Of a stretch of 47,334 nt of DNA, positions 1 through 47,334 are shown piece after piece; the first letter of the stretch is position 1; every line of letters starts with the position of its first letter. The position numbers were made by a program, and so were the translations under genes. The stretch spans positions 1 through 47,334 of the forward strand of contig DASVBS010000067.1 in assembly GCA_036375715.1 (NCBI GenBank). Direction: 5' to 3'. A model generated the notes under the pieces. It worked only from the letters and a program-made list of their open reading frames with translations. It ran no database searches and was not told the origin of the DNA. Source of the stretch: Longimicrobiaceae bacterium (GTDB lineage: Bacteria > Gemmatimonadota > Gemmatimonadetes > Longimicrobiales > Longimicrobiaceae).

Positions 1-12
1 CCCCCCTCTCCT

Positions 13-2211
13 TCAGTTCAGCTCGATCCTCACCTGCAGCGGCGCCCCCTCCAGAGAAAGCAGATTGGCCAGGGTCCGGTCGCGGTGACGGCGGAAGCGC
101 AGCGCGATCCGGGAGCCGCCGATGCGCAGGTTGGTAAGGGTCAGCTCGCGCATGAAGCCCGGCAGCCGCGGATCACGAATGTGCAGCAGGCGCTGCCCGG
201 CGTCGGGAAAGATGCCGAGCACGCCCTGCAGGAGCATGAAGAACGCCCCCGACGCCCACGCCTGGGGCGAGCAGCTCACCGGATAGAGCACTGGCCGCAA
301 CCCTCCCGACCGCTGCATGCCGCAGAACAGCTCCGGCAGACGATGCGCCCGCATGTGGATGGCCGCCTCGTGCAGCGCGGTGAGCACCGGCAGCGCCCGG
401 TGCGCGTGGCCGTAGAGAGAGAGCCCGAGCACCACCAGCGCGTTGTCGTGCGGCCAGATGGAGCCGTTGTGGTAGCTCATCGGGTTGTACACCGGGTGCT
501 CCGCGCTCAACGTGCGAATCCCCCAGCCGCTGAACATAGAGGGCGCGAGGAAGACATCCGCCATCCGCGCAGCCTGCTCGTCGGTGGGGACGCGACTCCA
601 GAGCAGGTGCCCGGCATTGCTCGTGACCGTCGGCAGCGGTCTCTTCTCCCCGTCCAGGGCCAGAGCAAACGTCCCCAGCTCCTCCAGCCAGAATCTCTCC
701 AGGATCCGCTCGCGCAGGTTCGTGGCCTCCCGCCGGAGCCGTTCCGCATCCGTGCGGCGTCCGAGGGCCTCGAAGAGCTGCGCCATGCGGAGCTTCGCGT
801 CGCAGACATAACCCTGCACCTCGACCAGGGCGATCGGGGGGACCGGTAGCCGGCCATCGGGGTAGGGCACGCCGTCTCCCGAATCCTTCCAGCCCTGGTT
901 CACCAGGCCGCGGTCCGAGGTGCGCGCGTACTCCACGAACCCGTCCCCGTCGAGATCGCCGTACTCGTCGATCCAGCGCAGCGCCCGCTCGGCGTGGGGC
1001 ATGAGCTGCCGCGCCAGTGCCTCGTCGCCGGTCCAGCGCCAGGTCTCGTGCAGGAGGATCAGCCAGAGGGGCGTGGCGTCGACCGTCCCGTAATATGGTA
1101 CGTGCGGGATCTCGCCGGAGCGCGCCAGCTCACCCCGTCGCAGCTCGTGCATGATGCGCCCGGGCTGCTCCTCCGTGTACGGGTCCTCCTTGACCCCCTG
1201 GTGACGCGCGAGGTACTGCAGCGTGTCGACCGCGATGAGGGGGTTGAGCGGCAGCGTCTGCAGCGAGGTGATGATCGAATCGCGGCCGAACGCGGTCGTG
1301 TACCAGGGGATGCCGGCGGAGATGATGTGCTCGCCGTCGGCGTGGATGTAGAGCGACCGAAGGTCGTTGACCGACTGGGCGAGGGTCGCATTGAACTCCG
1401 CGACGTCGGTGCTCCACCCCGAGCACTGCGAACGCCACTCCGAGTACTCGCTCGCGAGCCGATTGCGCCTCTCCCGAAGGGGAGACGGTGCGCTCCTGCT
1501 GGTGCGCGCCGGACCCGGTGAGACCTCCCACTGCAGCACCTGTCGTACTCCTGGCTCCAGCCGCAGCGTCCACCGCGCTCCATTCTCGTCCAGCGTGGTG
1601 GGCGGCGACTTGAAGGAGACGTGGGAGTACACCGTCTCGCCGTCGAGCCCCTGGTAGGAAAACTCGAGCAGGCGACCATTCAGCACCCGCGGACGATAGA
1701 ACTGCCCCCTCTTCGGGCGCTTCCACCCCCGCACCTCGAAGATGTCCGCGAAGTCGCTGCCGAGGTCGAGCCGAACCCAGAAGTCGACCGGCCGGGTGAG
1801 GAAGTTGGTGATGGTCACCTGCTCCGCGAGGTGACCCTCGACGACGATCTCGCGGCGAAGGTGGATCACGTTCTTCGGATCCCAGGGGTCGCCCCCTAGC
1901 GTCTGATCGGTGACCGCCAGATCGATGCGCGCCTCGTACGGCCTGCTGGTCTGTGCCGAAAGGAGTACGGGCTCCCCGCCCGCGAAGCGCAGCATGTAGT
2001 GGCTGAGGATGCGGGTGTCGTCGTGGAAGAGCCCGAGACCGCAACGGCCTGGAGGGGTGACGTTTCCGTTGCGGTCCAGCAGGAGAAAGAGGCGGTTGTG
2101 CTTGAGAACGAGGGCATCCTCGACCGGCGCCTGGTGAGCGCAGTCGATCGAGGAGTAGCCCACCGCCTCGGTCATCGAGATCGGCGTACGTGCTTTCGTC
2201 TGCGTCGACAT
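13..2211 (-). CDS. Amylo-alpha-1,6-glucosidase / glycogen debranching-type enzyme
   Basis: This 732-residue protein has the two-part layout of bacterial glycogen-debranching-type glucosidases. An N-terminal beta-rich domain (about residues 30-235) is followed by an (alpha/alpha)6-barrel glucosidase domain (about 275-700). In the barrel I see IPWYTTAFGRDS (301-312), QGWKDSGDG (439-447) and GSIWPHDNA (583-591), the conserved Asp/Glu-bearing loops of this family. No signal peptide is visible, so it is probably cytoplasmic and acts on alpha-1,6 or short alpha-glucan linkages. It lies 18 bp downstream of a glycosyltransferase on the same strand, so the two are likely co-transcribed. The start has no clear Shine-Dalgarno sequence, which fits coupling to the upstream gene. 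The family is certain; the substrate (glycogen, trehalose-like or another glucoside) is not shown by the sequence. Confidence 0.88.
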   Translation of the reverse strand: MSTQTKARTPISMTEAVGYSSIDCAHQAPVEDALVLKHNRLFLLLDRNGNVTPPGRCGLGLFHDDTRILSHYMLRFAGGEPVLLSAQTSRPYEARIDLAVTDQTLGGDPWDPKNVIHLRREIVVEGHLAEQVTITNFLTRPVDFWVRLDLGSDFADIFEVRGWKRPKRGQFYRPRVLNGRLLEFSYQGLDGETVYSHVSFKSPPTTLDENGARWTLRLEPGVRQVLQWEVSPGPARTSRSAPSPLRERRNRLASEYSEWRSQCSGWSTDVAEFNATLAQSVNDLRSLYIHADGEHIISAGIPWYTTAFGRDSIITSLQTLPLNPLIAVDTLQYLARHQGVKEDPYTEEQPGRIMHELRRGELARSGEIPHVPYYGTVDATPLWLILLHETWRWTGDEALARQLMPHAERALRWIDEYGDLDGDGFVEYARTSDRGLVNQGWKDSGDGVPYPDGRLPVPPIALVEVQGYVCDAKLRMAQLFEALGRRTDAERLRREATNLRERILERFWLEELGTFALALDGEKRPLPTVTSNAGHLLWSRVPTDEQAARMADVFLAPSMFSGWGIRTLSAEHPVYNPMSYHNGSIWPHDNALVVLGLSLYGHAHRALPVLTALHEAAIHMRAHRLPELFCGMQRSGGLRPVLYPVSCSPQAWASGAFFMLLQGVLGIFPDAGQRLLHIRDPRLPGFMRELTLTNLRIGGSRIALRFRRHRDRTLANLLSLEGAPLQVRIELN

Positions 2212-2229
2212 GTAGCGCGTTCACGATGA

Positions 2230-3288
2230 TCAGGCGATGCGGATCCGCTGGCGCCGGGCCGCGGCAGCCGCGCTGATGAGTCGCTGGTAGAGCGCCTCAT
2301 GCTCCGCCACCATGCGCGATCGGTCGAACCGTTCGACAGCGCGGGCTCGACAGCGCTCGCGGTCGAAATGATCGACGGCACCGCCGGGGCGGATCAACTC
2401 TACCATCTCATCCTGGTCACGGGCGATGAATCCGGTCACCCCCTGCTCCACCAGCTCCGGTACGCTTCCGCGGGCAAAGGCGACGACCGGGCATCCCGAG
2501 AGCATCGCCTCGATCAGAATCAATCCGAAGGGCTCGTCCCACTCGATCGGCGCGAGCAGCGCTCGGGCATCGCGCAGGAGCGGCACCTTCACTCCCATGC
2601 CGACGGGCCCAAGGTAGTGGACGTGCGGGCGCGTAAGCCGCGGGATCACCTCCCTCTCGCCGAACTCGCGGTCGACAACGTGAACGTCCCCCCCGACGCG
2701 GATCTGAACACCCGCTCGTTCGGCGACGTCGATAGCCGTGTGCGGCCCCTTTACCCTGGCGAGGCGTCCTACGAAGGCTACGTAATCACCCGGCGTGCAG
2801 GTCCACTGGTACTTGTCCGGATTGAGCCCGTGGTGGATCACGTGGACATGCGGAAGCGGCACCTCGCGCGACCGCTGGTCGGCCGAGATCGCCACGTAGT
2901 TCACGTCCGGGAAGTAACGATAGAAAGCCGAGAGCTGCTCGTCACGGTCGTGGTGGAGAGTGTAGACGAGCGGGATCTCCGGGATCAATCGGGAGATCGC
3001 GAGCGCCACGGCCGAGTGGCCGTGAATGATATCGAAGTCGCCCTCCTTCGCTTTCTGCATTGCCCACGAGACGTGGTTCAGGTCGGTGAGCAGCTCGGGG
3101 GGCCACTGGGCCTGGGGGTAGAGAGACTTGAGCTCTGCGCTGGTTTGCGAGTCGCCCGTGGCGAAGAGGGTGACGTCGTGTCCTCGCTCGATCAACCCTT
3201 CCGTGAGCTCGTGGACCACCAGCTCCGTGCCGCCATACTCTCGCGGAGGGACGGACAGGAAGGGAGTGGAGATCATCGCAATGCGCAT
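2230..3288 (-). CDS. Glycosyltransferase family 4 (GT-B fold)
   Basis: The product is a 352-residue GT-B glycosyltransferase. The N-terminal half carries the glycine-rich motif REYGGTE (16-22). The C-terminal half carries FVGRLARVKG (172-181), the usual start of the nucleotide-sugar domain, and the EX7E motif in EPFGLILIEAM (252-262). I place the start at the ATG at 3288 because a strong AGGAGGT ribosome-binding site sits just upstream (about 3298-3304) and the protein then opens with MRIAMIS, a typical first beta strand; longer versions add an unrelated arginine-rich stretch. It precedes the debranching-type glucosidase by 18 bp, so it probably works in the same alpha-glucan or glucoside pathway. 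Donor and acceptor cannot be read from the sequence. Confidence 0.88.
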   Translation of the reverse strand: MRIAMISTPFLSVPPREYGGTELVVHELTEGLIERGHDVTLFATGDSQTSAELKSLYPQAQWPPELLTDLNHVSWAMQKAKEGDFDIIHGHSAVALAISRLIPEIPLVYTLHHDRDEQLSAFYRYFPDVNYVAISADQRSREVPLPHVHVIHHGLNPDKYQWTCTPGDYVAFVGRLARVKGPHTAIDVAERAGVQIRVGGDVHVVDREFGEREVIPRLTRPHVHYLGPVGMGVKVPLLRDARALLAPIEWDEPFGLILIEAMLSGCPVVAFARGSVPELVEQGVTGFIARDQDEMVELIRPGGAVDHFDRERCRARAVERFDRSRMVAEHEALYQRLISAAAAARRQRIRIA

Positions 3289-3343
3289 AGCGGTACTACC
3301 TCCTTCTTCTTTCCTCTCTCCTTTCGCTTTCGGACAATGAAAT

Positions 3344-3366
3344 GGACGGGCCCGCAGGGCCCGTCC
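3344..3366 (-). terminator. Perfect 10-bp hairpin, likely terminator of the upstream helical-protein gene
   Basis: GGACGGGCCC and GGGCCCGTCC form a perfect 10-bp stem around a 3-nt loop. Read on the minus strand it lies about 190 bp after the stop codon of the gene ending at 3559 and is followed by ATTTCATT, a weak U-rich tail. It therefore separates that gene from the glycosyltransferase operon, whose ribosome-binding site begins about 40 bp further on. No run of four or more U follows, so efficiency is uncertain. Confidence 0.55.
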
Positions 3367-3558
3367 GCCGCAACAAATCCGAATGCATCCTCGATGCCAC
3401 CCGAAGGCCGGCCGTAGCGACGCATTCCGTGCCCGAAGCGGCAGAGCTGCTGCCCGTTCGGCAGGCGCCCTGGTGAATCGGATTCGCTCGCCCGGGCGGC
3501 GACGGCAGGCCATGCAGTGCCCTGCCGCCGCAGTGTCTGTTGAGTCGAAGGCGCCCCG

Positions 3559-4281
3559 TCAGCTTTCCGTGATATCCCCCCGCTCGAAGACGTAACGGGT
3601 GGACTCGCTGCTCGAGTCGTGACCTCCGCTCTCCTGAGCTCGGAACTCCTCGTGAAGCTCGGGCTCGACCTCCTCGGAGGGCCGGCCGTCGAAATCGGGG
3701 TTCCTGCCGGCCACGTAGCCCACGGAGGGCGCGGGCCGGGTCTCCTCGTAGCTCATTCCCGAAGACGGTGCTGCGACCTGCCCGAAGTGATCCTGAGTCG
3801 CCTCGTCCTCGCGCCGGGATGTGCCGCGGCGCTCTTCGGCGGCCTTGCGCCACCATCCGCCCAGCCTGCCCGCGATGCTCCCGAGCACCACCCCGGTGGG
3901 ATGGGAAATCGCCTGCAGCGCTTCCCCGAGCTTCTCCGCGGCGCGCTCGGTCCCGCGCCCGATGGTCGGTGCCGCGCGGGTCAGCGCCTCACCGGCTCGA
4001 CCGATCGAACTTTCGGTGCGATGTGTTACGGTCTGTCCGAGCTCCACGTTCGTTTCAGCATCGCGCACGAACTCCGCCGCGCGTGAGGCACGTTCGCGCG
4101 CGCCGACCACTACATGCCGACCCACCTCCGTCGCGCTCGTCGCGCCGGCAGCCAACCCTTCTTTCGCCCGCCCCAGCTTCTCACGGGCCACCTCGCGCGC
4201 CCGCTGCATGCGTCCGTGCCCCTCGTCCGTCCCCGGTTCGCGGTAAGAACCTGCCATCTCGTGCCGCTGGTCGTTCTCCAT
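3559..4281 (-). CDS. Hypothetical helical, charged stress-like protein
   Basis: This is a 240-residue protein I do not recognise as a named family. The start is the ATG at 4281, chosen because CAGGAGGAGG lies just upstream. Residues about 20-140 are predicted amphipathic helix, rich in Ala, Arg, Glu and Gly with many short A-R-E-K-like segments, as in LEA-like or DUF883/YtxH-like envelope stress proteins. A short apolar patch (HPTGVVLGSIAGRLGGWW, roughly 125-142) could touch a membrane. The C-terminal 90 residues are acidic and probably disordered. No signal peptide or catalytic motif is seen. It is flanked by a terminator-like hairpin downstream and an AT-rich promoter-like region upstream, so it appears monocistronic. 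A role in stress or desiccation is a guess from composition only. Confidence 0.65.
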   Translation of the reverse strand: MENDQRHEMAGSYREPGTDEGHGRMQRAREVAREKLGRAKEGLAAGATSATEVGRHVVVGARERASRAAEFVRDAETNVELGQTVTHRTESSIGRAGEALTRAAPTIGRGTERAAEKLGEALQAISHPTGVVLGSIAGRLGGWWRKAAEERRGTSRREDEATQDHFGQVAAPSSGMSYEETRPAPSVGYVAGRNPDFDGRPSEEVEPELHEEFRAQESGGHDSSSESTRYVFERGDITES

Positions 4282-4639
4282 CACGCCTCCTCCTGAGGAT
4301 CGGGTCGCCTTCCGTCGCGATCGCCCTGGCAAGGCGCATGTCTCATGCCACTTAAATTGTTTGTGCATGTACATTTACGATTTTTGTAAGACGGCTCACG
4401 AAGGATCGATCGTGATCGATCCACTGAGCTGGAGAGGGCGGATTCCGGGGCGGCGCTGCCGGAAGAGGCCCTTGCGGGAAGGTTGCCGCGCGGCCGTACC
4501 AGAGTTCCAGCGCACTCCCCATTGACAGATCTCGTCGGATCGGAGGAATGAGAGTAGGAGGATCGGGGGGGAGGCGTCGCGGAGGTCTTGCGGCGATAGG
4601 CGCTGGTGTTCGAGGTCCCCGGCCGGTTACCTTTAAGGC
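4282..4639. other. Divergent intergenic region with an AT-rich island
   Basis: About 358 bp separate the helical protein (minus) from the sirtuin (plus). An AT-rich stretch at about 4350-4390, with TTAAATTGTTTG and TTTTTGTAAG, stands out in the GC-rich background and probably holds the promoter of the minus-strand gene. I find no convincing -35/-10 pair, operator or small gene. The 4550-4630 part, in front of the sirtuin, is GC-rich and featureless. Confidence 0.4.
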
Positions 4640-5515
4640 ATGGATCTGCTTACCGTTTCCCGTGCGCAGGGCGACGTCGAGGCGCTCGCGGATCATCTTC
4701 GCGACCGGCGAGTGGTTGCCCTGGTCGGCGCGGGATGCAGCACGGAATCCGGCATCCCCGACTACCGCGGTCCCGAGTCGATCAAGCGGGAACGGCGGCC
4801 GATCCAATACCAGGAGTTCGTGGGCCGCCCGGCGGCCCGGGTGCGGTACTGGGCGCGGAGCATGATCGGCTGGCCGCGCATCCGCGCGGCGCGGCCGAAC
4901 GCGGGCCACTTCGCGCTGGCGGCGATGGAGGGGTCGGGCCTGCTCCACGGGGTCATCACCCAGAATGTCGACGGCCTCCACCAGGCGGCGGGGAGCCGCC
5001 GGGTGGTGGAGCTCCACGGCTCCCTCGACCGGGTGCGCTGCCTGGACTGCGGTGGGGTGGTTTCGCGCACGCAGTACCAGTCACAGCTGCTCGACCTCAA
5101 TACCGCCTGGATCGAGCGCTTCACCATCCAGAGCGGGCCGGGGGATGCGGAAGCCGCGCCGGACGGCGACGCCGAGCTGCCGGCAGAGGCGATGGAGCAA
5201 TTCGCTGTCCCGCCCTGCGATCACTGCGGTGGGGTGATGAAGCCGGATGTGGTCTTCTTCGGGGAGAACGTGCCCGCGGAGACGGTGGCCTCCGCGTGGG
5301 AGCTCTTCGAGGCGGGCGACGCGCTGCTGGTGCTCGGCTCCTCCCTCACGGTCTACTCCGGCCGGCGCTTCATCTACCGCGCCCAGAAAGAGGGCGTGCC
5401 GATCGCCATCGTGAACGTCGGTCCCACCCGCGCGGACGAGGCTGCCGTGGTGAAGGTGGAGGGTCGGACCGGCGAGGTGCTCCCGCGGCTACACCACCTG
5501 CTCCTCCAGAGCTGA
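4640..5515 (+). CDS. SIR2-family NAD-dependent protein deacylase (sirtuin)
   Basis: This 291-residue protein is a clear sirtuin. The NAD-binding motif [15 protein letters not shown] spans residues 30-44, TQNVDGLH 107-114 supplies the Asn/Asp that bind NAD ribose, and H126 in the following LHGS is the catalytic base. Two CxxC pairs (C134/C137 and C193/C196) form the structural zinc site, with a fairly long acidic insert between them. GSSLTV (233-238) is the second nucleotide-binding turn. The protein removes acyl groups from lysines and uses NAD in the cytoplasm. The motif set resembles class II (SIRT4-like) sirtuins, but acyl specificity cannot be assigned. An AAGG sequence precedes the ATG. 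No partner gene is adjacent in the same operon; the kinase gene starts 130 bp later. Confidence 0.93.
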
Positions 5516-5547
5516 ACCGCCACCATCAATATCCTTGCCTGGCGAAC

Positions 5548-5572
5548 GCCCCGATTTAATGCTTGATTGGGG
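5548..5572 (+). terminator. GCCCC/GGGGC hairpin after the sirtuin gene
   Basis: GCCCCGAT (5548-5555) and ATTGGGGC (5565-5572) can pair with a short AT-rich loop, 33 bp after the sirtuin stop. No U tract follows, so it may be a weak terminator or a leader structure of the kinase gene, whose ATG is 74 bp downstream. Confidence 0.3.
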
Positions 5573-5645
5573 CCGGATGACTTCCCTTTCCGGAACCTCC
5601 CCGCCGTCCGCCACCCATCCCCCTTAAAGGAAGTCCTGCAGTCGG

Positions 5646-8600
5646 ATGAACGGACCTGGTCGTGCTAGTGGTTCGCCTCGGCCGGCAGAGCCCACGCGTT
5701 CCCTCGATCCGCAGGCGGATGCCCTGCGTCGGTCGGAGGCTCGCTACCGCACCATCTTCGAGATGGCTAGCGACGCCATGTTCGTTCACGACGCGGAGAC
5801 CGGTGCCATCGTGGACGCGAACCGACAGGCGTGCCGGCTGGTGGGATGCTCGCAGGCCGAGCTGACGGCCAGCGGTCTCCTGCGCATCGCCAGCGGGGGC
5901 GAATACGACGAGGATCAGGCCCTGGCGCTCATCCGGAAGGCGGCTGCGGGTGAGCCCCAGCAGTTCGAGTGGCGGGTCCAGAACCCTCCGGGTCGGCACC
6001 GCTGGGTGGAGGTAAAGCTCCAGCCAATCGATTTGCTCGGCCGCAAGCACGTGCTGGCGACCGTCCGCGACATCCACCAGCGAAAGACGGCCGAGGAGGA
6101 GCTGCTGAGAGCTCGAGAGGAGCTCGAGCGCCGAGTGGAGGAGCGTACCGCCGCGTTGGCTGCGGAGGTGGCGGAACGGCAGCAGGCCCAGGCCGAGCTG
6201 CAGCGGCGGGAAGAGCACTTCCGCCTTCTGATCGAGAACTCCTCCGACGTGGCGAGCATTCTCGATCCCCAGGGCATCAACGTATACCAGAGCCCGTCCG
6301 GGGAGCGAGTCCTCGGCTACAAGCCCGAGGAGGTGGTCGGGACCAGCACGTTCGAGCGCATCCACCCGGACGACCGGGAGATTGCTCGCCAGGCCCTCGG
6401 TCGGGTGGCCGCCAACCCGGGACGAATCGAGACGGTCGAGCTGCGCTACCGGCACAAGACGGGGGGCTGGCGGATCCTCGAGGCGAGCGGCCGCACCCTT
6501 CTCCCCGACTCACCGCGCGCCGGCATCATCATCAACGCGCGCGACGTGACCGAGCGCCGTCGCGTCGACCACCAAGTCCGCTTCCAGAAGGCGCTCCTGG
6601 AGGCGCAGGGGGAGTCCTCCCTCGACGGGATCCTGATGGTCTCGCCGACCGGGGCGATCCTCTCCTGCAATCGGCGCTTCCGTGAGATCTGGGGGATTCC
6701 GGACGAGATCCTTGAAAAGGGTTCGGCCGAGGCGGCGCTGAAGCAGGTCGCCGACCTCCTGGTCGATCCGGACACGTTCCTGGAGCGCGTGCAGTACCTG
6801 TACGATCACCCGGAGGAACAGAGCCGCGACGAGCTGGTGCTCAAGGACGGCCGTGTCCTGGATCGCTACAGCGGCCCGGTGCGTTCTCCCGACGGGGAGA
6901 TCTACGGGCGCATCTGGTTCTTCCGCGACATCACCGAGCAGCGCCGGGCGGAGGAGGCCCTGCGCTGGAGCGAACAACGCTTTCGTTCGGTGGTGGAGAA
7001 CGCCTCCGACCTAGTCACCCTGCTGGACCCCGAGGGGATCGTCCTGTACCAGAGCCCGGCGCTCGAGCGCACCTACGGATATCGGCAGGACGAGCTGGTG
7101 GGGCGCAGCGCGTTCGAGCTCCTGCATCCGGACGACGTCGAGCCGGTGATGAGCCGCCTCGCCGATCTGGTTGCGCACCCCGGAGAGACCCGTTCGGCCG
7201 AGTTCCGCTTCCTCCACAAGGAAGGCCACTGGGTGCATGTGGAAGCGGTCGGTACCACGCTCTCCCCGACCACGGCGGCGGACGGGGTGGTGGTGAACAG
7301 CCGGGACATCACCGACCGGAAGCGCACTGAGCTGCGATTACGGGAGACGACCCGGTTTCTCGAGAATCTCATTGCCTCGAGCCCGGGGGTGATCTTCCGC
7401 GGCTCGGGCAAATCATTCCACACCACATACATCAGCCCCAACGCCGAGGCCGTGCTCGGCTTCTCCGCCGAGGAGTTCCTGTCCGATCCCGACCTGTGGC
7501 TGGAGCGCACCCATCCGGACGATCGCGAGCCGGTCACGCGGAAGCTGGGCGAAGCCATGAACAGCGGAGCGGTGCAGCTCACCTACGAATACCGGTTCCG
7601 CAACCGCCGCGACGAATATCGAAACCTGCTCGCCAGCGTGCGCTTCGAGCGAGACCCGGCTTCCGCGGACATCGAGGTGCTGGGTTATACCTTCGACGTG
7701 ACCCCATTGAAGGAGGCGGAGGCCGCGCTGCGGGCGGCCAAGGAGGAGGCGGAGGCGGCGCGCGAGGTGGCGGAACAGGCGGACCGCGCCAAGAGCGAGT
7801 TCCTCTCGCGCATGAGCCACGAATTGCGCACGCCGATGAACAGCATCCTCGGCTTCGCGCAGCTCCTGGCGCGTCGCGATCTCCCACCAGACCAGGCGCG
7901 CAGCGTCGATCACATCATCCGTGGCGGGCGCCACCTGCTGAACCTGATCAACGAGGTGCTCGACCTCGCGCGCATCGAGGCGAACCGGCACACGCTCTCG
8001 CTCGAGCCAGTCCACGCTGGTAGCCTGCTGAGCGAAGCGTTGAGCATGATGCGGCCGACGGCCGCACAGCACGGCTGCCACCTGGACGAGACCGTTCCTC
8101 CCGAAGCGGACCGGTACGTCCGCGCGGACCGGCAGCGGCTCACCCAGGTGGTGCTGAACCTGCTCTCCAACGCGATCAAGTTCAACCGCGCAGACGGCCG
8201 GGTCTGGCTGGTGGCGGAGGCGCGCGAGGACCCGGACGGGGGTGGCGTCCTCTCCATCGGCACGTGCGATTCCGGCATGGGGATCCCCAGAGCCCGCATG
8301 GCCGAGCTGTTCCTTCCCTTCTCGCGCCTGGAGGCGGACGAGGCGGGGATCGAGGGTACGGGCCTGGGGCTGACGCTCTCCCGCCGCCTGATCGAGGCGA
8401 TGAATGGGCAGATGCGAGTGGAGAGCGAGGAAGGGGTGGGGAGCACCTTCTGGATCGACCTCCCCGTCGCCGCCAGCCCTCTGGTCGAGCTTCCGACCAA
8501 GGAGACCGCCGACGGGGCAGGTGATGTGCGACCGGCCGGGGGGCAGCCGGCAACCATCCTCTACATCGAGGACAACCTCGCCAACCTCAGCCTGGTCGAG

Positions 8601-8987
8601 ACGATCTTCGACGACCGGCCCGAGATCCAGCTCATCCCTGCCCTGCAGGGCCGTCTGGGGCTGGAGCTGGCGCGGCAGCATTCTCCCGACCTGGTCCTCC
8701 TCGACCTCCACCTTCCCGACGTGAGCGGCGAGGAGGTGCTGCGACAGCTGAGGGCCGACCCCGCGACCCGGTCGACTCCCGTCGTGGTGGTCAGCGCGGA
8801 TGCCACTCCGAGGCAGATCGCGCTGCTCAAGCAGTCGGGCGCGATCGAGTACCTGACCAAGCCCATCGATATCGACCGATTCAGAGAAGTAGTCGACCTT
8901 GCCCTGGCGGCGCGCGAAAGACCGCGCAACCGCGACACATCGCCGGGGCGCAACGCTACATCCTCCGGAGGTGAGACCGCCGAGTGA
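5646..8987 (+). CDS. Hybrid sensor histidine kinase with five PAS domains and a C-terminal receiver
   Basis: The protein has 1113 residues. Five PAS/PAC units follow one another at about 30-148, 190-305, 313-433, 442-560 and 568-690, with a charged coiled coil at about 148-190 between the first two. A HisKA domain carries the phospho-accepting H725 in SRMSHELRTP. The HATPase domain shows NLLSNAIKFN (about 838-847), DSGMGIP (875-881) and GTGLGLTLS (904-912). A receiver domain (about 969-1090) has acidic E975/D976, phospho-acceptor D1020 and K1072. No transmembrane segment is seen, so it should be a soluble multi-signal sensor. A GGAAG box precedes the start. No HPt domain or DNA-binding response regulator is adjacent, so the output partner is encoded elsewhere. 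Confidence 0.93.
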   Translation: MNGPGRASGSPRPAEPTRSLDPQADALRRSEARYRTIFEMASDAMFVHDAETGAIVDANRQACRLVGCSQAELTASGLLRIASGGEYDEDQALALIRKAAAGEPQQFEWRVQNPPGRHRWVEVKLQPIDLLGRKHVLATVRDIHQRKTAEEELLRAREELERRVEERTAALAAEVAERQQAQAELQRREEHFRLLIENSSDVASILDPQGINVYQSPSGERVLGYKPEEVVGTSTFERIHPDDREIARQALGRVAANPGRIETVELRYRHKTGGWRILEASGRTLLPDSPRAGIIINARDVTERRRVDHQVRFQKALLEAQGESSLDGILMVSPTGAILSCNRRFREIWGIPDEILEKGSAEAALKQVADLLVDPDTFLERVQYLYDHPEEQSRDELVLKDGRVLDRYSGPVRSPDGEIYGRIWFFRDITEQRRAEEALRWSEQRFRSVVENASDLVTLLDPEGIVLYQSPALERTYGYRQDELVGRSAFELLHPDDVEPVMSRLADLVAHPGETRSAEFRFLHKEGHWVHVEAVGTTLSPTTAADGVVVNSRDITDRKRTELRLRETTRFLENLIASSPGVIFRGSGKSFHTTYISPNAEAVLGFSAEEFLSDPDLWLERTHPDDREPVTRKLGEAMNSGAVQLTYEYRFRNRRDEYRNLLASVRFERDPASADIEVLGYTFDVTPLKEAEAALRAAKEEAEAAREVAEQADRAKSEFLSRMSHELRTPMNSILGFAQLLARRDLPPDQARSVDHIIRGGRHLLNLINEVLDLARIEANRHTLSLEPVHAGSLLSEALSMMRPTAAQHGCHLDETVPPEADRYVRADRQRLTQVVLNLLSNAIKFNRADGRVWLVAEAREDPDGGGVLSIGTCDSGMGIPRARMAELFLPFSRLEADEAGIEGTGLGLTLSRRLIEAMNGQMRVESEEGVGSTFWIDLPVAASPLVELPTKETADGAGDVRPAGGQPATILYIEDNLANLSLVETIFDDRPEIQLIPALQGRLGLELARQHSPDLVLLDLHLPDVSGEEVLRQLRADPATRSTPVVVVSADATPRQIALLKQSGAIEYLTKPIDIDRFREVVDLALAARERPRNRDTSPGRNATSSGGETAE

Positions 8988-9092
8988 CGAAACGACTGTT
9001 GAATCAGCAACGTTGAGCCGGCGCGAGGTTCACGACTCGGACGTTCGGCGTGACTCGCGCACTGGAGTGAAACCCACGCCACTGAGGCCACT

Positions 9093-10808
9093 ATGTCACA
9101 GTCACAGCGATCCTCCTTGTTCGCGGTCTGTGGTTTGGTTCTCGTCGGTTCAGCTCTGTTCTCCACATTCGTCGCGGGCGCCCTCCCGGCGCAGGAACCC
9201 GCTCATACGAATCACGCGAATGAACCCGCGGCCACGGCGGACACGGTCCCGCTGTTAACCAACCTGGGCGATCATCACTACCCCATCTCCAGCAATGTCC
9301 CCCGCGTACAGGAGTATTTCGACCAGGGATTGAGGCTCTATTACGCCTTCAACCACGCCGAGGCGGTCCGCGCATTCGAGCAGGCCACCCGCCTGGATCC
9401 CGAGTGCGCGATCTGCTACTGGGCGATTGCCCTGGCGTACGGGCCTAACATCAACGCCCCCATGGATTCGGCGTCGGGGGTGGCGGCGTACCAGGCGATC
9501 CGTCGCGCGCAGGAGCTGCAGGATGGGGCTGGTCCGGTCGAGCGCGGGCTGATCGCCGCCCTCGCGACCCGCTATGCCGAGGTGCCTCCCACCAACCGCG
9601 CGCCGCTGGACAGCGCCTACGCCCGCGCGATGGGAGATCTGGCGGCTCAGTACCCGGACGACGCGGAGATCGCGACGCTACACGCCGAGGCCCTGATGGA
9701 CCTTCGTCCCTGGCAGTACTGGATGGACGACGGCTCACTGCAGCCGGGCACGGACGTGATCCTGGCGAACCTGGAAGGGGTGATCGAGCGCAACCCGCGT
9801 CACCCCGGTGCGTGCCACTTCTACATCCACGCGGTGGAGGAAGTGGAGCCGGCGCGCGCCGTACCGTGTGCGGAGCGCCTGGCGGCGCTGATGCCCGGTG
9901 CGGGGCACCTGGTGCATATGCCGGGTCACATCTACATCCGGGTGGGGCGATACGTCGACGCCATCCAGGCCAACGTCCACGCGACCCACGCGGACGAGAC
10001 GTACATCCGCGACCAGGCACCCGCGCCGGGGATCTACACCCTTGCCTACTACCCGCACAACTACGACTTTCTCGCCTTTGCCGCGAGCATGGCGGGTCGT
10101 CGGCAGCAGTCGCTGGAGGCCGCGCGGAAGATCCCCTCGCTGTTGCCGAGCGAGTTCCTCGGTACGCCGGGGATGGACTTCATGCAGCACCACCTCACCC
10201 GCCCGTTGCAGGTGGCGGTGCGGTTCGGCGAGTGGGAGGAGATCCTGGCGTCCGAGGCGCCCCCGGAGAACCTGGTGCACGCTCGGGTGATCTGGCACTA
10301 CGCGCGCGGGCGGGCGATGCTGGGGCGAGGTGATGCGGCGGGTGCGGAGCAGGAGCTCGCGGCGCTGCGTGCTGAAATGCAGCGGCCCGAGACTGAGGGA
10401 ATGCGACTCGAGTTCAACGAGGCGCGGCCGGTGCAGGGGATCGCCGCGGCGGTGCTCGCCGGCCATATCGAGGCCGCGCGCGGCAACCACGACGCGGCCA
10501 TCGAGCACCTGCGCGAGGCCGCACGCCTGGAGGACAGCCTGGTCTACGGAGAGCCCCCGGAGTGGACCGTCCCCGTGCGCCAGGAGCTAGGCGCACTGTT
10601 GCTCGTCGCCGGCCGCGGAGAGGAGGCGGAGCAGGCCTACCGCGAGGACCTCGCGCGCTTCCCCGACAACGGCTGGTCGCTGCACGGCCTCGCTCGCGCC
10701 CTCGAAGCCCAGGGCCGCACCGCCGAAGCCCAGGAGGCCATGGCAGCCTTCCGCCGCGCGTGGGAGGGAGCGGACGCGCAGATAGCGGTGGCCCCCAGCG
10801 CAGGGTGA
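9093..10808 (+). CDS. Secreted tetratricopeptide-repeat protein with conserved His motifs
   Basis: This 571-residue protein starts with a signal peptide that probably ends near residue 34 (ALPAQ). TPR-like helix pairs appear at about 75-112 and again over the C-terminal 150 residues. The middle region carries two unusual clusters: CHFYIHAVEE (241-250) and HLVHMPGHIY (272-281). A CxxC (C105, C108) sits in DPECAICYW. A second protein in this window, encoded at 22543-24174, has the same order: HYLIHAYD and then HALHMPSHIF. The shared histidines suggest metal binding or a catalytic role beyond a plain TPR scaffold, but no function is established here. GAGG lies about 10 bp before the ATG. The gene stands alone and is convergent with the TonB-dependent receptor. 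Confidence 0.85.
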   Translation: MSQSQRSSLFAVCGLVLVGSALFSTFVAGALPAQEPAHTNHANEPAATADTVPLLTNLGDHHYPISSNVPRVQEYFDQGLRLYYAFNHAEAVRAFEQATRLDPECAICYWAIALAYGPNINAPMDSASGVAAYQAIRRAQELQDGAGPVERGLIAALATRYAEVPPTNRAPLDSAYARAMGDLAAQYPDDAEIATLHAEALMDLRPWQYWMDDGSLQPGTDVILANLEGVIERNPRHPGACHFYIHAVEEVEPARAVPCAERLAALMPGAGHLVHMPGHIYIRVGRYVDAIQANVHATHADETYIRDQAPAPGIYTLAYYPHNYDFLAFAASMAGRRQQSLEAARKIPSLLPSEFLGTPGMDFMQHHLTRPLQVAVRFGEWEEILASEAPPENLVHARVIWHYARGRAMLGRGDAAGAEQELAALRAEMQRPETEGMRLEFNEARPVQGIAAAVLAGHIEAARGNHDAAIEHLREAARLEDSLVYGEPPEWTVPVRQELGALLLVAGRGEEAEQAYREDLARFPDNGWSLHGLARALEAQGRTAEAQEAMAAFRRAWEGADAQIAVAPSAG

Positions 10809-10823
10809 GAGCGAGGTACTGTT

Positions 10824-11082
10824 AATTACGAATTACGAATTACGAATTACGGTTAACCGCATAGGCTACAGAGGGTTACACAGAGAGCGCAGAGGATTTG
10901 GGGCGCTGATCATTCGCGATAGGGCATGTGAGATCGGGGATGGTCTTCTCACCCAAAGTCCCACATTTGATCTAACCCGCATTTGATCTGACGCCGTCTT
11001 CCGCGCTCTCTGTGTAACCCTCTGTGGCCCCTGCGGTTAGGTTCTAGGGCTCGATGTAATTCGTAATTCGTAATTCGTAATC
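10824..11082. repeat. Inverted composite repeat A (TTACGAA heptamers plus CACAGAG module)
   Basis: This element fills the convergent gap between the TPR protein and the TonB-dependent receptor. Its left arm has TTACGAA repeated 3.7 times (10826-10851), then GGTTAACCGC and a CAGAGGGTTACACAGAGAGC block (10870-10889). The right arm is the near reverse complement: GCTCTCTGTGTAACCCTCTG (about 11005-11024), CTGCGGTTAG and three ATTCGTA units (11059-11079). The centre (10900-11000) contains ATTTGATCT twice. The right edge overlaps the stop codon of the receptor gene. The arms could form a long RNA hairpin that terminates both genes. No transposase or target-site duplication is visible. Confidence 0.8.
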
Positions 11083-13516
11083 AATCCCCATCCCACCCGC
11101 CGCGCCCGCGCCACCCCCTCTCCCCGCCGCCCCGGCCGCGGCCGCCGAAGCTGTAGGAGAGGCTCAGGGAGGCGCGGCGGATGCTCACGCGCTCGCGGCC
11201 GCTCTCGCGGAAGCCGCGGTCGAAATAGGTGACGGAGGGCCGGTAGAGGTCGAAGGGGTCGGTGACGTTCAGGTTGATGCTGGCGCGGCCGTCCAGGAAG
11301 CGCTTGCGCAATCCGGTGTTGATCATGACGGTGCCGGACCTCCGGCCCTGGGCGAACTCGCGCGGCGGGTCGTAGTTCATCGTCCCCTGCAACGTCAGGC
11401 TGGACCCCACCTGGGCATGCAGGTTGGTGCGCAGCGACCAGCGGGTGGAGCTTCTGCGGTGCTCCTCCTGCAACCAGGTGTCGTCGCGCTCCTCGCGGCG
11501 TCCGTTGAGGTGGATGGAGCCGCCCAGCCCATGCCAGTCGCGGATGGACAGCGAGACGGAGGTGCCATAGGAGGAGCTGGAGGCCAGGTTCTCCCAGGTA
11601 GTGGTGGAGACACCCAGCTCGTCGACGGTCTTGTGCTCGGTGAACTCGTTTTCGTTCCGTTGATAGAATGGAGCTACCCGCAGGGTGGCAGGACCCCGCC
11701 TCCAGCTAGCGTCGAAGCTGAACGAGTGGGTGTACTGCGGTTCGAGGTCGGGGTTGCCGACCCGCCGGTTCATGGGATCGGTCGATCGGTTGGTCGGGTT
11801 GAGCAGGTTCGCCGACGGGCGCCTCACCCGCATTGAGTAGGAAGCGCGCAACCGGGAATCGCGGCCGAGCTGATAGGTGAGGTTGGCGCTCGGGAAGAAG
11901 CTCAGGTAGTCGCTCCCGAACTCCAGTCCGTCCACGTTCAGGCGGTAAGAGTCGTCCGTGCTCTCGGCGCGGACGCCCAGCTGCGCGCTCAGATCCCCGA
12001 AACGGCGCATGGCGGTCAGGTATCCGGCGTGCACCCGCTGACGCTGGGTGAAGCCGCGATCGATCAGCTCCATGTCCTCCTCGGGTGACCCGTCGATCCC
12101 GATCCGTCGGAGCTGCCCATCGACGCTTTCCCCGAGCTCGGCCTGGTAGCCGACCTCGATCTGCCCGCGCTCTCCCACGGGGCGGCTGTAGTCGATGCGG
12201 ATGCCGGTCTCGTTCTCGTTCTCGTTCTGGTCGTCGAGGGTGAGCTCGATGGCTGGATCTTCCTCGGCGAGCTCCTCGAGCAAGCGCTGACGAATGAGGC
12301 TCTCCTGCAGGTCGCGGTTGCGCTGGTACTCGACCTCGACCCGTAGGTCGTGCCCCCGCGGCTCGAAGTCGTGCCGCAGGTCGAAAGCGAGATCGACGGA
12401 GTGGCCACGCGAGTCATCGGCCGCGATGCGATCGTACTGGTCGGTGATCGTACGATCGACCTGCATCTCCGTGTAGCTGGTGGTCCGATCGGCGTCGAAG
12501 AGGTTACCGTTGAAGCGCGACTCGACCGTGAGTCGAGTCTGCTCCGAGAAGGAGTACTCGACCTCGAGGTCGACATTACCCGACCCGCCGGAGCGATTGG
12601 AGAATGTCTCCTGCTCCAGCAGGGTGACGGGATCGGCGAGCAGATTCTCGCGCAACTCCGCGGAGCTGGTCTCGGTGCGGGTGTAGCGCGCCGAGGTGCC
12701 GGCCTGCACGGTCAGGTCGCCGGCCATGTAGGTGGCCCGTGCCCCGGTTCCCAACTCGCCGCGGGTGCCGACGTTGGCGAAGACGTTCCCGGTGAGTCCG
12801 AGCCGGACGCCGCGCTTCAGCACGATGTTCACGATGCCGCCCGCCCCCTCAGCCTCATAGCGCGCCGAGGGGTTGGGCATCACCTCGATGCTCTGGATGT
12901 TCTCGGCGGGGAATTGCTGGAGGAAGAAGGCGAGCGATTCGCCCTGCATCGGCGCTGGCCGACCGTTGATGTAGATGGTCGGCGTGTTGCCGCGCAGGGT
13001 GACCTCACCGTTGATGTCGACCTCGAGGTCCGGGACCTGGGCCAGAGCGTCGGTGGCCGTACCGCCGGCCGCCGCCGGCATGGCATCCACCGCGTAGATG
13101 TCGCGGTCGGGGGCATAGATGACAGGCTCGACCGGCGCGGTGACCGTCACCTCGTCGAGGGTGACCGCCTCCAGGCTCAGCGGCACCCGACCCAGGTCGA
13201 CCACCGGCGTTGCGACCGCGGTCGAGATGGTTCGTTCCGCGCGGGCGAAGCCAATCAGGCGAAAGCCAATACGGTAGCTCCCCGCGGGCAGGCCCGTGAT
13301 GGTGAACCGCCCCGCGGAATTGCTGAGGACGCTCGCGACCACCGCCGAATCGGCAATGGTATGCGCCGTCACCTGTACATTGGGGAGCGGCTCCCCCGTG
13401 AGGGCGTCGTAGACCGTACCGGTGACGGTGGTTGGAGCCTGCGCCAAAGCGACGGTCTGCGCCACCGCCAGCAGAAGAGCCACCAGGCAGGCCTGCCGAA
13501 GGAGTTTATCGATCAC
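11081..13516 (-). CDS. TonB-dependent outer-membrane receptor (carboxypeptidase-regulatory-like N-terminus)
   Basis: The product has 811 residues and a signal peptide ending near residue 26 (TVALAQ). A carboxypeptidase-regulatory-like beta domain (about 29-115, TGTVYDALTGEPLPNVQV) is followed by a plug (about 125-235) with QVPDLEVDINGEVTLRGN and a beta barrel to about 785. It should move a ligand across the outer membrane with TonB energy; the ligand is unknown. The last barrel strand (SLSLSYSFG) is followed by a Gly/Arg-rich tail of about 25 residues, unusual because such barrels normally end in an aromatic residue. Translation appears to start at GTG (13516) with only a weak ribosome-binding site. 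No SusD partner adjoins it. It belongs to the single-component OMP beta-barrel type, unlike the SusC at 37777-40959. Confidence 0.88.
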   Translation of the reverse strand: MIDKLLRQACLVALLLAVAQTVALAQAPTTVTGTVYDALTGEPLPNVQVTAHTIADSAVVASVLSNSAGRFTITGLPAGSYRIGFRLIGFARAERTISTAVATPVVDLGRVPLSLEAVTLDEVTVTAPVEPVIYAPDRDIYAVDAMPAAAGGTATDALAQVPDLEVDINGEVTLRGNTPTIYINGRPAPMQGESLAFFLQQFPAENIQSIEVMPNPSARYEAEGAGGIVNIVLKRGVRLGLTGNVFANVGTRGELGTGARATYMAGDLTVQAGTSARYTRTETSSAELRENLLADPVTLLEQETFSNRSGGSGNVDLEVEYSFSEQTRLTVESRFNGNLFDADRTTSYTEMQVDRTITDQYDRIAADDSRGHSVDLAFDLRHDFEPRGHDLRVEVEYQRNRDLQESLIRQRLLEELAEEDPAIELTLDDQNENENETGIRIDYSRPVGERGQIEVGYQAELGESVDGQLRRIGIDGSPEEDMELIDRGFTQRQRVHAGYLTAMRRFGDLSAQLGVRAESTDDSYRLNVDGLEFGSDYLSFFPSANLTYQLGRDSRLRASYSMRVRRPSANLLNPTNRSTDPMNRRVGNPDLEPQYTHSFSFDASWRRGPATLRVAPFYQRNENEFTEHKTVDELGVSTTTWENLASSSSYGTSVSLSIRDWHGLGGSIHLNGRREERDDTWLQEEHRRSSTRWSLRTNLHAQVGSSLTLQGTMNYDPPREFAQGRRSGTVMINTGLRKRFLDGRASINLNVTDPFDLYRPSVTYFDRGFRESGRERVSIRRASLSLSYSFGGRGRGGGERGWRGRGGWDGD

Positions 13517-13713
13517 GAATTCCGAGGTTCACGAGATCAGGTTGATTCCTGCTCTATATGACAGGGATGGTCGGGTTGGCGTTGGGTGGGGTTTAATGCT
13601 CTGGCGCTTCCGGAGAGAATGACCTAAACATCCTCCCATCCCCCCTCCGCCCGGTGGCTCGACCATTTCCGTGTGTTGAAGCCCTTTCGTCCTCATCCCC
13701 AGGAGCCCTCCCC

Positions 13714-14607
13714 ATGCGAAGACCGGCCGTGTTCGCGATCCTTGCGATTCTCGCCTTCGCCGCCATCGACCTCCCCGCAGCACACGCACAGGCCCAGCGT
13801 CCACTGCGCATCATCGCCTTCGGGGCGCATCCCGACGACAACGAGCTAAGGGCGGCGGGGATCGCTGCCATGTGGGCAGCGCGCGGCCACCAGGTGAAGT
13901 TCGTGGCCATGACCAATGGCGACATCGGGCACTTCTCCATGGCGGGTGGGCCGCTGGCAAAGCGCCGGCGCGCGGAGGTGGAGGAGTGCGCGCGCATCCT
14001 GGGGATCGAGACGGAGGTGCTCGACATCCATGACGGCGAGCTGATGCCGACGCTGGAGAACCGGCGCACGGTGGCGCGCCTGATTCGGGAGTGGCAGGCG
14101 GATATCGTGCTCGCGCATCGGCCCTACGACTACCACGCGGATCATCGCTACACCGGTGTGCTGGTGAACGATGCCGCAGTGATCGTGGCCGCGCCCTTCT
14201 TCACCCCCGACACCCCGCCGGTCGAGCGGAACCCCGTGATCCTCTACTACTCGGACTCCTTCCAGAAGCCGTATCCCTTCGAGCCGACGATGGTGGTGGG
14301 GATCGACGAGACCGCGGAGAAGAAGTGGCAGTGCATCTCCGCCATGCCTTCTCAGTTCGGCGACGCCGATTCCTGGCAGGCGCGCACCCGCCCCGACGTC
14401 CCGAGCGGCGATGCCGAGCGCGCCGCCTTTCTGCTAGAGGGCGTCAAAGAGCGCAGCGCTGCCGTAGCCGACCAGTACCGCGACCGCCTCGTCGAGCTCT
14501 GGGGCGCGGAGGTGGGCAACAGCGTGCAGTTCGCCGAGGCGTTCGAGCTATCGGAGTACGGGAGGCAGGCGACGGAGGAGGAACTGAGGGAGATGTTCGG
14601 GCAGTAG
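13714..14607 (+). CDS. Secreted PIG-L family deacetylase
   Basis: The start at 13714 is chosen because CAGGAG lies about 8 bp upstream and the protein then begins with a signal peptide (MRRPAVFAIL to AHAQ, residue 26). The 297-residue product carries the PIG-L/LmbE zinc motif AHPDDNE (38-44) and the third ligand in YHADHRYTG (140-148; H141, H144). Members remove acetyl groups from N-acetylglucosaminyl compounds or related amides. Export implies that it acts on an extracytoplasmic sugar or glycoconjugate. It is convergent with the GH20 hexosaminidase across repeat B, and the sugar ABC importer follows, which fits a role in amino-sugar breakdown, though substrate choice is inference. Confidence 0.88.
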   Translation: MRRPAVFAILAILAFAAIDLPAAHAQAQRPLRIIAFGAHPDDNELRAAGIAAMWAARGHQVKFVAMTNGDIGHFSMAGGPLAKRRRAEVEECARILGIETEVLDIHDGELMPTLENRRTVARLIREWQADIVLAHRPYDYHADHRYTGVLVNDAAVIVAAPFFTPDTPPVERNPVILYYSDSFQKPYPFEPTMVVGIDETAEKKWQCISAMPSQFGDADSWQARTRPDVPSGDAERAAFLLEGVKERSAAVADQYRDRLVELWGAEVGNSVQFAEAFELSEYGRQATEEELREMFGQ

Positions 14608-14770
14608 CGACGAACTACGAACTACGAATTACGGGTGGTTGCCAGGTTTGCAGCCAACCTCCAGGCGCGCCGGCGCTGTCCCACGCAGTCGTTAGGTCCG
14701 GAAGGCGACCCGCCAGCTCGGCCTCTACTCGACTGGCAACTCCGTAATTCGTAATTCGTAATTCGTAATT
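14608..14770. repeat. Inverted heptamer repeat B between convergent genes
   Basis: The left arm has degenerate heptamers (CTACGAACTACGAATTACGG, 14615-14634) and then GTTGCCAG (14638-14645). The right arm has CTGGCAAC (14733-14740) and three ATTCGTA units (14747-14767). The arms are inverted, so an RNA across the region could fold into a stem with a loop of about 90 nt. It starts right after the PIG-L stop and ends 5 bp before the hexosaminidase stop. The CACAGAG module seen in the other copies is missing here. Confidence 0.75.
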
Positions 14771-14775
14771 CCTCC

Positions 14776-16404
14776 CTACCGCCAGTCGATCTCCGGGGCG
14801 CGATAGTAATTGATCCCCAGTATCCTCCAGCGCGGCGCGTGGGCCGCCAGCCGCGCCCGGTAATCCTCCCAGTTCCGCTTCGCCTGAGGGCTCCAGGCGA
14901 TCTCGGCCACACCGGGGAGGCGCGGGAAGGCCATATACTGTGCGGAGGGAAGGTTACGGAGGGTCTCCGCCCAGAGCGGCGCCTCGACGCCAGCAATGTT
15001 CTCCTCGCTCAGCTCGTCCAGGAAATTCGCCGGGTCCCAGTCGTATGCCTCGCGCACGTCCGTTAGGCCAGCCCAGCTGAGCCCCAGCTCCGTGTGCTCG
15101 TCGTACTTCATGTCCAGGTAGACGCGGGAGGCGGGAGAGACGACGATCTTCGCTCCCTGCCGCAGCGCGTTGGCCACCGATTTCCCGGCCCAGAGCTGGA
15201 CCAGGGTGGTTGAGTCGAGGCGCGCTTTGCTGATCTCGTCCCACCCTACCGCGCGCTTGCCGAGGTCGGTGACCACCTGATGCACGCGCCCTACGAAGCG
15301 GGCGTACTCCTCGTCGGTGAGCGCCTCGACCTCGTCCCCGCCGATATGGAGGTAGTCGCCGGGGGTGAGCTGGGCCAGCTCGCGCAGCACGTCGCCGATG
15401 AGCTCGTAGGTACCCGGGTTGTCGACGCAGAAGGTGCTGAAGCCCACGTCCGTCCCGGTGTAGAGGGCCGGCGGACGCGTCCCGCAGCTCAGTTCCGGGT
15501 AAGCGACCAGCGCCGCGTTCGTGTGGCCGGGGAGGTCGATCTCCGGCACGATGGTGATGAAGCGGGACCGCGCGTAGCGCACGATCTCCGCGTAATCCTC
15601 CTGTGTGTAGAATCCCCCCGGCCCACCTCCCACCTGCGTGACGCTCCCAACCTCCGTCAGCCGCGGCCGGGAGCGGATCTCGATGCGCCAGCCCTGGTCA
15701 TCCGAGAGGTGCAGGTGCAGCACGTTGATCTTGTAAAGCGCCAATCCGTCGATGTACTCCTTGACCTCGTCCACCGTGAAGAAATGGCGCGCCACGTCGA
15801 GCATGGCGCCGCGCCAGGCGAAACGGGGCCGATCGACGATGGTCACGGCCGGCACCGTGATCGTGGCGTCGCGGAGCGGCCCGTTGTAGTCGTGCTCGAT
15901 CTCCGGCGGAAGGAGCTGTCGCAGCGTCTGCACGCCGTAGAAGAGGCCGGCCGGCGCGGCGGCGGTCAGCTCAATTCCCCCCGCGCTAACCTCCATCCGG
16001 TATCCTTCCTCCCCGAGGGAGGCATCCCCGCCGAGCCGCAGGCGGATGCTCCCCTGCGCCGGAACCTCGGCCACGGGGTGGATCGGGAGGTTGAAGCCGG
16101 TCGACGGCCGGAGCAGGGCCGCGAGGTATTCCCCGACCGATGCGGCCGCTGAATCGGTCGTCTCCACCCCGATTGCCGTCTCCGCGCTGAGCGTGAATGG
16201 GGGGCCGCCAGTGAAGTCGAGCTGGGCTGGAGTCGGGATGATGGCGTGGGCGGGTGCCTCGGCGGTGATCGTCTCGGCAGGGGCGGGCGCCGCTTCATCC
16301 CCTGGGGATGGCGGAGCAGCGGGTTCCACGCGGGCGGCGGGTGCGCAGGCGAGGAAGAGAAGGGCGGCGAAGGAGTACGTGCGCGCACGGCGGATGTCGT
16401 GCAT
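14776..16404 (-). CDS. Beta-N-acetylhexosaminidase, GH20, lipoprotein
   Basis: From the ATG at 16404 the product is 542 residues with a lipoprotein signal (FAALLFLAC, lipid-bearing Cys at 20). A GH20 N-terminal domain (about 52-185) precedes the TIM-barrel catalytic domain. HIGGDEVEAL (353-362) contains the catalytic Asp-Glu pair D357/E358 of substrate-assisted GH20 enzymes, and HLSDDQGWR (232-240) and PEIDLPGH (287-294) are further family motifs. It removes terminal GlcNAc or GalNAc from glycans outside the cytoplasm, probably while anchored to a membrane. An upstream in-frame ATG at 16425 is possible; neither has a clear ribosome-binding site. A sugar ABC importer is transcribed divergently, which suggests that released sugars are taken up by it. 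Confidence 0.92.
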   Translation of the reverse strand: MHDIRRARTYSFAALLFLACAPAARVEPAAPPSPGDEAAPAPAETITAEAPAHAIIPTPAQLDFTGGPPFTLSAETAIGVETTDSAAASVGEYLAALLRPSTGFNLPIHPVAEVPAQGSIRLRLGGDASLGEEGYRMEVSAGGIELTAAAPAGLFYGVQTLRQLLPPEIEHDYNGPLRDATITVPAVTIVDRPRFAWRGAMLDVARHFFTVDEVKEYIDGLALYKINVLHLHLSDDQGWRIEIRSRPRLTEVGSVTQVGGGPGGFYTQEDYAEIVRYARSRFITIVPEIDLPGHTNAALVAYPELSCGTRPPALYTGTDVGFSTFCVDNPGTYELIGDVLRELAQLTPGDYLHIGGDEVEALTDEEYARFVGRVHQVVTDLGKRAVGWDEISKARLDSTTLVQLWAGKSVANALRQGAKIVVSPASRVYLDMKYDEHTELGLSWAGLTDVREAYDWDPANFLDELSEENIAGVEAPLWAETLRNLPSAQYMAFPRLPGVAEIAWSPQAKRNWEDYRARLAAHAPRWRILGINYYRAPEIDWR

Positions 16405-16639
16405 GGCAGCGGGCCTGGTTCGCATTCGTGGACGCGGTTTGGGGATTCTGAAAAGAGTTGATGTCCAGGACACGCACGGGCGGCCAATGCGGAGGTAAGG
16501 CGTTGTCGGCTGAATGTTGCCGTCGGCCGCATAAAGATCAATGTGGCTGTGAACGACACGCCGGCAAGCAGTCGCCACGCGGTCTCAGGAGTCCGCTGTA
16601 ACTCAGCCATCCCAACGGTGTAGCATGCTCCACATCGAC

Positions 16640-16667
16640 TTGCGGTCCGGGTCGAGCGGAGTACAAT
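16640..16667 (+). promoter_or_regulatory. Candidate sigma-70 promoter for the sugar ABC operon
   Basis: TTGCGG (16640-16645) and TACAAT (16662-16667) are separated by 16 bp in the 350-bp divergent gap between the hexosaminidase and the permease. Transcription would start near 16674 and give a leader of about 80 nt. The rest of the gap (16405-16639) shows no other clear site. Confidence 0.45.
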
Positions 16668-16754
16668 AGACGCCAACCCGGGCGCGGGCCATCGCTCGCC
16701 GGAGCCAGCCACCAGAGGCCCGCGCCATCCGACCCGACCATTCCCGATCCATCC

Positions 16755-17852
16755 TTGTCCCGAACCGAATTGCTGTCCGGACCCGCACCCGTGCGCAGCT
16801 CCCTGGGCCGCCACGCGCGCCGCCTGCTCGCGACCCAGGAGCTGGGCCTGGTGCTGGTGATCGTCGCGCTGCTCATCCTGCTCACCTCTCTCGCGGGATC
16901 GCATTTCGACCGGCGGTCCGGCGAGATGGTGAACTCCTTCTGGAACTCGTACACCCTCCTGCAGACGGTCACCGACGCGAGCTTCTTCGCGATCATGGCC
17001 GTCGGCGCCACGGTGGTGATCATCTCGGGCGGGATCGACCTGTCGGTGGGCTCGATCTACGCGCTCGCCGGTGTCAGCATGGCGCTGATCTACCGGGCCG
17101 TGGGCCCGATGGACGCCTTGCCGCCCGTGCTGTTAGGGCTGGCGGTCTGCCTGGTGGTGGGTACGCTGGCGGGCCTCCTGAACGGGGTGATGGTGGTGGG
17201 ATTGCGCGTCCATCCGTTCATCGTGACCCTGGGAACGATGTGGATCCTGCGCGGCATCGCTTTCGTGGTGAGCCGGGCGGAGAGCATCCTGGTGCCGCAG
17301 GCCGTCACCGCCGCGGTCAGGTCGCCGCTCGGACTGGACCGGGCGCTCACCCCGGTGCCGATGCTGGTGATGCTCCTGGTCACCGCCGCGGGGTCGCTAT
17401 ACCTGCTGCGAACGGTGATGGGCCGGCACATCTTCGCCTTCGGGGGAAATCCCGAAGCTGCCCGGTACTCCGGCCTGCGACTCGACCGGATTCAGGTAGG
17501 CGTCTACGTTGTCTCGGGAATCACGGCGGGGCTCGCCGCCTTCCTGGGTGTCGCTTACTACGGCTCCGCCTCCTCGGGCGATGCGACCGGCTACGAGCTC
17601 TATGTGATCGCCGCCGCCGTAGTGGGCGGGGCGAGCCTGGTCGGCGGTAGGGGGAGCGCGCTCGGGGCGATGCTGGGCGCCTTTCTCATCATCCTCATCC
17701 GCCAGTCGATTCGCACGCTGCACTTCGACCAGAACTACGAGTGGATCATCATCGGCTGCGCGATCATCGTGGCGGTGGTACTGGACCGCTGGAGCAGCCA
17801 CGCGACCGCTCGTCGGCTGGCGCGCGCCGCTCGAGCCGGCGGCACCGCCTGA
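16755..17852 (+). CDS. Sugar ABC transporter permease (RbsC-like)
   Basis: A polytopic membrane protein of up to 365 residues with about nine or ten hydrophobic segments belongs to the BPD_transp_2 / RbsC family. Typical motifs are GGIDLSVGSIYALAGV (about 91-106) and HPFIVTLGTMWILRG (about 153-167), followed by GGNPEAARYSG (about 230-240). It forms the inner-membrane channel of a ribose/xylose/galactose-type importer. The start is uncertain: the longest reading uses TTG at 16755, and a GTG at 16791 is an alternative; neither has a good ribosome-binding site. Binding-protein and ATPase genes follow at once, so this is the first gene of a three-gene operon. Confidence 0.9.
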   Translation: MSRTELLSGPAPVRSSLGRHARRLLATQELGLVLVIVALLILLTSLAGSHFDRRSGEMVNSFWNSYTLLQTVTDASFFAIMAVGATVVIISGGIDLSVGSIYALAGVSMALIYRAVGPMDALPPVLLGLAVCLVVGTLAGLLNGVMVVGLRVHPFIVTLGTMWILRGIAFVVSRAESILVPQAVTAAVRSPLGLDRALTPVPMLVMLLVTAAGSLYLLRTVMGRHIFAFGGNPEAARYSGLRLDRIQVGVYVVSGITAGLAAFLGVAYYGSASSGDATGYELYVIAAAVVGGASLVGGRGSALGAMLGAFLIILIRQSIRTLHFDQNYEWIIIGCAIIVAVVLDRWSSHATARRLARAARAGGTA

Positions 17853-17874
17853 ACGTCAACTCACCGGGAGAGCC

Positions 17875-18948
17875 ATGAAGAAGCGATCGATCGGAAATTG
17901 CGCTGCAGCGCTGCTGTTCTGTGGCCTCGTCGCCGCGTGCGGGGGCGGCGATGCGGGCGGTGAAGGAGGGGGCGACCAGTCCCTGGACGCGGCCCTCGGC
18001 GGTGACGGCAGGCTCACCATTGCGATGATCGCGAAGAGCTCCACCAACCCCGTGTTCCTGTCGGCGCGCACCGGGGCGGAAGAGGCGGCGGCCGACCTCT
18101 CCCAGGCGCGCGGCGTTCCGATCGAGGTCGTCTGGCTCACACCGCCGCAGGAGGACGGTCAGGTTCAGGCGCAGCGGATCACCCAGGCGGTGAACGAGGG
18201 AGCCGACGCGATCCTCATCTCTGCCTCCGATCCAGGCAAGGTGACCACGGCAATCCGCGACGCGGTCAACCGCGGAGTCCTGGTGATGACGTTCGACAGC
18301 GACGTCCCCGATTCCGGCCGCTTCGCCTACTACGGGGTCGACGACATCGAGACCGGGCGCCGGGTCATGCAGGAGCTGGCCGCGCAGATGGGGAGCGAGG
18401 GCGGGGAGATCGGCATCCTTGCTGGCAACCAGAACGCTCCGAACCTGCAGATGCGCGTCAGGGGGGTGCGGGAGGAGGCGGCCAACCACCCGTCGATCCG
18501 CATCGCCGGCGTCTTCAATCACATCGAGACCCCGCAGGACGCGGCGGCCGAAGTGATCCGCGTGATGAATGCCTATCCCACCATTAGCGGCTGGGCAATG
18601 ATCGGCGGCTGGCCACTGTTTACCACCGCCTTGCTGGATGAGCTCGATCCTGAGCGGGTGAAGATCGTGGCGGTGGATGGCCTTCCGGCGGAGCTCCCGT
18701 ACGTCGATCGGGGCCTCGCCCCCGTGTTGCTGGCGCAGCCCGTCTACCAGTGGGGCTACGTCGGGGTGGAGACGATCGTGAAGAAGCTGCTCGACAACGA
18801 GGATGTGCCGGAGCGCATCCCCATGGAGCTGGTGCGGGTGACGAAGGACAACCTCGGCGACTGGGCTCGTCAGCTTCAGGAGTGGGGCTTCACCGACGTC
18901 GATCAGAAGTACCTCGCTCTTCCGTCCGCGGACAGCGCCGCGCAGTGA
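17875..18948 (+). CDS. Sugar ABC transporter substrate-binding lipoprotein
   Basis: The 357-residue protein has a lipoprotein signal with LVAAC (Cys 22), a short Gly/Asp-rich linker and then a periplasmic-binding-protein type I fold (Peripla_BP_4). It opens with RLTIAMIAKSSTNPVF (about 46-61), typical of RbsB-like proteins, and contains ADAILISASDP and later VDGLPAEL, which frame the sugar pocket. It would capture a monosaccharide in the periplasm and hand it to the permease. The gene is 22 bp after the permease, with GGGAG before the ATG, and it overlaps the ATPase start by 4 bp. The ligand cannot be assigned from sequence; the nearby GH20 enzyme makes an amino sugar plausible. Confidence 0.92.
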   Translation: MKKRSIGNCAAALLFCGLVAACGGGDAGGEGGGDQSLDAALGGDGRLTIAMIAKSSTNPVFLSARTGAEEAAADLSQARGVPIEVVWLTPPQEDGQVQAQRITQAVNEGADAILISASDPGKVTTAIRDAVNRGVLVMTFDSDVPDSGRFAYYGVDDIETGRRVMQELAAQMGSEGGEIGILAGNQNAPNLQMRVRGVREEAANHPSIRIAGVFNHIETPQDAAAEVIRVMNAYPTISGWAMIGGWPLFTTALLDELDPERVKIVAVDGLPAELPYVDRGLAPVLLAQPVYQWGYVGVETIVKKLLDNEDVPERIPMELVRVTKDNLGDWARQLQEWGFTDVDQKYLALPSADSAAQ

Positions 18949-20450
18949 GCACGCCAGCGGTTCGCTTCGAGGGCATCACCAAACGTTTCCCCGGCGTACA
19001 GGCGCTCACCGACGTCTCCTTCGAGATCTCGGTGGGCTCCTGCCACGCCCTGTGTGGCGAGAACGGCGCCGGCAAGAGCACGCTCGGCAAGCTGCTCGCG
19101 GGGATCCACAAGCCGGACGAGGGGAGACTCTACGTCCAGGGGAAGGAGGTGCGGTTCGAGAGTCCCCGGGAGGCCCTGGCGGCGGGGATCGGGATGGTGC
19201 ACCAGGAGCTCGCCTTCTGCGAAAACCTGTCGGTCGCGGAGAACCTCTGCCTCGGCTCGCTGCCGACCCGGCGTGGCCTCCTCTCGCGGTCGGAGATGGC
19301 GAAGCGGGCAAAGGCCATGCTGGCGCGCATCGGTACGCGGCTGGACGTCACGCGTCCGGTCGGCGAGCTGACGGTGGGCCAGCAGCAGATGGTGCAGATC
19401 GCCGCCGCCGTGGGCAGCGGCGCGCGCATCCTGGTCTTCGACGAGCCGACCAGCAGCCTCAGCCAGCACGACGTCGAGCACCTCTGCGCCCTCATCGACA
19501 GGCTTTGCGCCGACGGGGTTACCTGCATCTACGTCTCGCACCGGATGCCGGAGATCTTCCGCCTCTGCGACACCGTGACCGTGCTGCGCGACGGGCGGCA
19601 CGTGGCCACGAAACCGATCAGAGAGGTGGATGAGGCGCAGCTGGTCGAGCTGATGATTGGCAGGCGCCTGGCCGAGTACTTCCCCGGACACGCACACGCG
19701 TCGGACGGGCCGGTGCGCCTGCGCGTCGAAGGCCTCTCCAGCCCAGGCAAGTTCCAGGACATCTCATTCACTGTGCGCGCCGGCGAGGTGGTGGGGCTGG
19801 CGGGCCTGGTCGGCGCCGGCCGGTCCGAGGTCGCCACCGCGATCTTCGGGTTGGACTCGGAGGCGCGGGGACAGCTATGGATGGACGGGGAGCCGATGCC
19901 GATGGCCGGGGCGAAGAACGCGATGCGCCGGGGGATCGGGCTGGTTCCGGAGGATCGAAAGCGCGCGGGGTTGGTGCTGGGGATGAGCTGCCTGCACAAC
20001 TTCTCCCTGCCCAACCTGGAGCGGCTATCGCGCTTCTCCTGGATCCGGCGGAGAGCCGAGCGCTCCGAGGCGGAGGCGCACTTCGGGCGCCTGCGAGTGC
20101 GCACCCCGGATGCTGACTTCGTCATCGCGGGGCTATCCGGAGGGAACCAACAGAAGATCGTGCTGGCGAAGTGGCTCGCAGCCAACGTAAAGCTGCTCAT
20201 CCTGGACGAGCCGACCCGAGGCGTGGACGTCGGCGCCAAGGCCGAGATCCACGGCATCATAGATCAGCTCGCCTCTCAGGGAACGGCGGTGCTGCTCATC
20301 TCCAGCGAGCTCCCCGAGCTCATCAACCTCTCCAGCCGCATTCTCGTGCTGCGCGAGGGCCGGTTGGTGGGGGAGGTACCCCGCGAGCGCGCCACGCAAC
20401 CCACCCTGCTGCGCCTCATGGCCGGGCTCGAGGTGGGGGCGGCCGCTTGA
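18945..20450 (+). CDS. Sugar ABC transporter ATPase with two nucleotide-binding domains (RbsA/MglA-like)
   Basis: I place the start at GTG 18945, which overlaps the binding-protein stop as GTGA; the protein then opens with STPAVRFEGITKRFPG, the normal N-terminus, and is 501 residues, the usual length. The first domain has Walker A GENGAGKST (38-46), signature LTVGQQQ and Walker B ILVFDEPTSS. The second has a degenerate Walker A (GLVGAGRSE), signature LSGGNQQK and Walker B LLILDEPTRGVD, the asymmetry expected in this family. It powers the importer of the operon. The GTGA overlap implies translational coupling. No kinase, isomerase or repressor gene for the imported sugar is in the operon. Confidence 0.94.
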   Translation: MSTPAVRFEGITKRFPGVQALTDVSFEISVGSCHALCGENGAGKSTLGKLLAGIHKPDEGRLYVQGKEVRFESPREALAAGIGMVHQELAFCENLSVAENLCLGSLPTRRGLLSRSEMAKRAKAMLARIGTRLDVTRPVGELTVGQQQMVQIAAAVGSGARILVFDEPTSSLSQHDVEHLCALIDRLCADGVTCIYVSHRMPEIFRLCDTVTVLRDGRHVATKPIREVDEAQLVELMIGRRLAEYFPGHAHASDGPVRLRVEGLSSPGKFQDISFTVRAGEVVGLAGLVGAGRSEVATAIFGLDSEARGQLWMDGEPMPMAGAKNAMRRGIGLVPEDRKRAGLVLGMSCLHNFSLPNLERLSRFSWIRRRAERSEAEAHFGRLRVRTPDADFVIAGLSGGNQQKIVLAKWLAANVKLLILDEPTRGVDVGAKAEIHGIIDQLASQGTAVLLISSELPELINLSSRILVLREGRLVGEVPRERATQPTLLRLMAGLEVGAAA

Positions 20451-20535
20451 CGGCACCCGATTGCGCACCGCGACATGTCGGGGCGTCTTCTGACGCGATC
20501 CTCCTTCCTCGCGGCGCGATCTCCCGCCCCGAGAT

Positions 20536-22443
20536 CTACCAGGCGATCCCGTAATCCTCCCCGTGGTTGCTGGAGCCACCCCACATGGTTCCGTGCTCCC
20601 GATCGAAGAAGATGGCGTTGATCGGCCCCGAGGTCCGCTCTTCGAAAGTGAGCGTGTACCCCATTTTCCGTAGCTCGTTGCGGACCCAGGGCGGCGTGTC
20701 CTCCTGCAGGAGGAGGCGGCCCGGCTGGATCTCGTGCTGGCCGAAGGAGCCGCGCATCTGGAAGGAGTTGACGTTGGGCGCCTCGACCGCCTCCTGCACG
20801 GTCATCCCGAACTCGACCACGTTCAGGAAGAACTGCAACAGGTTCTGGTCCTGGCTGTCGCCGCCCTGCACGGCGAAGGAGAGGAAGGGCTTGCCGTCCT
20901 TCAGCGCCATGCTCGGCGTCAGCGTCACCCGCGGCTGTTTGCCGGGCGCGACCACGTTGAACGGGTTCTCGGCCGGGTCGGTGACGAAGCTCTGCATGCG
21001 CTGGCTGAGCCCGATCCCCGTCCGGCCGGCGATGACCGCCGGGATCCACCCACCCGACGGGGTGATGGAGACGACCCATCCCTCCTCGTCGGCCGCTTGT
21101 ACGCTGGTGGTGCCGGCGTAGAAGGCCTCCTCGGTGGTCATTCCCCGCAGTGAGGTGGTGGCGGTGTCGGCGTCCTGCTTCTGGTCGTGCGCCGGCATGG
21201 GGGTGGCCCCGGCCGCTCCGGGAGGCGGGATGATCGCCGTCTCGTGCCAGCGCTCCAGCAGGTCGGTATAGGGGTTGGTGTCACCCTGGTAGGGGTAAGG
21301 GTCGCCCGGACCGGCCCCCGGGTCGTTGCGCACCCAGTCGATCTGCTGCGCCCTCGCGCGGGCGTACTCCTTCGAGAGCAGGCCCTCGATCGGTTCCTCC
21401 GGGGGCACGGCGGGGTCGCCGTAGTAGAAGTCGCGGTCGGCGTAGGCGAGGTTCATCGCCTGGTACAGCGCGTGGATGTAGCGCGCGCTGTTGTAGCCCA
21501 TCGATTTCAGATCGAAGTTCTCCAGGATGTTCAGTGCCTGGAGCATGACCGGCCCCTGCGTCCAGTGGGTGAGCTTGTAGACCTCGATCCCTTTATAGGT
21601 GGACGAGACCGGCTTCTCTAGCTTGACCTCCCAGTTCGCAAGGTCTTCCAGGGTGATGAGGCCGCCCTCCTCCTGCACGCCGCGCACGAACTCGCGCGCG
21701 ATGTCACCGCGGTAGAAGCGATCGTAGGCCGCCATGATCGCTTCCTCGCGGGAGCGTCCCTGCCGCAGCGCCTCGCGCTCCGCCTCCACCAGCTTCATGA
21801 GCGTGGCGGCGAGATCGGGCTGTCGGAAGATCTCGCCGGGGTAGGGGGCCTCCCGCTCCTCACCCAGGTGGGGCAACATGACCGCGGGGGAGTAGCGCCA
21901 CTCCTTGATCCACTCCTTCTCCCGCTCGATGGAGTTGGCGGTCTCGGCGTCGATGGGGTAGCCGTTCGCGAGCTGGATGGCGGGAGCGAGGACCTGCTCC
22001 AGCGACATGGTGCCGAAGCGGGCCAGCATCACCATCAACCCGCCCGGCGTGCCCGGGGTGGTCGCCGCGAGGGGGCCGTACTCCGGGAGATAGCGCATGT
22101 CCCGGGCGAGGAAGAATTCCGGGGTCGCCCCGGTGGGCGCCACGCCCATCGCGTTGATCCCGATGACCTCGTTGGTGTGGGGGTTGAAGATGAGAGCCTG
22201 CGTCTCCCCGCCCCAGCTCAGCACGTCCCACATCGTAGCCGTGGCCGCCAGCATGGCCGCCGCCGCGTCGACCGCGTTGCCCCCTTGCTGGAAGATCATC
22301 GCTCCCGCGGTCGCCGCCAGCGGCTTGCCGGTGATGGCGACCCAGTGTCTCCCATGCAGGGGTGGTTTCTGCGTCTGCTGCCCCGGGAGCTTGGTGGGAA
22401 GAGTGAGGATCAGCAGGGCGGCGACCAGACCGGCTCGGAGCAT
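20536..22443 (-). CDS. Gamma-glutamyltransferase family protein, exported
   Basis: The start at 22443 follows GGGAG and yields a 635-residue protein with a signal peptide ending near residue 22. It is an Ntn-hydrolase of the gamma-glutamyltranspeptidase family. NAVDAAAAMLAATAT (56-70) is the large-subunit signature, and AGTTSVQAADEEG (443-455) is the self-cleavage site, with T445 the expected new N-terminal nucleophile. SGGW (463-466) sits where the oxyanion-hole segment is expected. The enzyme would process gamma-glutamyl compounds such as glutathione in the periplasm. The linker before the cleavage site (about 375-440) is long and low in complexity. It is convergent with the ABC ATPase gene, 86 bp away. 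Confidence 0.92.
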   Translation of the reverse strand: MLRAGLVAALLILTLPTKLPGQQTQKPPLHGRHWVAITGKPLAATAGAMIFQQGGNAVDAAAAMLAATATMWDVLSWGGETQALIFNPHTNEVIGINAMGVAPTGATPEFFLARDMRYLPEYGPLAATTPGTPGGLMVMLARFGTMSLEQVLAPAIQLANGYPIDAETANSIEREKEWIKEWRYSPAVMLPHLGEEREAPYPGEIFRQPDLAATLMKLVEAEREALRQGRSREEAIMAAYDRFYRGDIAREFVRGVQEEGGLITLEDLANWEVKLEKPVSSTYKGIEVYKLTHWTQGPVMLQALNILENFDLKSMGYNSARYIHALYQAMNLAYADRDFYYGDPAVPPEEPIEGLLSKEYARARAQQIDWVRNDPGAGPGDPYPYQGDTNPYTDLLERWHETAIIPPPGAAGATPMPAHDQKQDADTATTSLRGMTTEEAFYAGTTSVQAADEEGWVVSITPSGGWIPAVIAGRTGIGLSQRMQSFVTDPAENPFNVVAPGKQPRVTLTPSMALKDGKPFLSFAVQGGDSQDQNLLQFFLNVVEFGMTVQEAVEAPNVNSFQMRGSFGQHEIQPGRLLLQEDTPPWVRNELRKMGYTLTFEERTSGPINAIFFDREHGTMWGGSSNHGEDYGIAW

Positions 22444-22542
22444 GGTGGATCTCCCTGGATGATTTGCGGTCTTGAGGCGGGGGCACGAACGCCTCAAAGA
22501 ATGAGGGCAGGGACGCCCGCGGCGCCAGGGGGTGGCACGGCG

Positions 22543-24174
22543 CTATTCTCCGGCCGAAGCGAGGAACCGATCCGCCTCGCGGGGCTCCGGCCGGGTGGCG
22601 TCAGCCTCCTCCATCAGGGTCCGGAGGGCCGTGTAGTGCGCGCGGGCCCGTTCGACATTCCCGGCCGCCTCGGCGGCTCGGGCGGCGCCGAACAGGGTGC
22701 GGGCCCGGTTGGGCTCGCGCTGCAGGGTGATCTCATAGGCGCTCAGCGCCTCCGCGGGGCGGTCCAGCTCGAGCAGGAGATCGCCTTCCAGTTCCCGCGC
22801 GGGGAGGATCGGGCCCGGGGTGACCGGGTGCTTCTCCACACTCTCCTCGACCTCGGCGGCTTCGCGCGCCAGGCGCAGCGCCGCTTCGTCGTCGCCCAGG
22901 GCGTGGGCGACCCACGCCTCACCGGCCAGCCGCTGGGCCTGGACCACGGTGGCCCAGTAGCTGTCGCCGCGCTCGCGCAGGGTGGACTCGAGCTGCGCCA
23001 GCACCGCCAGGTCGACCTGCGCGGCGTCAGGATTCCCGGAACGCGCCGCCCCGATCGTCCGGGCGAAGCGCGTCACCCCCTCGACAAAGGGGAGGGCGTC
23101 GACCGGGACGCGGAGGGAGGCGGCCGCCGCCCAGTCGTTGCGCTCCAGTGCGAAGCGCGCGGGCATCGCAGTGAAGTTGTAGCCGAGCAGCCCGGCGTAG
23201 AAGCGGTCGGGGTTCTGCACGGCGCGCTCGACGACCTGCCGGGCCGCCTCGTCCTGCCCGAGCTGGAGGTGGGCGTAGACCAGGTAGTCCATGGGGTGAA
23301 CGGCCGCGTTCGAGTCCGGCTCCGCGCGCGCCGATCGAGCATTGGTCTCGATCGATTCGTGCCAGTCGCCCAGCCGGGTGAAGATGTGCGAGGGCATGTG
23401 CAGCGCGTGCGGGGCCGACGGCGCGATCTCGGCGTATGCTCTCGCCGCGTCGCGTCCGCGCGCCGCCAACGCCGGTGCATCGTAGGCGTGAATGAGGTAG
23501 TGGGCCAGTCCGGGGTGGTCGGGCTGGGCGTCGAAGAGCGGCTGCATCATCTCCGCCGCGGCGAGCTGGCGGGCGAAGGTGAGGTCGTCGGGTGGTGAGT
23601 TCGCGATCATTGCGCGCCCATAGAAGATCGCCGCCTCGTGGTCCTCGGGGTGGGCGGCGTACAGGGCGGCGAGCGCCTCCTCCTGAGCGGTGATGCGCGA
23701 GCCGAAGTCGCGATCGGCCGGACCCGAGTAGTAGGCGACGACCGCATCGGCATACATCTGCTCCCGATGGGACTGCGACGCCGCCAGTCGATGTGCCTCT
23801 TCCGCCGCTTCGAGGCCGGCGCGGAGCGCGTCTTCGGGGGGCACCGCGCGGGTCATGGGGTTCCCCATCAGCGTCATGGCTAGGCCCCAGTGCGCCATGG
23901 CACAGGTGGGATCCGCCTCCGCAAGTTGACGAAATGCTTCTTCCGCCACGGTGAACCAGAGGGAGTGAAGCATGGCGACCGCCCGGTTCAGCTCGTCCGC
24001 TACCTCCGCCGCACAACTGGAGGCGAACGTGACGGTGCCGAGTGTCTCCGGATCACCGGCGGGATGATCGTGTTCCTGGGCCCCGGCGACGGGGACATTG
24101 AAGAGGACGAGGAGGACGGCGGCGGTCGCGACCTGGTGGGCGCGGCCACGGGCGGAGCGGGGGAGGAGAGACAT
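22543..24174 (-). CDS. Secreted TPR protein, paralogue of the one at 9093-10808
   Basis: From the ATG at 24174, preceded by GGAGG, the product has 543 residues and a signal peptide ending near residue 33 (VAGAQ). TPR-like helices occur at about 55-100 and over the last 150 residues. HYLIHAYD (225-232) and HALHMPSHIF (256-265) match in order and spacing the CHFYIHAVEE and HLVHMPGHIY motifs of the other TPR protein. A short His-rich stretch (QEHDHPAG, 33-40) follows the cleavage site. The CxxC of the paralogue is reduced here to a single Cys (C91). The repeats suggest protein binding; the conserved His pattern suggests metal or a catalytic site, which I cannot confirm. It lies 99 bp upstream of the gamma-glutamyltransferase on the same strand. 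Confidence 0.85.
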   Translation of the reverse strand: MSLLPRSARGRAHQVATAAVLLVLFNVPVAGAQEHDHPAGDPETLGTVTFASSCAAEVADELNRAVAMLHSLWFTVAEEAFRQLAEADPTCAMAHWGLAMTLMGNPMTRAVPPEDALRAGLEAAEEAHRLAASQSHREQMYADAVVAYYSGPADRDFGSRITAQEEALAALYAAHPEDHEAAIFYGRAMIANSPPDDLTFARQLAAAEMMQPLFDAQPDHPGLAHYLIHAYDAPALAARGRDAARAYAEIAPSAPHALHMPSHIFTRLGDWHESIETNARSARAEPDSNAAVHPMDYLVYAHLQLGQDEAARQVVERAVQNPDRFYAGLLGYNFTAMPARFALERNDWAAAASLRVPVDALPFVEGVTRFARTIGAARSGNPDAAQVDLAVLAQLESTLRERGDSYWATVVQAQRLAGEAWVAHALGDDEAALRLAREAAEVEESVEKHPVTPGPILPARELEGDLLLELDRPAEALSAYEITLQREPNRARTLFGAARAAEAAGNVERARAHYTALRTLMEEADATRPEPREADRFLASAGE

Positions 24175-24324
24175 GGCGAACCTCCGGAGCTGCGGTGGAG
24201 GCCGGCGATCCGGGCGGAGGGGTACGCGCCCGGGGGTGTGAGCGACGCTCGATCGAGGATGAGCGCGCTGGATCAAAGGATGTGTGTCGTGCGCGGTGGG
24301 GGCAACGATCATGCGACGGCAAGA

Positions 24325-24360
24325 CGGATCCCACCGCAAATGTTCTCGCGATGGGATCCG
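24325..24360 (-). terminator. 9-bp hairpin after the metalloprotease gene
   Basis: CGGATCCCA (24325-24333) and TGGGATCCG (24352-24360) are perfect 9-bp arms around an 18-nt loop, 16 bp beyond the stop of the minus-strand gene ending at 24376. Downstream on that strand comes TCTTGCC, without a strong U run. It probably ends that transcript before the TPR gene. The rest of the gap to 24174 shows nothing else. Confidence 0.45.
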
Positions 24361-24375
24361 TGCGGGACGGGGTTG

Positions 24376-25341
24376 CTACCAGGAAGCGAAGTTCCCGCAG
24401 AACGATGCCTTGTCCGTTCCGCGCAGTGACTGCAGCGGCTCCACATACGCCGCATTCATGACCGCCCGCGGAGCGAAGTGGAGCTTCCCGTTGGCGTTGG
24501 TCACGAAGATCTTGCCGAAATGGTCGATGCCGAGCGCGTGGCCGTTCTCGTGGATGGCGACCGACTGCAGATCGATCGCGTCCACGGCACTGGGGTCATT
24601 GCCCACCCAGAAGTAGCCGAGGTTGTACCAGATCTCGGCGAGCGCCGCGTCGGCTCGGCCGTTGTTGTCGATGTCGGTGGCGTTCCCGTTGTCGTCGACG
24701 AAGGCGTAGGTGAACGTGACCCCGAGCACCTCCGGCGGCATCAACATCCAGCCCGCCAGGATGATGTCCGCGGCCCAGTCCACTACCAGGGAGTCCTCGA
24801 CCACGATAGGGGGTGTTCCGTCGTCGGGCACGCGCACCAGGTCGACCTCGCCACAGGGGAGTGCTTCCCAGGGTTCGAAGGTGGAGGCGAGGAAGTCACC
24901 GAGGTATTCGACGCCGGGGAAGCTCGCGCGAGTGAAGGCGAAGGCCGCGCTCTCGTCGATCAGGTAGGTGAGCTCCTTCCCCGTTGCTCCGCGTCGCGGG
25001 TCGCCCGGGACCCAGAAGATGGACATCCGCTTCGTCCGATCGTTGGCGAAGATGGTCGTGCCAACGTCGGCCGGTGCGCCGGGAGCGAGTAGCAGGTCGG
25101 CGCTCTGCACGCGCAGAGTCGCTCCGCTCGCGGTGAGCCTGGCGTTGATCTCCGCCAGGCGGTTCTCGAAGAAGCCAGCGACCTCGCCGGTCGCCTCCGC
25201 GGGCACCGCGAGGAACTCCGGGTTCAGGGCACGAGCCAGGTTCGGATCGCCGGGCACCAGCCCCGTGCTGGGGAGGTCCGAACAGGCGGCGAGGACGAGG
25301 ACGCCCGCAGCGGTCAGCGCGGCACTTCGGATCGGGTGCAT
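24376..25341 (-). CDS. Matrixin-like zinc metalloprotease, lipoprotein
   Basis: The 321-residue product starts at ATG 25341 behind an AGGAG site. It has a lipoprotein signal (AAGVLVLAAC, Cys 20). HENGHALGIDH (264-274) is the HExxHxxGxxH zinc motif of metzincins, with E265 as catalytic base, and VMNAAY (294-299) fits the Met-turn. DIDNNGRADAALAEIWYN (223-240) resembles the calcium-binding and S-loop region of matrixins. It is thus a probable endopeptidase tethered at the cell envelope. Residues 40-160 form a prodomain-like or substrate-binding region that I do not recognise. Two other cysteines (C163 and C315) could pair. The gene is divergent from a sugar-isomerase-like gene. Confidence 0.85.
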   Translation of the reverse strand: MHPIRSAALTAAGVLVLAACSDLPSTGLVPGDPNLARALNPEFLAVPAEATGEVAGFFENRLAEINARLTASGATLRVQSADLLLAPGAPADVGTTIFANDRTKRMSIFWVPGDPRRGATGKELTYLIDESAAFAFTRASFPGVEYLGDFLASTFEPWEALPCGEVDLVRVPDDGTPPIVVEDSLVVDWAADIILAGWMLMPPEVLGVTFTYAFVDDNGNATDIDNNGRADAALAEIWYNLGYFWVGNDPSAVDAIDLQSVAIHENGHALGIDHFGKIFVTNANGKLHFAPRAVMNAAYVEPLQSLRGTDKASFCGNFASW

Positions 25342-25462
25342 CGAGGACTCCTGTCGGTCGGTGGGGGAGGAGGGCTCCCGACAACTGCGCTCCGGAAAGA
25401 GCGGCAGGTAGATGGCGACAGCTCGGGAGGGCTGGAGTGTCGCCTGCGTCACCCTGCGCCTA

Positions 25463-25474
25463 AAACGTACGTTT
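25463..25474. promoter_or_regulatory. 12-bp perfect palindrome, candidate operator
   Basis: AAACGTACGTTT is a perfect palindrome in the 250-bp divergent gap between the metalloprotease and the sugar-isomerase-like gene. Its position, 118 bp before one start and 122 bp before the other, suits a regulator site, but no matching regulator or second copy was noticed. Confidence 0.3.
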
Positions 25475-25591
25475 GTCAAGGCGCTCGGCGAGGCGTCGGC
25501 CTCGAGCGGGAAATGCTGGATTTTCGCGCCGCACCGTCCCAGACTAAGAGGAAGATCCTACCCACTCCCAACCCCCAGGCGAGATCCTGCG

Positions 25592-26470
25592 ATGCGGCGT
25601 AGACAATTCCTTCGTTCCGGGGTCGCGGCAGGAGCCACGGCCCTCGGCGCCCTGAAACTTTCCCCTGTCGAGGCCCTGGCCGAGGAGATGCGCATGACCA
25701 CCGGTTCCGGTTCGGCGGGCGAGATCAAGCAGTCGGTATGCAAGTGGTGCTATCCGGACATCCCGCTCGACGAGTTTGCCGCCGCGGTCAAGCAGATCGG
25801 CATACAGTCAGTGGAGCTGCTCTCCCCGGACGACTTTCCTATCCTGAAGAAGCACGGCCTGATCTGCGCAATGGTGAACGGCCCCAGCGCAATCAACAAC
25901 GGTTGGAATCGCCTGGAGAACCACGACCGTTTCGTCCCCGCCTTCGAGGAGCGCATCCGCCAGGTGGCGGAGGCCGGTTTCCCCAACGTGATCTGCTTCT
26001 CCGGCAACCGGGACGGGATGGACGACGAGGAGGGGCTGGAGAACTGCGTGGTGGGGTTGCGGCGGATCCTTCCCACCGCGGAGCGCTACGGCGTGACCAT
26101 CTGCATGGAGCTGCTCAACAGCAAGGTCGACCACCCCGACTACATGTGCGATCACACCGCCTGGGGGGTCGAGCTGGTGAAGCGGCTCGACTCAGAGCGC
26201 TTCAAGCTGCTCTACGACATCTACCACATGCAGATCATGGAGGGGGATGTCATCCGCACGATCCGCGAGAATCACCAGTACATCGCGCACTACCACACCG
26301 CCGGTAATCCCGGCCGCCACGAGCTCGACGAGTCCCAGGAGCTCTACTATCCCGCCATCATGCGGGCCATCAAGGAGACCGGCTTCCAGGGTTACGTGGC
26401 GCAGGAGTTCGTGCCCACGCGGGAGCCGCTGGTGTCGCTGGCGGAGGCGTATCGGGCGTGTGATGTGTGA
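25592..26470 (+). CDS. Tat-exported TIM-barrel sugar isomerase (hydroxypyruvate isomerase-like)
   Basis: From ATG 25592 the product has 292 residues and begins with the Tat-type signal RRRQFLRSGVAAGATALGA. The rest is a xylose-isomerase-like TIM barrel close to the hydroxypyruvate isomerase group. Expected metal ligands are E173 (CMELLNSK), D209 (LYDIYHMQ), H235 (AHYHTAGNPGR) and E272 (QEFVP). The family interconverts aldoses or ketoses and hydroxypyruvate; here the enzyme is apparently exported folded to the periplasm, where an isomerase substrate is less obvious. It may act on an oxidised or cyclic sugar. A CAAGGTGA repeat array begins 6 bp after its stop codon. Confidence 0.85.
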   Translation: MRRRQFLRSGVAAGATALGALKLSPVEALAEEMRMTTGSGSAGEIKQSVCKWCYPDIPLDEFAAAVKQIGIQSVELLSPDDFPILKKHGLICAMVNGPSAINNGWNRLENHDRFVPAFEERIRQVAEAGFPNVICFSGNRDGMDDEEGLENCVVGLRRILPTAERYGVTICMELLNSKVDHPDYMCDHTAWGVELVKRLDSERFKLLYDIYHMQIMEGDVIRTIRENHQYIAHYHTAGNPGRHELDESQELYYPAIMRAIKETGFQGYVAQEFVPTREPLVSLAEAYRACDV

Positions 26471-26475
26471 GGGGG

Positions 26476-26661
26476 CAAGGTGACAAGGTGACAAGGTGAC
26501 AAGGTGACAAGGTGGCAAGGTGGCAAGGTGACAAGGTGACAAGGTGAGGGGCGGGGCAGGCTCGCCTGTACCGGCAGGCCGAAGGCAATCTGGATTCCGG
26601 CAGCTTCGTTCATCCGTGCACCCGTTCACTTGTCACCTTGTCACCTTGTCAGCCTGTCACC
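26476..26661. repeat. CAAGGTGA octamer array with inverted copies
   Basis: Nine tandem copies of CAAGGTG(A/G) run from 26476 to 26547. About 80 bp later the reverse complement appears as TCACTTG, TCACCTTG, TCACCTTG and TCAGCCTG (26626-26656). An RNA crossing the region could pair the two arrays into a hairpin of more than 25 bp. It fills most of the gap between the sugar isomerase and the adenylate cyclase. The unit length of 8 is not a codon multiple and unit-to-unit differences are few, so recent slippage expansion is likely. No spacers are present, so it is not a CRISPR array. Confidence 0.85.
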
Positions 26662-26748
26662 CCCTACCCGGCCCCCCACCGCCGTCCTCCTTGTCTCCAG
26701 CAGGCTGCCGACCAATCTTACACCCAGCCTCCCGCCACCCCTCCGCAC

Positions 26749-29019
26749 ATGGGAAGCTCCACTCCGTCGCAGCGTCGGCAGCTGGTCGCCGTCTGGTTCG
26801 CGGACATCGTGGGCTTCAGCGACCTCGCCTCCGCCAACGAAGATGATGCCGTCCGGCTGGTCGACGCCTTCCAGGCCTGCGCCTCCGAGCACGTGCAGCG
26901 CCAGGGCGGGCGCATCGTCAAGTACGTGGGCGATGCAGCGCTGGCGGAGTTCCATAGTACCGAGCAGGCGGCCCACTCGGCCTGCGACCTCGTTCAGGAT
27001 TTCGTGACGCGCTTTGGCGCCCAGCTCCGCGTAGGACTCCACGTTGCGGACGTCGCCGTCGGCAAGGACGAGGATCTGCTGGGCGACGGGGTGAACCTCG
27101 CGGTGCGGCTGCAGGCGGAGGCGGATCCGGGCGAGGTGGTGGTCAGCGAGGATGCCTGGCGCCAACTGCGGCAACGCGAGGGGTTCACCTGGGAGGAGAT
27201 CGGCGAACGCCGCGTGCGCGGGCAGGTGGAGCCGGTGAGGCTCTTCCGCGTGCGTCTAGCGGAGGAGCCGGTCGTGCCTTCCGAGCCCCGTCCGCCCGAC
27301 GCCCTCGACCGCGCCCGCCGCGGTTTCCGACGCCGCGGCGGCTCGCGCCTCCGCCTGCCGGACGCGCGACGGATGACGGTGGGAATCGCGACCGCCGTGC
27401 TCATCGGTGTTGCCGGGCTCGCAATCAGGGCGCGATCCGATGGATGGCTCGCCGCCCTGGGCGGGTATGGCGGCTCCTCCGACCCTTCCGCGGACAGCCT
27501 CGCCGACATTCCTTCCTACGATCCGACCCGCATCGCAGTCCTCTACTTCGACGACTACAGCGACGACCAGAGCCTCGGTTACATGGCCAGTGCCGCGACA
27601 GAGGCACTGATCAATTCCCTGGACGACGTGGAGGGGCTGACCGTCGTCCCGGAGGTCGCGGTCAAGCCTTTCCGTCACAGCGACATTCCACTGGACTCCA
27701 TCATCTTCGCCCTGAAGGTCGGGACCGTCATCGACGGGAACCTGACCAGGTCGGGCGATCGCATCCGTGTGACGGCGCAGCTGATCGACGGCAACTCCGG
27801 CGAGCAACTGGGCAGCGGCAGGCTGGACTACGTTGGCACCGACGTGCTCGAGCTGCAGGAGAAGGTGGTCGACCTGCTCGGCAGGGTGCTTCGCTCCCAG
27901 CTGGGGCGCGAGATCCGGATGCGGGAGATCGAGCGCTCGACGGATAGCCCGCGCGCGTACGAAGCATTGATGCGGGCGGAATCGTACCGGGAGGAATATC
28001 AGCGGCTGAGGCGATGGGACGACGAAGCCGCTCGGCGCGCCCTGCATCGGGCCGACACCATGGTGGCTCGCGCAGAGTCGCTCGATCCCCGGTGGGCGGA
28101 GCCCGTGATCCGGCGAGCCTGGTACCTGCGGGATCTTTCCATTCTGGAGGGACCGCTTCCGGGATATCTGGATGACTACTGGAGTGGGCAGGCGCTCACG
28201 CACGCCGAGCGCGCGGTAGCCCTCGACGGCGCGGCGGCGTACGAGATTCGTGGACTGCTTCGGTTCGGTCTGGCGATGAATGCGACGGGGGAGGAGCGCC
28301 AGCGACTGTTCAGTCAAGCGGAGGCCGATTTGAGGGAGGCCACGGCACTCGACGAGAGCCGCACGGTGGCGTGGGTGAAGTTGAGCGAACTGCTCGTAAG
28401 CCAGGGACGCTTCTCCGAGGCCGTCCTGGCGTCCGAACGGGGAAGTCGGGCAGACGCCTTCCTGAGCAACAACGTCGACGCCCTTCACCAGGCCTATTAC
28501 AGCGCTCTGCAGATTGGAGCCACCGAAGAGGCGAACGATCTATGTTTGCAGGGCAGGGTGCGCTTCCCCACCTCCGCCGACTTCGTGCTCTGCCGCCTCT
28601 TCGCGTTGGCGTCCTTCCCCGAAGTCGAGCCTGACCTCGCGCACGCCCAGGCGCTGGTGGACACGCTTGCGCAGCTCGTTCCACAGGACGATCAGAGCGT
28701 GTTTCGTGCTTACGGTATCATGCTCAGCGCCGAGGTCGCAGCTCGTGCGGGCCTGCGCGACAGCGCGGAAGCGCTAATTCGTCAGTCCCGCTCGGTAAAT
28801 GATTTCCCTATGCTCAGCTATAACGAGGCGCACGCGAGGCTCTTGCTCGGCGAGCAGCAGGAGGCCGTGCAGCTCCTCGAAAAGTGGCTCGAAGTCGATC
28901 CGGACACAGCGTATCTGGCCGGCGACTGGTGGTTCGAAGGGCTGCACGACAACTCCCGCTTCCGCGCGCTCCTGGGCCGCCACGACCCCCGGTTAATACC
29001 CGGGTCGCGGCCACGCTAG
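26749..29019 (+). CDS. Class III adenylate cyclase with TolB-like and TPR regions
   Basis: The ATG at 26749 starts a 756-residue protein right before the cyclase domain; upstream in-frame codons fall inside the repeat array. The catalytic domain (about 10-170) shows metal ligands D19 (WFADIVGFS) and D62 (KYVGD), the adenine-selecting K58, and GDGVNLAVRL (112-121) with N116 and R120. One transmembrane segment follows (about 209-227). The outside part begins with a TolB/FlgO-like domain (about 258-375, RIAVLYFDDYSDDQ) and continues with TPR-like helices to the end. It is likely a membrane cAMP-forming sensor with the cyclase inside and the repeats in the periplasm. Its TAG stop shares a CTAG with the stop of the convergent gene. 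Confidence 0.9.
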   Translation: MGSSTPSQRRQLVAVWFADIVGFSDLASANEDDAVRLVDAFQACASEHVQRQGGRIVKYVGDAALAEFHSTEQAAHSACDLVQDFVTRFGAQLRVGLHVADVAVGKDEDLLGDGVNLAVRLQAEADPGEVVVSEDAWRQLRQREGFTWEEIGERRVRGQVEPVRLFRVRLAEEPVVPSEPRPPDALDRARRGFRRRGGSRLRLPDARRMTVGIATAVLIGVAGLAIRARSDGWLAALGGYGGSSDPSADSLADIPSYDPTRIAVLYFDDYSDDQSLGYMASAATEALINSLDDVEGLTVVPEVAVKPFRHSDIPLDSIIFALKVGTVIDGNLTRSGDRIRVTAQLIDGNSGEQLGSGRLDYVGTDVLELQEKVVDLLGRVLRSQLGREIRMREIERSTDSPRAYEALMRAESYREEYQRLRRWDDEAARRALHRADTMVARAESLDPRWAEPVIRRAWYLRDLSILEGPLPGYLDDYWSGQALTHAERAVALDGAAAYEIRGLLRFGLAMNATGEERQRLFSQAEADLREATALDESRTVAWVKLSELLVSQGRFSEAVLASERGSRADAFLSNNVDALHQAYYSALQIGATEEANDLCLQGRVRFPTSADFVLCRLFALASFPEVEPDLAHAQALVDTLAQLVPQDDQSVFRAYGIMLSAEVAARAGLRDSAEALIRQSRSVNDFPMLSYNEAHARLLLGEQQEAVQLLEKWLEVDPDTAYLAGDWWFEGLHDNSRFRALLGRHDPRLIPGSRPR

Positions 29020-29504
29020 GCCGGTGTGCGACTCGCAACGTCGAGCTGGCGTTCGAGCGCGAGCAAGTCCAGGTAGGCTGCGTCCGCCACCTCCGCAGCC
29101 TGCCGAAGCTGGGCGGTTGCTTCCTTCAGGTTGGCAGCCTGGGTGCTGACCGCCTCCCGCGTGATCAGCCCCGAGCGGATGATTAGCTTGGGGTCTACAT
29201 ACAGCGCCTGCCCCGGGGCGTCGGTCAGCTGGGCGAATACCCAGAAGTAGTACTCCTCCGGAGCGTGCCGCGTTTTCCCGGTGTCGGTCGTGTGTGTCGA
29301 GCCGGAGAAGTAGCGCTTGTTGCCAGTGAAGGGCACCTTGTTCATGTCGGGAAACCCGACGCTCCACTGACCGACCGGCGGATCCGCCCGCCAGATGACG
29401 TTGTCCCCAGGGCCCGCCTCGAAATTCTGCTCCTTACCATCCTGGTCCACCACCTTCAAACCGTTGTCCACGATACGGATGGTGAGCGTGATCGTGTCAG
29501 GCAT
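29016..29504 (-). CDS. Hypothetical protein, beta-rich N-terminus
   Basis: The 162-residue product has a strong CCGGAGG site before its ATG, so it is very probably translated. Residues 1-110 look like a beta sandwich: MPDTITLTIRIVDNGLKV, then GDNVIWRADPP, and later YYFWVFAQL. The layout recalls cupredoxin-like or immunoglobulin-like domains, but no copper-ligand set is evident. The last 50 residues are helical and Ala/Leu-rich, probably a coiled coil. There is no signal peptide. It is convergent with the adenylate cyclase, and the two genes overlap by the palindrome CTAG, which provides the stop of both. I do not recognise the family and assign no function. Confidence 0.75.
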   Translation of the reverse strand: MPDTITLTIRIVDNGLKVVDQDGKEQNFEAGPGDNVIWRADPPVGQWSVGFPDMNKVPFTGNKRYFSGSTHTTDTGKTRHAPEEYYFWVFAQLTDAPGQALYVDPKLIIRSGLITREAVSTQAANLKEATAQLRQAAEVADAAYLDLLALERQLDVASRTPA

Positions 29505-29730
29505 GGGGCACCTCCGGAGGTGGGATTGTTAACAGCGCCGCCCAGTGGGAGCGGCCGGCGGGGATGTCACGGATCGACCAAAAACGGGCAGGTCCGCGGG
29601 TGCGGATTAGCGGTCGAGAAAGGAGGAGCGGCAACGACGCCGGCGTGAAAGAGGAACTACCCGGGGGTGTGTGCAGAATGTTGGGGCCAAGATGCGCTAA
29701 AGCAAGGATCTCGCGCGGGCACAAGACGGC

Positions 29731-29977
29731 GCAGAGGAAGGAGTGTGAATTGCGAATTGCTGGACGGCAATTTTGATTTTTGCTTGTATCCTCACCTGAT
29801 GAGCGCGTCATGCTGAGCAAAGCGAAGGATCGCAAGCCGAAACCGTGCCTTCCGGCGATCCTTCGCTGTCGCTCAGAATGACATTGCCCGCATTACCCAA
29901 TTCAAAATTACAATTCAGAATTGAGCGGCGGTTATCCGCAATTCGTAATTCGTAATTCGTAATTCGTAATTCGTAAT
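29731..29977. repeat. Composite repeat C with five ATTCGTA heptamers
   Basis: This region follows the 3' end of the sialidase-like gene. Five exact ATTCGTA units occupy 29941-29975, ending 10 bp before the stop codon at 29985. At the far side are GCAGAGG (29731-29737) and degenerate GAATTGC units (29747-29760), the expected opposite arm. Between them lie a separate palindromic element (29807-29882) and AT-rich sequence. The 480-bp gap from 29505 to 29984 holds no convincing gene. Confidence 0.7.
29807..29882. repeat. Palindromic GTCATTCTGAGCG-type element (REP-like)
   Basis: GTCATGCTGAGCAAAGCGAA at 29807-29826, continuing GGATCGC, is the imperfect reverse complement of GCGATCCTTCGCTGTCGCTC at 29855-29874, continuing AGAATGAC. 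Together they form a stem of about 27 bp with a 21-nt loop. The sequence matches a palindrome widely scattered between genes in many bacterial phyla, in which GTCATTCTGAGCG is followed by AGCGAAG and GATC. It lies nested inside repeat C. Confidence 0.75.
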
Positions 29978-29984
29978 CGTCGTC

Positions 29985-31157
29985 TCACCCGCCACGAGTT
30001 TCTCCCAGCGCCCGCACCCGCGCGTCCAGCTCCTCCATCCGGAGGTGGACGGTGACGATGTACGGCTCTTCGCCCTCGGTCCAGTGGCCGTAGGTAGTGG
30101 CGACGATGGTTCCGTCGGGTAGCAGCTCCAGCGCCGGATAGGTCGAATCCCACTGGCGCTTGTTGTCCATGATGCGCACGCGATACTGCCCCTCGCGCCC
30201 CTCGAGCAGGTCCTCGTAGGTCCCCACCCAGGCGAGCCAGTCGCCTTTGGTCGGGGACTCGTGGCCCATATCGCGGAAGGAGATGAAGAGCCGCCCGTCG
30301 GGCGTGTAGATGGCCTGGTGACGGTCGCCGGTGAGCGAGCCGGGCAGCTGCACGGGCCTGCTCCAGGTCTCCCCTTCGTCGTTCGAGAAGGTGATGAAGG
30401 AGTTGAAGGTGCGGCTGTTCTCGCGCAGCAGCATCGCCAGCTGCTTCCCATCCGGAGAGCGGATGAGTCCTGGCTCGCAGAGGTCGGCGAGAGAGGCGGT
30501 CACCACCACCTCCGGCTCTCCCCAGGTGAGCCCCCCGTCTGTCGAGCGCGTCTTGTAGACCACGAATTGCCCGGCCTTGCCCGAGTTCCTGAAGAAGCGA
30601 CCGTCGTCGTGGAAGAAAGCCAGATAGTCGCCGCTACTGGTGCGCACCAGGTCGGCCATGGCCACGATCCCTCCGAAGTCGCCGATCGGCTCCAGCGGTG
30701 TCCACGTCTGTCCGTCATCTTCCGAGTAGGACATACGGATCGGATAGAGCCCCGAGAACATGATCAGCCGACGCGTGCCGTCCGGCGCCACCACGCGGTA
30801 GATCGTCGGCGTCTCCTGCGAGGTGGCCCAGTTCTCCGGGACGGGCAGCCGCTCGCTCCAGCTGTAGCCTCCGTCGGTGCTGCGCTTCAGCACGACCGGC
30901 CCCTTTCCATGCCCCTTCGGATAAACCGCCAGCATCGTCCGCCCGTCCTCCAGCAGCACCGTGGTGGGATGACCGAGGTACTGCCCCGGCTCCCGGTCCA
31001 CGATCACCTGCAGCTCCGTTTCCCCCGCCAGGTCGATCTGCGGAATGCTGAACCCCCGCGGCGGATCTGCGCGGTCGTACGGAGGAGAGGGGAAGGAATC
31101 CGCGCCGCCTGCGCAGGCGGAGAGCAAGAAGGCGAAGAGAACGAGTCTGGCAATCAT
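29985..31157 (-). CDS. Sialidase-like BNR-repeat lipoprotein
   Basis: The 390-residue product is a six-bladed-propeller sialidase-like protein with a lipoprotein signal (VLFAFLLSAC, Cys 15). Four Asp boxes are visible: STDGGYSW (93-100), SEDDGQTW (145-152), STDGGLTW (205-212) and SNDEGETW (258-265). Several Arg residues placed like the substrate triad occur (for example in LLRENSRT and FISFRD), but I do not see a canonical F/YRIP motif; the nearest is GFSIP (35-39). It probably releases terminal sialic acid from host or dietary glycans at the cell surface. It is the last gene on the strand carrying the sialic-acid operon, separated from the epimerase by repeat D, so it may be transcribed separately. 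Confidence 0.78.
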   Translation of the reverse strand: MIARLVLFAFLLSACAGGADSFPSPPYDRADPPRGFSIPQIDLAGETELQVIVDREPGQYLGHPTTVLLEDGRTMLAVYPKGHGKGPVVLKRSTDGGYSWSERLPVPENWATSQETPTIYRVVAPDGTRRLIMFSGLYPIRMSYSEDDGQTWTPLEPIGDFGGIVAMADLVRTSSGDYLAFFHDDGRFFRNSGKAGQFVVYKTRSTDGGLTWGEPEVVVTASLADLCEPGLIRSPDGKQLAMLLRENSRTFNSFITFSNDEGETWSRPVQLPGSLTGDRHQAIYTPDGRLFISFRDMGHESPTKGDWLAWVGTYEDLLEGREGQYRVRIMDNKRQWDSTYPALELLPDGTIVATTYGHWTEGEEPYIVTVHLRMEELDARVRALGETRGG

Positions 31158-31170
31158 GGCGGTGGTGGTT

Positions 31171-31430
31171 GGAATTACGGATTACGAATTACGAATTTTG
31201 GCATTCGGGAAATTGAAACCACAGAGGTCACGGAGGACGGCGCAGAGGTCGTAGAGGTTTGGCTCTGCCTGGTGAAGAGCGATAACATTTAATCCATTGT
31301 TAATAAATAACTTAATAGATATACGACTTGTATTCGATCTGAATGTTATCATCAGACTTCCTTCCTCTGCCCTGTGTGCAAACCACCATGACTTCTGTGG
31401 TTTGCCAGTAATTCGTAATTCGTAATTCGC
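31171..31430. repeat. Inverted composite repeat D with AT-rich centre
   Basis: The left arm (31171-31252) has GATTACGAATTACGAATTTT, then ACCACAGAGGTCACGGAGGA and GCGCAGAGG. The right arm (31366-31430) is its approximate reverse complement: CCTCTGCCCTGTGTG, ACTTCTGTGGTTTGCCAGTA and then three heptamers. The centre (about 31285-31355) is markedly AT-rich for this genome, with TTGTTAATAAATAACTTAAT. The element fills the gap between the epimerase stop and the sialidase-like start, both on the minus strand, so it may block read-through or, through its AT-rich centre, supply a promoter for the sialidase. Confidence 0.78.
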
Positions 31431-31432
31431 GC

Positions 31433-32647
31433 TTACTGACCAGCAAGCGCTTTCCAGCAGTAGAGCAGCATGCGCGGAAGGTGGAACGGTCCCTTCCACA
31501 CATTCCCTTTGAGGCGCACGGAGAGGCTGCCGTCACGGTGGAGGTAGCCGTACCATTCGCCGTATTCGGGGTCGGGAAAGTGGGCGAAGCTCCAGTCGTG
31601 GACCAGGCGATGCCAGCGGGCGTAGCGCTCCTCGCCGGTGAGCTGATAGGCGAGGAGGGTGGCGATGGTCGCTTCGCAGTGGGGCCACCAGAACTTCATA
31701 TCGTGCCAGTATTCCTGTACGGGTAGGCCTCGCAGGTCACGGTAGTAGAACAGCCCACCATACTCGTCGTCCCAGCCGCGCTCCCACATCCAGTCGAGCA
31801 TCTGCGTGCCGAGGCGGATCAGCTCCGGATCGCGACCGCGCAGCTTCGCCTCGTGCAGGATGAACCACGCCGCTTCGATGGCGTGTCCGGGGTTCAGGGT
31901 GCGGCCGTCGAAGTGGTCGATCAACTCACCCGTCGGGCCCACGCTCTCCATCACCACCTCGAGCTCCGGCTTCACGTGGTAACGCCGGATCTCCTCGATG
32001 CAGCGGTCGATCTCTGCCTCGCAGCGAGGGTCTCCGATGGTCTCCCGGATCACCTGGGCCAGGTTGATGGTGATCATCGGCACGCCGATCCCGCGCATCG
32101 GGCGCACACGAGGATCGACCTTGGGCTCCAGTAACCCGGGCGTGGTAGTGTAGCGCAGGAAGCTGCCGAAGATCTCCCGCGCCCGTGACGCGGCGGCTTC
32201 GTCCCCGGCGGCCCGGGCGTACGCCGCGAAGGCCGCGGCGGCGAAGGCCTCGGAGAACACGTAGCGACGCTTGCGCAGCGGACGTCCCTCGCGGGTCACC
32301 AGGAAGAACATCTGCCCGTCGTCGTCGAAGCCGCGCGCCTCGAGGAAGTCGAGCGTGCGCCGGGCCTGCACCAGCCACTCCTCCCGCGGCTCCACCTCCG
32401 AGTAGAGCGTCGCCATCATCCAGGCGAATCGGCCCTGCTGCCAGATCCCTTTGTCGGTGTCGATCACGGTGCCGTCCCTATCGAGCGCGGTCATGATCCC
32501 CCCGTGCTCGTAATCGACGCCGTGGCGAAGCCAGAAGGGGATGCAGTCCGTGAGCAGGGTGTCCCGATAGAGATCCGCGAGCATCGCTCGCTCTTTGGCG
32601 GATAGCCCGCCGCCATCCGAACCTACGGCCGCCGCATTCGTGCTCAC
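31433..32647 (-). CDS. N-acylglucosamine 2-epimerase (AGE / RenBP type)
   Basis: Translation starts at GTG 32647, which overlaps the lyase stop codon as GTGA; the protein is then 404 residues, the usual length. It is an (alpha/alpha)6-barrel AGE-family epimerase. DKGIWQQGRFAWM (66-78), NPGHAIEAAW and WWPHCEA are the family motifs holding the catalytic histidines and the substrate-binding Arg. In sialic-acid pathways of Bacteroidota this enzyme turns ManNAc into GlcNAc, replacing the NanE/NanK steps of enterobacteria. Its tight coupling to the lyase gene, which makes ManNAc, supports that role here. A cellobiose- or mannose-epimerase activity is the main alternative. Confidence 0.88.
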   Translation of the reverse strand: MSTNAAAVGSDGGGLSAKERAMLADLYRDTLLTDCIPFWLRHGVDYEHGGIMTALDRDGTVIDTDKGIWQQGRFAWMMATLYSEVEPREEWLVQARRTLDFLEARGFDDDGQMFFLVTREGRPLRKRRYVFSEAFAAAAFAAYARAAGDEAAASRAREIFGSFLRYTTTPGLLEPKVDPRVRPMRGIGVPMITINLAQVIRETIGDPRCEAEIDRCIEEIRRYHVKPELEVVMESVGPTGELIDHFDGRTLNPGHAIEAAWFILHEAKLRGRDPELIRLGTQMLDWMWERGWDDEYGGLFYYRDLRGLPVQEYWHDMKFWWPHCEATIATLLAYQLTGEERYARWHRLVHDWSFAHFPDPEYGEWYGYLHRDGSLSVRLKGNVWKGPFHLPRMLLYCWKALAGQ

Positions 32648-33570
32648 CGCAAGCGCCCCCAGTCGAAGAAGCCGATCTCCTCCAGCTCCGCGCGCATCCG
32701 GGCGACGGCGTCGGCGGAGAGCGGGTCCTGCGGGAGGCGGCTCGGGCCGCAGTCGAGCCCGATCAGCGACATCACCGCCTTGAGGCCCGAGCGGCCACAA
32801 TGGCGGTAGATCACGCGCACCATCTCGCCCGAACGGGCCTGGAGCTGCGCCGCCTCGGACAGCTCGCCGCGCTGGACGTGCTCGATCATCCGCAGGTAGA
32901 GCGGCGCGGCGAAGCAATAGGTGGAGCCCACGGCGCCGCGAACCCCGAAGGCCAGCGCCCCGAGCAGCATCTCGTCCACCCCGAAGACCACGTCATGCGC
33001 GCCGTGGTCGAATCGCTGCGCCACCTGCAGGTGGTGCAGGCGGGTGTCCGAGAACTTGATCCCGGCCATGTTGGGGATCCGCTCCGCCGCCAGCGAGAAG
33101 AGCTCCTCGAGGTCCGGGTCGACACCGGTGAGCGACGGGATGTGGTAGTAGTAGAAGGGCAGCTCTGGCGCCCCCCGGGCGATCTCCGCCAGCGAGTCGA
33201 CCAGGGCCCGCGTACTGCCGGGTTTGAAGTAGGAGGGCGGCATGGCCGAGATCGCTTCGGCGCCGATCTCCTGCGCGTGCTCGGCGAAGCCGCGGGCTTC
33301 TGCGAGGCTGTTGTGCCCCACCTGGACGACGGTGCGCAGACGCCCCTTTGCCGCCTGCACGTAGGCCGCGGTTACCTCCCGCCGCTCAGCGGCGGAGAGC
33401 GAAGGTCCCTCCCCGGTGCTCCCCACGATGTACAGTCCGCTCACGCCGTCCGCCTCGAGCTGATCCACCAGGGCGGGAACGAGGTCGAGGTTCAGAGACC
33501 CGTCGGGGTGGAGTGGCGTGAAGGTGGCCGCGATCAGGCCGCGGAGGCGTCGTTCGGGGGGGAGGTTCAT
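32644..33570 (-). CDS. nanA: N-acetylneuraminate lyase (DapA/NanA family)
   Basis: This 308-residue class I aldolase has GSTGEG (50-55), which binds the carboxylate of pyruvate, the catalytic tyrosine Y142 in YYYHIPSLTG, and the Schiff-base lysine K172 in GIKFSD. YHIPxLTG is the form found in sialic-acid lyases rather than in dihydrodipicolinate synthases, and the neighbours agree. It cleaves N-acetylneuraminate into N-acetylmannosamine and pyruvate in the cytoplasm. I use the ATG at 33570; a TTG at 33585 is possible. The gene is 48 bp after the transporter and overlaps the epimerase by 4 bp, so the three are one transcription unit. Confidence 0.9.
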   Translation of the reverse strand: MNLPPERRLRGLIAATFTPLHPDGSLNLDLVPALVDQLEADGVSGLYIVGSTGEGPSLSAAERREVTAAYVQAAKGRLRTVVQVGHNSLAEARGFAEHAQEIGAEAISAMPPSYFKPGSTRALVDSLAEIARGAPELPFYYYHIPSLTGVDPDLEELFSLAAERIPNMAGIKFSDTRLHHLQVAQRFDHGAHDVVFGVDEMLLGALAFGVRGAVGSTYCFAAPLYLRMIEHVQRGELSEAAQLQARSGEMVRVIYRHCGRSGLKAVMSLIGLDCGPSRLPQDPLSADAVARMRAELEEIGFFDWGRLR

Positions 33571-33618
33571 GTTCCCGGCAAGCAATCGTGACTGTGATCC
33601 TGAAGGTGTCTGCGCCGG

Positions 33619-36258
33619 TCAGGCGGTGTAAATTCCTGCGGTCTGCGGCCGCCCGGTCTCTAACGGATCGCCCGCTGCTCTGCGCAGCGTGTAAATGGTC
33701 AGCCCGTCGAGCGAGCGGGAAGGGCCGCCGGTGAGCACGCTCACTACGTACCCGACCACGACGCACACGATGATTCCCACGGCCGCGTAAAGGAAGAAGT
33801 GGACGGGAGTGTAAGTCCTCACCAGGTAAAGCACGACTGCGCTGGTGAGGGCGCCGACCAGGGCACCGGTCCCGTTCGCTCGCCGGGTGAAGATCCCCAG
33901 GACGAAGAGACCCGCAAGCCCTCCTCCGAAGAGGCCAAGCATCTCCAGGAACACGTCCCAGAGCGAGCCCACCTGCCAGGTGGCGAGCACTACTGCGCCT
34001 CCCGTGGCGATGACCCCCAGCAGCACCGACAACGAGCGCGCCAGCCATAGGCGCCGTGTGGCAGAGGATTCCGGCACGAAGCGGCGGTAGAAGTCGGTCA
34101 CGATCGCCGAGCTGACGCTGTTCACGCTGCTGCTCAGCGTGGACATGGCCGCCGCGAAGACGCCGGCGATCAGCAGGCCGGAGATTCCGGCCGGCAGCTC
34201 CTGCACGATGTAGTGCGGGAAGATGGTGTCGGTCGCCAGCGGAGGTGCCAGCCGCTCGGGGTGCTGCTTGTAGAAGACGTACAGCGCCGTGCCCAGGCCG
34301 AAGAAGATGAACGCCGCCGGGATCGTCAGCAGGGCGTTGGTCCAGATCGAGCGCGCCGCCCCGGCCTCGTCGCGCGTGGTGAGGTATCGCTGCACTACCG
34401 CCTGGTCCGCCGTGTAGGGGACCAGATTGCCCAGCAGGTTGCCGACGAGCACCACCCAGACCGCGGTGGTGGTGTAATCCCAACTCCAGGTGAAGGTGTG
34501 GAACTTACCGTTCTGAGCCGCCGTGGAGATCAGGCCGCCCAACCCTCCGTCCACGGCGGTGATCATCAGCACCAGGCTGAGGAGCGCACCCCCTACCAGC
34601 ACGACCACCTGCACCACGTCGGTCCATACCACCGCCTCGATCCCGCCCGCGGCGGTGTAGAGGGTGGTCACCAGCCCCATGAGCAGGATGGCCACGTAGA
34701 GGTCGAACCCGGTCGCCGCCGCGAGCGCCAGCGCCGGGAGCAGGATGACGATTGCCATCCGCCCGAGCTGGAGAAGGATGAAGGACAGGCTTCCGAACAG
34801 TCGCACGGGCAGGCTGAAGCGTCGCTCGAGGTACTCGTAGGCTGTCTTCACCCGCAGCCGGCGAAAGAAGGGCAGGTAGAGGAAGACGACGATCGGCGCG
34901 ACCAGCACGATGCTCGCCTGGCCCAGGATGTAGACCCAGTCGGTGTCGTACGCCTTGGCCGGGATGGCCATGAAGGTGATGGCGCTCAGCTGGGTGCCGA
35001 AGATGCTGAGTCCGGCCGCCCACGGCGGGATGCCTCTGCTCAGGAAGAAGTCGTCATCGCTCTTGCCGCGGCCGGCGAAGTAGAAGCCCATCCCCGCCAG
35101 CCCCACGAAGTATCCCGCCAGCACGAGATAGTCGAGCCCCCCGAAGCCAGCCTCTCGAGTGTCCGCAGGCCGCTGCGTAGCGGCGAGGATCACCGGCGTG
35201 CGCACGCCCGGCCGGATCTCGCCGCTGGGAATGACGATGCGTCCTCCCCACGCCACGGTCGGGGTATTGACGTGGGCCGCGGGCAGGCTGTCGCCCCGCA
35301 CCCAGGTGTTGGTGATCGTGTGATAGAGCAGCGCCTCCCGGCGAAATCCCGGGTGACGGTCACCCAACTCCTCCGTGCCACCGACCAGCGACCCATCGTT
35401 ACCGCCGAAAATCATCAAGTGCGAAGGTCCCAGGGGAATCGCGGGAGAGGGTGCGGCGGCCACCGGCCAGGGCAGGTCCGCCAGACGCTCCCACCCCTGG
35501 CCGGGCCGGTACCGATAGGCATCCGTGAGGAAATTGTACGAGATCCCGCCGGCGGCGTCGGAATGCGGCTCCACTCCGCTGAAGAGGTAGAAAGCGCCGT
35601 TCAGCGAAGCAGCCACCGCGTCGTACCGCGCCGGCCCCGGCCAGGGCTCCAGCCGGCGCCAACCCGCCGAGGGGTTGGTCAGGTCCAGGCTCCAGAAGGT
35701 GCGCTGCGCCACCGAGTCGCCAGGGGCACGCACGCCACCCGCGATGTACAGCACCTCTCCCACCCGCGCACCGCTCGCGAAGGCGACCGGCTCGGGGAGC
35801 GGCGGCAGACGCTCCTCCGCCACCACCCGCCCGTTCACCCACCTGAGCGAGAGAACATCGGCGAAGTGCTCCTCGGCGTTCCCGCCTCCCAGGCAGAGGA
35901 CCTCGTCCCCCACCGTGAAGGGTACCGCATACCCACGCGGCTGCGGCAGGGAGTCGCTCGTGTGCCACCTCAATTCCCCTCTGTCGGCGGAGGAGAGCGC
36001 CCAGGTGGCACGCGTCCACACCTTCGTGCCGCCGCTGAGCAGGGGCACGGGGAAGTGCGCTCCCCCCGCGACGACCAGGGCGCCGTTGGAGACTCCGGCG
36101 CACGGTCCGGCCACCCCGAGCGGTTCAGGTAGCTCCGCCAGCTGCTCCCAGCTGTACCACCCCCTGCTGGCGGGAGCGTCCTGGGCGCGCGCGTGATCGA
36201 CCGTGCTGCCGAGGCCGATCATCAACGCCATTACGGGGGCGGTGAAGAGAGGACGCAC
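33619..36258 (-). CDS. Kelch mutarotase-sodium/solute symporter fusion for sialic acid
   Basis: The 879-residue product joins two proteins. Residues 1-26 are a signal peptide. Residues about 35-365 form a kelch propeller with repeated glycine pairs (LVVAGGAHF, LCLGGGN, LYIAGG, MIFGGNDGS) and IPSGEIRPGVRTP (343-355), very like the end of NanM/YjhT N-acetylneuraminate mutarotases. Residues about 374-860 are a sodium:solute symporter with GLSIFGTQLSAITFMAIPA (416-434) and about 13 membrane segments. The kelch part would stay in the periplasm and convert alpha to beta sialic acid right at the importer mouth. The start is GTG, 4 bp after the susD stop. Kelch-SSS fusions exist in other phyla; here the operon supports sialic acid as substrate. 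Confidence 0.85.
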   Translation of the reverse strand: MRPLFTAPVMALMIGLGSTVDHARAQDAPASRGWYSWEQLAELPEPLGVAGPCAGVSNGALVVAGGAHFPVPLLSGGTKVWTRATWALSSADRGELRWHTSDSLPQPRGYAVPFTVGDEVLCLGGGNAEEHFADVLSLRWVNGRVVAEERLPPLPEPVAFASGARVGEVLYIAGGVRAPGDSVAQRTFWSLDLTNPSAGWRRLEPWPGPARYDAVAASLNGAFYLFSGVEPHSDAAGGISYNFLTDAYRYRPGQGWERLADLPWPVAAAPSPAIPLGPSHLMIFGGNDGSLVGGTEELGDRHPGFRREALLYHTITNTWVRGDSLPAAHVNTPTVAWGGRIVIPSGEIRPGVRTPVILAATQRPADTREAGFGGLDYLVLAGYFVGLAGMGFYFAGRGKSDDDFFLSRGIPPWAAGLSIFGTQLSAITFMAIPAKAYDTDWVYILGQASIVLVAPIVVFLYLPFFRRLRVKTAYEYLERRFSLPVRLFGSLSFILLQLGRMAIVILLPALALAAATGFDLYVAILLMGLVTTLYTAAGGIEAVVWTDVVQVVVLVGGALLSLVLMITAVDGGLGGLISTAAQNGKFHTFTWSWDYTTTAVWVVLVGNLLGNLVPYTADQAVVQRYLTTRDEAGAARSIWTNALLTIPAAFIFFGLGTALYVFYKQHPERLAPPLATDTIFPHYIVQELPAGISGLLIAGVFAAAMSTLSSSVNSVSSAIVTDFYRRFVPESSATRRLWLARSLSVLLGVIATGGAVVLATWQVGSLWDVFLEMLGLFGGGLAGLFVLGIFTRRANGTGALVGALTSAVVLYLVRTYTPVHFFLYAAVGIIVCVVVGYVVSVLTGGPSRSLDGLTIYTLRRAAGDPLETGRPQTAGIYTA

Positions 36259-36262
36259 GGGC

Positions 36263-37738
36263 TCAGTATCCGGGGTTCTGTTCCAGGCTCGAGTTGAGGC
36301 TCAACGTGCTCTGCGAGATCGGCCAGAGCAACAGGTGATCCTGGCCGGCCCGGTTCTGAAGGCTCGGGACGAGCTCGAACGCCTTGCCGAAGCGTACCAG
36401 ATCCCACCAGCGCTTCCCCTCGAAGGCGAGCTCCAGCAGCCGCTCCCGTAGGATGGCTGCGTCGTTCTCCTCCTGACTGCCGCTGGTGAACCGGTGCTGC
36501 TGGAAGGCGTCGCCGTACGCCCGCTCCCGGACCATGTTGATCTCCGTGGACGGATCCTGGCCCAGCCCGTTCCTCGCCTCGGCGATCATCAGCAGCACGT
36601 CGGCGTAGCGGTACAGGATGACATCGTCGAGGAAGCGCCGGGCGCCCGCCTCCACGAAGCCCCTGAACTTGGTGACCGCCGAGGCATAGAAGGTCGAGTC
36701 TCCGTTTTCGTCGAGCGTGTACAGCTCGGCGAAGGTGGCGTCCTTGCGCGCGTCATCCTCACTGAACTGATCGCGCAGTACCTGGGAGGGAGCCCACCGG
36801 TTCAGCCCGCCTCCCACGCCAATGAGCTCCCTGGATTCGGGATCGACGTTGACGGGGATCTGGTCGTCGCGCAGGTACATGGAGTTGGCATACATCTCCG
36901 CCGACTCCAGATCCTGGAAGCGGACCGCCATCAGGATCTCCGCGTTGCCCTTGTTCTCGTAGCGGAAGATGTCGTCGAAGTCCTCGAGCAGTGCCACGTC
37001 GGCGTCCTGGACCTGCTGCAGGGCCTGCAACGCGGTGTTCAGGTCCGCGGCACCCCCACCCCCCCGCTTCGCCGTCCACAGGTAGACGTCTCCCTTGAGC
37101 GCGTTCACCGCCGCGCGCGACCACTGGCAGCGGCAGTCAGTGAATCCGTCGTCGGGGAAGAGCGCCAGCGCCTGCTCGAGGTCCGCCTTGATGAGGTCGA
37201 AGACCTGGCTCACCTCCGCGCGCTCGCGGAAGGCGCTCTGCTGGTCGTATCCCTCCGTGGGCTCCGTGACGATCGGAACGCCTCCCCAGGTGCGGGCCAT
37301 GATGAAGTACACGTACGCCCGCATCGCATAGGCTTCCGCCAGGATCGCGTTCCTCTCGGCCTCGCTGCCGAACTCGACCTCGGGTACGTATTTGAGGATG
37401 AGGTTGGCGTCGTGGACGACGGTATAGAGTCGCAGCCAGTCGGGGCCGGCGCTGGTCGCGTCGAGGGTGTTCAGGAAGTAGCGCTCGCGCCCCTCGGAGG
37501 CCTGCAGCCCGTAGCTCAGCTCCTCGCTCCGCGCGCCTCCCCAGATGTAGAGGTTCTGGCTCGCCTGGTCGCGGAAGCGGGTGTACATGCCGTACAGCGC
37601 GCCCCGCGCGTCGTCGGAGGTCTTCCAGAATGAGTTGACGGTGATGATGCTGGTGGGATCCACGGCCAGTTCGTCCGTGCATCCCGCCGTGAGCAGAAGC
37701 CCGCAAGCCGCGAGTGCGGCAGTGATTGCGCGTTTCAT
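36263..37738 (-). CDS. SusD/RagB-family outer-membrane lipoprotein
   Basis: Starting at ATG 37738 behind CGGAGCC, this 491-residue protein has a lipoprotein signal (LLLTAGC, Cys 20) and the helical SusD fold. Typical features are VDPTSIITVNSFWKTSDDA near the N-terminus, AEAYAMRAYVYFIMARTWGG with TPR-like helices, and RRFLDDVILYRYADVLLM, followed by RERLLELAFEGKRWWDLVRF and a C-terminal LEQNPGY. It forms the lid over the SusC barrel and binds glycan or free sugar at the cell surface. Its position directly after susC and before the sialic-acid transporter makes it the likely equivalent of NanU. Sugar specificity is inferred from the operon, not from residues. Confidence 0.92.
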   Translation of the reverse strand: MKRAITAALAACGLLLTAGCTDELAVDPTSIITVNSFWKTSDDARGALYGMYTRFRDQASQNLYIWGGARSEELSYGLQASEGRERYFLNTLDATSAGPDWLRLYTVVHDANLILKYVPEVEFGSEAERNAILAEAYAMRAYVYFIMARTWGGVPIVTEPTEGYDQQSAFRERAEVSQVFDLIKADLEQALALFPDDGFTDCRCQWSRAAVNALKGDVYLWTAKRGGGGAADLNTALQALQQVQDADVALLEDFDDIFRYENKGNAEILMAVRFQDLESAEMYANSMYLRDDQIPVNVDPESRELIGVGGGLNRWAPSQVLRDQFSEDDARKDATFAELYTLDENGDSTFYASAVTKFRGFVEAGARRFLDDVILYRYADVLLMIAEARNGLGQDPSTEINMVRERAYGDAFQQHRFTSGSQEENDAAILRERLLELAFEGKRWWDLVRFGKAFELVPSLQNRAGQDHLLLWPISQSTLSLNSSLEQNPGY

Positions 37739-37776
37739 CGGATGGCTCCGTTCAGAAGCGGCTGGTAGACGGTGCA

Positions 37777-40700
37777 TCAGAACCCGAGGTCGAGACCGAT
37801 GGCGAGATTACGCGGCAGCGGATAGCGGCCGCTGTCGGTCCCGCCGTCCTCGGGCAGCAGCCCCTTGTAGGCGGTGAAGTAGTGCAGGTTGCTACCGGCC
37901 AGGTAGATGCGCGCGTAGTCGACGCCCAGTCGCTCGAACCAGCTCGCCGGGGGACGATAGCTGAGGGTCACCTCACGCAGGGCGAGGTAATCGCCCTTCT
38001 CGTAGTAGTAGGAGGTCCCTCGATTGTCGCGGAAGATATTGTTCTGCGCGAGCTGGTCGGCCCAGTAGTAGCGTGGGATGTCCGTTTTGTCGCCCGGCTT
38101 CTGCCAGGAGCGGAGCACCTCCTTGGACATGCCGATGTCGCCCTGGGTCTGGCCGTTGAGCGCCAGGAGGGTCTGGTTGAAGATCGTGTGGCCGGTGGCG
38201 AAGTCCATCCGCACCAGCAGGTCCAGGTCCCCGTAGCCGAGTTGGGTGCTGAACCCGCCCGTCCATTTCGGGAAGATGTTGCCCACGTAGACCTGGTCGC
38301 GGGTGTCGATGATGCCGTTCTGATCGAGGTCCGCGAAGATCGCGTCGCCGGCTCGCTTGTGCTTGTCCTCGCGGGGGACGAGCATGTCCAGCGGCCCGGC
38401 GGCGGCCTCCTCGTCGGTCGAGTAGACGCCGAGCTGCTTGTAGATGTACAGGTCTCCCAGCCGCCCGCCCTCCTGCAGGCCACCTCTCCACACGTAGTCG
38501 CCCACGTCCGGGTCGTAGACCAGGATCCCACCGATCCGGTTGCGCTCGTTCCCGTTGTCCGGCAGGCGCAGGATCTTGTTCTGATTGGTCGCGGCGTTGA
38601 AGGCGACCGACCAGCGTAGCGGCGCACCGGGCGGCAACACGTCCACGCTCGCCTCCACCTCGTAGCCGCGATTCTCCAGTGACCCCAGGTTGGTGAGGAT
38701 GCTGGAGAAGCCGGTGGACTGCGGCAGCGCCAGCGAGGTCAGCAGGTCGTCGGTGACGCGCCGGTAGTAGTCGAAGAGGACGGTGGCGCGGTCGTCGAAG
38801 AGCCCCAAGTCGAAGCCGACGTCGAAGGTCCGTGAGCGCTCCCAGCGCAGCTCCGGGTTGGCCATCCGGTTGTTCAGGATGGCGGCGTTGCCCGCGTACC
38901 TGGAGCCGACGTCGTACTCGCCCTGCGCGTGGAAATCGGAGAGGCCGCTGATGTTGCCGCTCGTGCCGTAGCTGGCCCGCAGCTTCAGCGTGGAGAAGGC
39001 GGGCGGCAGGTTCGCCCAGAAGCTCTCCTGGTGCAGGTTCCAGCCGGCCGAGATTCCGGGGAAGAATCCCCAGCGGTTGCTCTCTCCCAGGTTGGACGCA
39101 CCGTCGTAGCGGGCGGTGAGGGAGAGCAGGTACTTCTGCGCAAAGTCGTAGTTGAGACGTCCGAAGAAGCCGATGATGACCTGGTCCGTCGCCGTGCTGG
39201 AGACGGAGGTCGGCTCGGAGGAGGCGTTCAGCGTCGGGATCAGGTCGGTGGAGGCGCCGCGGCCGGCGGCGGAGAGGCCATACAGCTTGCGATCGTAGTA
39301 AGAGGCGCCCCCCTTGATCTCGACATTATGACTGTCGCCGAACAGGTGATCGAAGGTGAGGACCGCGTCTGCCTGCCGCTGCCAGTGCGTGCTGTGCGAC
39401 GCCGAGGCATCGCGCGAGTCGACGAACTGCGTGGGCGTGTTGAAGTAGGACATCTGGAAGCGGTTGTCGATGCCCTTGGTGGTGTAGAGCGCCACGGAGG
39501 GCTCGAGCGAGAGGCCCGGTACGATGTCCCAGATGCCCCGCAGACCCAGGCTGAAGCGGTCGAAGCTGTTCTTCGCCTTGGTCCGGCCCAGGTGGTACAG
39601 CGGGTTGCCGATGCTACGGTTCTGACCCGGCGCGAGGGTGCCGTCCTCATAGTACAGCTTGGCGGTGGGCGGCAGCGCCAGCGCGCGCTGGAAGATCTCG
39701 AAGTCGCTGAAGACGCGGTTATCACTCGAGTTGCTGAACCCCAGGTCGCCGTAGAGGGTGAGGTTGTCACGGGCGCGGACCCGCCCGCCCATGTCGAGGG
39801 TGAGGCGCTCGTACCCGGTGGTGATCGCCACCCCTTCATCCTTCAGGTAACCCACCCCGAAGTTGTATCCCACGCTCTCGGTCCCGCCGGCGACGGAGAG
39901 GTAGTGGTTCTGGGTCAGGGCGTCCTGGAAGAGCACGTCCTGCCAGTCCGTCTCCTTGAAGATGATGGTCTTCGAGGGGTCGAGCGGGTCGGGCATGCTC
40001 TCCCACCCCTCGTTCAGCTTGTGCTCGTTCTCGGGGGTGAGATACTGGGGAGTGAAGGCGGTGCGGTTACTCAGGTCGTTGCCGACGCCGGAGCCCGTAG
40101 GCAGGTCGAGCCGCGAGCGCCGCGAGGGATCCAGCTCCGCGGTCGCCGCGATGCCCAGGCGGTTGAAGTAGATGTAGTCGCGGGCGGAGGCGAGCGGCAG
40201 ACGCTTCGCCAGTCCCGAGAACTGGAAGCTGGTCGAGTAGTTGATGCTCGGCTCGCCCTGGCCCTGCTTGGTCGTGACGATCACCACGCCGTTGGAGGCG
40301 CGGGCGCCGTAGATGGCGGTCGCCGCGGCGTCCTTGAGCACCTGGACGCTCTCGATGTCCAGCGGATTGAGGTCGTTGATGTTCGGCCGGATGATCCCGT
40401 CGACGATGTAGAGGGGAGTCGATCCGTTGGGGTTGTTGATGGAGGTGCCGCCGCGCAGGACGATGCGGGGTGCCTCTCCCGGCTGCCCGGTGGTGGACTG
40501 CACACGCAGCCCAGGGATCGTGCCCTTCAGTGCCGACGCGGGTGTGGCGTAAGGGATGTTCCGCAGCGTGGTGGTATCCAGCTTGGAGACCGAGGTGGTC
40601 AAGGTCGCGCGGCTCTGTTCACCGTAACCGACCACCACCAGTTCCTCGAGCTGGGTGACGTGGGGTGCCAGCACCACCTGCAGCATGGTGCGGCCTTCCA

Positions 40701-40959
40701 GGGCGACCGACTGCTCCTGGTAGCCGACGCGACGGAAGACCAGCGTGGCGTCGGGCGCCGTAGTGAGGCTGAAACGGCCCAGACTGTCAGTCAGAGCGGT
40801 GGTGGCGGTTCCCTGAACCGTGATGGTGACCTCGGCAAGGGGCTCGCCGGTCGCGGCTGACGTTACCGTTCCGGCGACGTTCTGCTGTGCCCGCGCCGGC
40901 AGCACGAGGGTGAGGAGCAGTACCGGCACCGGGCACGTCGCACGAAGCAGAGCTCTCAT
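37777..40959 (-). CDS. SusC/RagA-family TonB-dependent receptor
   Basis: The 1060-residue product has a signal peptide to about residue 25 (ARAQQ), a carboxypeptidase-regulatory-like domain (about 27-100), a plug with the SusC signature SVQVLKDAAATAIYGARASN (about 203-222), and a beta barrel ending in the aromatic terminus GLDLGF. GGAGG precedes the ATG. It imports a sugar over the outer membrane together with SusD, using TonB. As the first gene of the sialic-acid operon it is the likely NanO equivalent. A palindromic site, ATGT-N3-ACAT, lies 73 bp upstream and is shared with the neighbouring regulator promoter. Confidence 0.93.
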   Translation of the reverse strand: MRALLRATCPVPVLLLTLVLPARAQQNVAGTVTSAATGEPLAEVTITVQGTATTALTDSLGRFSLTTAPDATLVFRRVGYQEQSVALEGRTMLQVVLAPHVTQLEELVVVGYGEQSRATLTTSVSKLDTTTLRNIPYATPASALKGTIPGLRVQSTTGQPGEAPRIVLRGGTSINNPNGSTPLYIVDGIIRPNINDLNPLDIESVQVLKDAAATAIYGARASNGVVIVTTKQGQGEPSINYSTSFQFSGLAKRLPLASARDYIYFNRLGIAATAELDPSRRSRLDLPTGSGVGNDLSNRTAFTPQYLTPENEHKLNEGWESMPDPLDPSKTIIFKETDWQDVLFQDALTQNHYLSVAGGTESVGYNFGVGYLKDEGVAITTGYERLTLDMGGRVRARDNLTLYGDLGFSNSSDNRVFSDFEIFQRALALPPTAKLYYEDGTLAPGQNRSIGNPLYHLGRTKAKNSFDRFSLGLRGIWDIVPGLSLEPSVALYTTKGIDNRFQMSYFNTPTQFVDSRDASASHSTHWQRQADAVLTFDHLFGDSHNVEIKGGASYYDRKLYGLSAAGRGASTDLIPTLNASSEPTSVSSTATDQVIIGFFGRLNYDFAQKYLLSLTARYDGASNLGESNRWGFFPGISAGWNLHQESFWANLPPAFSTLKLRASYGTSGNISGLSDFHAQGEYDVGSRYAGNAAILNNRMANPELRWERSRTFDVGFDLGLFDDRATVLFDYYRRVTDDLLTSLALPQSTGFSSILTNLGSLENRGYEVEASVDVLPPGAPLRWSVAFNAATNQNKILRLPDNGNERNRIGGILVYDPDVGDYVWRGGLQEGGRLGDLYIYKQLGVYSTDEEAAAGPLDMLVPREDKHKRAGDAIFADLDQNGIIDTRDQVYVGNIFPKWTGGFSTQLGYGDLDLLVRMDFATGHTIFNQTLLALNGQTQGDIGMSKEVLRSWQKPGDKTDIPRYYWADQLAQNNIFRDNRGTSYYYEKGDYLALREVTLSYRPPASWFERLGVDYARIYLAGSNLHYFTAYKGLLPEDGGTDSGRYPLPRNLAIGLDLGF

Positions 40960-41031
40960 AGTCGACCTCCGCTGAGCATCTCCCGGGAGACCAGGAGAGG
41001 GAGAGTGAATGGACGACCGAATTCAGTGCAT

Positions 41032-41044
41032 TATGTCCAACATA
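41032..41044. promoter_or_regulatory. Candidate GntR operator in the susC promoter
   Basis: TATGTCCAACATA is an inverted repeat with the core ATGT-N3-ACAT, which contains the GT-N3-AC centre known for FadR-type GntR regulators. It sits 73 bp before the susC ATG, inside an AT-rich patch (TTATGTCCAACATATAATAC) that probably also holds the promoter -10 region, so binding would block transcription. The same core recurs at 41822-41832. Confidence 0.68.
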
Positions 41045-41083
41045 TAATACGCCTGAGGGCGCTGGCGTCCCGATTTGAGGCGC

Positions 41084-41785
41084 TCAGAGCACCCGCCGAA
41101 AGTGGTTCTCCAGGTGTATCCGCATTCCCTCGCGGAAGCGCTCGGGGGAGCCGCTGCGAAGGATCTCCACCAGCTCGTGGTGGGTGACGAAAGGGGCGTC
41201 CGCCGGGCCGGGTTGCTCCAGCATGCCGCTGCGATGGACATAGCCGAAGACTGGCAGCAGCAGCGATTGAAAGCGTTGCAGTGTGCGGTTGCCTGAGATC
41301 TCGTAGAGCTTACCGTGGAAGCGGACCTCGAACTCCTGGTCGAAGACCGCGCTCGAGCCCTCCTTTTCCTCCGCGACGATGTTTTCGAGCTCCTCCAGCT
41401 GCGCGGGGGTCATGCGCGCGAACAGGAAGTCGGCCATGCCGACCTCGAGCACCAGGCGGATCTCGAAGATGTCGCGCAGCGTGTCCTCGTCGAGGATCTG
41501 CGGGTGGAGCATGCGCTCCAGCGGCGTGAGCACGTCCGGATGGGTGATGACGCTGCCCTTGCGCTTCACCGATTCGACCAGTCCTATGGCGCGGAGCCGC
41601 GTGAGCGCTTCGCGCACCACCGTGCGGCTGACGCCGAAGGCCTCGGCGAGCTCGACCTCCTTGGGCAGCGGATCCCCCGGCTTGAGGTCGTTGCTGGCGA
41701 GGAGCTTCAGGAGCGCCAGCTCCACCTCGTCCACCCGCGAGAGGTTGGCGAGCGGCTTGATGCGATCGCGAAGGGAAGGCGGCAT
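41084..41785 (-). CDS. FadR-type GntR transcriptional regulator, candidate sialic-acid repressor
   Basis: The 233-residue protein has an N-terminal winged helix-turn-helix (about 18-80; ELAEAFGVSRTVVREALTRL, 45-64) and a C-terminal all-helical FCD ligand-binding domain (about 105-228) with D149, H157, H203 and H224 placed to bind a metal. This is the architecture of NanR and other FadR-family sugar-acid regulators. It sits directly upstream of susC in the same direction and is flanked on both sides by the inverted repeat ATGT-N3-ACAT, so it probably represses itself, the sialic-acid operon and the divergent dehydrogenase. The effector is presumably sialic acid or ManNAc. The ATG has no clear ribosome-binding site. 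Confidence 0.9.
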   Translation of the reverse strand: MPPSLRDRIKPLANLSRVDEVELALLKLLASNDLKPGDPLPKEVELAEAFGVSRTVVREALTRLRAIGLVESVKRKGSVITHPDVLTPLERMLHPQILDEDTLRDIFEIRLVLEVGMADFLFARMTPAQLEELENIVAEEKEGSSAVFDQEFEVRFHGKLYEISGNRTLQRFQSLLLPVFGYVHRSGMLEQPGPADAPFVTHHELVEILRSGSPERFREGMRIHLENHFRRVL

Positions 41786-41819
41786 GCGGCCAGACGAATG
41801 GTGCTCAGAAAGGAGTGCG

Positions 41820-41834
41820 TTATGTACTACATAA
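41820..41834. promoter_or_regulatory. Candidate GntR operator overlapping a start codon
   Basis: TTATGTACTACATAA is a perfect 7-1-7 palindrome with the core ATGT-ACT-ACAT, matching the susC site, and both are followed on the plus strand by AATACGC. It lies 35 bp upstream of the gntR ATG, and its fourth quarter aside, the left half contains the ATG (41822-41824) of the divergent PQQ dehydrogenase. Binding would therefore cover the regulator promoter and the dehydrogenase initiation region. Confidence 0.7.
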
Positions 41835-43813
41835 TACGCTGCCTCGCTGGCGTCAAGGCTGTCGTACGGTTGGGCGCCCTCGTAGCGTGCCTCGGTGCGG
41901 TAGTGGCCTGCCCACTCCGGGCGCAGGAGATCCCCTGGGTGGCCAATGGAGGTGACGTACAGGGCACGCGCTTTTCACGCGCCGCGGTCATCAGCCCTGA
42001 GAACGTCTCCCGTCTGGAGCACGCCTGGACCTATCACACCGGCGAGCTCGATCCGCGGTATGAGACGGCCAAGCCGGCCGCCCTGGAGGCGACGCCCCTG
42101 GTCAGCGAGGGCGTCATGTACATCGGGACGCCGCTGGGGCGGGTGATCGCGCTCGACGCGGCCACCGGAGAAGAGCTCTGGGTCTTCGATCCGGAGATCC
42201 GACGCGACATCGAATACGGAGATTTCGCCAGCCGCGGCGTGTCGTTGTGGGTCGATCCGCAGGCGGTGCCAGATGCGGCCTGCCGCCGCACCATCTTCAT
42301 GGCCAACGCCCAGTCCCAGCTCTGGGCGCTGGACGCCGCTACTGGCGAACCGTGCGAACGATTTGGAGAGGGCGGGATGGTGGACCTGCTGCGCGGCCTG
42401 CGCATCCCTCCCAAGGAGCCGCACGCCTACACGGTCACCTCGCCGCCCGCGGTGGTGCACGGTCTGGTGATCACCGGGTCTTCGGTGGGTGACAATACCT
42501 GGCCGGACCTGCCCAGCGGCGAGGTGCGCGCTTTCGATGCGCGCACCGGGGAGCTGCGCTGGAGCTGGGATCCGATCCCGCAGGACCCTGCCGACCCGGC
42601 CTACGACGAGTGGGGAGGGGCCATGGCGCACCGCACCGGCGCGGCCAATGCCTGGTCGATTCTCGTTGCCGATCCAGAGCGGGACCTGGTCTTCATTCCC
42701 ACCGGCAGCGCCGCGCCCGACTATTACGGTGCGCTCAGGCTCGGCGACAACCGCTACGCCAACTCCGTGGTTGCGCTGCGAGCCAGCACCGGGGAGCTCG
42801 TCTGGTCCTTCCAGACCGTGCACCACGATCTCTGGGACTACGACAACGCGGCGCCGCCGGCGCTCGTCACCGTGCGGCGTGACGGTGCGGAAATCCCGGC
42901 GGTCGCCGCGGCGACCAAGACGGGAATGCTCTTCATCCTGCACCGCGAGACGGGCGAGCCGCTCTACCCGGTGGAGGAGCGTCCCGTCCCCGCCAGCCGG
43001 ATCCCGGGGGAGCAGGCCTCGACGACGCAGCCGTTCACTACGGGGATCGCGCCGCTGAGTCCCCACTCGCTGACGCTGCAGGAGGTATGGGGTGCGAACG
43101 AGGGGGACCGCGATGCGTGCCGCGCCATGATCGAGCCCCTGCGTAACGAGGGCATCTTCACCCCGCCGGATCTGCAGGGAACGCTGGTGATCCCGTCCAA
43201 CGTGGGTGGCGCGCACTGGGGAGGACTGGCCTGGCATCCGGAGCGGCGGATCGCCGTCGTTCCGGTCAACCGGGTCGCCGCCGAGGTGCAGCTCCTGCCG
43301 CGGGATTCGGTGGACCTCTCGAACGCGGTGGCGGAGAGCGACCGGCTGGGCCTCGGCTACGAGTACAATCCAATGCACGGGACGCCGTACGTGATGCGGC
43401 GCCGGATCCTGCTCTCACCCGGCGGGCTCCCCTGCTCGCCTCCGCCCTTCGGGACGCTGGTGGCGATCGACCTCGATACCGGGGAGCGGGTCTGGGAGGT
43501 GCCGCTCGGCTCGGTCGAGGCGCTGGTGCCTGAAGGAACCGAGCTGCCGCCGACCTGGGGCTCGGTGGGGCTGGGCGGGCCGATCGTGACAGCGACGGGG
43601 GTCGTATTCATCGGCGCGTCGCTCGATCGGTCGTTGAAGGCGTATGACCTGGGAACGGGTGAGCTATTGTGGCGCGGCGAGCTCCCCTCGAGCGCGCGCT
43701 CCACGCCGATGACCTATCAGCTCGACGGAACGCAGTATGTGGCGATTGCGGCGGGAGGGGGTGAGGTGTTTGGAGAGGGGGACGCGATCGTGGTGTTCAA
43801 GCTCAGTCCGTGA
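41822..43813 (+). CDS. PQQ-dependent dehydrogenase, periplasmic (quinoprotein)
   Basis: The start at ATG 41822 has AAAGGAG about 7 bp upstream, and gives a 663-residue protein with a signal peptide ending near residue 35 (PLRAQ). The rest is the eight-bladed PQQ propeller: repeated blade motifs ALDAATGEELWVFD, AFDARTGELRWSWD, ALRASTGELVWSF, AIDLDTGERVWEV and AYDLGTGELLWRG. HHDLWDYD lies where membrane glucose/quinate-type dehydrogenases place active-site residues. No N-terminal membrane segments and no cytochrome c domain are present. It would oxidise a sugar or polyol in the periplasm. Its first codons are part of the GntR operator, tying it to the sialic-acid regulon. Electron acceptor and substrate are unknown. 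Confidence 0.9.
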   Translation: MYYIIRCLAGVKAVVRLGALVACLGAVVACPLRAQEIPWVANGGDVQGTRFSRAAVISPENVSRLEHAWTYHTGELDPRYETAKPAALEATPLVSEGVMYIGTPLGRVIALDAATGEELWVFDPEIRRDIEYGDFASRGVSLWVDPQAVPDAACRRTIFMANAQSQLWALDAATGEPCERFGEGGMVDLLRGLRIPPKEPHAYTVTSPPAVVHGLVITGSSVGDNTWPDLPSGEVRAFDARTGELRWSWDPIPQDPADPAYDEWGGAMAHRTGAANAWSILVADPERDLVFIPTGSAAPDYYGALRLGDNRYANSVVALRASTGELVWSFQTVHHDLWDYDNAAPPALVTVRRDGAEIPAVAAATKTGMLFILHRETGEPLYPVEERPVPASRIPGEQASTTQPFTTGIAPLSPHSLTLQEVWGANEGDRDACRAMIEPLRNEGIFTPPDLQGTLVIPSNVGGAHWGGLAWHPERRIAVVPVNRVAAEVQLLPRDSVDLSNAVAESDRLGLGYEYNPMHGTPYVMRRRILLSPGGLPCSPPPFGTLVAIDLDTGERVWEVPLGSVEALVPEGTELPPTWGSVGLGGPIVTATGVVFIGASLDRSLKAYDLGTGELLWRGELPSSARSTPMTYQLDGTQYVAIAAGGGEVFGEGDAIVVFKLSP

Positions 43814-43827
43814 CGACTTTTGGAACG

Positions 43828-43962
43828 GCAGAAGGCGCAGAGTAGGAATGGCGCAATTCGTAATTCGTAATTCGTAATTCGTAATTCATAATTCGTAATT
43901 CCCAGCCCCTCTGCGGTCTCGGTGTCATCCTCCGCGGCCTCTGTGTTCCCGTCTAAGCGGTA
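43828..43962. repeat. Composite repeat E with six heptamers between convergent genes
   Basis: Six ATTCGTA-type units (one is ATTCATA) run from 43856 to 43897. They are preceded by GCAGAAGGCGCAGAG (43828-43842) and followed by CTCTGCGGTCTCGGTG and GCGGCCTCTGTG (about 43919-43945), the reverse complement of the CACAGAG module. It fills the gap between the quinoprotein and ABC permease stops and probably acts as a bidirectional terminator. Confidence 0.75.
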
Positions 43963-43972
43963 GGCAGGATGT

Positions 43973-45184
43973 CTATTCGTACCGCAGCGCGTCGATCGGC
44001 GCCAGCCGCGCCGCGCGCTGCGCCGGCCACAGACCGAAGAAGATCCCCACCCCGGCGGAAAAGAGGAGCGCCACCAGGACAGCCTCCGGCGACACCACCA
44101 TACTCCAGCCGGCCATCCGCTCCAGCATGGACGACCCGCCGTAACCCAATGCCACCCCCAGGGCGCCGCCGGCCAGGCAGAGCACCAGGGCTTCCATCAG
44201 GAACTGGAGGAGAATGTCCCGCTCCCTCGCCCCCAGCGACTTCCTCAACCCGATCTCTCGTGTGCGCTCGGTCACCGACACCAGCATGATGTTCATGATG
44301 CCGATCCCCCCCACCAGCAGGGAGATGGCGGCTACCCCGGCCAGCAGGAAGGAAAAGGTGCGGTTGGTCTCCTCGATGGTGGCCATCAGCGAGGCCTGGT
44401 CGTGAACGTTGAAGTCCGCCTCCTCTCCCGGCCGCAGCCGGTGCTCGCGTCGCAGAATGCGATGGATCTCCGCCATCGTGGCGAGCATGGCCTGCTCGCT
44501 GGGGGCCTGGACGGCGATGGTGCGCAGCCGGTCGCTCCCCATCACCCGCATCTCCGCCGTCGACAGGGGGATGTAGACGTTCTCGTCGGTGTTGAACGGC
44601 CCGGGAGCTCCCTTCTCGGCGAGCACGCCCACCACCTCGAAGGACATTCCCTGAATCCGGATCTTTTCGCCGATCAACGCCGTGGGCGATGAGAGCCCCA
44701 ATCGCCCCGCGACCAAGGCGCCCACCACGGCCACCCGCCGACGCCCTCTCTCCTCGGCTTCGCTGAAGAATCTCCCCGCGTACAGCTTGTGGTTGTTGAC
44801 GCTGAAGTTGGTCGGCCAGGTCCCCACCACCGCCAGGTTGGCGTTGTCACTGCCGTGTTCGACCTGGAAGAGATCCTCCATTTCCGGGGCAACACCCCGA
44901 ATGAGCCCGCCGGCCTGCCGCAACGCCTCCGCGTCCTCGACCGTCAGTCTCCCCACCCCGATGTCGACGCCCAGGATCAGGTTGGGACCGGGGCGCACCG
45001 TGAGCACGTTGGCTCCCATTGCCCGCAGCTGATCCGCGACCCTGCGCTGCGCTCCTTCTCCCAGAGCGACCATGGTGATGACGGCCGCGATGCCGATGAT
45101 CACACCCAGCATGGTGAGCAGCGAGCGCATCTTGTTCGCCGCCACCGCGTCCAGGGAAACGCGAATGGTCTCCATGATCCCCAT
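43973..45184 (-). CDS. ABC transporter permease, MacB/FtsX type
   Basis: From ATG 45184 (GGAGG upstream, inside the end of the preceding gene) the product has 403 residues. It has the four-helix MacB-type layout: a first helix (SLLTMLGVIIGIAAVITMVA), a large periplasmic domain (about 55-270), and three C-terminal helices with the FtsX segment GGIGIMNIMLVSVTERTREI and GLRKSLGA. There is no nucleotide-binding domain, so a separate ATPase is needed and none is in the window. With the adjacent membrane-fusion protein, 1 bp upstream, it forms part of an export or lipoprotein-mechanotransmission system. Substrate is unknown; macrolides, lipoproteins and peptides are known for relatives. Confidence 0.9.
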   Translation of the reverse strand: MGIMETIRVSLDAVAANKMRSLLTMLGVIIGIAAVITMVALGEGAQRRVADQLRAMGANVLTVRPGPNLILGVDIGVGRLTVEDAEALRQAGGLIRGVAPEMEDLFQVEHGSDNANLAVVGTWPTNFSVNNHKLYAGRFFSEAEERGRRRVAVVGALVAGRLGLSSPTALIGEKIRIQGMSFEVVGVLAEKGAPGPFNTDENVYIPLSTAEMRVMGSDRLRTIAVQAPSEQAMLATMAEIHRILRREHRLRPGEEADFNVHDQASLMATIEETNRTFSFLLAGVAAISLLVGGIGIMNIMLVSVTERTREIGLRKSLGARERDILLQFLMEALVLCLAGGALGVALGYGGSSMLERMAGWSMVVSPEAVLVALLFSAGVGIFFGLWPAQRAARLAPIDALRYE

Positions 45185-45185
45185 G

Positions 45186-46496
45186 TCAGCCTCCGCCGCC
45201 CGGGATGCGCCCGCCTCCCAGCACGCCGCCGGTCGGGCGGCGACGCTCCGACTCCTGCTGCTGCGCCTGCATGAGCTGCGGACCGGTGACGTCGAGCACC
45301 GTCTCTCCCTCCCCCAGTCCCGCGACGACCTCGGTGTACTCCCAATCGCTCGCGCCCACCGCCACCCGTCGCGGCTCGGGTCCCTGAGCCCCCTGCACGA
45401 AGACCACGGCCGGCCGCACCCCCTCGGCCGCGATGTGGACATCCCCATTGCCGCTGCCCGAGTCGGACGCCGCGGGTGCCAGCGCCGCGATCACCTCTGC
45501 GGGCGGCGCAAGCCCCTGCATGACGCTCGGATCCAGTCCCAGTGCGGCGGCCGCGGCGGCCGCGTCGCGCGGCAGAACCACCGCCCCGTTGGGCACCACG
45601 AGGGCATTGCGGCGCACGCTGATCTCGACCGAGACCTCCGCGTTCATCCCCGGCTTCAGCAGCCCCTGCGGATTGGGCAGGTGCACCAGCACCGGGAAGG
45701 TGGTCACGTTCTGCTGCACCACCGCCTGCGGCTCGATCTTGTAGACTTCCCCCCGGAAGACTCTCCCCGGGTAGGCCTCCACCGTGACCTCCGCACCCTG
45801 GCCCGGGCGGATCTGCCCGATGTCCGATTCGTCCACCAGCGTGCGCACCTGCATCTCCGAGAGGTCGGCCATGGTGAAGAGCAGGGTGCCTCCCGAAATG
45901 TTGTTGGTGGCGGAGGAGATGATCTGGCCCGGTTCGATGCTGTCGGTGAGGATGGTTCCGGCGATGGGCGCGCGGATGATCACGTCGTTTCGCTGCTCTC
46001 GAGCGAGCTGCAGGTTAGTCCGCGCCCGCACCACGGCGGCACTCGCGGTGGCGGCGGCCTGCAGGGCTGTCTCGTACTCCTGCTCGGTGATCACCTTCTT
46101 CCGGTACAGCGCCTCCATGCGTGCCCGGTTGGCTTCGGTGGTGCGCGCCTGGACCTCGGCCGACTCGAGGTCGGCGATCGCCTGGTCGAGCGCGTTCTGG
46201 ACGTCGCGCGGATCGATCTCGGCCAGGAGCTGCCCCTGCTCCACCCGGTCTCCGGTCTCGACGTGAACGCGGAGCACCTCGCCAGACGCCCGGGATTTCA
46301 CCTCTACCGTGCGGATCGGCTCGACGGCGCCCGGCGCCTCGGCGAGCACCTCCAGGTCCGTGCGCTGAGCGGGAACTGCCACCGGCTGGGCCGCGCCTTC
46401 CCGGGCCGGCTCGCGGGGGCTGGCCGACACGGCGAAGATCGCCACCCCGAAGCAAACGGCCGTTCCGCCGATCAGAATCACACCCCTCCTGGTCAT
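45186..46496 (-). CDS. Membrane fusion (periplasmic adaptor) protein, MacA/HlyD-like
   Basis: The 436-residue protein has an N-terminal membrane anchor (about 5-25), a lipoyl/biotinyl-like domain split by an alpha hairpin (GEVLRVHVETGDRVEQGQ, then an Ala/Glu-rich coiled coil, then APIAGTI), a beta-barrel domain and a membrane-proximal domain (about 340-400). The Ala-rich stretch DAAAAAAALGLDPSVMQGLA and the Gly/Arg/Gln-rich tail (QAQQQESERRRPTGG) are insertions compared with usual MacA. It bridges the inner-membrane permease to an outer-membrane channel. GGGAG precedes the ATG. Its stop codon is separated by one base from the permease start, so the pair is co-translated. The outer-membrane partner is not in the window. 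Confidence 0.9.
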   Translation of the reverse strand: MTRRGVILIGGTAVCFGVAIFAVSASPREPAREGAAQPVAVPAQRTDLEVLAEAPGAVEPIRTVEVKSRASGEVLRVHVETGDRVEQGQLLAEIDPRDVQNALDQAIADLESAEVQARTTEANRARMEALYRKKVITEQEYETALQAAATASAAVVRARTNLQLAREQRNDVIIRAPIAGTILTDSIEPGQIISSATNNISGGTLLFTMADLSEMQVRTLVDESDIGQIRPGQGAEVTVEAYPGRVFRGEVYKIEPQAVVQQNVTTFPVLVHLPNPQGLLKPGMNAEVSVEISVRRNALVVPNGAVVLPRDAAAAAAALGLDPSVMQGLAPPAEVIAALAPAASDSGSGNGDVHIAAEGVRPAVVFVQGAQGPEPRRVAVGASDWEYTEVVAGLGEGETVLDVTGPQLMQAQQQESERRRPTGGVLGGGRIPGGGG

Positions 46497-46502
46497 CGTC
46501 GT

Positions 46503-47330
46503 CTATCTCCCGCCACGCTGGAGTGGGATGGGTATGTGGGAATGCGATGGCGCGACAGCGGTCCTCGAGAGGCGTACGCGCCGGCCCAGCGTGCGACTCG
46601 GGGTCGGCTGCTGGTGCGATGCGAATGCATGGGGCTTTCGGTAAGATGCGGATGCAGAGGCATGCCGGAGAGATACCGGCGCAGCCTCGGGCCCGTGACG
46701 GCCACTGGCGGTCGATCGCCGTGAGTAATTCCGCGATTGCATCCTCAGATCGACGGTCGGGTCGTCACATCTGGGAGGGCAGCCGCGCTTCATCGCCCGC
46801 GGGCGGAGCTCGAAGTGCCAGGGCTCGTTCGCGTAGACCCGGCATAGCCCGTATCTGGCGCCGTGCTCCGAGAGCCATGCGGCGGCATTGGCCGGTCCGA
46901 TGTCGACGGCGTCGCCGGACACGTGCGCTGATGCCTCGGGCGTGGCGACCCAGCGGGCGGCCTCCTCTTCGGATCCGTACCTGGCGACGGCCTCGTCGAG
47001 CAGGTGCTCTTGATATTCCGGAGAGCGCCAGCCGCTGTTGACGAAGATATCGGCGCCGTCCGCCTCGGCGAACGGGCGAGGGGGCCGCCCACGACCGACA
47101 TCGAGAGGAGGGTTGCCCTGCGGCCGCCCGGGGTGAGAGCGCGTCGGGCGGATCGACTCGCTGCCGCGGATGTTCGACGACACCCTCGGCGCCAATGAGG
47201 GCGCCAGGGAGGTCGCCGGCCTCGGTGAGGACGACGATGCCGGTGAGGACGATGACGGCGGCGTGGATGACGACCCCGCCAGAGACGAGTACCCGAAAGC
47301 TGCGGCGGCTGCGGCGATGACGACGATCAA
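46503..47330 (-). pseudogene. VanY-like D-Ala-D-Ala carboxypeptidase (M15B), probably degraded
   Basis: The central part of this frame (about residues 88-196 of 275) closely follows a peptidase M15B domain: FVNSGWRSPEYQ (96-107), SAHVSGDAVDIG (134-145) with zinc ligands H136 and D143, and EPWHFEL (169-175) with the third ligand H172. Such enzymes trim the terminal D-Ala of peptidoglycan stems. The ends do not fit. The first 75 residues are Ser/Pro-rich low-complexity, and on the same strand another frame has better codon use there; the normal helix before the SGWRS motif looks scrambled; and after DPTVDLRMQ, where relatives stop, 75 unrelated residues follow. I read this as a decayed or frameshifted copy, perhaps acquired from an actinobacterium-like donor. 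A functional divergent gene is the alternative. Confidence 0.55.
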
Positions 47331-47334
47331 ACCG

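What the first reader, a model, noticed from the sequence alone, without database searches (positions are those of the whole stretch)
26476..26661. CAAGGTGA array able to pair with its own inverted copies
Nine octamers are followed 80 bp later by four inverted ones. The two blocks could form a long imperfect stem in RNA or cruciform DNA between the sugar isomerase and the adenylate cyclase. Copy number changes by slippage would alter the hairpin and thus cyclase expression, a possible phase-variation-like switch for cAMP signalling.
Basis: partly seen in the sequence, partly recalled or inferred. Interest (0 to 1): 0.5.

Follow-up and report, generated by a model that had tools for sequence, protein, structure and literature searches.

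The report
Inverted octamer arrays, empty hairpin cassette
The repeat pair is one of dozens of gene-less copies in this genome of an intergenic hairpin element whose gene-carrying forms, found in several bacterial phyla, enclose a small four-helix-bundle gene like that of ribosomal-RNA intervening sequences, so it is probably a piece of little-known selfish DNA and not a switch for the neighbouring cyclase.

Summary
In detail: nine CAAGGTGA (26476-26547), 81 bp, four inverted units (26629-26661), far beyond chance and able to pair (-102.6 kcal/mol, z -5.4). It is not special to the cyclase. The genome has 39 places with such octamers; 24 are inverted pairs, all with the G-rich arm on the left. 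The octamer also occurs in Chloroflexi, Planctomycetes, Bacteroidetes, Acidobacteria, Cyanobacteria. Of 6 PF05635 genes (four-helix-bundle, '23S rRNA intervening sequence protein') found in those loci, 5 lie between inverted octamer arrays. This generalises: 68 of 83 distinct PF05635 genes have inverted arms around them (6 of 420 mismatched pairs, 0 of 20 PIN genes, 1 of 102 shifted positions), mostly 7-8-nt tandem repeats whose unit differs from cassette to cassette. At one site in a genus, full, decayed, empty and gene-less states coexist. The anatomy is that of a 23S rRNA intervening sequence (stem, S23 gene in the loop, heptamer repeats), but outside rRNA. I read the window's pair as a gene-less member. 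The cAMP phase-variation idea has no support. How the cassette moves is unknown; reverse transcriptase and RAYT are not required.

The parts
26476..26547 (+). 5' arm: nine tandem octamers CAAGGTGA (two are CAAGGTGG), G-rich strand on +
26548..26628 (.). 81-bp middle without a gene; no PF05635 remnant found
26629..26661 (-). 3' arm: about four inverted octamers (TCACCTTG on +), two exact
25412..26470 (+). neighbour: xylose-isomerase-like TIM barrel protein (PF01261); the array starts 5 bp after its stop
26749..29019 (+). neighbour: class III nucleotide cyclase domain (PF00211) with TPRs; start codon chosen by eye, a TTG at 26638 inside the arm is the longest-frame alternative
10824..11081 (.). 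second inverted pair in the window, other unit: (AATTACG)4 at 10824-10851 and its inverse at 11056-11081, the same heptamer that flanks a PF05635 gene on contig C76 of this genome

Best explanation
The two blocks are the arms of a gene-less intergenic hairpin element. The class to which it belongs is a cassette: two inverted arms, usually of 7-8-nt tandem repeats with the G-rich strand in the 5' arm, around one gene for a PF05635 four-helix-bundle protein (the S23/IVP protein of 23S rRNA intervening sequences). Shown: the association of arms with the gene, different arm sequences in different cassettes, presence/absence and decay of one cassette at one site, and the same octamer around the gene in other phyla. 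Inferred: that the window's pair derives from such a cassette or is multiplied by the same process; that the transcribed arms fold and are cut by RNase III as in rRNA intervening sequences, so that an insertion near a gene is tolerated; that the four-helix-bundle protein binds the hairpin nucleic acid and helps the cassette to spread; and that the element is selfish or neutral for the cyclase. Unit number and unit sequence change by slippage and replacement without a regulatory role.
For: Own genome: 83 exact 16-mers, 116 with up to one mismatch; 39 places, 24 inverted pairs, 24 of 24 with the CAAGGTGA arm left. Both PF05635 genes of the own genome lie between inverted tandem arrays, one of them the heptamer of the window. 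Flank test: 69 of 84 rows with inverted match >=16, which is 68 of 83 distinct genes because L258 and L328 are the same gene; against 6 of 420 cross pairs, 0 of 20 PIN genes, 1 of 102 shifted positions, 1 of 687 ORFs of 100-200 aa in 400 kb of the own genome. Arm periods among the 69 rows: 7 in 46, 8 in 8, 10 in 2, none clear in 13; left arm G>C in 58 of 69, p 8e-9. One site in a genus: full in G079, G259, G260, G200:C74, decayed in G097, empty in G258, G261, G262, G263, gene-less heptamer palindrome on G200:C92, other genes in G253. dN/dS 0.03-0.24 in four gene comparisons. In 160 kb of G102, whose 6 fetched cassettes all have arms, no other 7/8-nt array was found, so the arms come with the gene.
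Against: No PF05635 remnant in any gene-less place of the own genome examined. Four single-contig genomes with PF05635 (G137, G111, G094, G191) have no 7/8-nt array in 100 kb each, like four without it, so gene-less arrays do not simply follow the gene; two of four cassettes fetched lack arms. 15 of 84 rows fail the test. Orthologous arms show 0 and 2 compensatory changes against 1 and 5 broken pairs, so selection on pairing is not shown. No target-site duplication was seen at the one site. In the Nostoc slot octamers arise by replacement of units inside a fixed slot, and pairing there is no better within than between species (median 6 and 6, p 0.07), which fits local turnover better than insertion.
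Confidence: 0.6

Rival explanations
1. Locally grown repeats: G-rich tandem arrays arise by slippage and ectopic copying at both borders of intergenic regions, with a composition polarity (G-rich 5' side, C-rich 3' side). Inverted pairing is a by-product, and PF05635 genes are separate elements that share this surrounding.
For: Nostoc slot: 20 of 20 G>C left and C>G right while units differ and pairing is weak; no gene remnants in the own genome; heptamer repeats of this type are known in Xanthomonas and Nostoc without a link to mobile elements (PMC4692102, passages and discussion).
Against: Inverted arms around PF05635 genes far above controls, also non-periodic arms (13 of 69 rows), and in a genome where other such arrays were not found in 160 kb (G102).
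Confidence: 0.25
2. Functional bidirectional terminator or mRNA 3'-end hairpin kept by the host; the arms stabilise transcripts or stop read-through between neighbouring genes.
For: Arrays often start within a few bases of a stop codon and fill the spacer; convergent neighbours 13 of 34 against 29 of 130 in the background; some middles hold a terminator-like hairpin (by eye).
Against: Divergent neighbours in 5 of 34; no terminator hit in the window's pair; sites are lost and gained within a genus.
Confidence: 0.08
3. Slippage switch for the cyclase: octamer number sets hairpin strength and so cAMP signalling.
For: A stem that pairs in RNA lies between isomerase and cyclase; heptamer number in the Coxiella intervening sequence does vary between strains (PMC4990558, passages).
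Against: 39 places beside unrelated genes; no promoter hit; no strain data; Rehm et al. found phase variation unlikely for the related heptamers (PMC4692102, discussion).
Confidence: 0.03

Closest known systems
23S rRNA intervening sequence (IVS) with S23p/IVP open reading frame, e.g. Coxiella burnetii (PMC4990558)
   Same: Terminal inverted repeats (28-bp stem there), one PF05635-type gene in the loop, about 430 nt in all, tandem heptamers upstream of the gene whose number differs between strains, decay of the gene, sporadic distribution (passages read).
   Different: Here the cassettes stand between protein genes, in several copies per genome, with arms of tandem 7-8-nt units that differ from cassette to cassette; the window's copy has no gene. 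RNase III cutting was not tested here.
Intergenic heptamer arrays of Xanthomonas (GGGAATC) and Nostoc (GGGGA(C/T)T), PMC4692102; TAACTGA arrays of Beggiatoaceae, PMC4679880
   Same: Short tandem units, intergenic, dispersed; 70 convergent inverted pairs in X. campestris; G-rich strand downstream of genes; units shared by distant phyla.
   Different: No PF05635 link in the passages read (terms S23, four helix, intervening: 0 hits); Rehm et al. report no association with mobile elements; unit here is an octamer.
MITE and REPIN/RAYT elements
   Same: Gene-less palindromic intergenic elements with a gene-bearing relative.
   Different: No fixed terminal sequence, no target duplication seen, no transposase in the cassette; RAYT (PF01797) absent from 15 of 30 cassette genomes including this one.
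Avd of diversity-generating retroelements
   Same: Distant relative of the cassette protein (NCBIfam DivGenRetAVD E 4e-4 and 1e-6, below its cut-off; PMC10053308 passages).
   Different: No reverse transcriptase in the cassette; PF00078 absent from 26 of 30 cassette genomes including this one.

Membership tests
IVS-like PF05635 cassette | Inverted arms that can pair | tested here: met
IVS-like PF05635 cassette | PF05635 gene between the arms | tested here: not met
   81-bp middle, no remnant; hence filed as gene-less derivative by likeness, not as a full member
IVS-like PF05635 cassette | Same arm unit flanks a PF05635 gene elsewhere | tested here: met
   L097, L146, L153, L161, L185
23S rRNA intervening sequence | Located inside an rRNA gene | tested here: not met
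   between two protein genes
23S rRNA intervening sequence | Excision by RNase III | not testable with these tools
   needs RNA work
MITE | Target-site duplication and fixed terminal inverted repeats | tested here: inconclusive
   arm units differ between cassettes of one genome; no duplication seen at the single site compared
REPIN/RAYT | RAYT (PF01797) in the genome | tested here: not met
   0 matches in G000
Diversity-generating retroelement | Reverse transcriptase PF00078 | tested here: not met
   0 matches in G000
Phase-variable simple sequence repeat | Copy number varies among isolates and alters expression | not testable with these tools
   one genome per species held

The most novel reading that the evidence does not exclude
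There is a widespread, barely described class of mobile hairpin cassettes in bacteria: one four-helix-bundle gene inside a stem that is recognised by structure and not by sequence. It has no transposase or reverse transcriptase of its own. Ribosomal intervening sequences are its rRNA branch, and the puzzling 7-8-nt tandem arrays scattered through genomes of many phyla, the window's octamers among them, are its empty shells.
Probability: 0.35. Interest if true: 0.85.

Novelty: new variant of a known kind. Interest (0 to 1): 0.6.

Why it matters
Dispersed heptamer and octamer arrays have been reported without an agreed origin, and the intervening-sequence protein PF05635 has no known function. 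A strong, checkable link between the two turns both into one question: how does a cassette made of a hairpin and a small four-helix-bundle protein spread? It also warns against reading such arrays as phase-variation switches of the gene beside them.

Tried and rejected
cAMP switch: rejected as main reading. Reverse-transcriptase-driven spread in trans as a general rule: 26 of 30 cassette genomes have no PF00078. RAYT-driven spread: 15 of 30 have no PF01797. Gene remnants in the gene-less middles: none. Compensatory changes in orthologous arms: too few to claim selection. Insertion into pre-existing host arrays: disfavoured by G102 and G191, where sampled DNA holds no other 7/8-nt array but cassettes have arms. 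Rfam: only microRNA families far below their gathering scores, taken as hairpin look-alikes. Orthologous site of the window in the family: only G001 keeps the isomerase, without array.

Slips found and mended: the gene position in L230 was set wrongly, because I thought loci were turned to the gene's strand; one search repeats the count with the right place (L230 then scores 17). L258 and L328 hold the same gene of G102, so 69 of 84 rows are 68 of 83 distinct genes. Rows dropped: L244 (flank of 139 bp); in the PIN control 20 of 30 loci with full flanks were used. In one search, 38 of the 117 octamer loci, lying in 37 genomes, were given. The cassettes are not all independent: L230/L231, L316/L323 and L318/L325 are orthologous pairs.

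Full report
What is there. Window 26476-26547 holds nine octamers CAAGGTGA, two of them with a final G; after 81 bp, 26629-26661 holds about four inverted units, two exact. By a simple period score the window reaches 58, against 9-14 in 12 first-order Markov copies. As RNA the stretch 26471-26670 folds at -102.6 kcal/mol, z -5.4, 0 of 200 shuffles as good. The pair fills the spacer between a xylose-isomerase-like protein and a class III cyclase with TPRs.

It is a family. The genome (4.37 Mb, 87 contigs) has 83 exact two-unit matches and 116 with up to one mismatch. I fetched 38 places besides the window; the 39 clusters include 24 inverted pairs, and in 24 of 24 the CAAGGTGA arm is on the left. 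Middles range from 60 to 303 bp and look unrelated by eye. Exact two-unit matches occur in 0 of 40 relatives of the family and order, yet a scan of a collection of 84,980 species genomes for three units stopped at its limit with 117 stretches from Chloroflexi, Planctomycetes, Bacteroidetes, Acidobacteria, Cyanobacteria and others. In a 447-kb sample of the own genome (window included), 34 tandem arrays of period 6-10 were found, 30 of them outside called genes, and all of period 7 or 8. The commonest is the heptamer AATTACG, which also stands in the window as an inverted pair at 10824-11081 and elsewhere.

The lead. In a Gemmataceae locus (L153) the two octamer arms enclose an open frame that reads as a four-helix-bundle protein of the 23S rRNA intervening sequences, PF05635/TIGR02436. 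Among the 117 foreign loci, 34 have an inverted partner within 900 bp; the middles fall into two classes, 28 of 7-115 bp and 6 of 326-481 bp. A profile built from cassette proteins finds 6 PF05635-like genes in these loci, 5 between octamer arms on both sides, one (L156) with an arm on one side only. In the own genome both PF05635 genes lie between inverted tandem arrays: one between GAATTAC arrays, the heptamer of the window, one between GAAGCCAG-type arrays. Of 37 genomes reached through octamer loci, 35 have PF05635; in the window's phylum it is 105 of 200.

The test. For each PF05635 gene I took the best ungapped inverted match between 450 bp on either side. Of 85 rows given, 84 had usable flanks and 69 reached a score of 16 (68 of 83 distinct genes, since L258 and L328 are the same gene), against 6 of 420 mismatched pairs, 0 of 20 PIN genes from the same set of genomes, 1 of 102 shifted positions and 1 of 687 ORFs of 100-200 aa in 400 kb of the own genome. 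The rows are 32, 29 from a draw of 200 genomes of the phylum, best gene per genome, 20 copies in four genomes, all 20 positive, one of them a repeat, and 4 more, 2 positive. The arms have period 7 in 46, 8 in 8, 10 in 2 and no clear period in 13 of 69 rows; the left arm has G>C in 58 of 69. Units differ from cassette to cassette, also within one genome. So what is shared is pairing, mostly short period, and strand polarity, not sequence. Three pairs of these cassettes are orthologous, so the counts are not fully independent.

Mobility. The G079 cassette sits between two convergent genes. In its genus (10 genomes searched) the same slot is full in G079, G259, G260 (partly N) and on G200:C74; decayed in G097; empty, with stop codons 10-50 bp apart by eye, in G258, G261, G262 and G263; filled by other genes in G253; and on contig G200:C92, perhaps a second strain or a faulty contig, it holds a gene-less heptamer palindrome of another unit. 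No target duplication is evident. The gene evolves under constraint: dN/dS 0.235, 0.031, 0.102 and 0.194 in four comparisons; the second rests on a saturated dS.

Evidence that cuts the other way. Gene-less places of the own genome keep no trace of the gene. Four single-contig genomes with PF05635 have no 7/8-nt array in 100 kb each, as four without it, so amplification of gene-less arrays is a separate event. Orthologous arms show few compensatory changes (0 and 2) and some broken pairs (1 and 5). At the Nostoc slot that holds the octamer in Nostoc mirabile, all 39 genomes searched have a match to the query, not all at this slot; of the 20 loci fetched, 20 are G-rich left and C-rich right, but the units differ widely, exact octamers are in 2 of 20, and pairing within a species is not better than between species. 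There, turnover in place is the simpler reading.

Against the switch. The octamer arrays neighbour unrelated genes; divergent neighbours are 5 of 34, against 23 of 130 adjacent gene pairs in the background. No promoter or terminator hit. The only family relative with the isomerase, of 20 searched, has no array and no cyclase after it. No second strain is held, so copy-number change at this site is untested.

What is known. The Coxiella intervening sequence is bounded by inverted repeats forming a 28-bp stem, carries an S23p gene in the loop, is cut by RNase III, and has tandem heptamers before the gene, two or three by strain (PMC4990558, passages). Rehm et al. describe heptamer arrays in Xanthomonas with 70 convergent inverted pairs, find no link to mobile elements and think phase variation unlikely (PMC4692102, passages and discussion). 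MacGregor describes TAACTGA arrays in distant phyla and suspects horizontal spread without a known mechanism (PMC4679880, passages). PF05635 resembles Avd (PMC10053308, passages); the solved relatives found by sequence are 2gsc and 2rld. Searches that could show a paper tying PF05635 to short tandem arrays outside rRNA listed none that I recognised as such; I saw most of those papers only in the listing, and the library covers open-licence papers only.

Judgement. The window's feature is best read as a gene-less hairpin element of the same class as the PF05635 cassettes, which look like intervening sequences placed between genes. Association and presence/absence are shown; descent of this particular pair from a cassette, RNase III processing and the role of the protein are inferred. 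Reverse transcriptase and RAYT are not general helpers, so the means of spread is open.

Noticed in passing
window 10824-10851, 11056-11081, 14743-14771, 29940-29977, 31172-31197, 31408-31429, 43855-43901: Seven arrays of the heptamer family AATTACG, several as inverted pairs around spacers; the same heptamer flanks a PF05635 gene on contig C76 of this genome.
   Followed up: partly
L231:2593-2666 and many places in genus g40: A repeat of about 75 bp, matching on both strands, is dispersed through the genomes of this genus, next to but distinct from the PF05635 cassette.
   Followed up: no
L117 and L129: In one Acidobacteria bin octamer arms enclose further inverted arms of other units, a nested hairpin made of several short-repeat blocks.
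   Followed up: no
L198 (G000:C31:267000-270000): The second PF05635 cassette of this genome appears to sit between pilB- and pilT-like genes (named by eye from the translation).
   Followed up: no
L257, L258 (same gene as L328), L331, L333: Some cassettes have arms of about 50-80 nt that pair but show no tandem period, so the tandem units are not essential.
   Followed up: partly

Follow-up and report, generated by a model that had tools for sequence, protein, structure and literature searches.

The window analysed here (a whole stretch of 47,334 nucleotides from a Longimicrobiaceae bacterium) encodes an 879-residue protein that we interpret, with a probability of about 70%, as a Na+-driven sialic acid importer with an N-terminal periplasmic sialic acid mutarotase. 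The fusion itself, its fold, the putative catalytic and ligand residues, the gene context, and the association of a short motif with fusion are all read from sequence and together carry this interpretation.

Architecture of the Fusion Gene

The open reading frame (ORF) lies on the minus strand, with a GTG start at 36258 and a stop codon ending at 33619 (879 codons); 4 bp separate its start from the stop codon of a SusD-like gene. The gene and its parts are:

33619-36258, minus strand: fusion gene, 879 aa (signal peptide, permuted NanM kelch propeller, and SiaT-like Na+/solute symporter)
36184-36258, minus strand: probable Sec signal peptide, residues 1-25 (ARA/Q), judged by eye from the sequence
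35173-36165, minus strand: kelch propeller, residues 32-362, a circular permutant of NanM (profile alignment; Foldseek and VIA kelch matches)
35140-35172, minus strand: linker, residues 363-373 (about 11 residues; AlphaFold secondary structure)
33709-35139, minus strand: SSS/SiaT-like symporter, residues 374-850 (Pfam, NCBIfam, PDB, Foldseek/VIA)

The putative signal peptide, as read by eye, is MRPLFTAPVMALMIGLGSTVDHARA, cut before Q. Pfam assigns SSF to residues 407-804 (E 4e-45) and NANM (PF24996) at 109 bits, above the gathering score (cut-off 45), with the NANM and kelch matches falling between residues 34 and 326; NCBIfam identifies TIGR00813 (sss; 241 bits, cut-off 184) and, at residues 47-288, TIGR03548 (mutarot_permut; 120.5 bits, under the curated cut-off of 243.2). 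These domain searches agree with an earlier note on this DNA, which described a single 879-residue protein with a signal peptide, a NanM-like kelch domain, and a symporter; its coordinates were exact, although it left out that the gene is on the minus strand. A frameshift or an assembly join behind the fusion was considered and ruled out, the kelch-SSS order being intact in many genomes. Because tens of independent genomes carry this same order, chance and assembly error are excluded, and the ORF is confirmed as a genuine, conserved mutarotase-importer fusion.

The earlier note had asked for a structure prediction of the whole chain; the AlphaFold model, made with 37 homologues, comprises a kelch domain and a symporter (pLDDT 87.3, pTM 0.87), with the last kelch strand at residues 357-362, the first transmembrane helix starting at residue 374, and pLDDT below 50 for residues 1-31. 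Foldseek matches the symporter half to 5NVA (TM 0.93 by target length), and Foldseek/VIA match the N-terminal half to kelch propellers. NanM (2UVK) is not among the Foldseek/VIA matches listed, which show other kelch propellers; because the fold is permuted, this is evidence in neither direction. The N-terminus of SiaT faces the periplasm (PMC5931594). This orientation, together with the signal peptide of the fusion, places the kelch domain in the periplasm, and the side of the membrane can thus be deduced, as had been claimed.

A Circularly Permuted NanM-Type Propeller

A PDB sequence search matches the N-terminal half to Escherichia coli YjhT/NanM (2uvk, E 9e-10) in permuted order; the match of fusion residues 36-128 to NanM 230-327 points to circular permutation. 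When a profile built from 41 fused kelch domains was aligned to the doubled NanM sequence, a single 312-column block was obtained (probability 99.8), running over NanM 226-349 and then 1-223, with the permutation cut of the fused propeller at about NanM mature residue 225.

The 2008 study of YjhT by Severi reportedly mutagenised Glu209 and Arg215, which were implicated in catalysis; in the E. coli nanM gene, fetched for this comparison, these mature residues are E228 and R234 of the precursor. Loss of the NanM active-site residues had been raised as a possible argument against the mutarotase assignment, and in the profile alignment both residues are present: SGEIRPGVRT contains E347 (Glu209) and R353 (Arg215), an E/R pair kept in 37 of the 41 fusions.

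35200-35220, minus strand: putative mutarotase catalytic segment E347-R353 (EIRPGVR), matching NanM Glu209/Arg215

Owing to the circular permutation, this segment lies where the propeller ends, with the linker following after about 10 residues. The fused domain is the sole NanM-type domain of the genome. NanM/YjhT of E. coli (2UVK) is likewise a periplasmic six-bladed kelch propeller with a GExxPGxR segment that includes the Glu and the Arg, but it is a soluble, unpermuted dimer, whereas the fusion kelch has a permuted strand order and is attached to a transporter. The cyclically permuted mutarotases of TIGR03548 have both the permutation and the catalytic segment in common with the fusion kelch; the fusion scores under the cut-off of that family, whose unfused members are without the HT[IV]T motif described below. 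Mutarotase activity on Neu5Ac is the function that these likenesses suggest for the fused kelch.

The Symporter Half

In the PDB sequence search the C-terminal half matches SiaT of Proteus mirabilis (5nv9) over fusion residues 371-848 (E 5e-118), with 41% identity over 470 residues. The SiaT ligand residues (PMC5931594) were mapped onto 41 fused transporters. S60 and R135 correspond to S425 and R500, each present in 41/41; the other ligands T63, F78, Q82, and N247 correspond to T428, Y443, Q447, and N611. The residues of Na2 (S706 and T707, SiaT S342/S343; A703) and of Na3 (D547, S709, and S710; SiaT D182/S345/S346) are also present.

34759-34761, minus strand: R500 codon, corresponding to SiaT Arg135 (Neu5Ac carboxylate; mapping, PMC5931594)

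Thus SiaT (SSS family, ST5; 5NV9/5NVA) shares with the fusion its fold, the carboxylate Arg, Ser60, Thr63, and the Na2/Na3 residues; it differs in having no kelch domain and in its Thr58, Glu402, and Gly313, which are Gln, Ser, and Asp in the fusion. On these residues, the symporter half would transport Neu5Ac.

In SiaT, Thr58 contacts the anomeric hydroxyl, and the T58A mutation doubled uptake; according to the same paper it is the least conserved of the ligand residues and is not family-defining (PMC5931594). The SiaT contact residue is not matched in the fusion, which has Gln423 at this position. All four unfused SiaTs have Thr there; of the 59 fused rows, 28 have Met, 16 Gln, and 8 Gly, and a few have another residue. 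The premise of the earlier note that importers face the beta anomer therefore stands in part: SiaT was crystallised with beta-Neu5Ac (PMC5931594), but Thr58 is not conserved in the fused transporters, so the argument that the importer needs this anomer may not carry over to them.

At nine symporter positions, 85% or more of the fused rows agree and all four unfused SiaTs differ from them. The outer gate of SiaT includes Thr312 and Glu402 (PMC5931594), and substitutions are found at and next to it:

34228-34230, minus strand: D677 codon (SiaT 313), adjoining outer-gate Thr312; Asp in 97% of fused rows
33964-33966, minus strand: S765 codon (SiaT outer-gate Glu402); Ser in 97% of fused rows and 0/4 unfused

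Co-adaptation of positions 313 and 402 with the periplasmic domain is only suggestive, four unfused sequences having been compared.

A Sialic Acid Gene Cluster

The genes around the fusion are:

41084-41785, minus strand: GntR/FCD regulator; best NCBIfam match NanR
37777-40959, minus strand: SusC/RagA TonB-dependent receptor (TIGR04056, 775 bits)
36263-37777, minus strand: SusD-like, NanU-type outer-membrane lipoprotein (NF033072 NanU, 329 bits, cut-off 425)
32644-33585, minus strand: N-acetylneuraminate lyase, NanA type, DHDPS family (best PDB matches N-acetylneuraminate lyases, E 2e-59)
31433-32590, minus strand: N-acylglucosamine 2-epimerase (AGE), start approximate (8bry, E 4e-162)
29985-31157, minus strand: BNR-repeat sialidase-like protein (PF13088; PDB sialidases match weakly, E 1e-10 at best)

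With a GntR regulator, SusC, SusD, lyase, AGE, and BNR protein, the predicted gene content is that of a complete cluster for scavenging sialic acid, which supports the sialic-acid role proposed earlier. An Rfam search of the window returned no RNA family, and a promoter scan of the fusion cluster found none. Elsewhere in the window are a GH20 beta-N-acetylhexosaminidase (14776-16578), about 13 kb from the cluster and possibly part of glycan use, and a long ORF without a Pfam match (41975-43378), overlapped on the other strand by an 832-codon ORF (41315-43813); a protein of the YhcH anomerase family is encoded elsewhere in the same genome.

It is known that alpha-Neu5Ac inhibits sialidases, and relief of this inhibition has been proposed as a role of NanM (PMC8141875); with a sialidase-like gene in the cluster, the mutarotase might serve mainly to relieve sialidase product inhibition by removing alpha-Neu5Ac. 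We consider this very unlikely, as it leaves unexplained a fusion to the transporter and not to the sialidase.

Distribution of the Kelch-SSS Arrangement

The kelch-SSS arrangement is widespread and found in many bacterial phyla. That the fusion might be peculiar to the genome of the window was rejected on the evidence of 53 related loci, which come from Planctomycetota, Verrucomicrobiota, Hydrogenedentota, Acidobacteriota, Bacteroidota, and Rhodothermota, plus Pseudoalteromonas. Every SSS relative whose identity exceeds about 42% and whose N-terminus is intact has a full or partial kelch domain; for the standalone SSS proteins of the window's phylum, identity is about 36% or lower. Among 298 genomes sampled in that phylum, the only full-length match is in the fusion's own genome (none in the other 297); the gene is therefore rare there and may have been transferred into the phylum. 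We found no description of a kelch-SSS fusion in a literature search that was incomplete, so an earlier mention is possible. In the tree the four unfused SiaTs are nested among the fused rows (96/83), so classical SiaT may have arisen from fused ancestors by loss of the kelch domain; the AU test does not reject the alternative (p 0.14).

A lyase, epimerase, or sialidase relative was found in the flanking DNA, often a short stretch, of 27 of the 53 loci, and several relatives adjoin genes for an FAD oxidoreductase, a sulfatase, or an aldehyde dehydrogenase. Because about half of the loci show no such relative in the DNA covered, the family may not be wholly sialic-acid specific. A substrate other than Neu5Ac (another acidic sugar or a keto acid) would be in keeping with these neighbours and with the variation of ligand positions T58, Q82, N247, and Q250 across the family; for the protein described here it seems quite improbable, given the invariance of R500 and S425 and a window that contains the lyase, AGE, NanU-like SusD, and sialidase-like genes.

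Several other arrangements were encountered. Three loci (L107, L110, and L117) have a permuted mutarotase at the C-terminal end of ORFs longer than 820 aa, with a different N-terminal region of about 490 residues. The 2.1-Mb genome of Verrucomicrobia Opi.OSU.00C (G311) has seven matches to the mutarotase profile, and several of these lie in ORFs of SSS-fusion length; one match (L080) is split into two ORFs. A symporter on a plasmid of Sphingopyxis sp. FD7 (L129:949-3336) has a degenerate kelch-like N-terminus (YNTITDAW) and lies in a non-sialic context.

A Hairpin Associated with Fusion

The last full blade of the propeller contains a short motif at the turn between its outer strands:

35302-35325, minus strand: YHTITNTW hairpin, residues 312-319, fusion-associated motif

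The usual kelch reading at this position is YDPxTxxW (FDPSTQQW in NanM); YHTITNTW is close to invariant among the fused proteins. In one tree set, 46/50 fused propellers have its HT[IV]T core, against 0/18 unfused ones (Fisher 6e-13). The kelch tree contains at least four fused/unfused changes on well-supported branches; corrected for ancestry, the association comes down to four independent contrasts (about three agree, none opposes), too few for significance, so ancestry is not fully excluded as its source. One Bacteroidaceae-type sample contains both kinds: its fused proteins keep variants such as YHTITNTW, YHTVTDTW, and YQTITDSW, and its unfused rows vary freely. These comparisons tie the HT[IV]T hairpin, a new observation here, to fusion.

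The fusion might do no more than fix stoichiometry and location, with no channelling, in which case a soluble periplasmic NanM would be equally good; NanM of E. coli does work as a separate soluble protein (PMC10017367). We doubt this, in view of a near-fixed 8-residue motif confined to fused forms and of the full or partial kelch that every SSS relative of more than about 42% identity carries when its N-terminus is intact.

All 18 unfused propellers of this sample and 42 of the 50 fused ones retain an intact E/R pair, a comparison in which the unfused set, gathered mostly by mutarotase profile, may favour intact copies; 7/50 fused propellers (including L012) have lost the pair, and one more has an unreadable residue. 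The two nearest symporter relatives of the fusion have both lost E/R and both keep the motif: L012, which adjoins a lyase, and L035, which adjoins a sialidase. Neither genome yielded another NanM-type protein, and loss without a detected replacement weakens any claim that mutarotation is essential. In Opitutae, SSS transporters L051-L057 (except L054) have a kelch remnant of about 160 residues that keeps YHTITNTW, lacks E/R, and is modelled as a folded domain (pLDDT 82.5, pTM 0.83); one Opitutae MAG with an eroded fused kelch also encodes a separate kelch in which E/R is present and the motif absent.

A comparable pair is found on a plasmid of Pseudoalteromonas sp. HL-AS2 (L127), where a degenerate kelch-SSS gene (10897-13482) and a separate kelch gene (20257-21417) belong to one sialidase/lyase cluster. 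The fused protein (WP_309217267, annotated "sodium/solute symporter") has the architecture described here and adjoins sialidase and lyase genes; unlike the fusion in the window, its kelch has lost E/R, and the separate E/R kelch protein of the region carries the catalytic segment GEVKAVQRS.

Because the motif persists where the propeller is eroded or E/R is lost, two separable roles are likely, catalysis by E/R and docking on the transporter by the motif. The same variants would also suit a kelch whose main part is to dock, to act as a lid, or to capture substrate for the transporter, with mutarotation secondary or vestigial: HT[IV]T tracks fusion and not catalysis, L012, L035, and the folded Opitutae remnants keep it without E/R, and positions 402 and 313, at or beside the SiaT outer gate, carry fusion-associated substitutions. 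We think such a role rather unlikely, however, since E/R is kept in most fused propellers and in the fusion here, and since a separate E/R kelch accompanies the degenerate fused one in Pseudoalteromonas and in one Opitutae genome.

Proposed Mechanism

In the importer-mutarotase reading that we prefer, sialylated material would enter through the SusC/SusD pair, and the sialidase would release alpha-Neu5Ac, which the kelch domain would equilibrate to the beta form via E347/R353. The symporter half would take up the sugar with Na+, and NanA lyase and AGE would then split and epimerise the imported sialic acid. The YHTITNTW hairpin probably serves to dock the kelch domain onto the symporter at its periplasmic face; this would keep the enzyme beside the outer gate, and the tether may bring a kinetic benefit. 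A more specific arrangement, which we regard as unlikely, has the propeller forming part of the outer gate, docked by the hairpin and passing the beta anomer straight into the vestibule, so that the protein would be an enzyme-gated secondary transporter; the anomer-sensing residue of the symporter would then be relaxed because the attached enzyme selects the anomer.

In E. coli, loss of the soluble NanM has a mild effect, and for this reason the help that periplasmic mutarotases give to sialic acid importers is unsettled. With both domains in one protein, several phyla represented, natural variants, and a separable motif, the kelch-SSS proteins make the question of mutarotase and importer directly testable, and a mutarotase fusion would exemplify an enzyme tethered to a LeuT-fold transporter.
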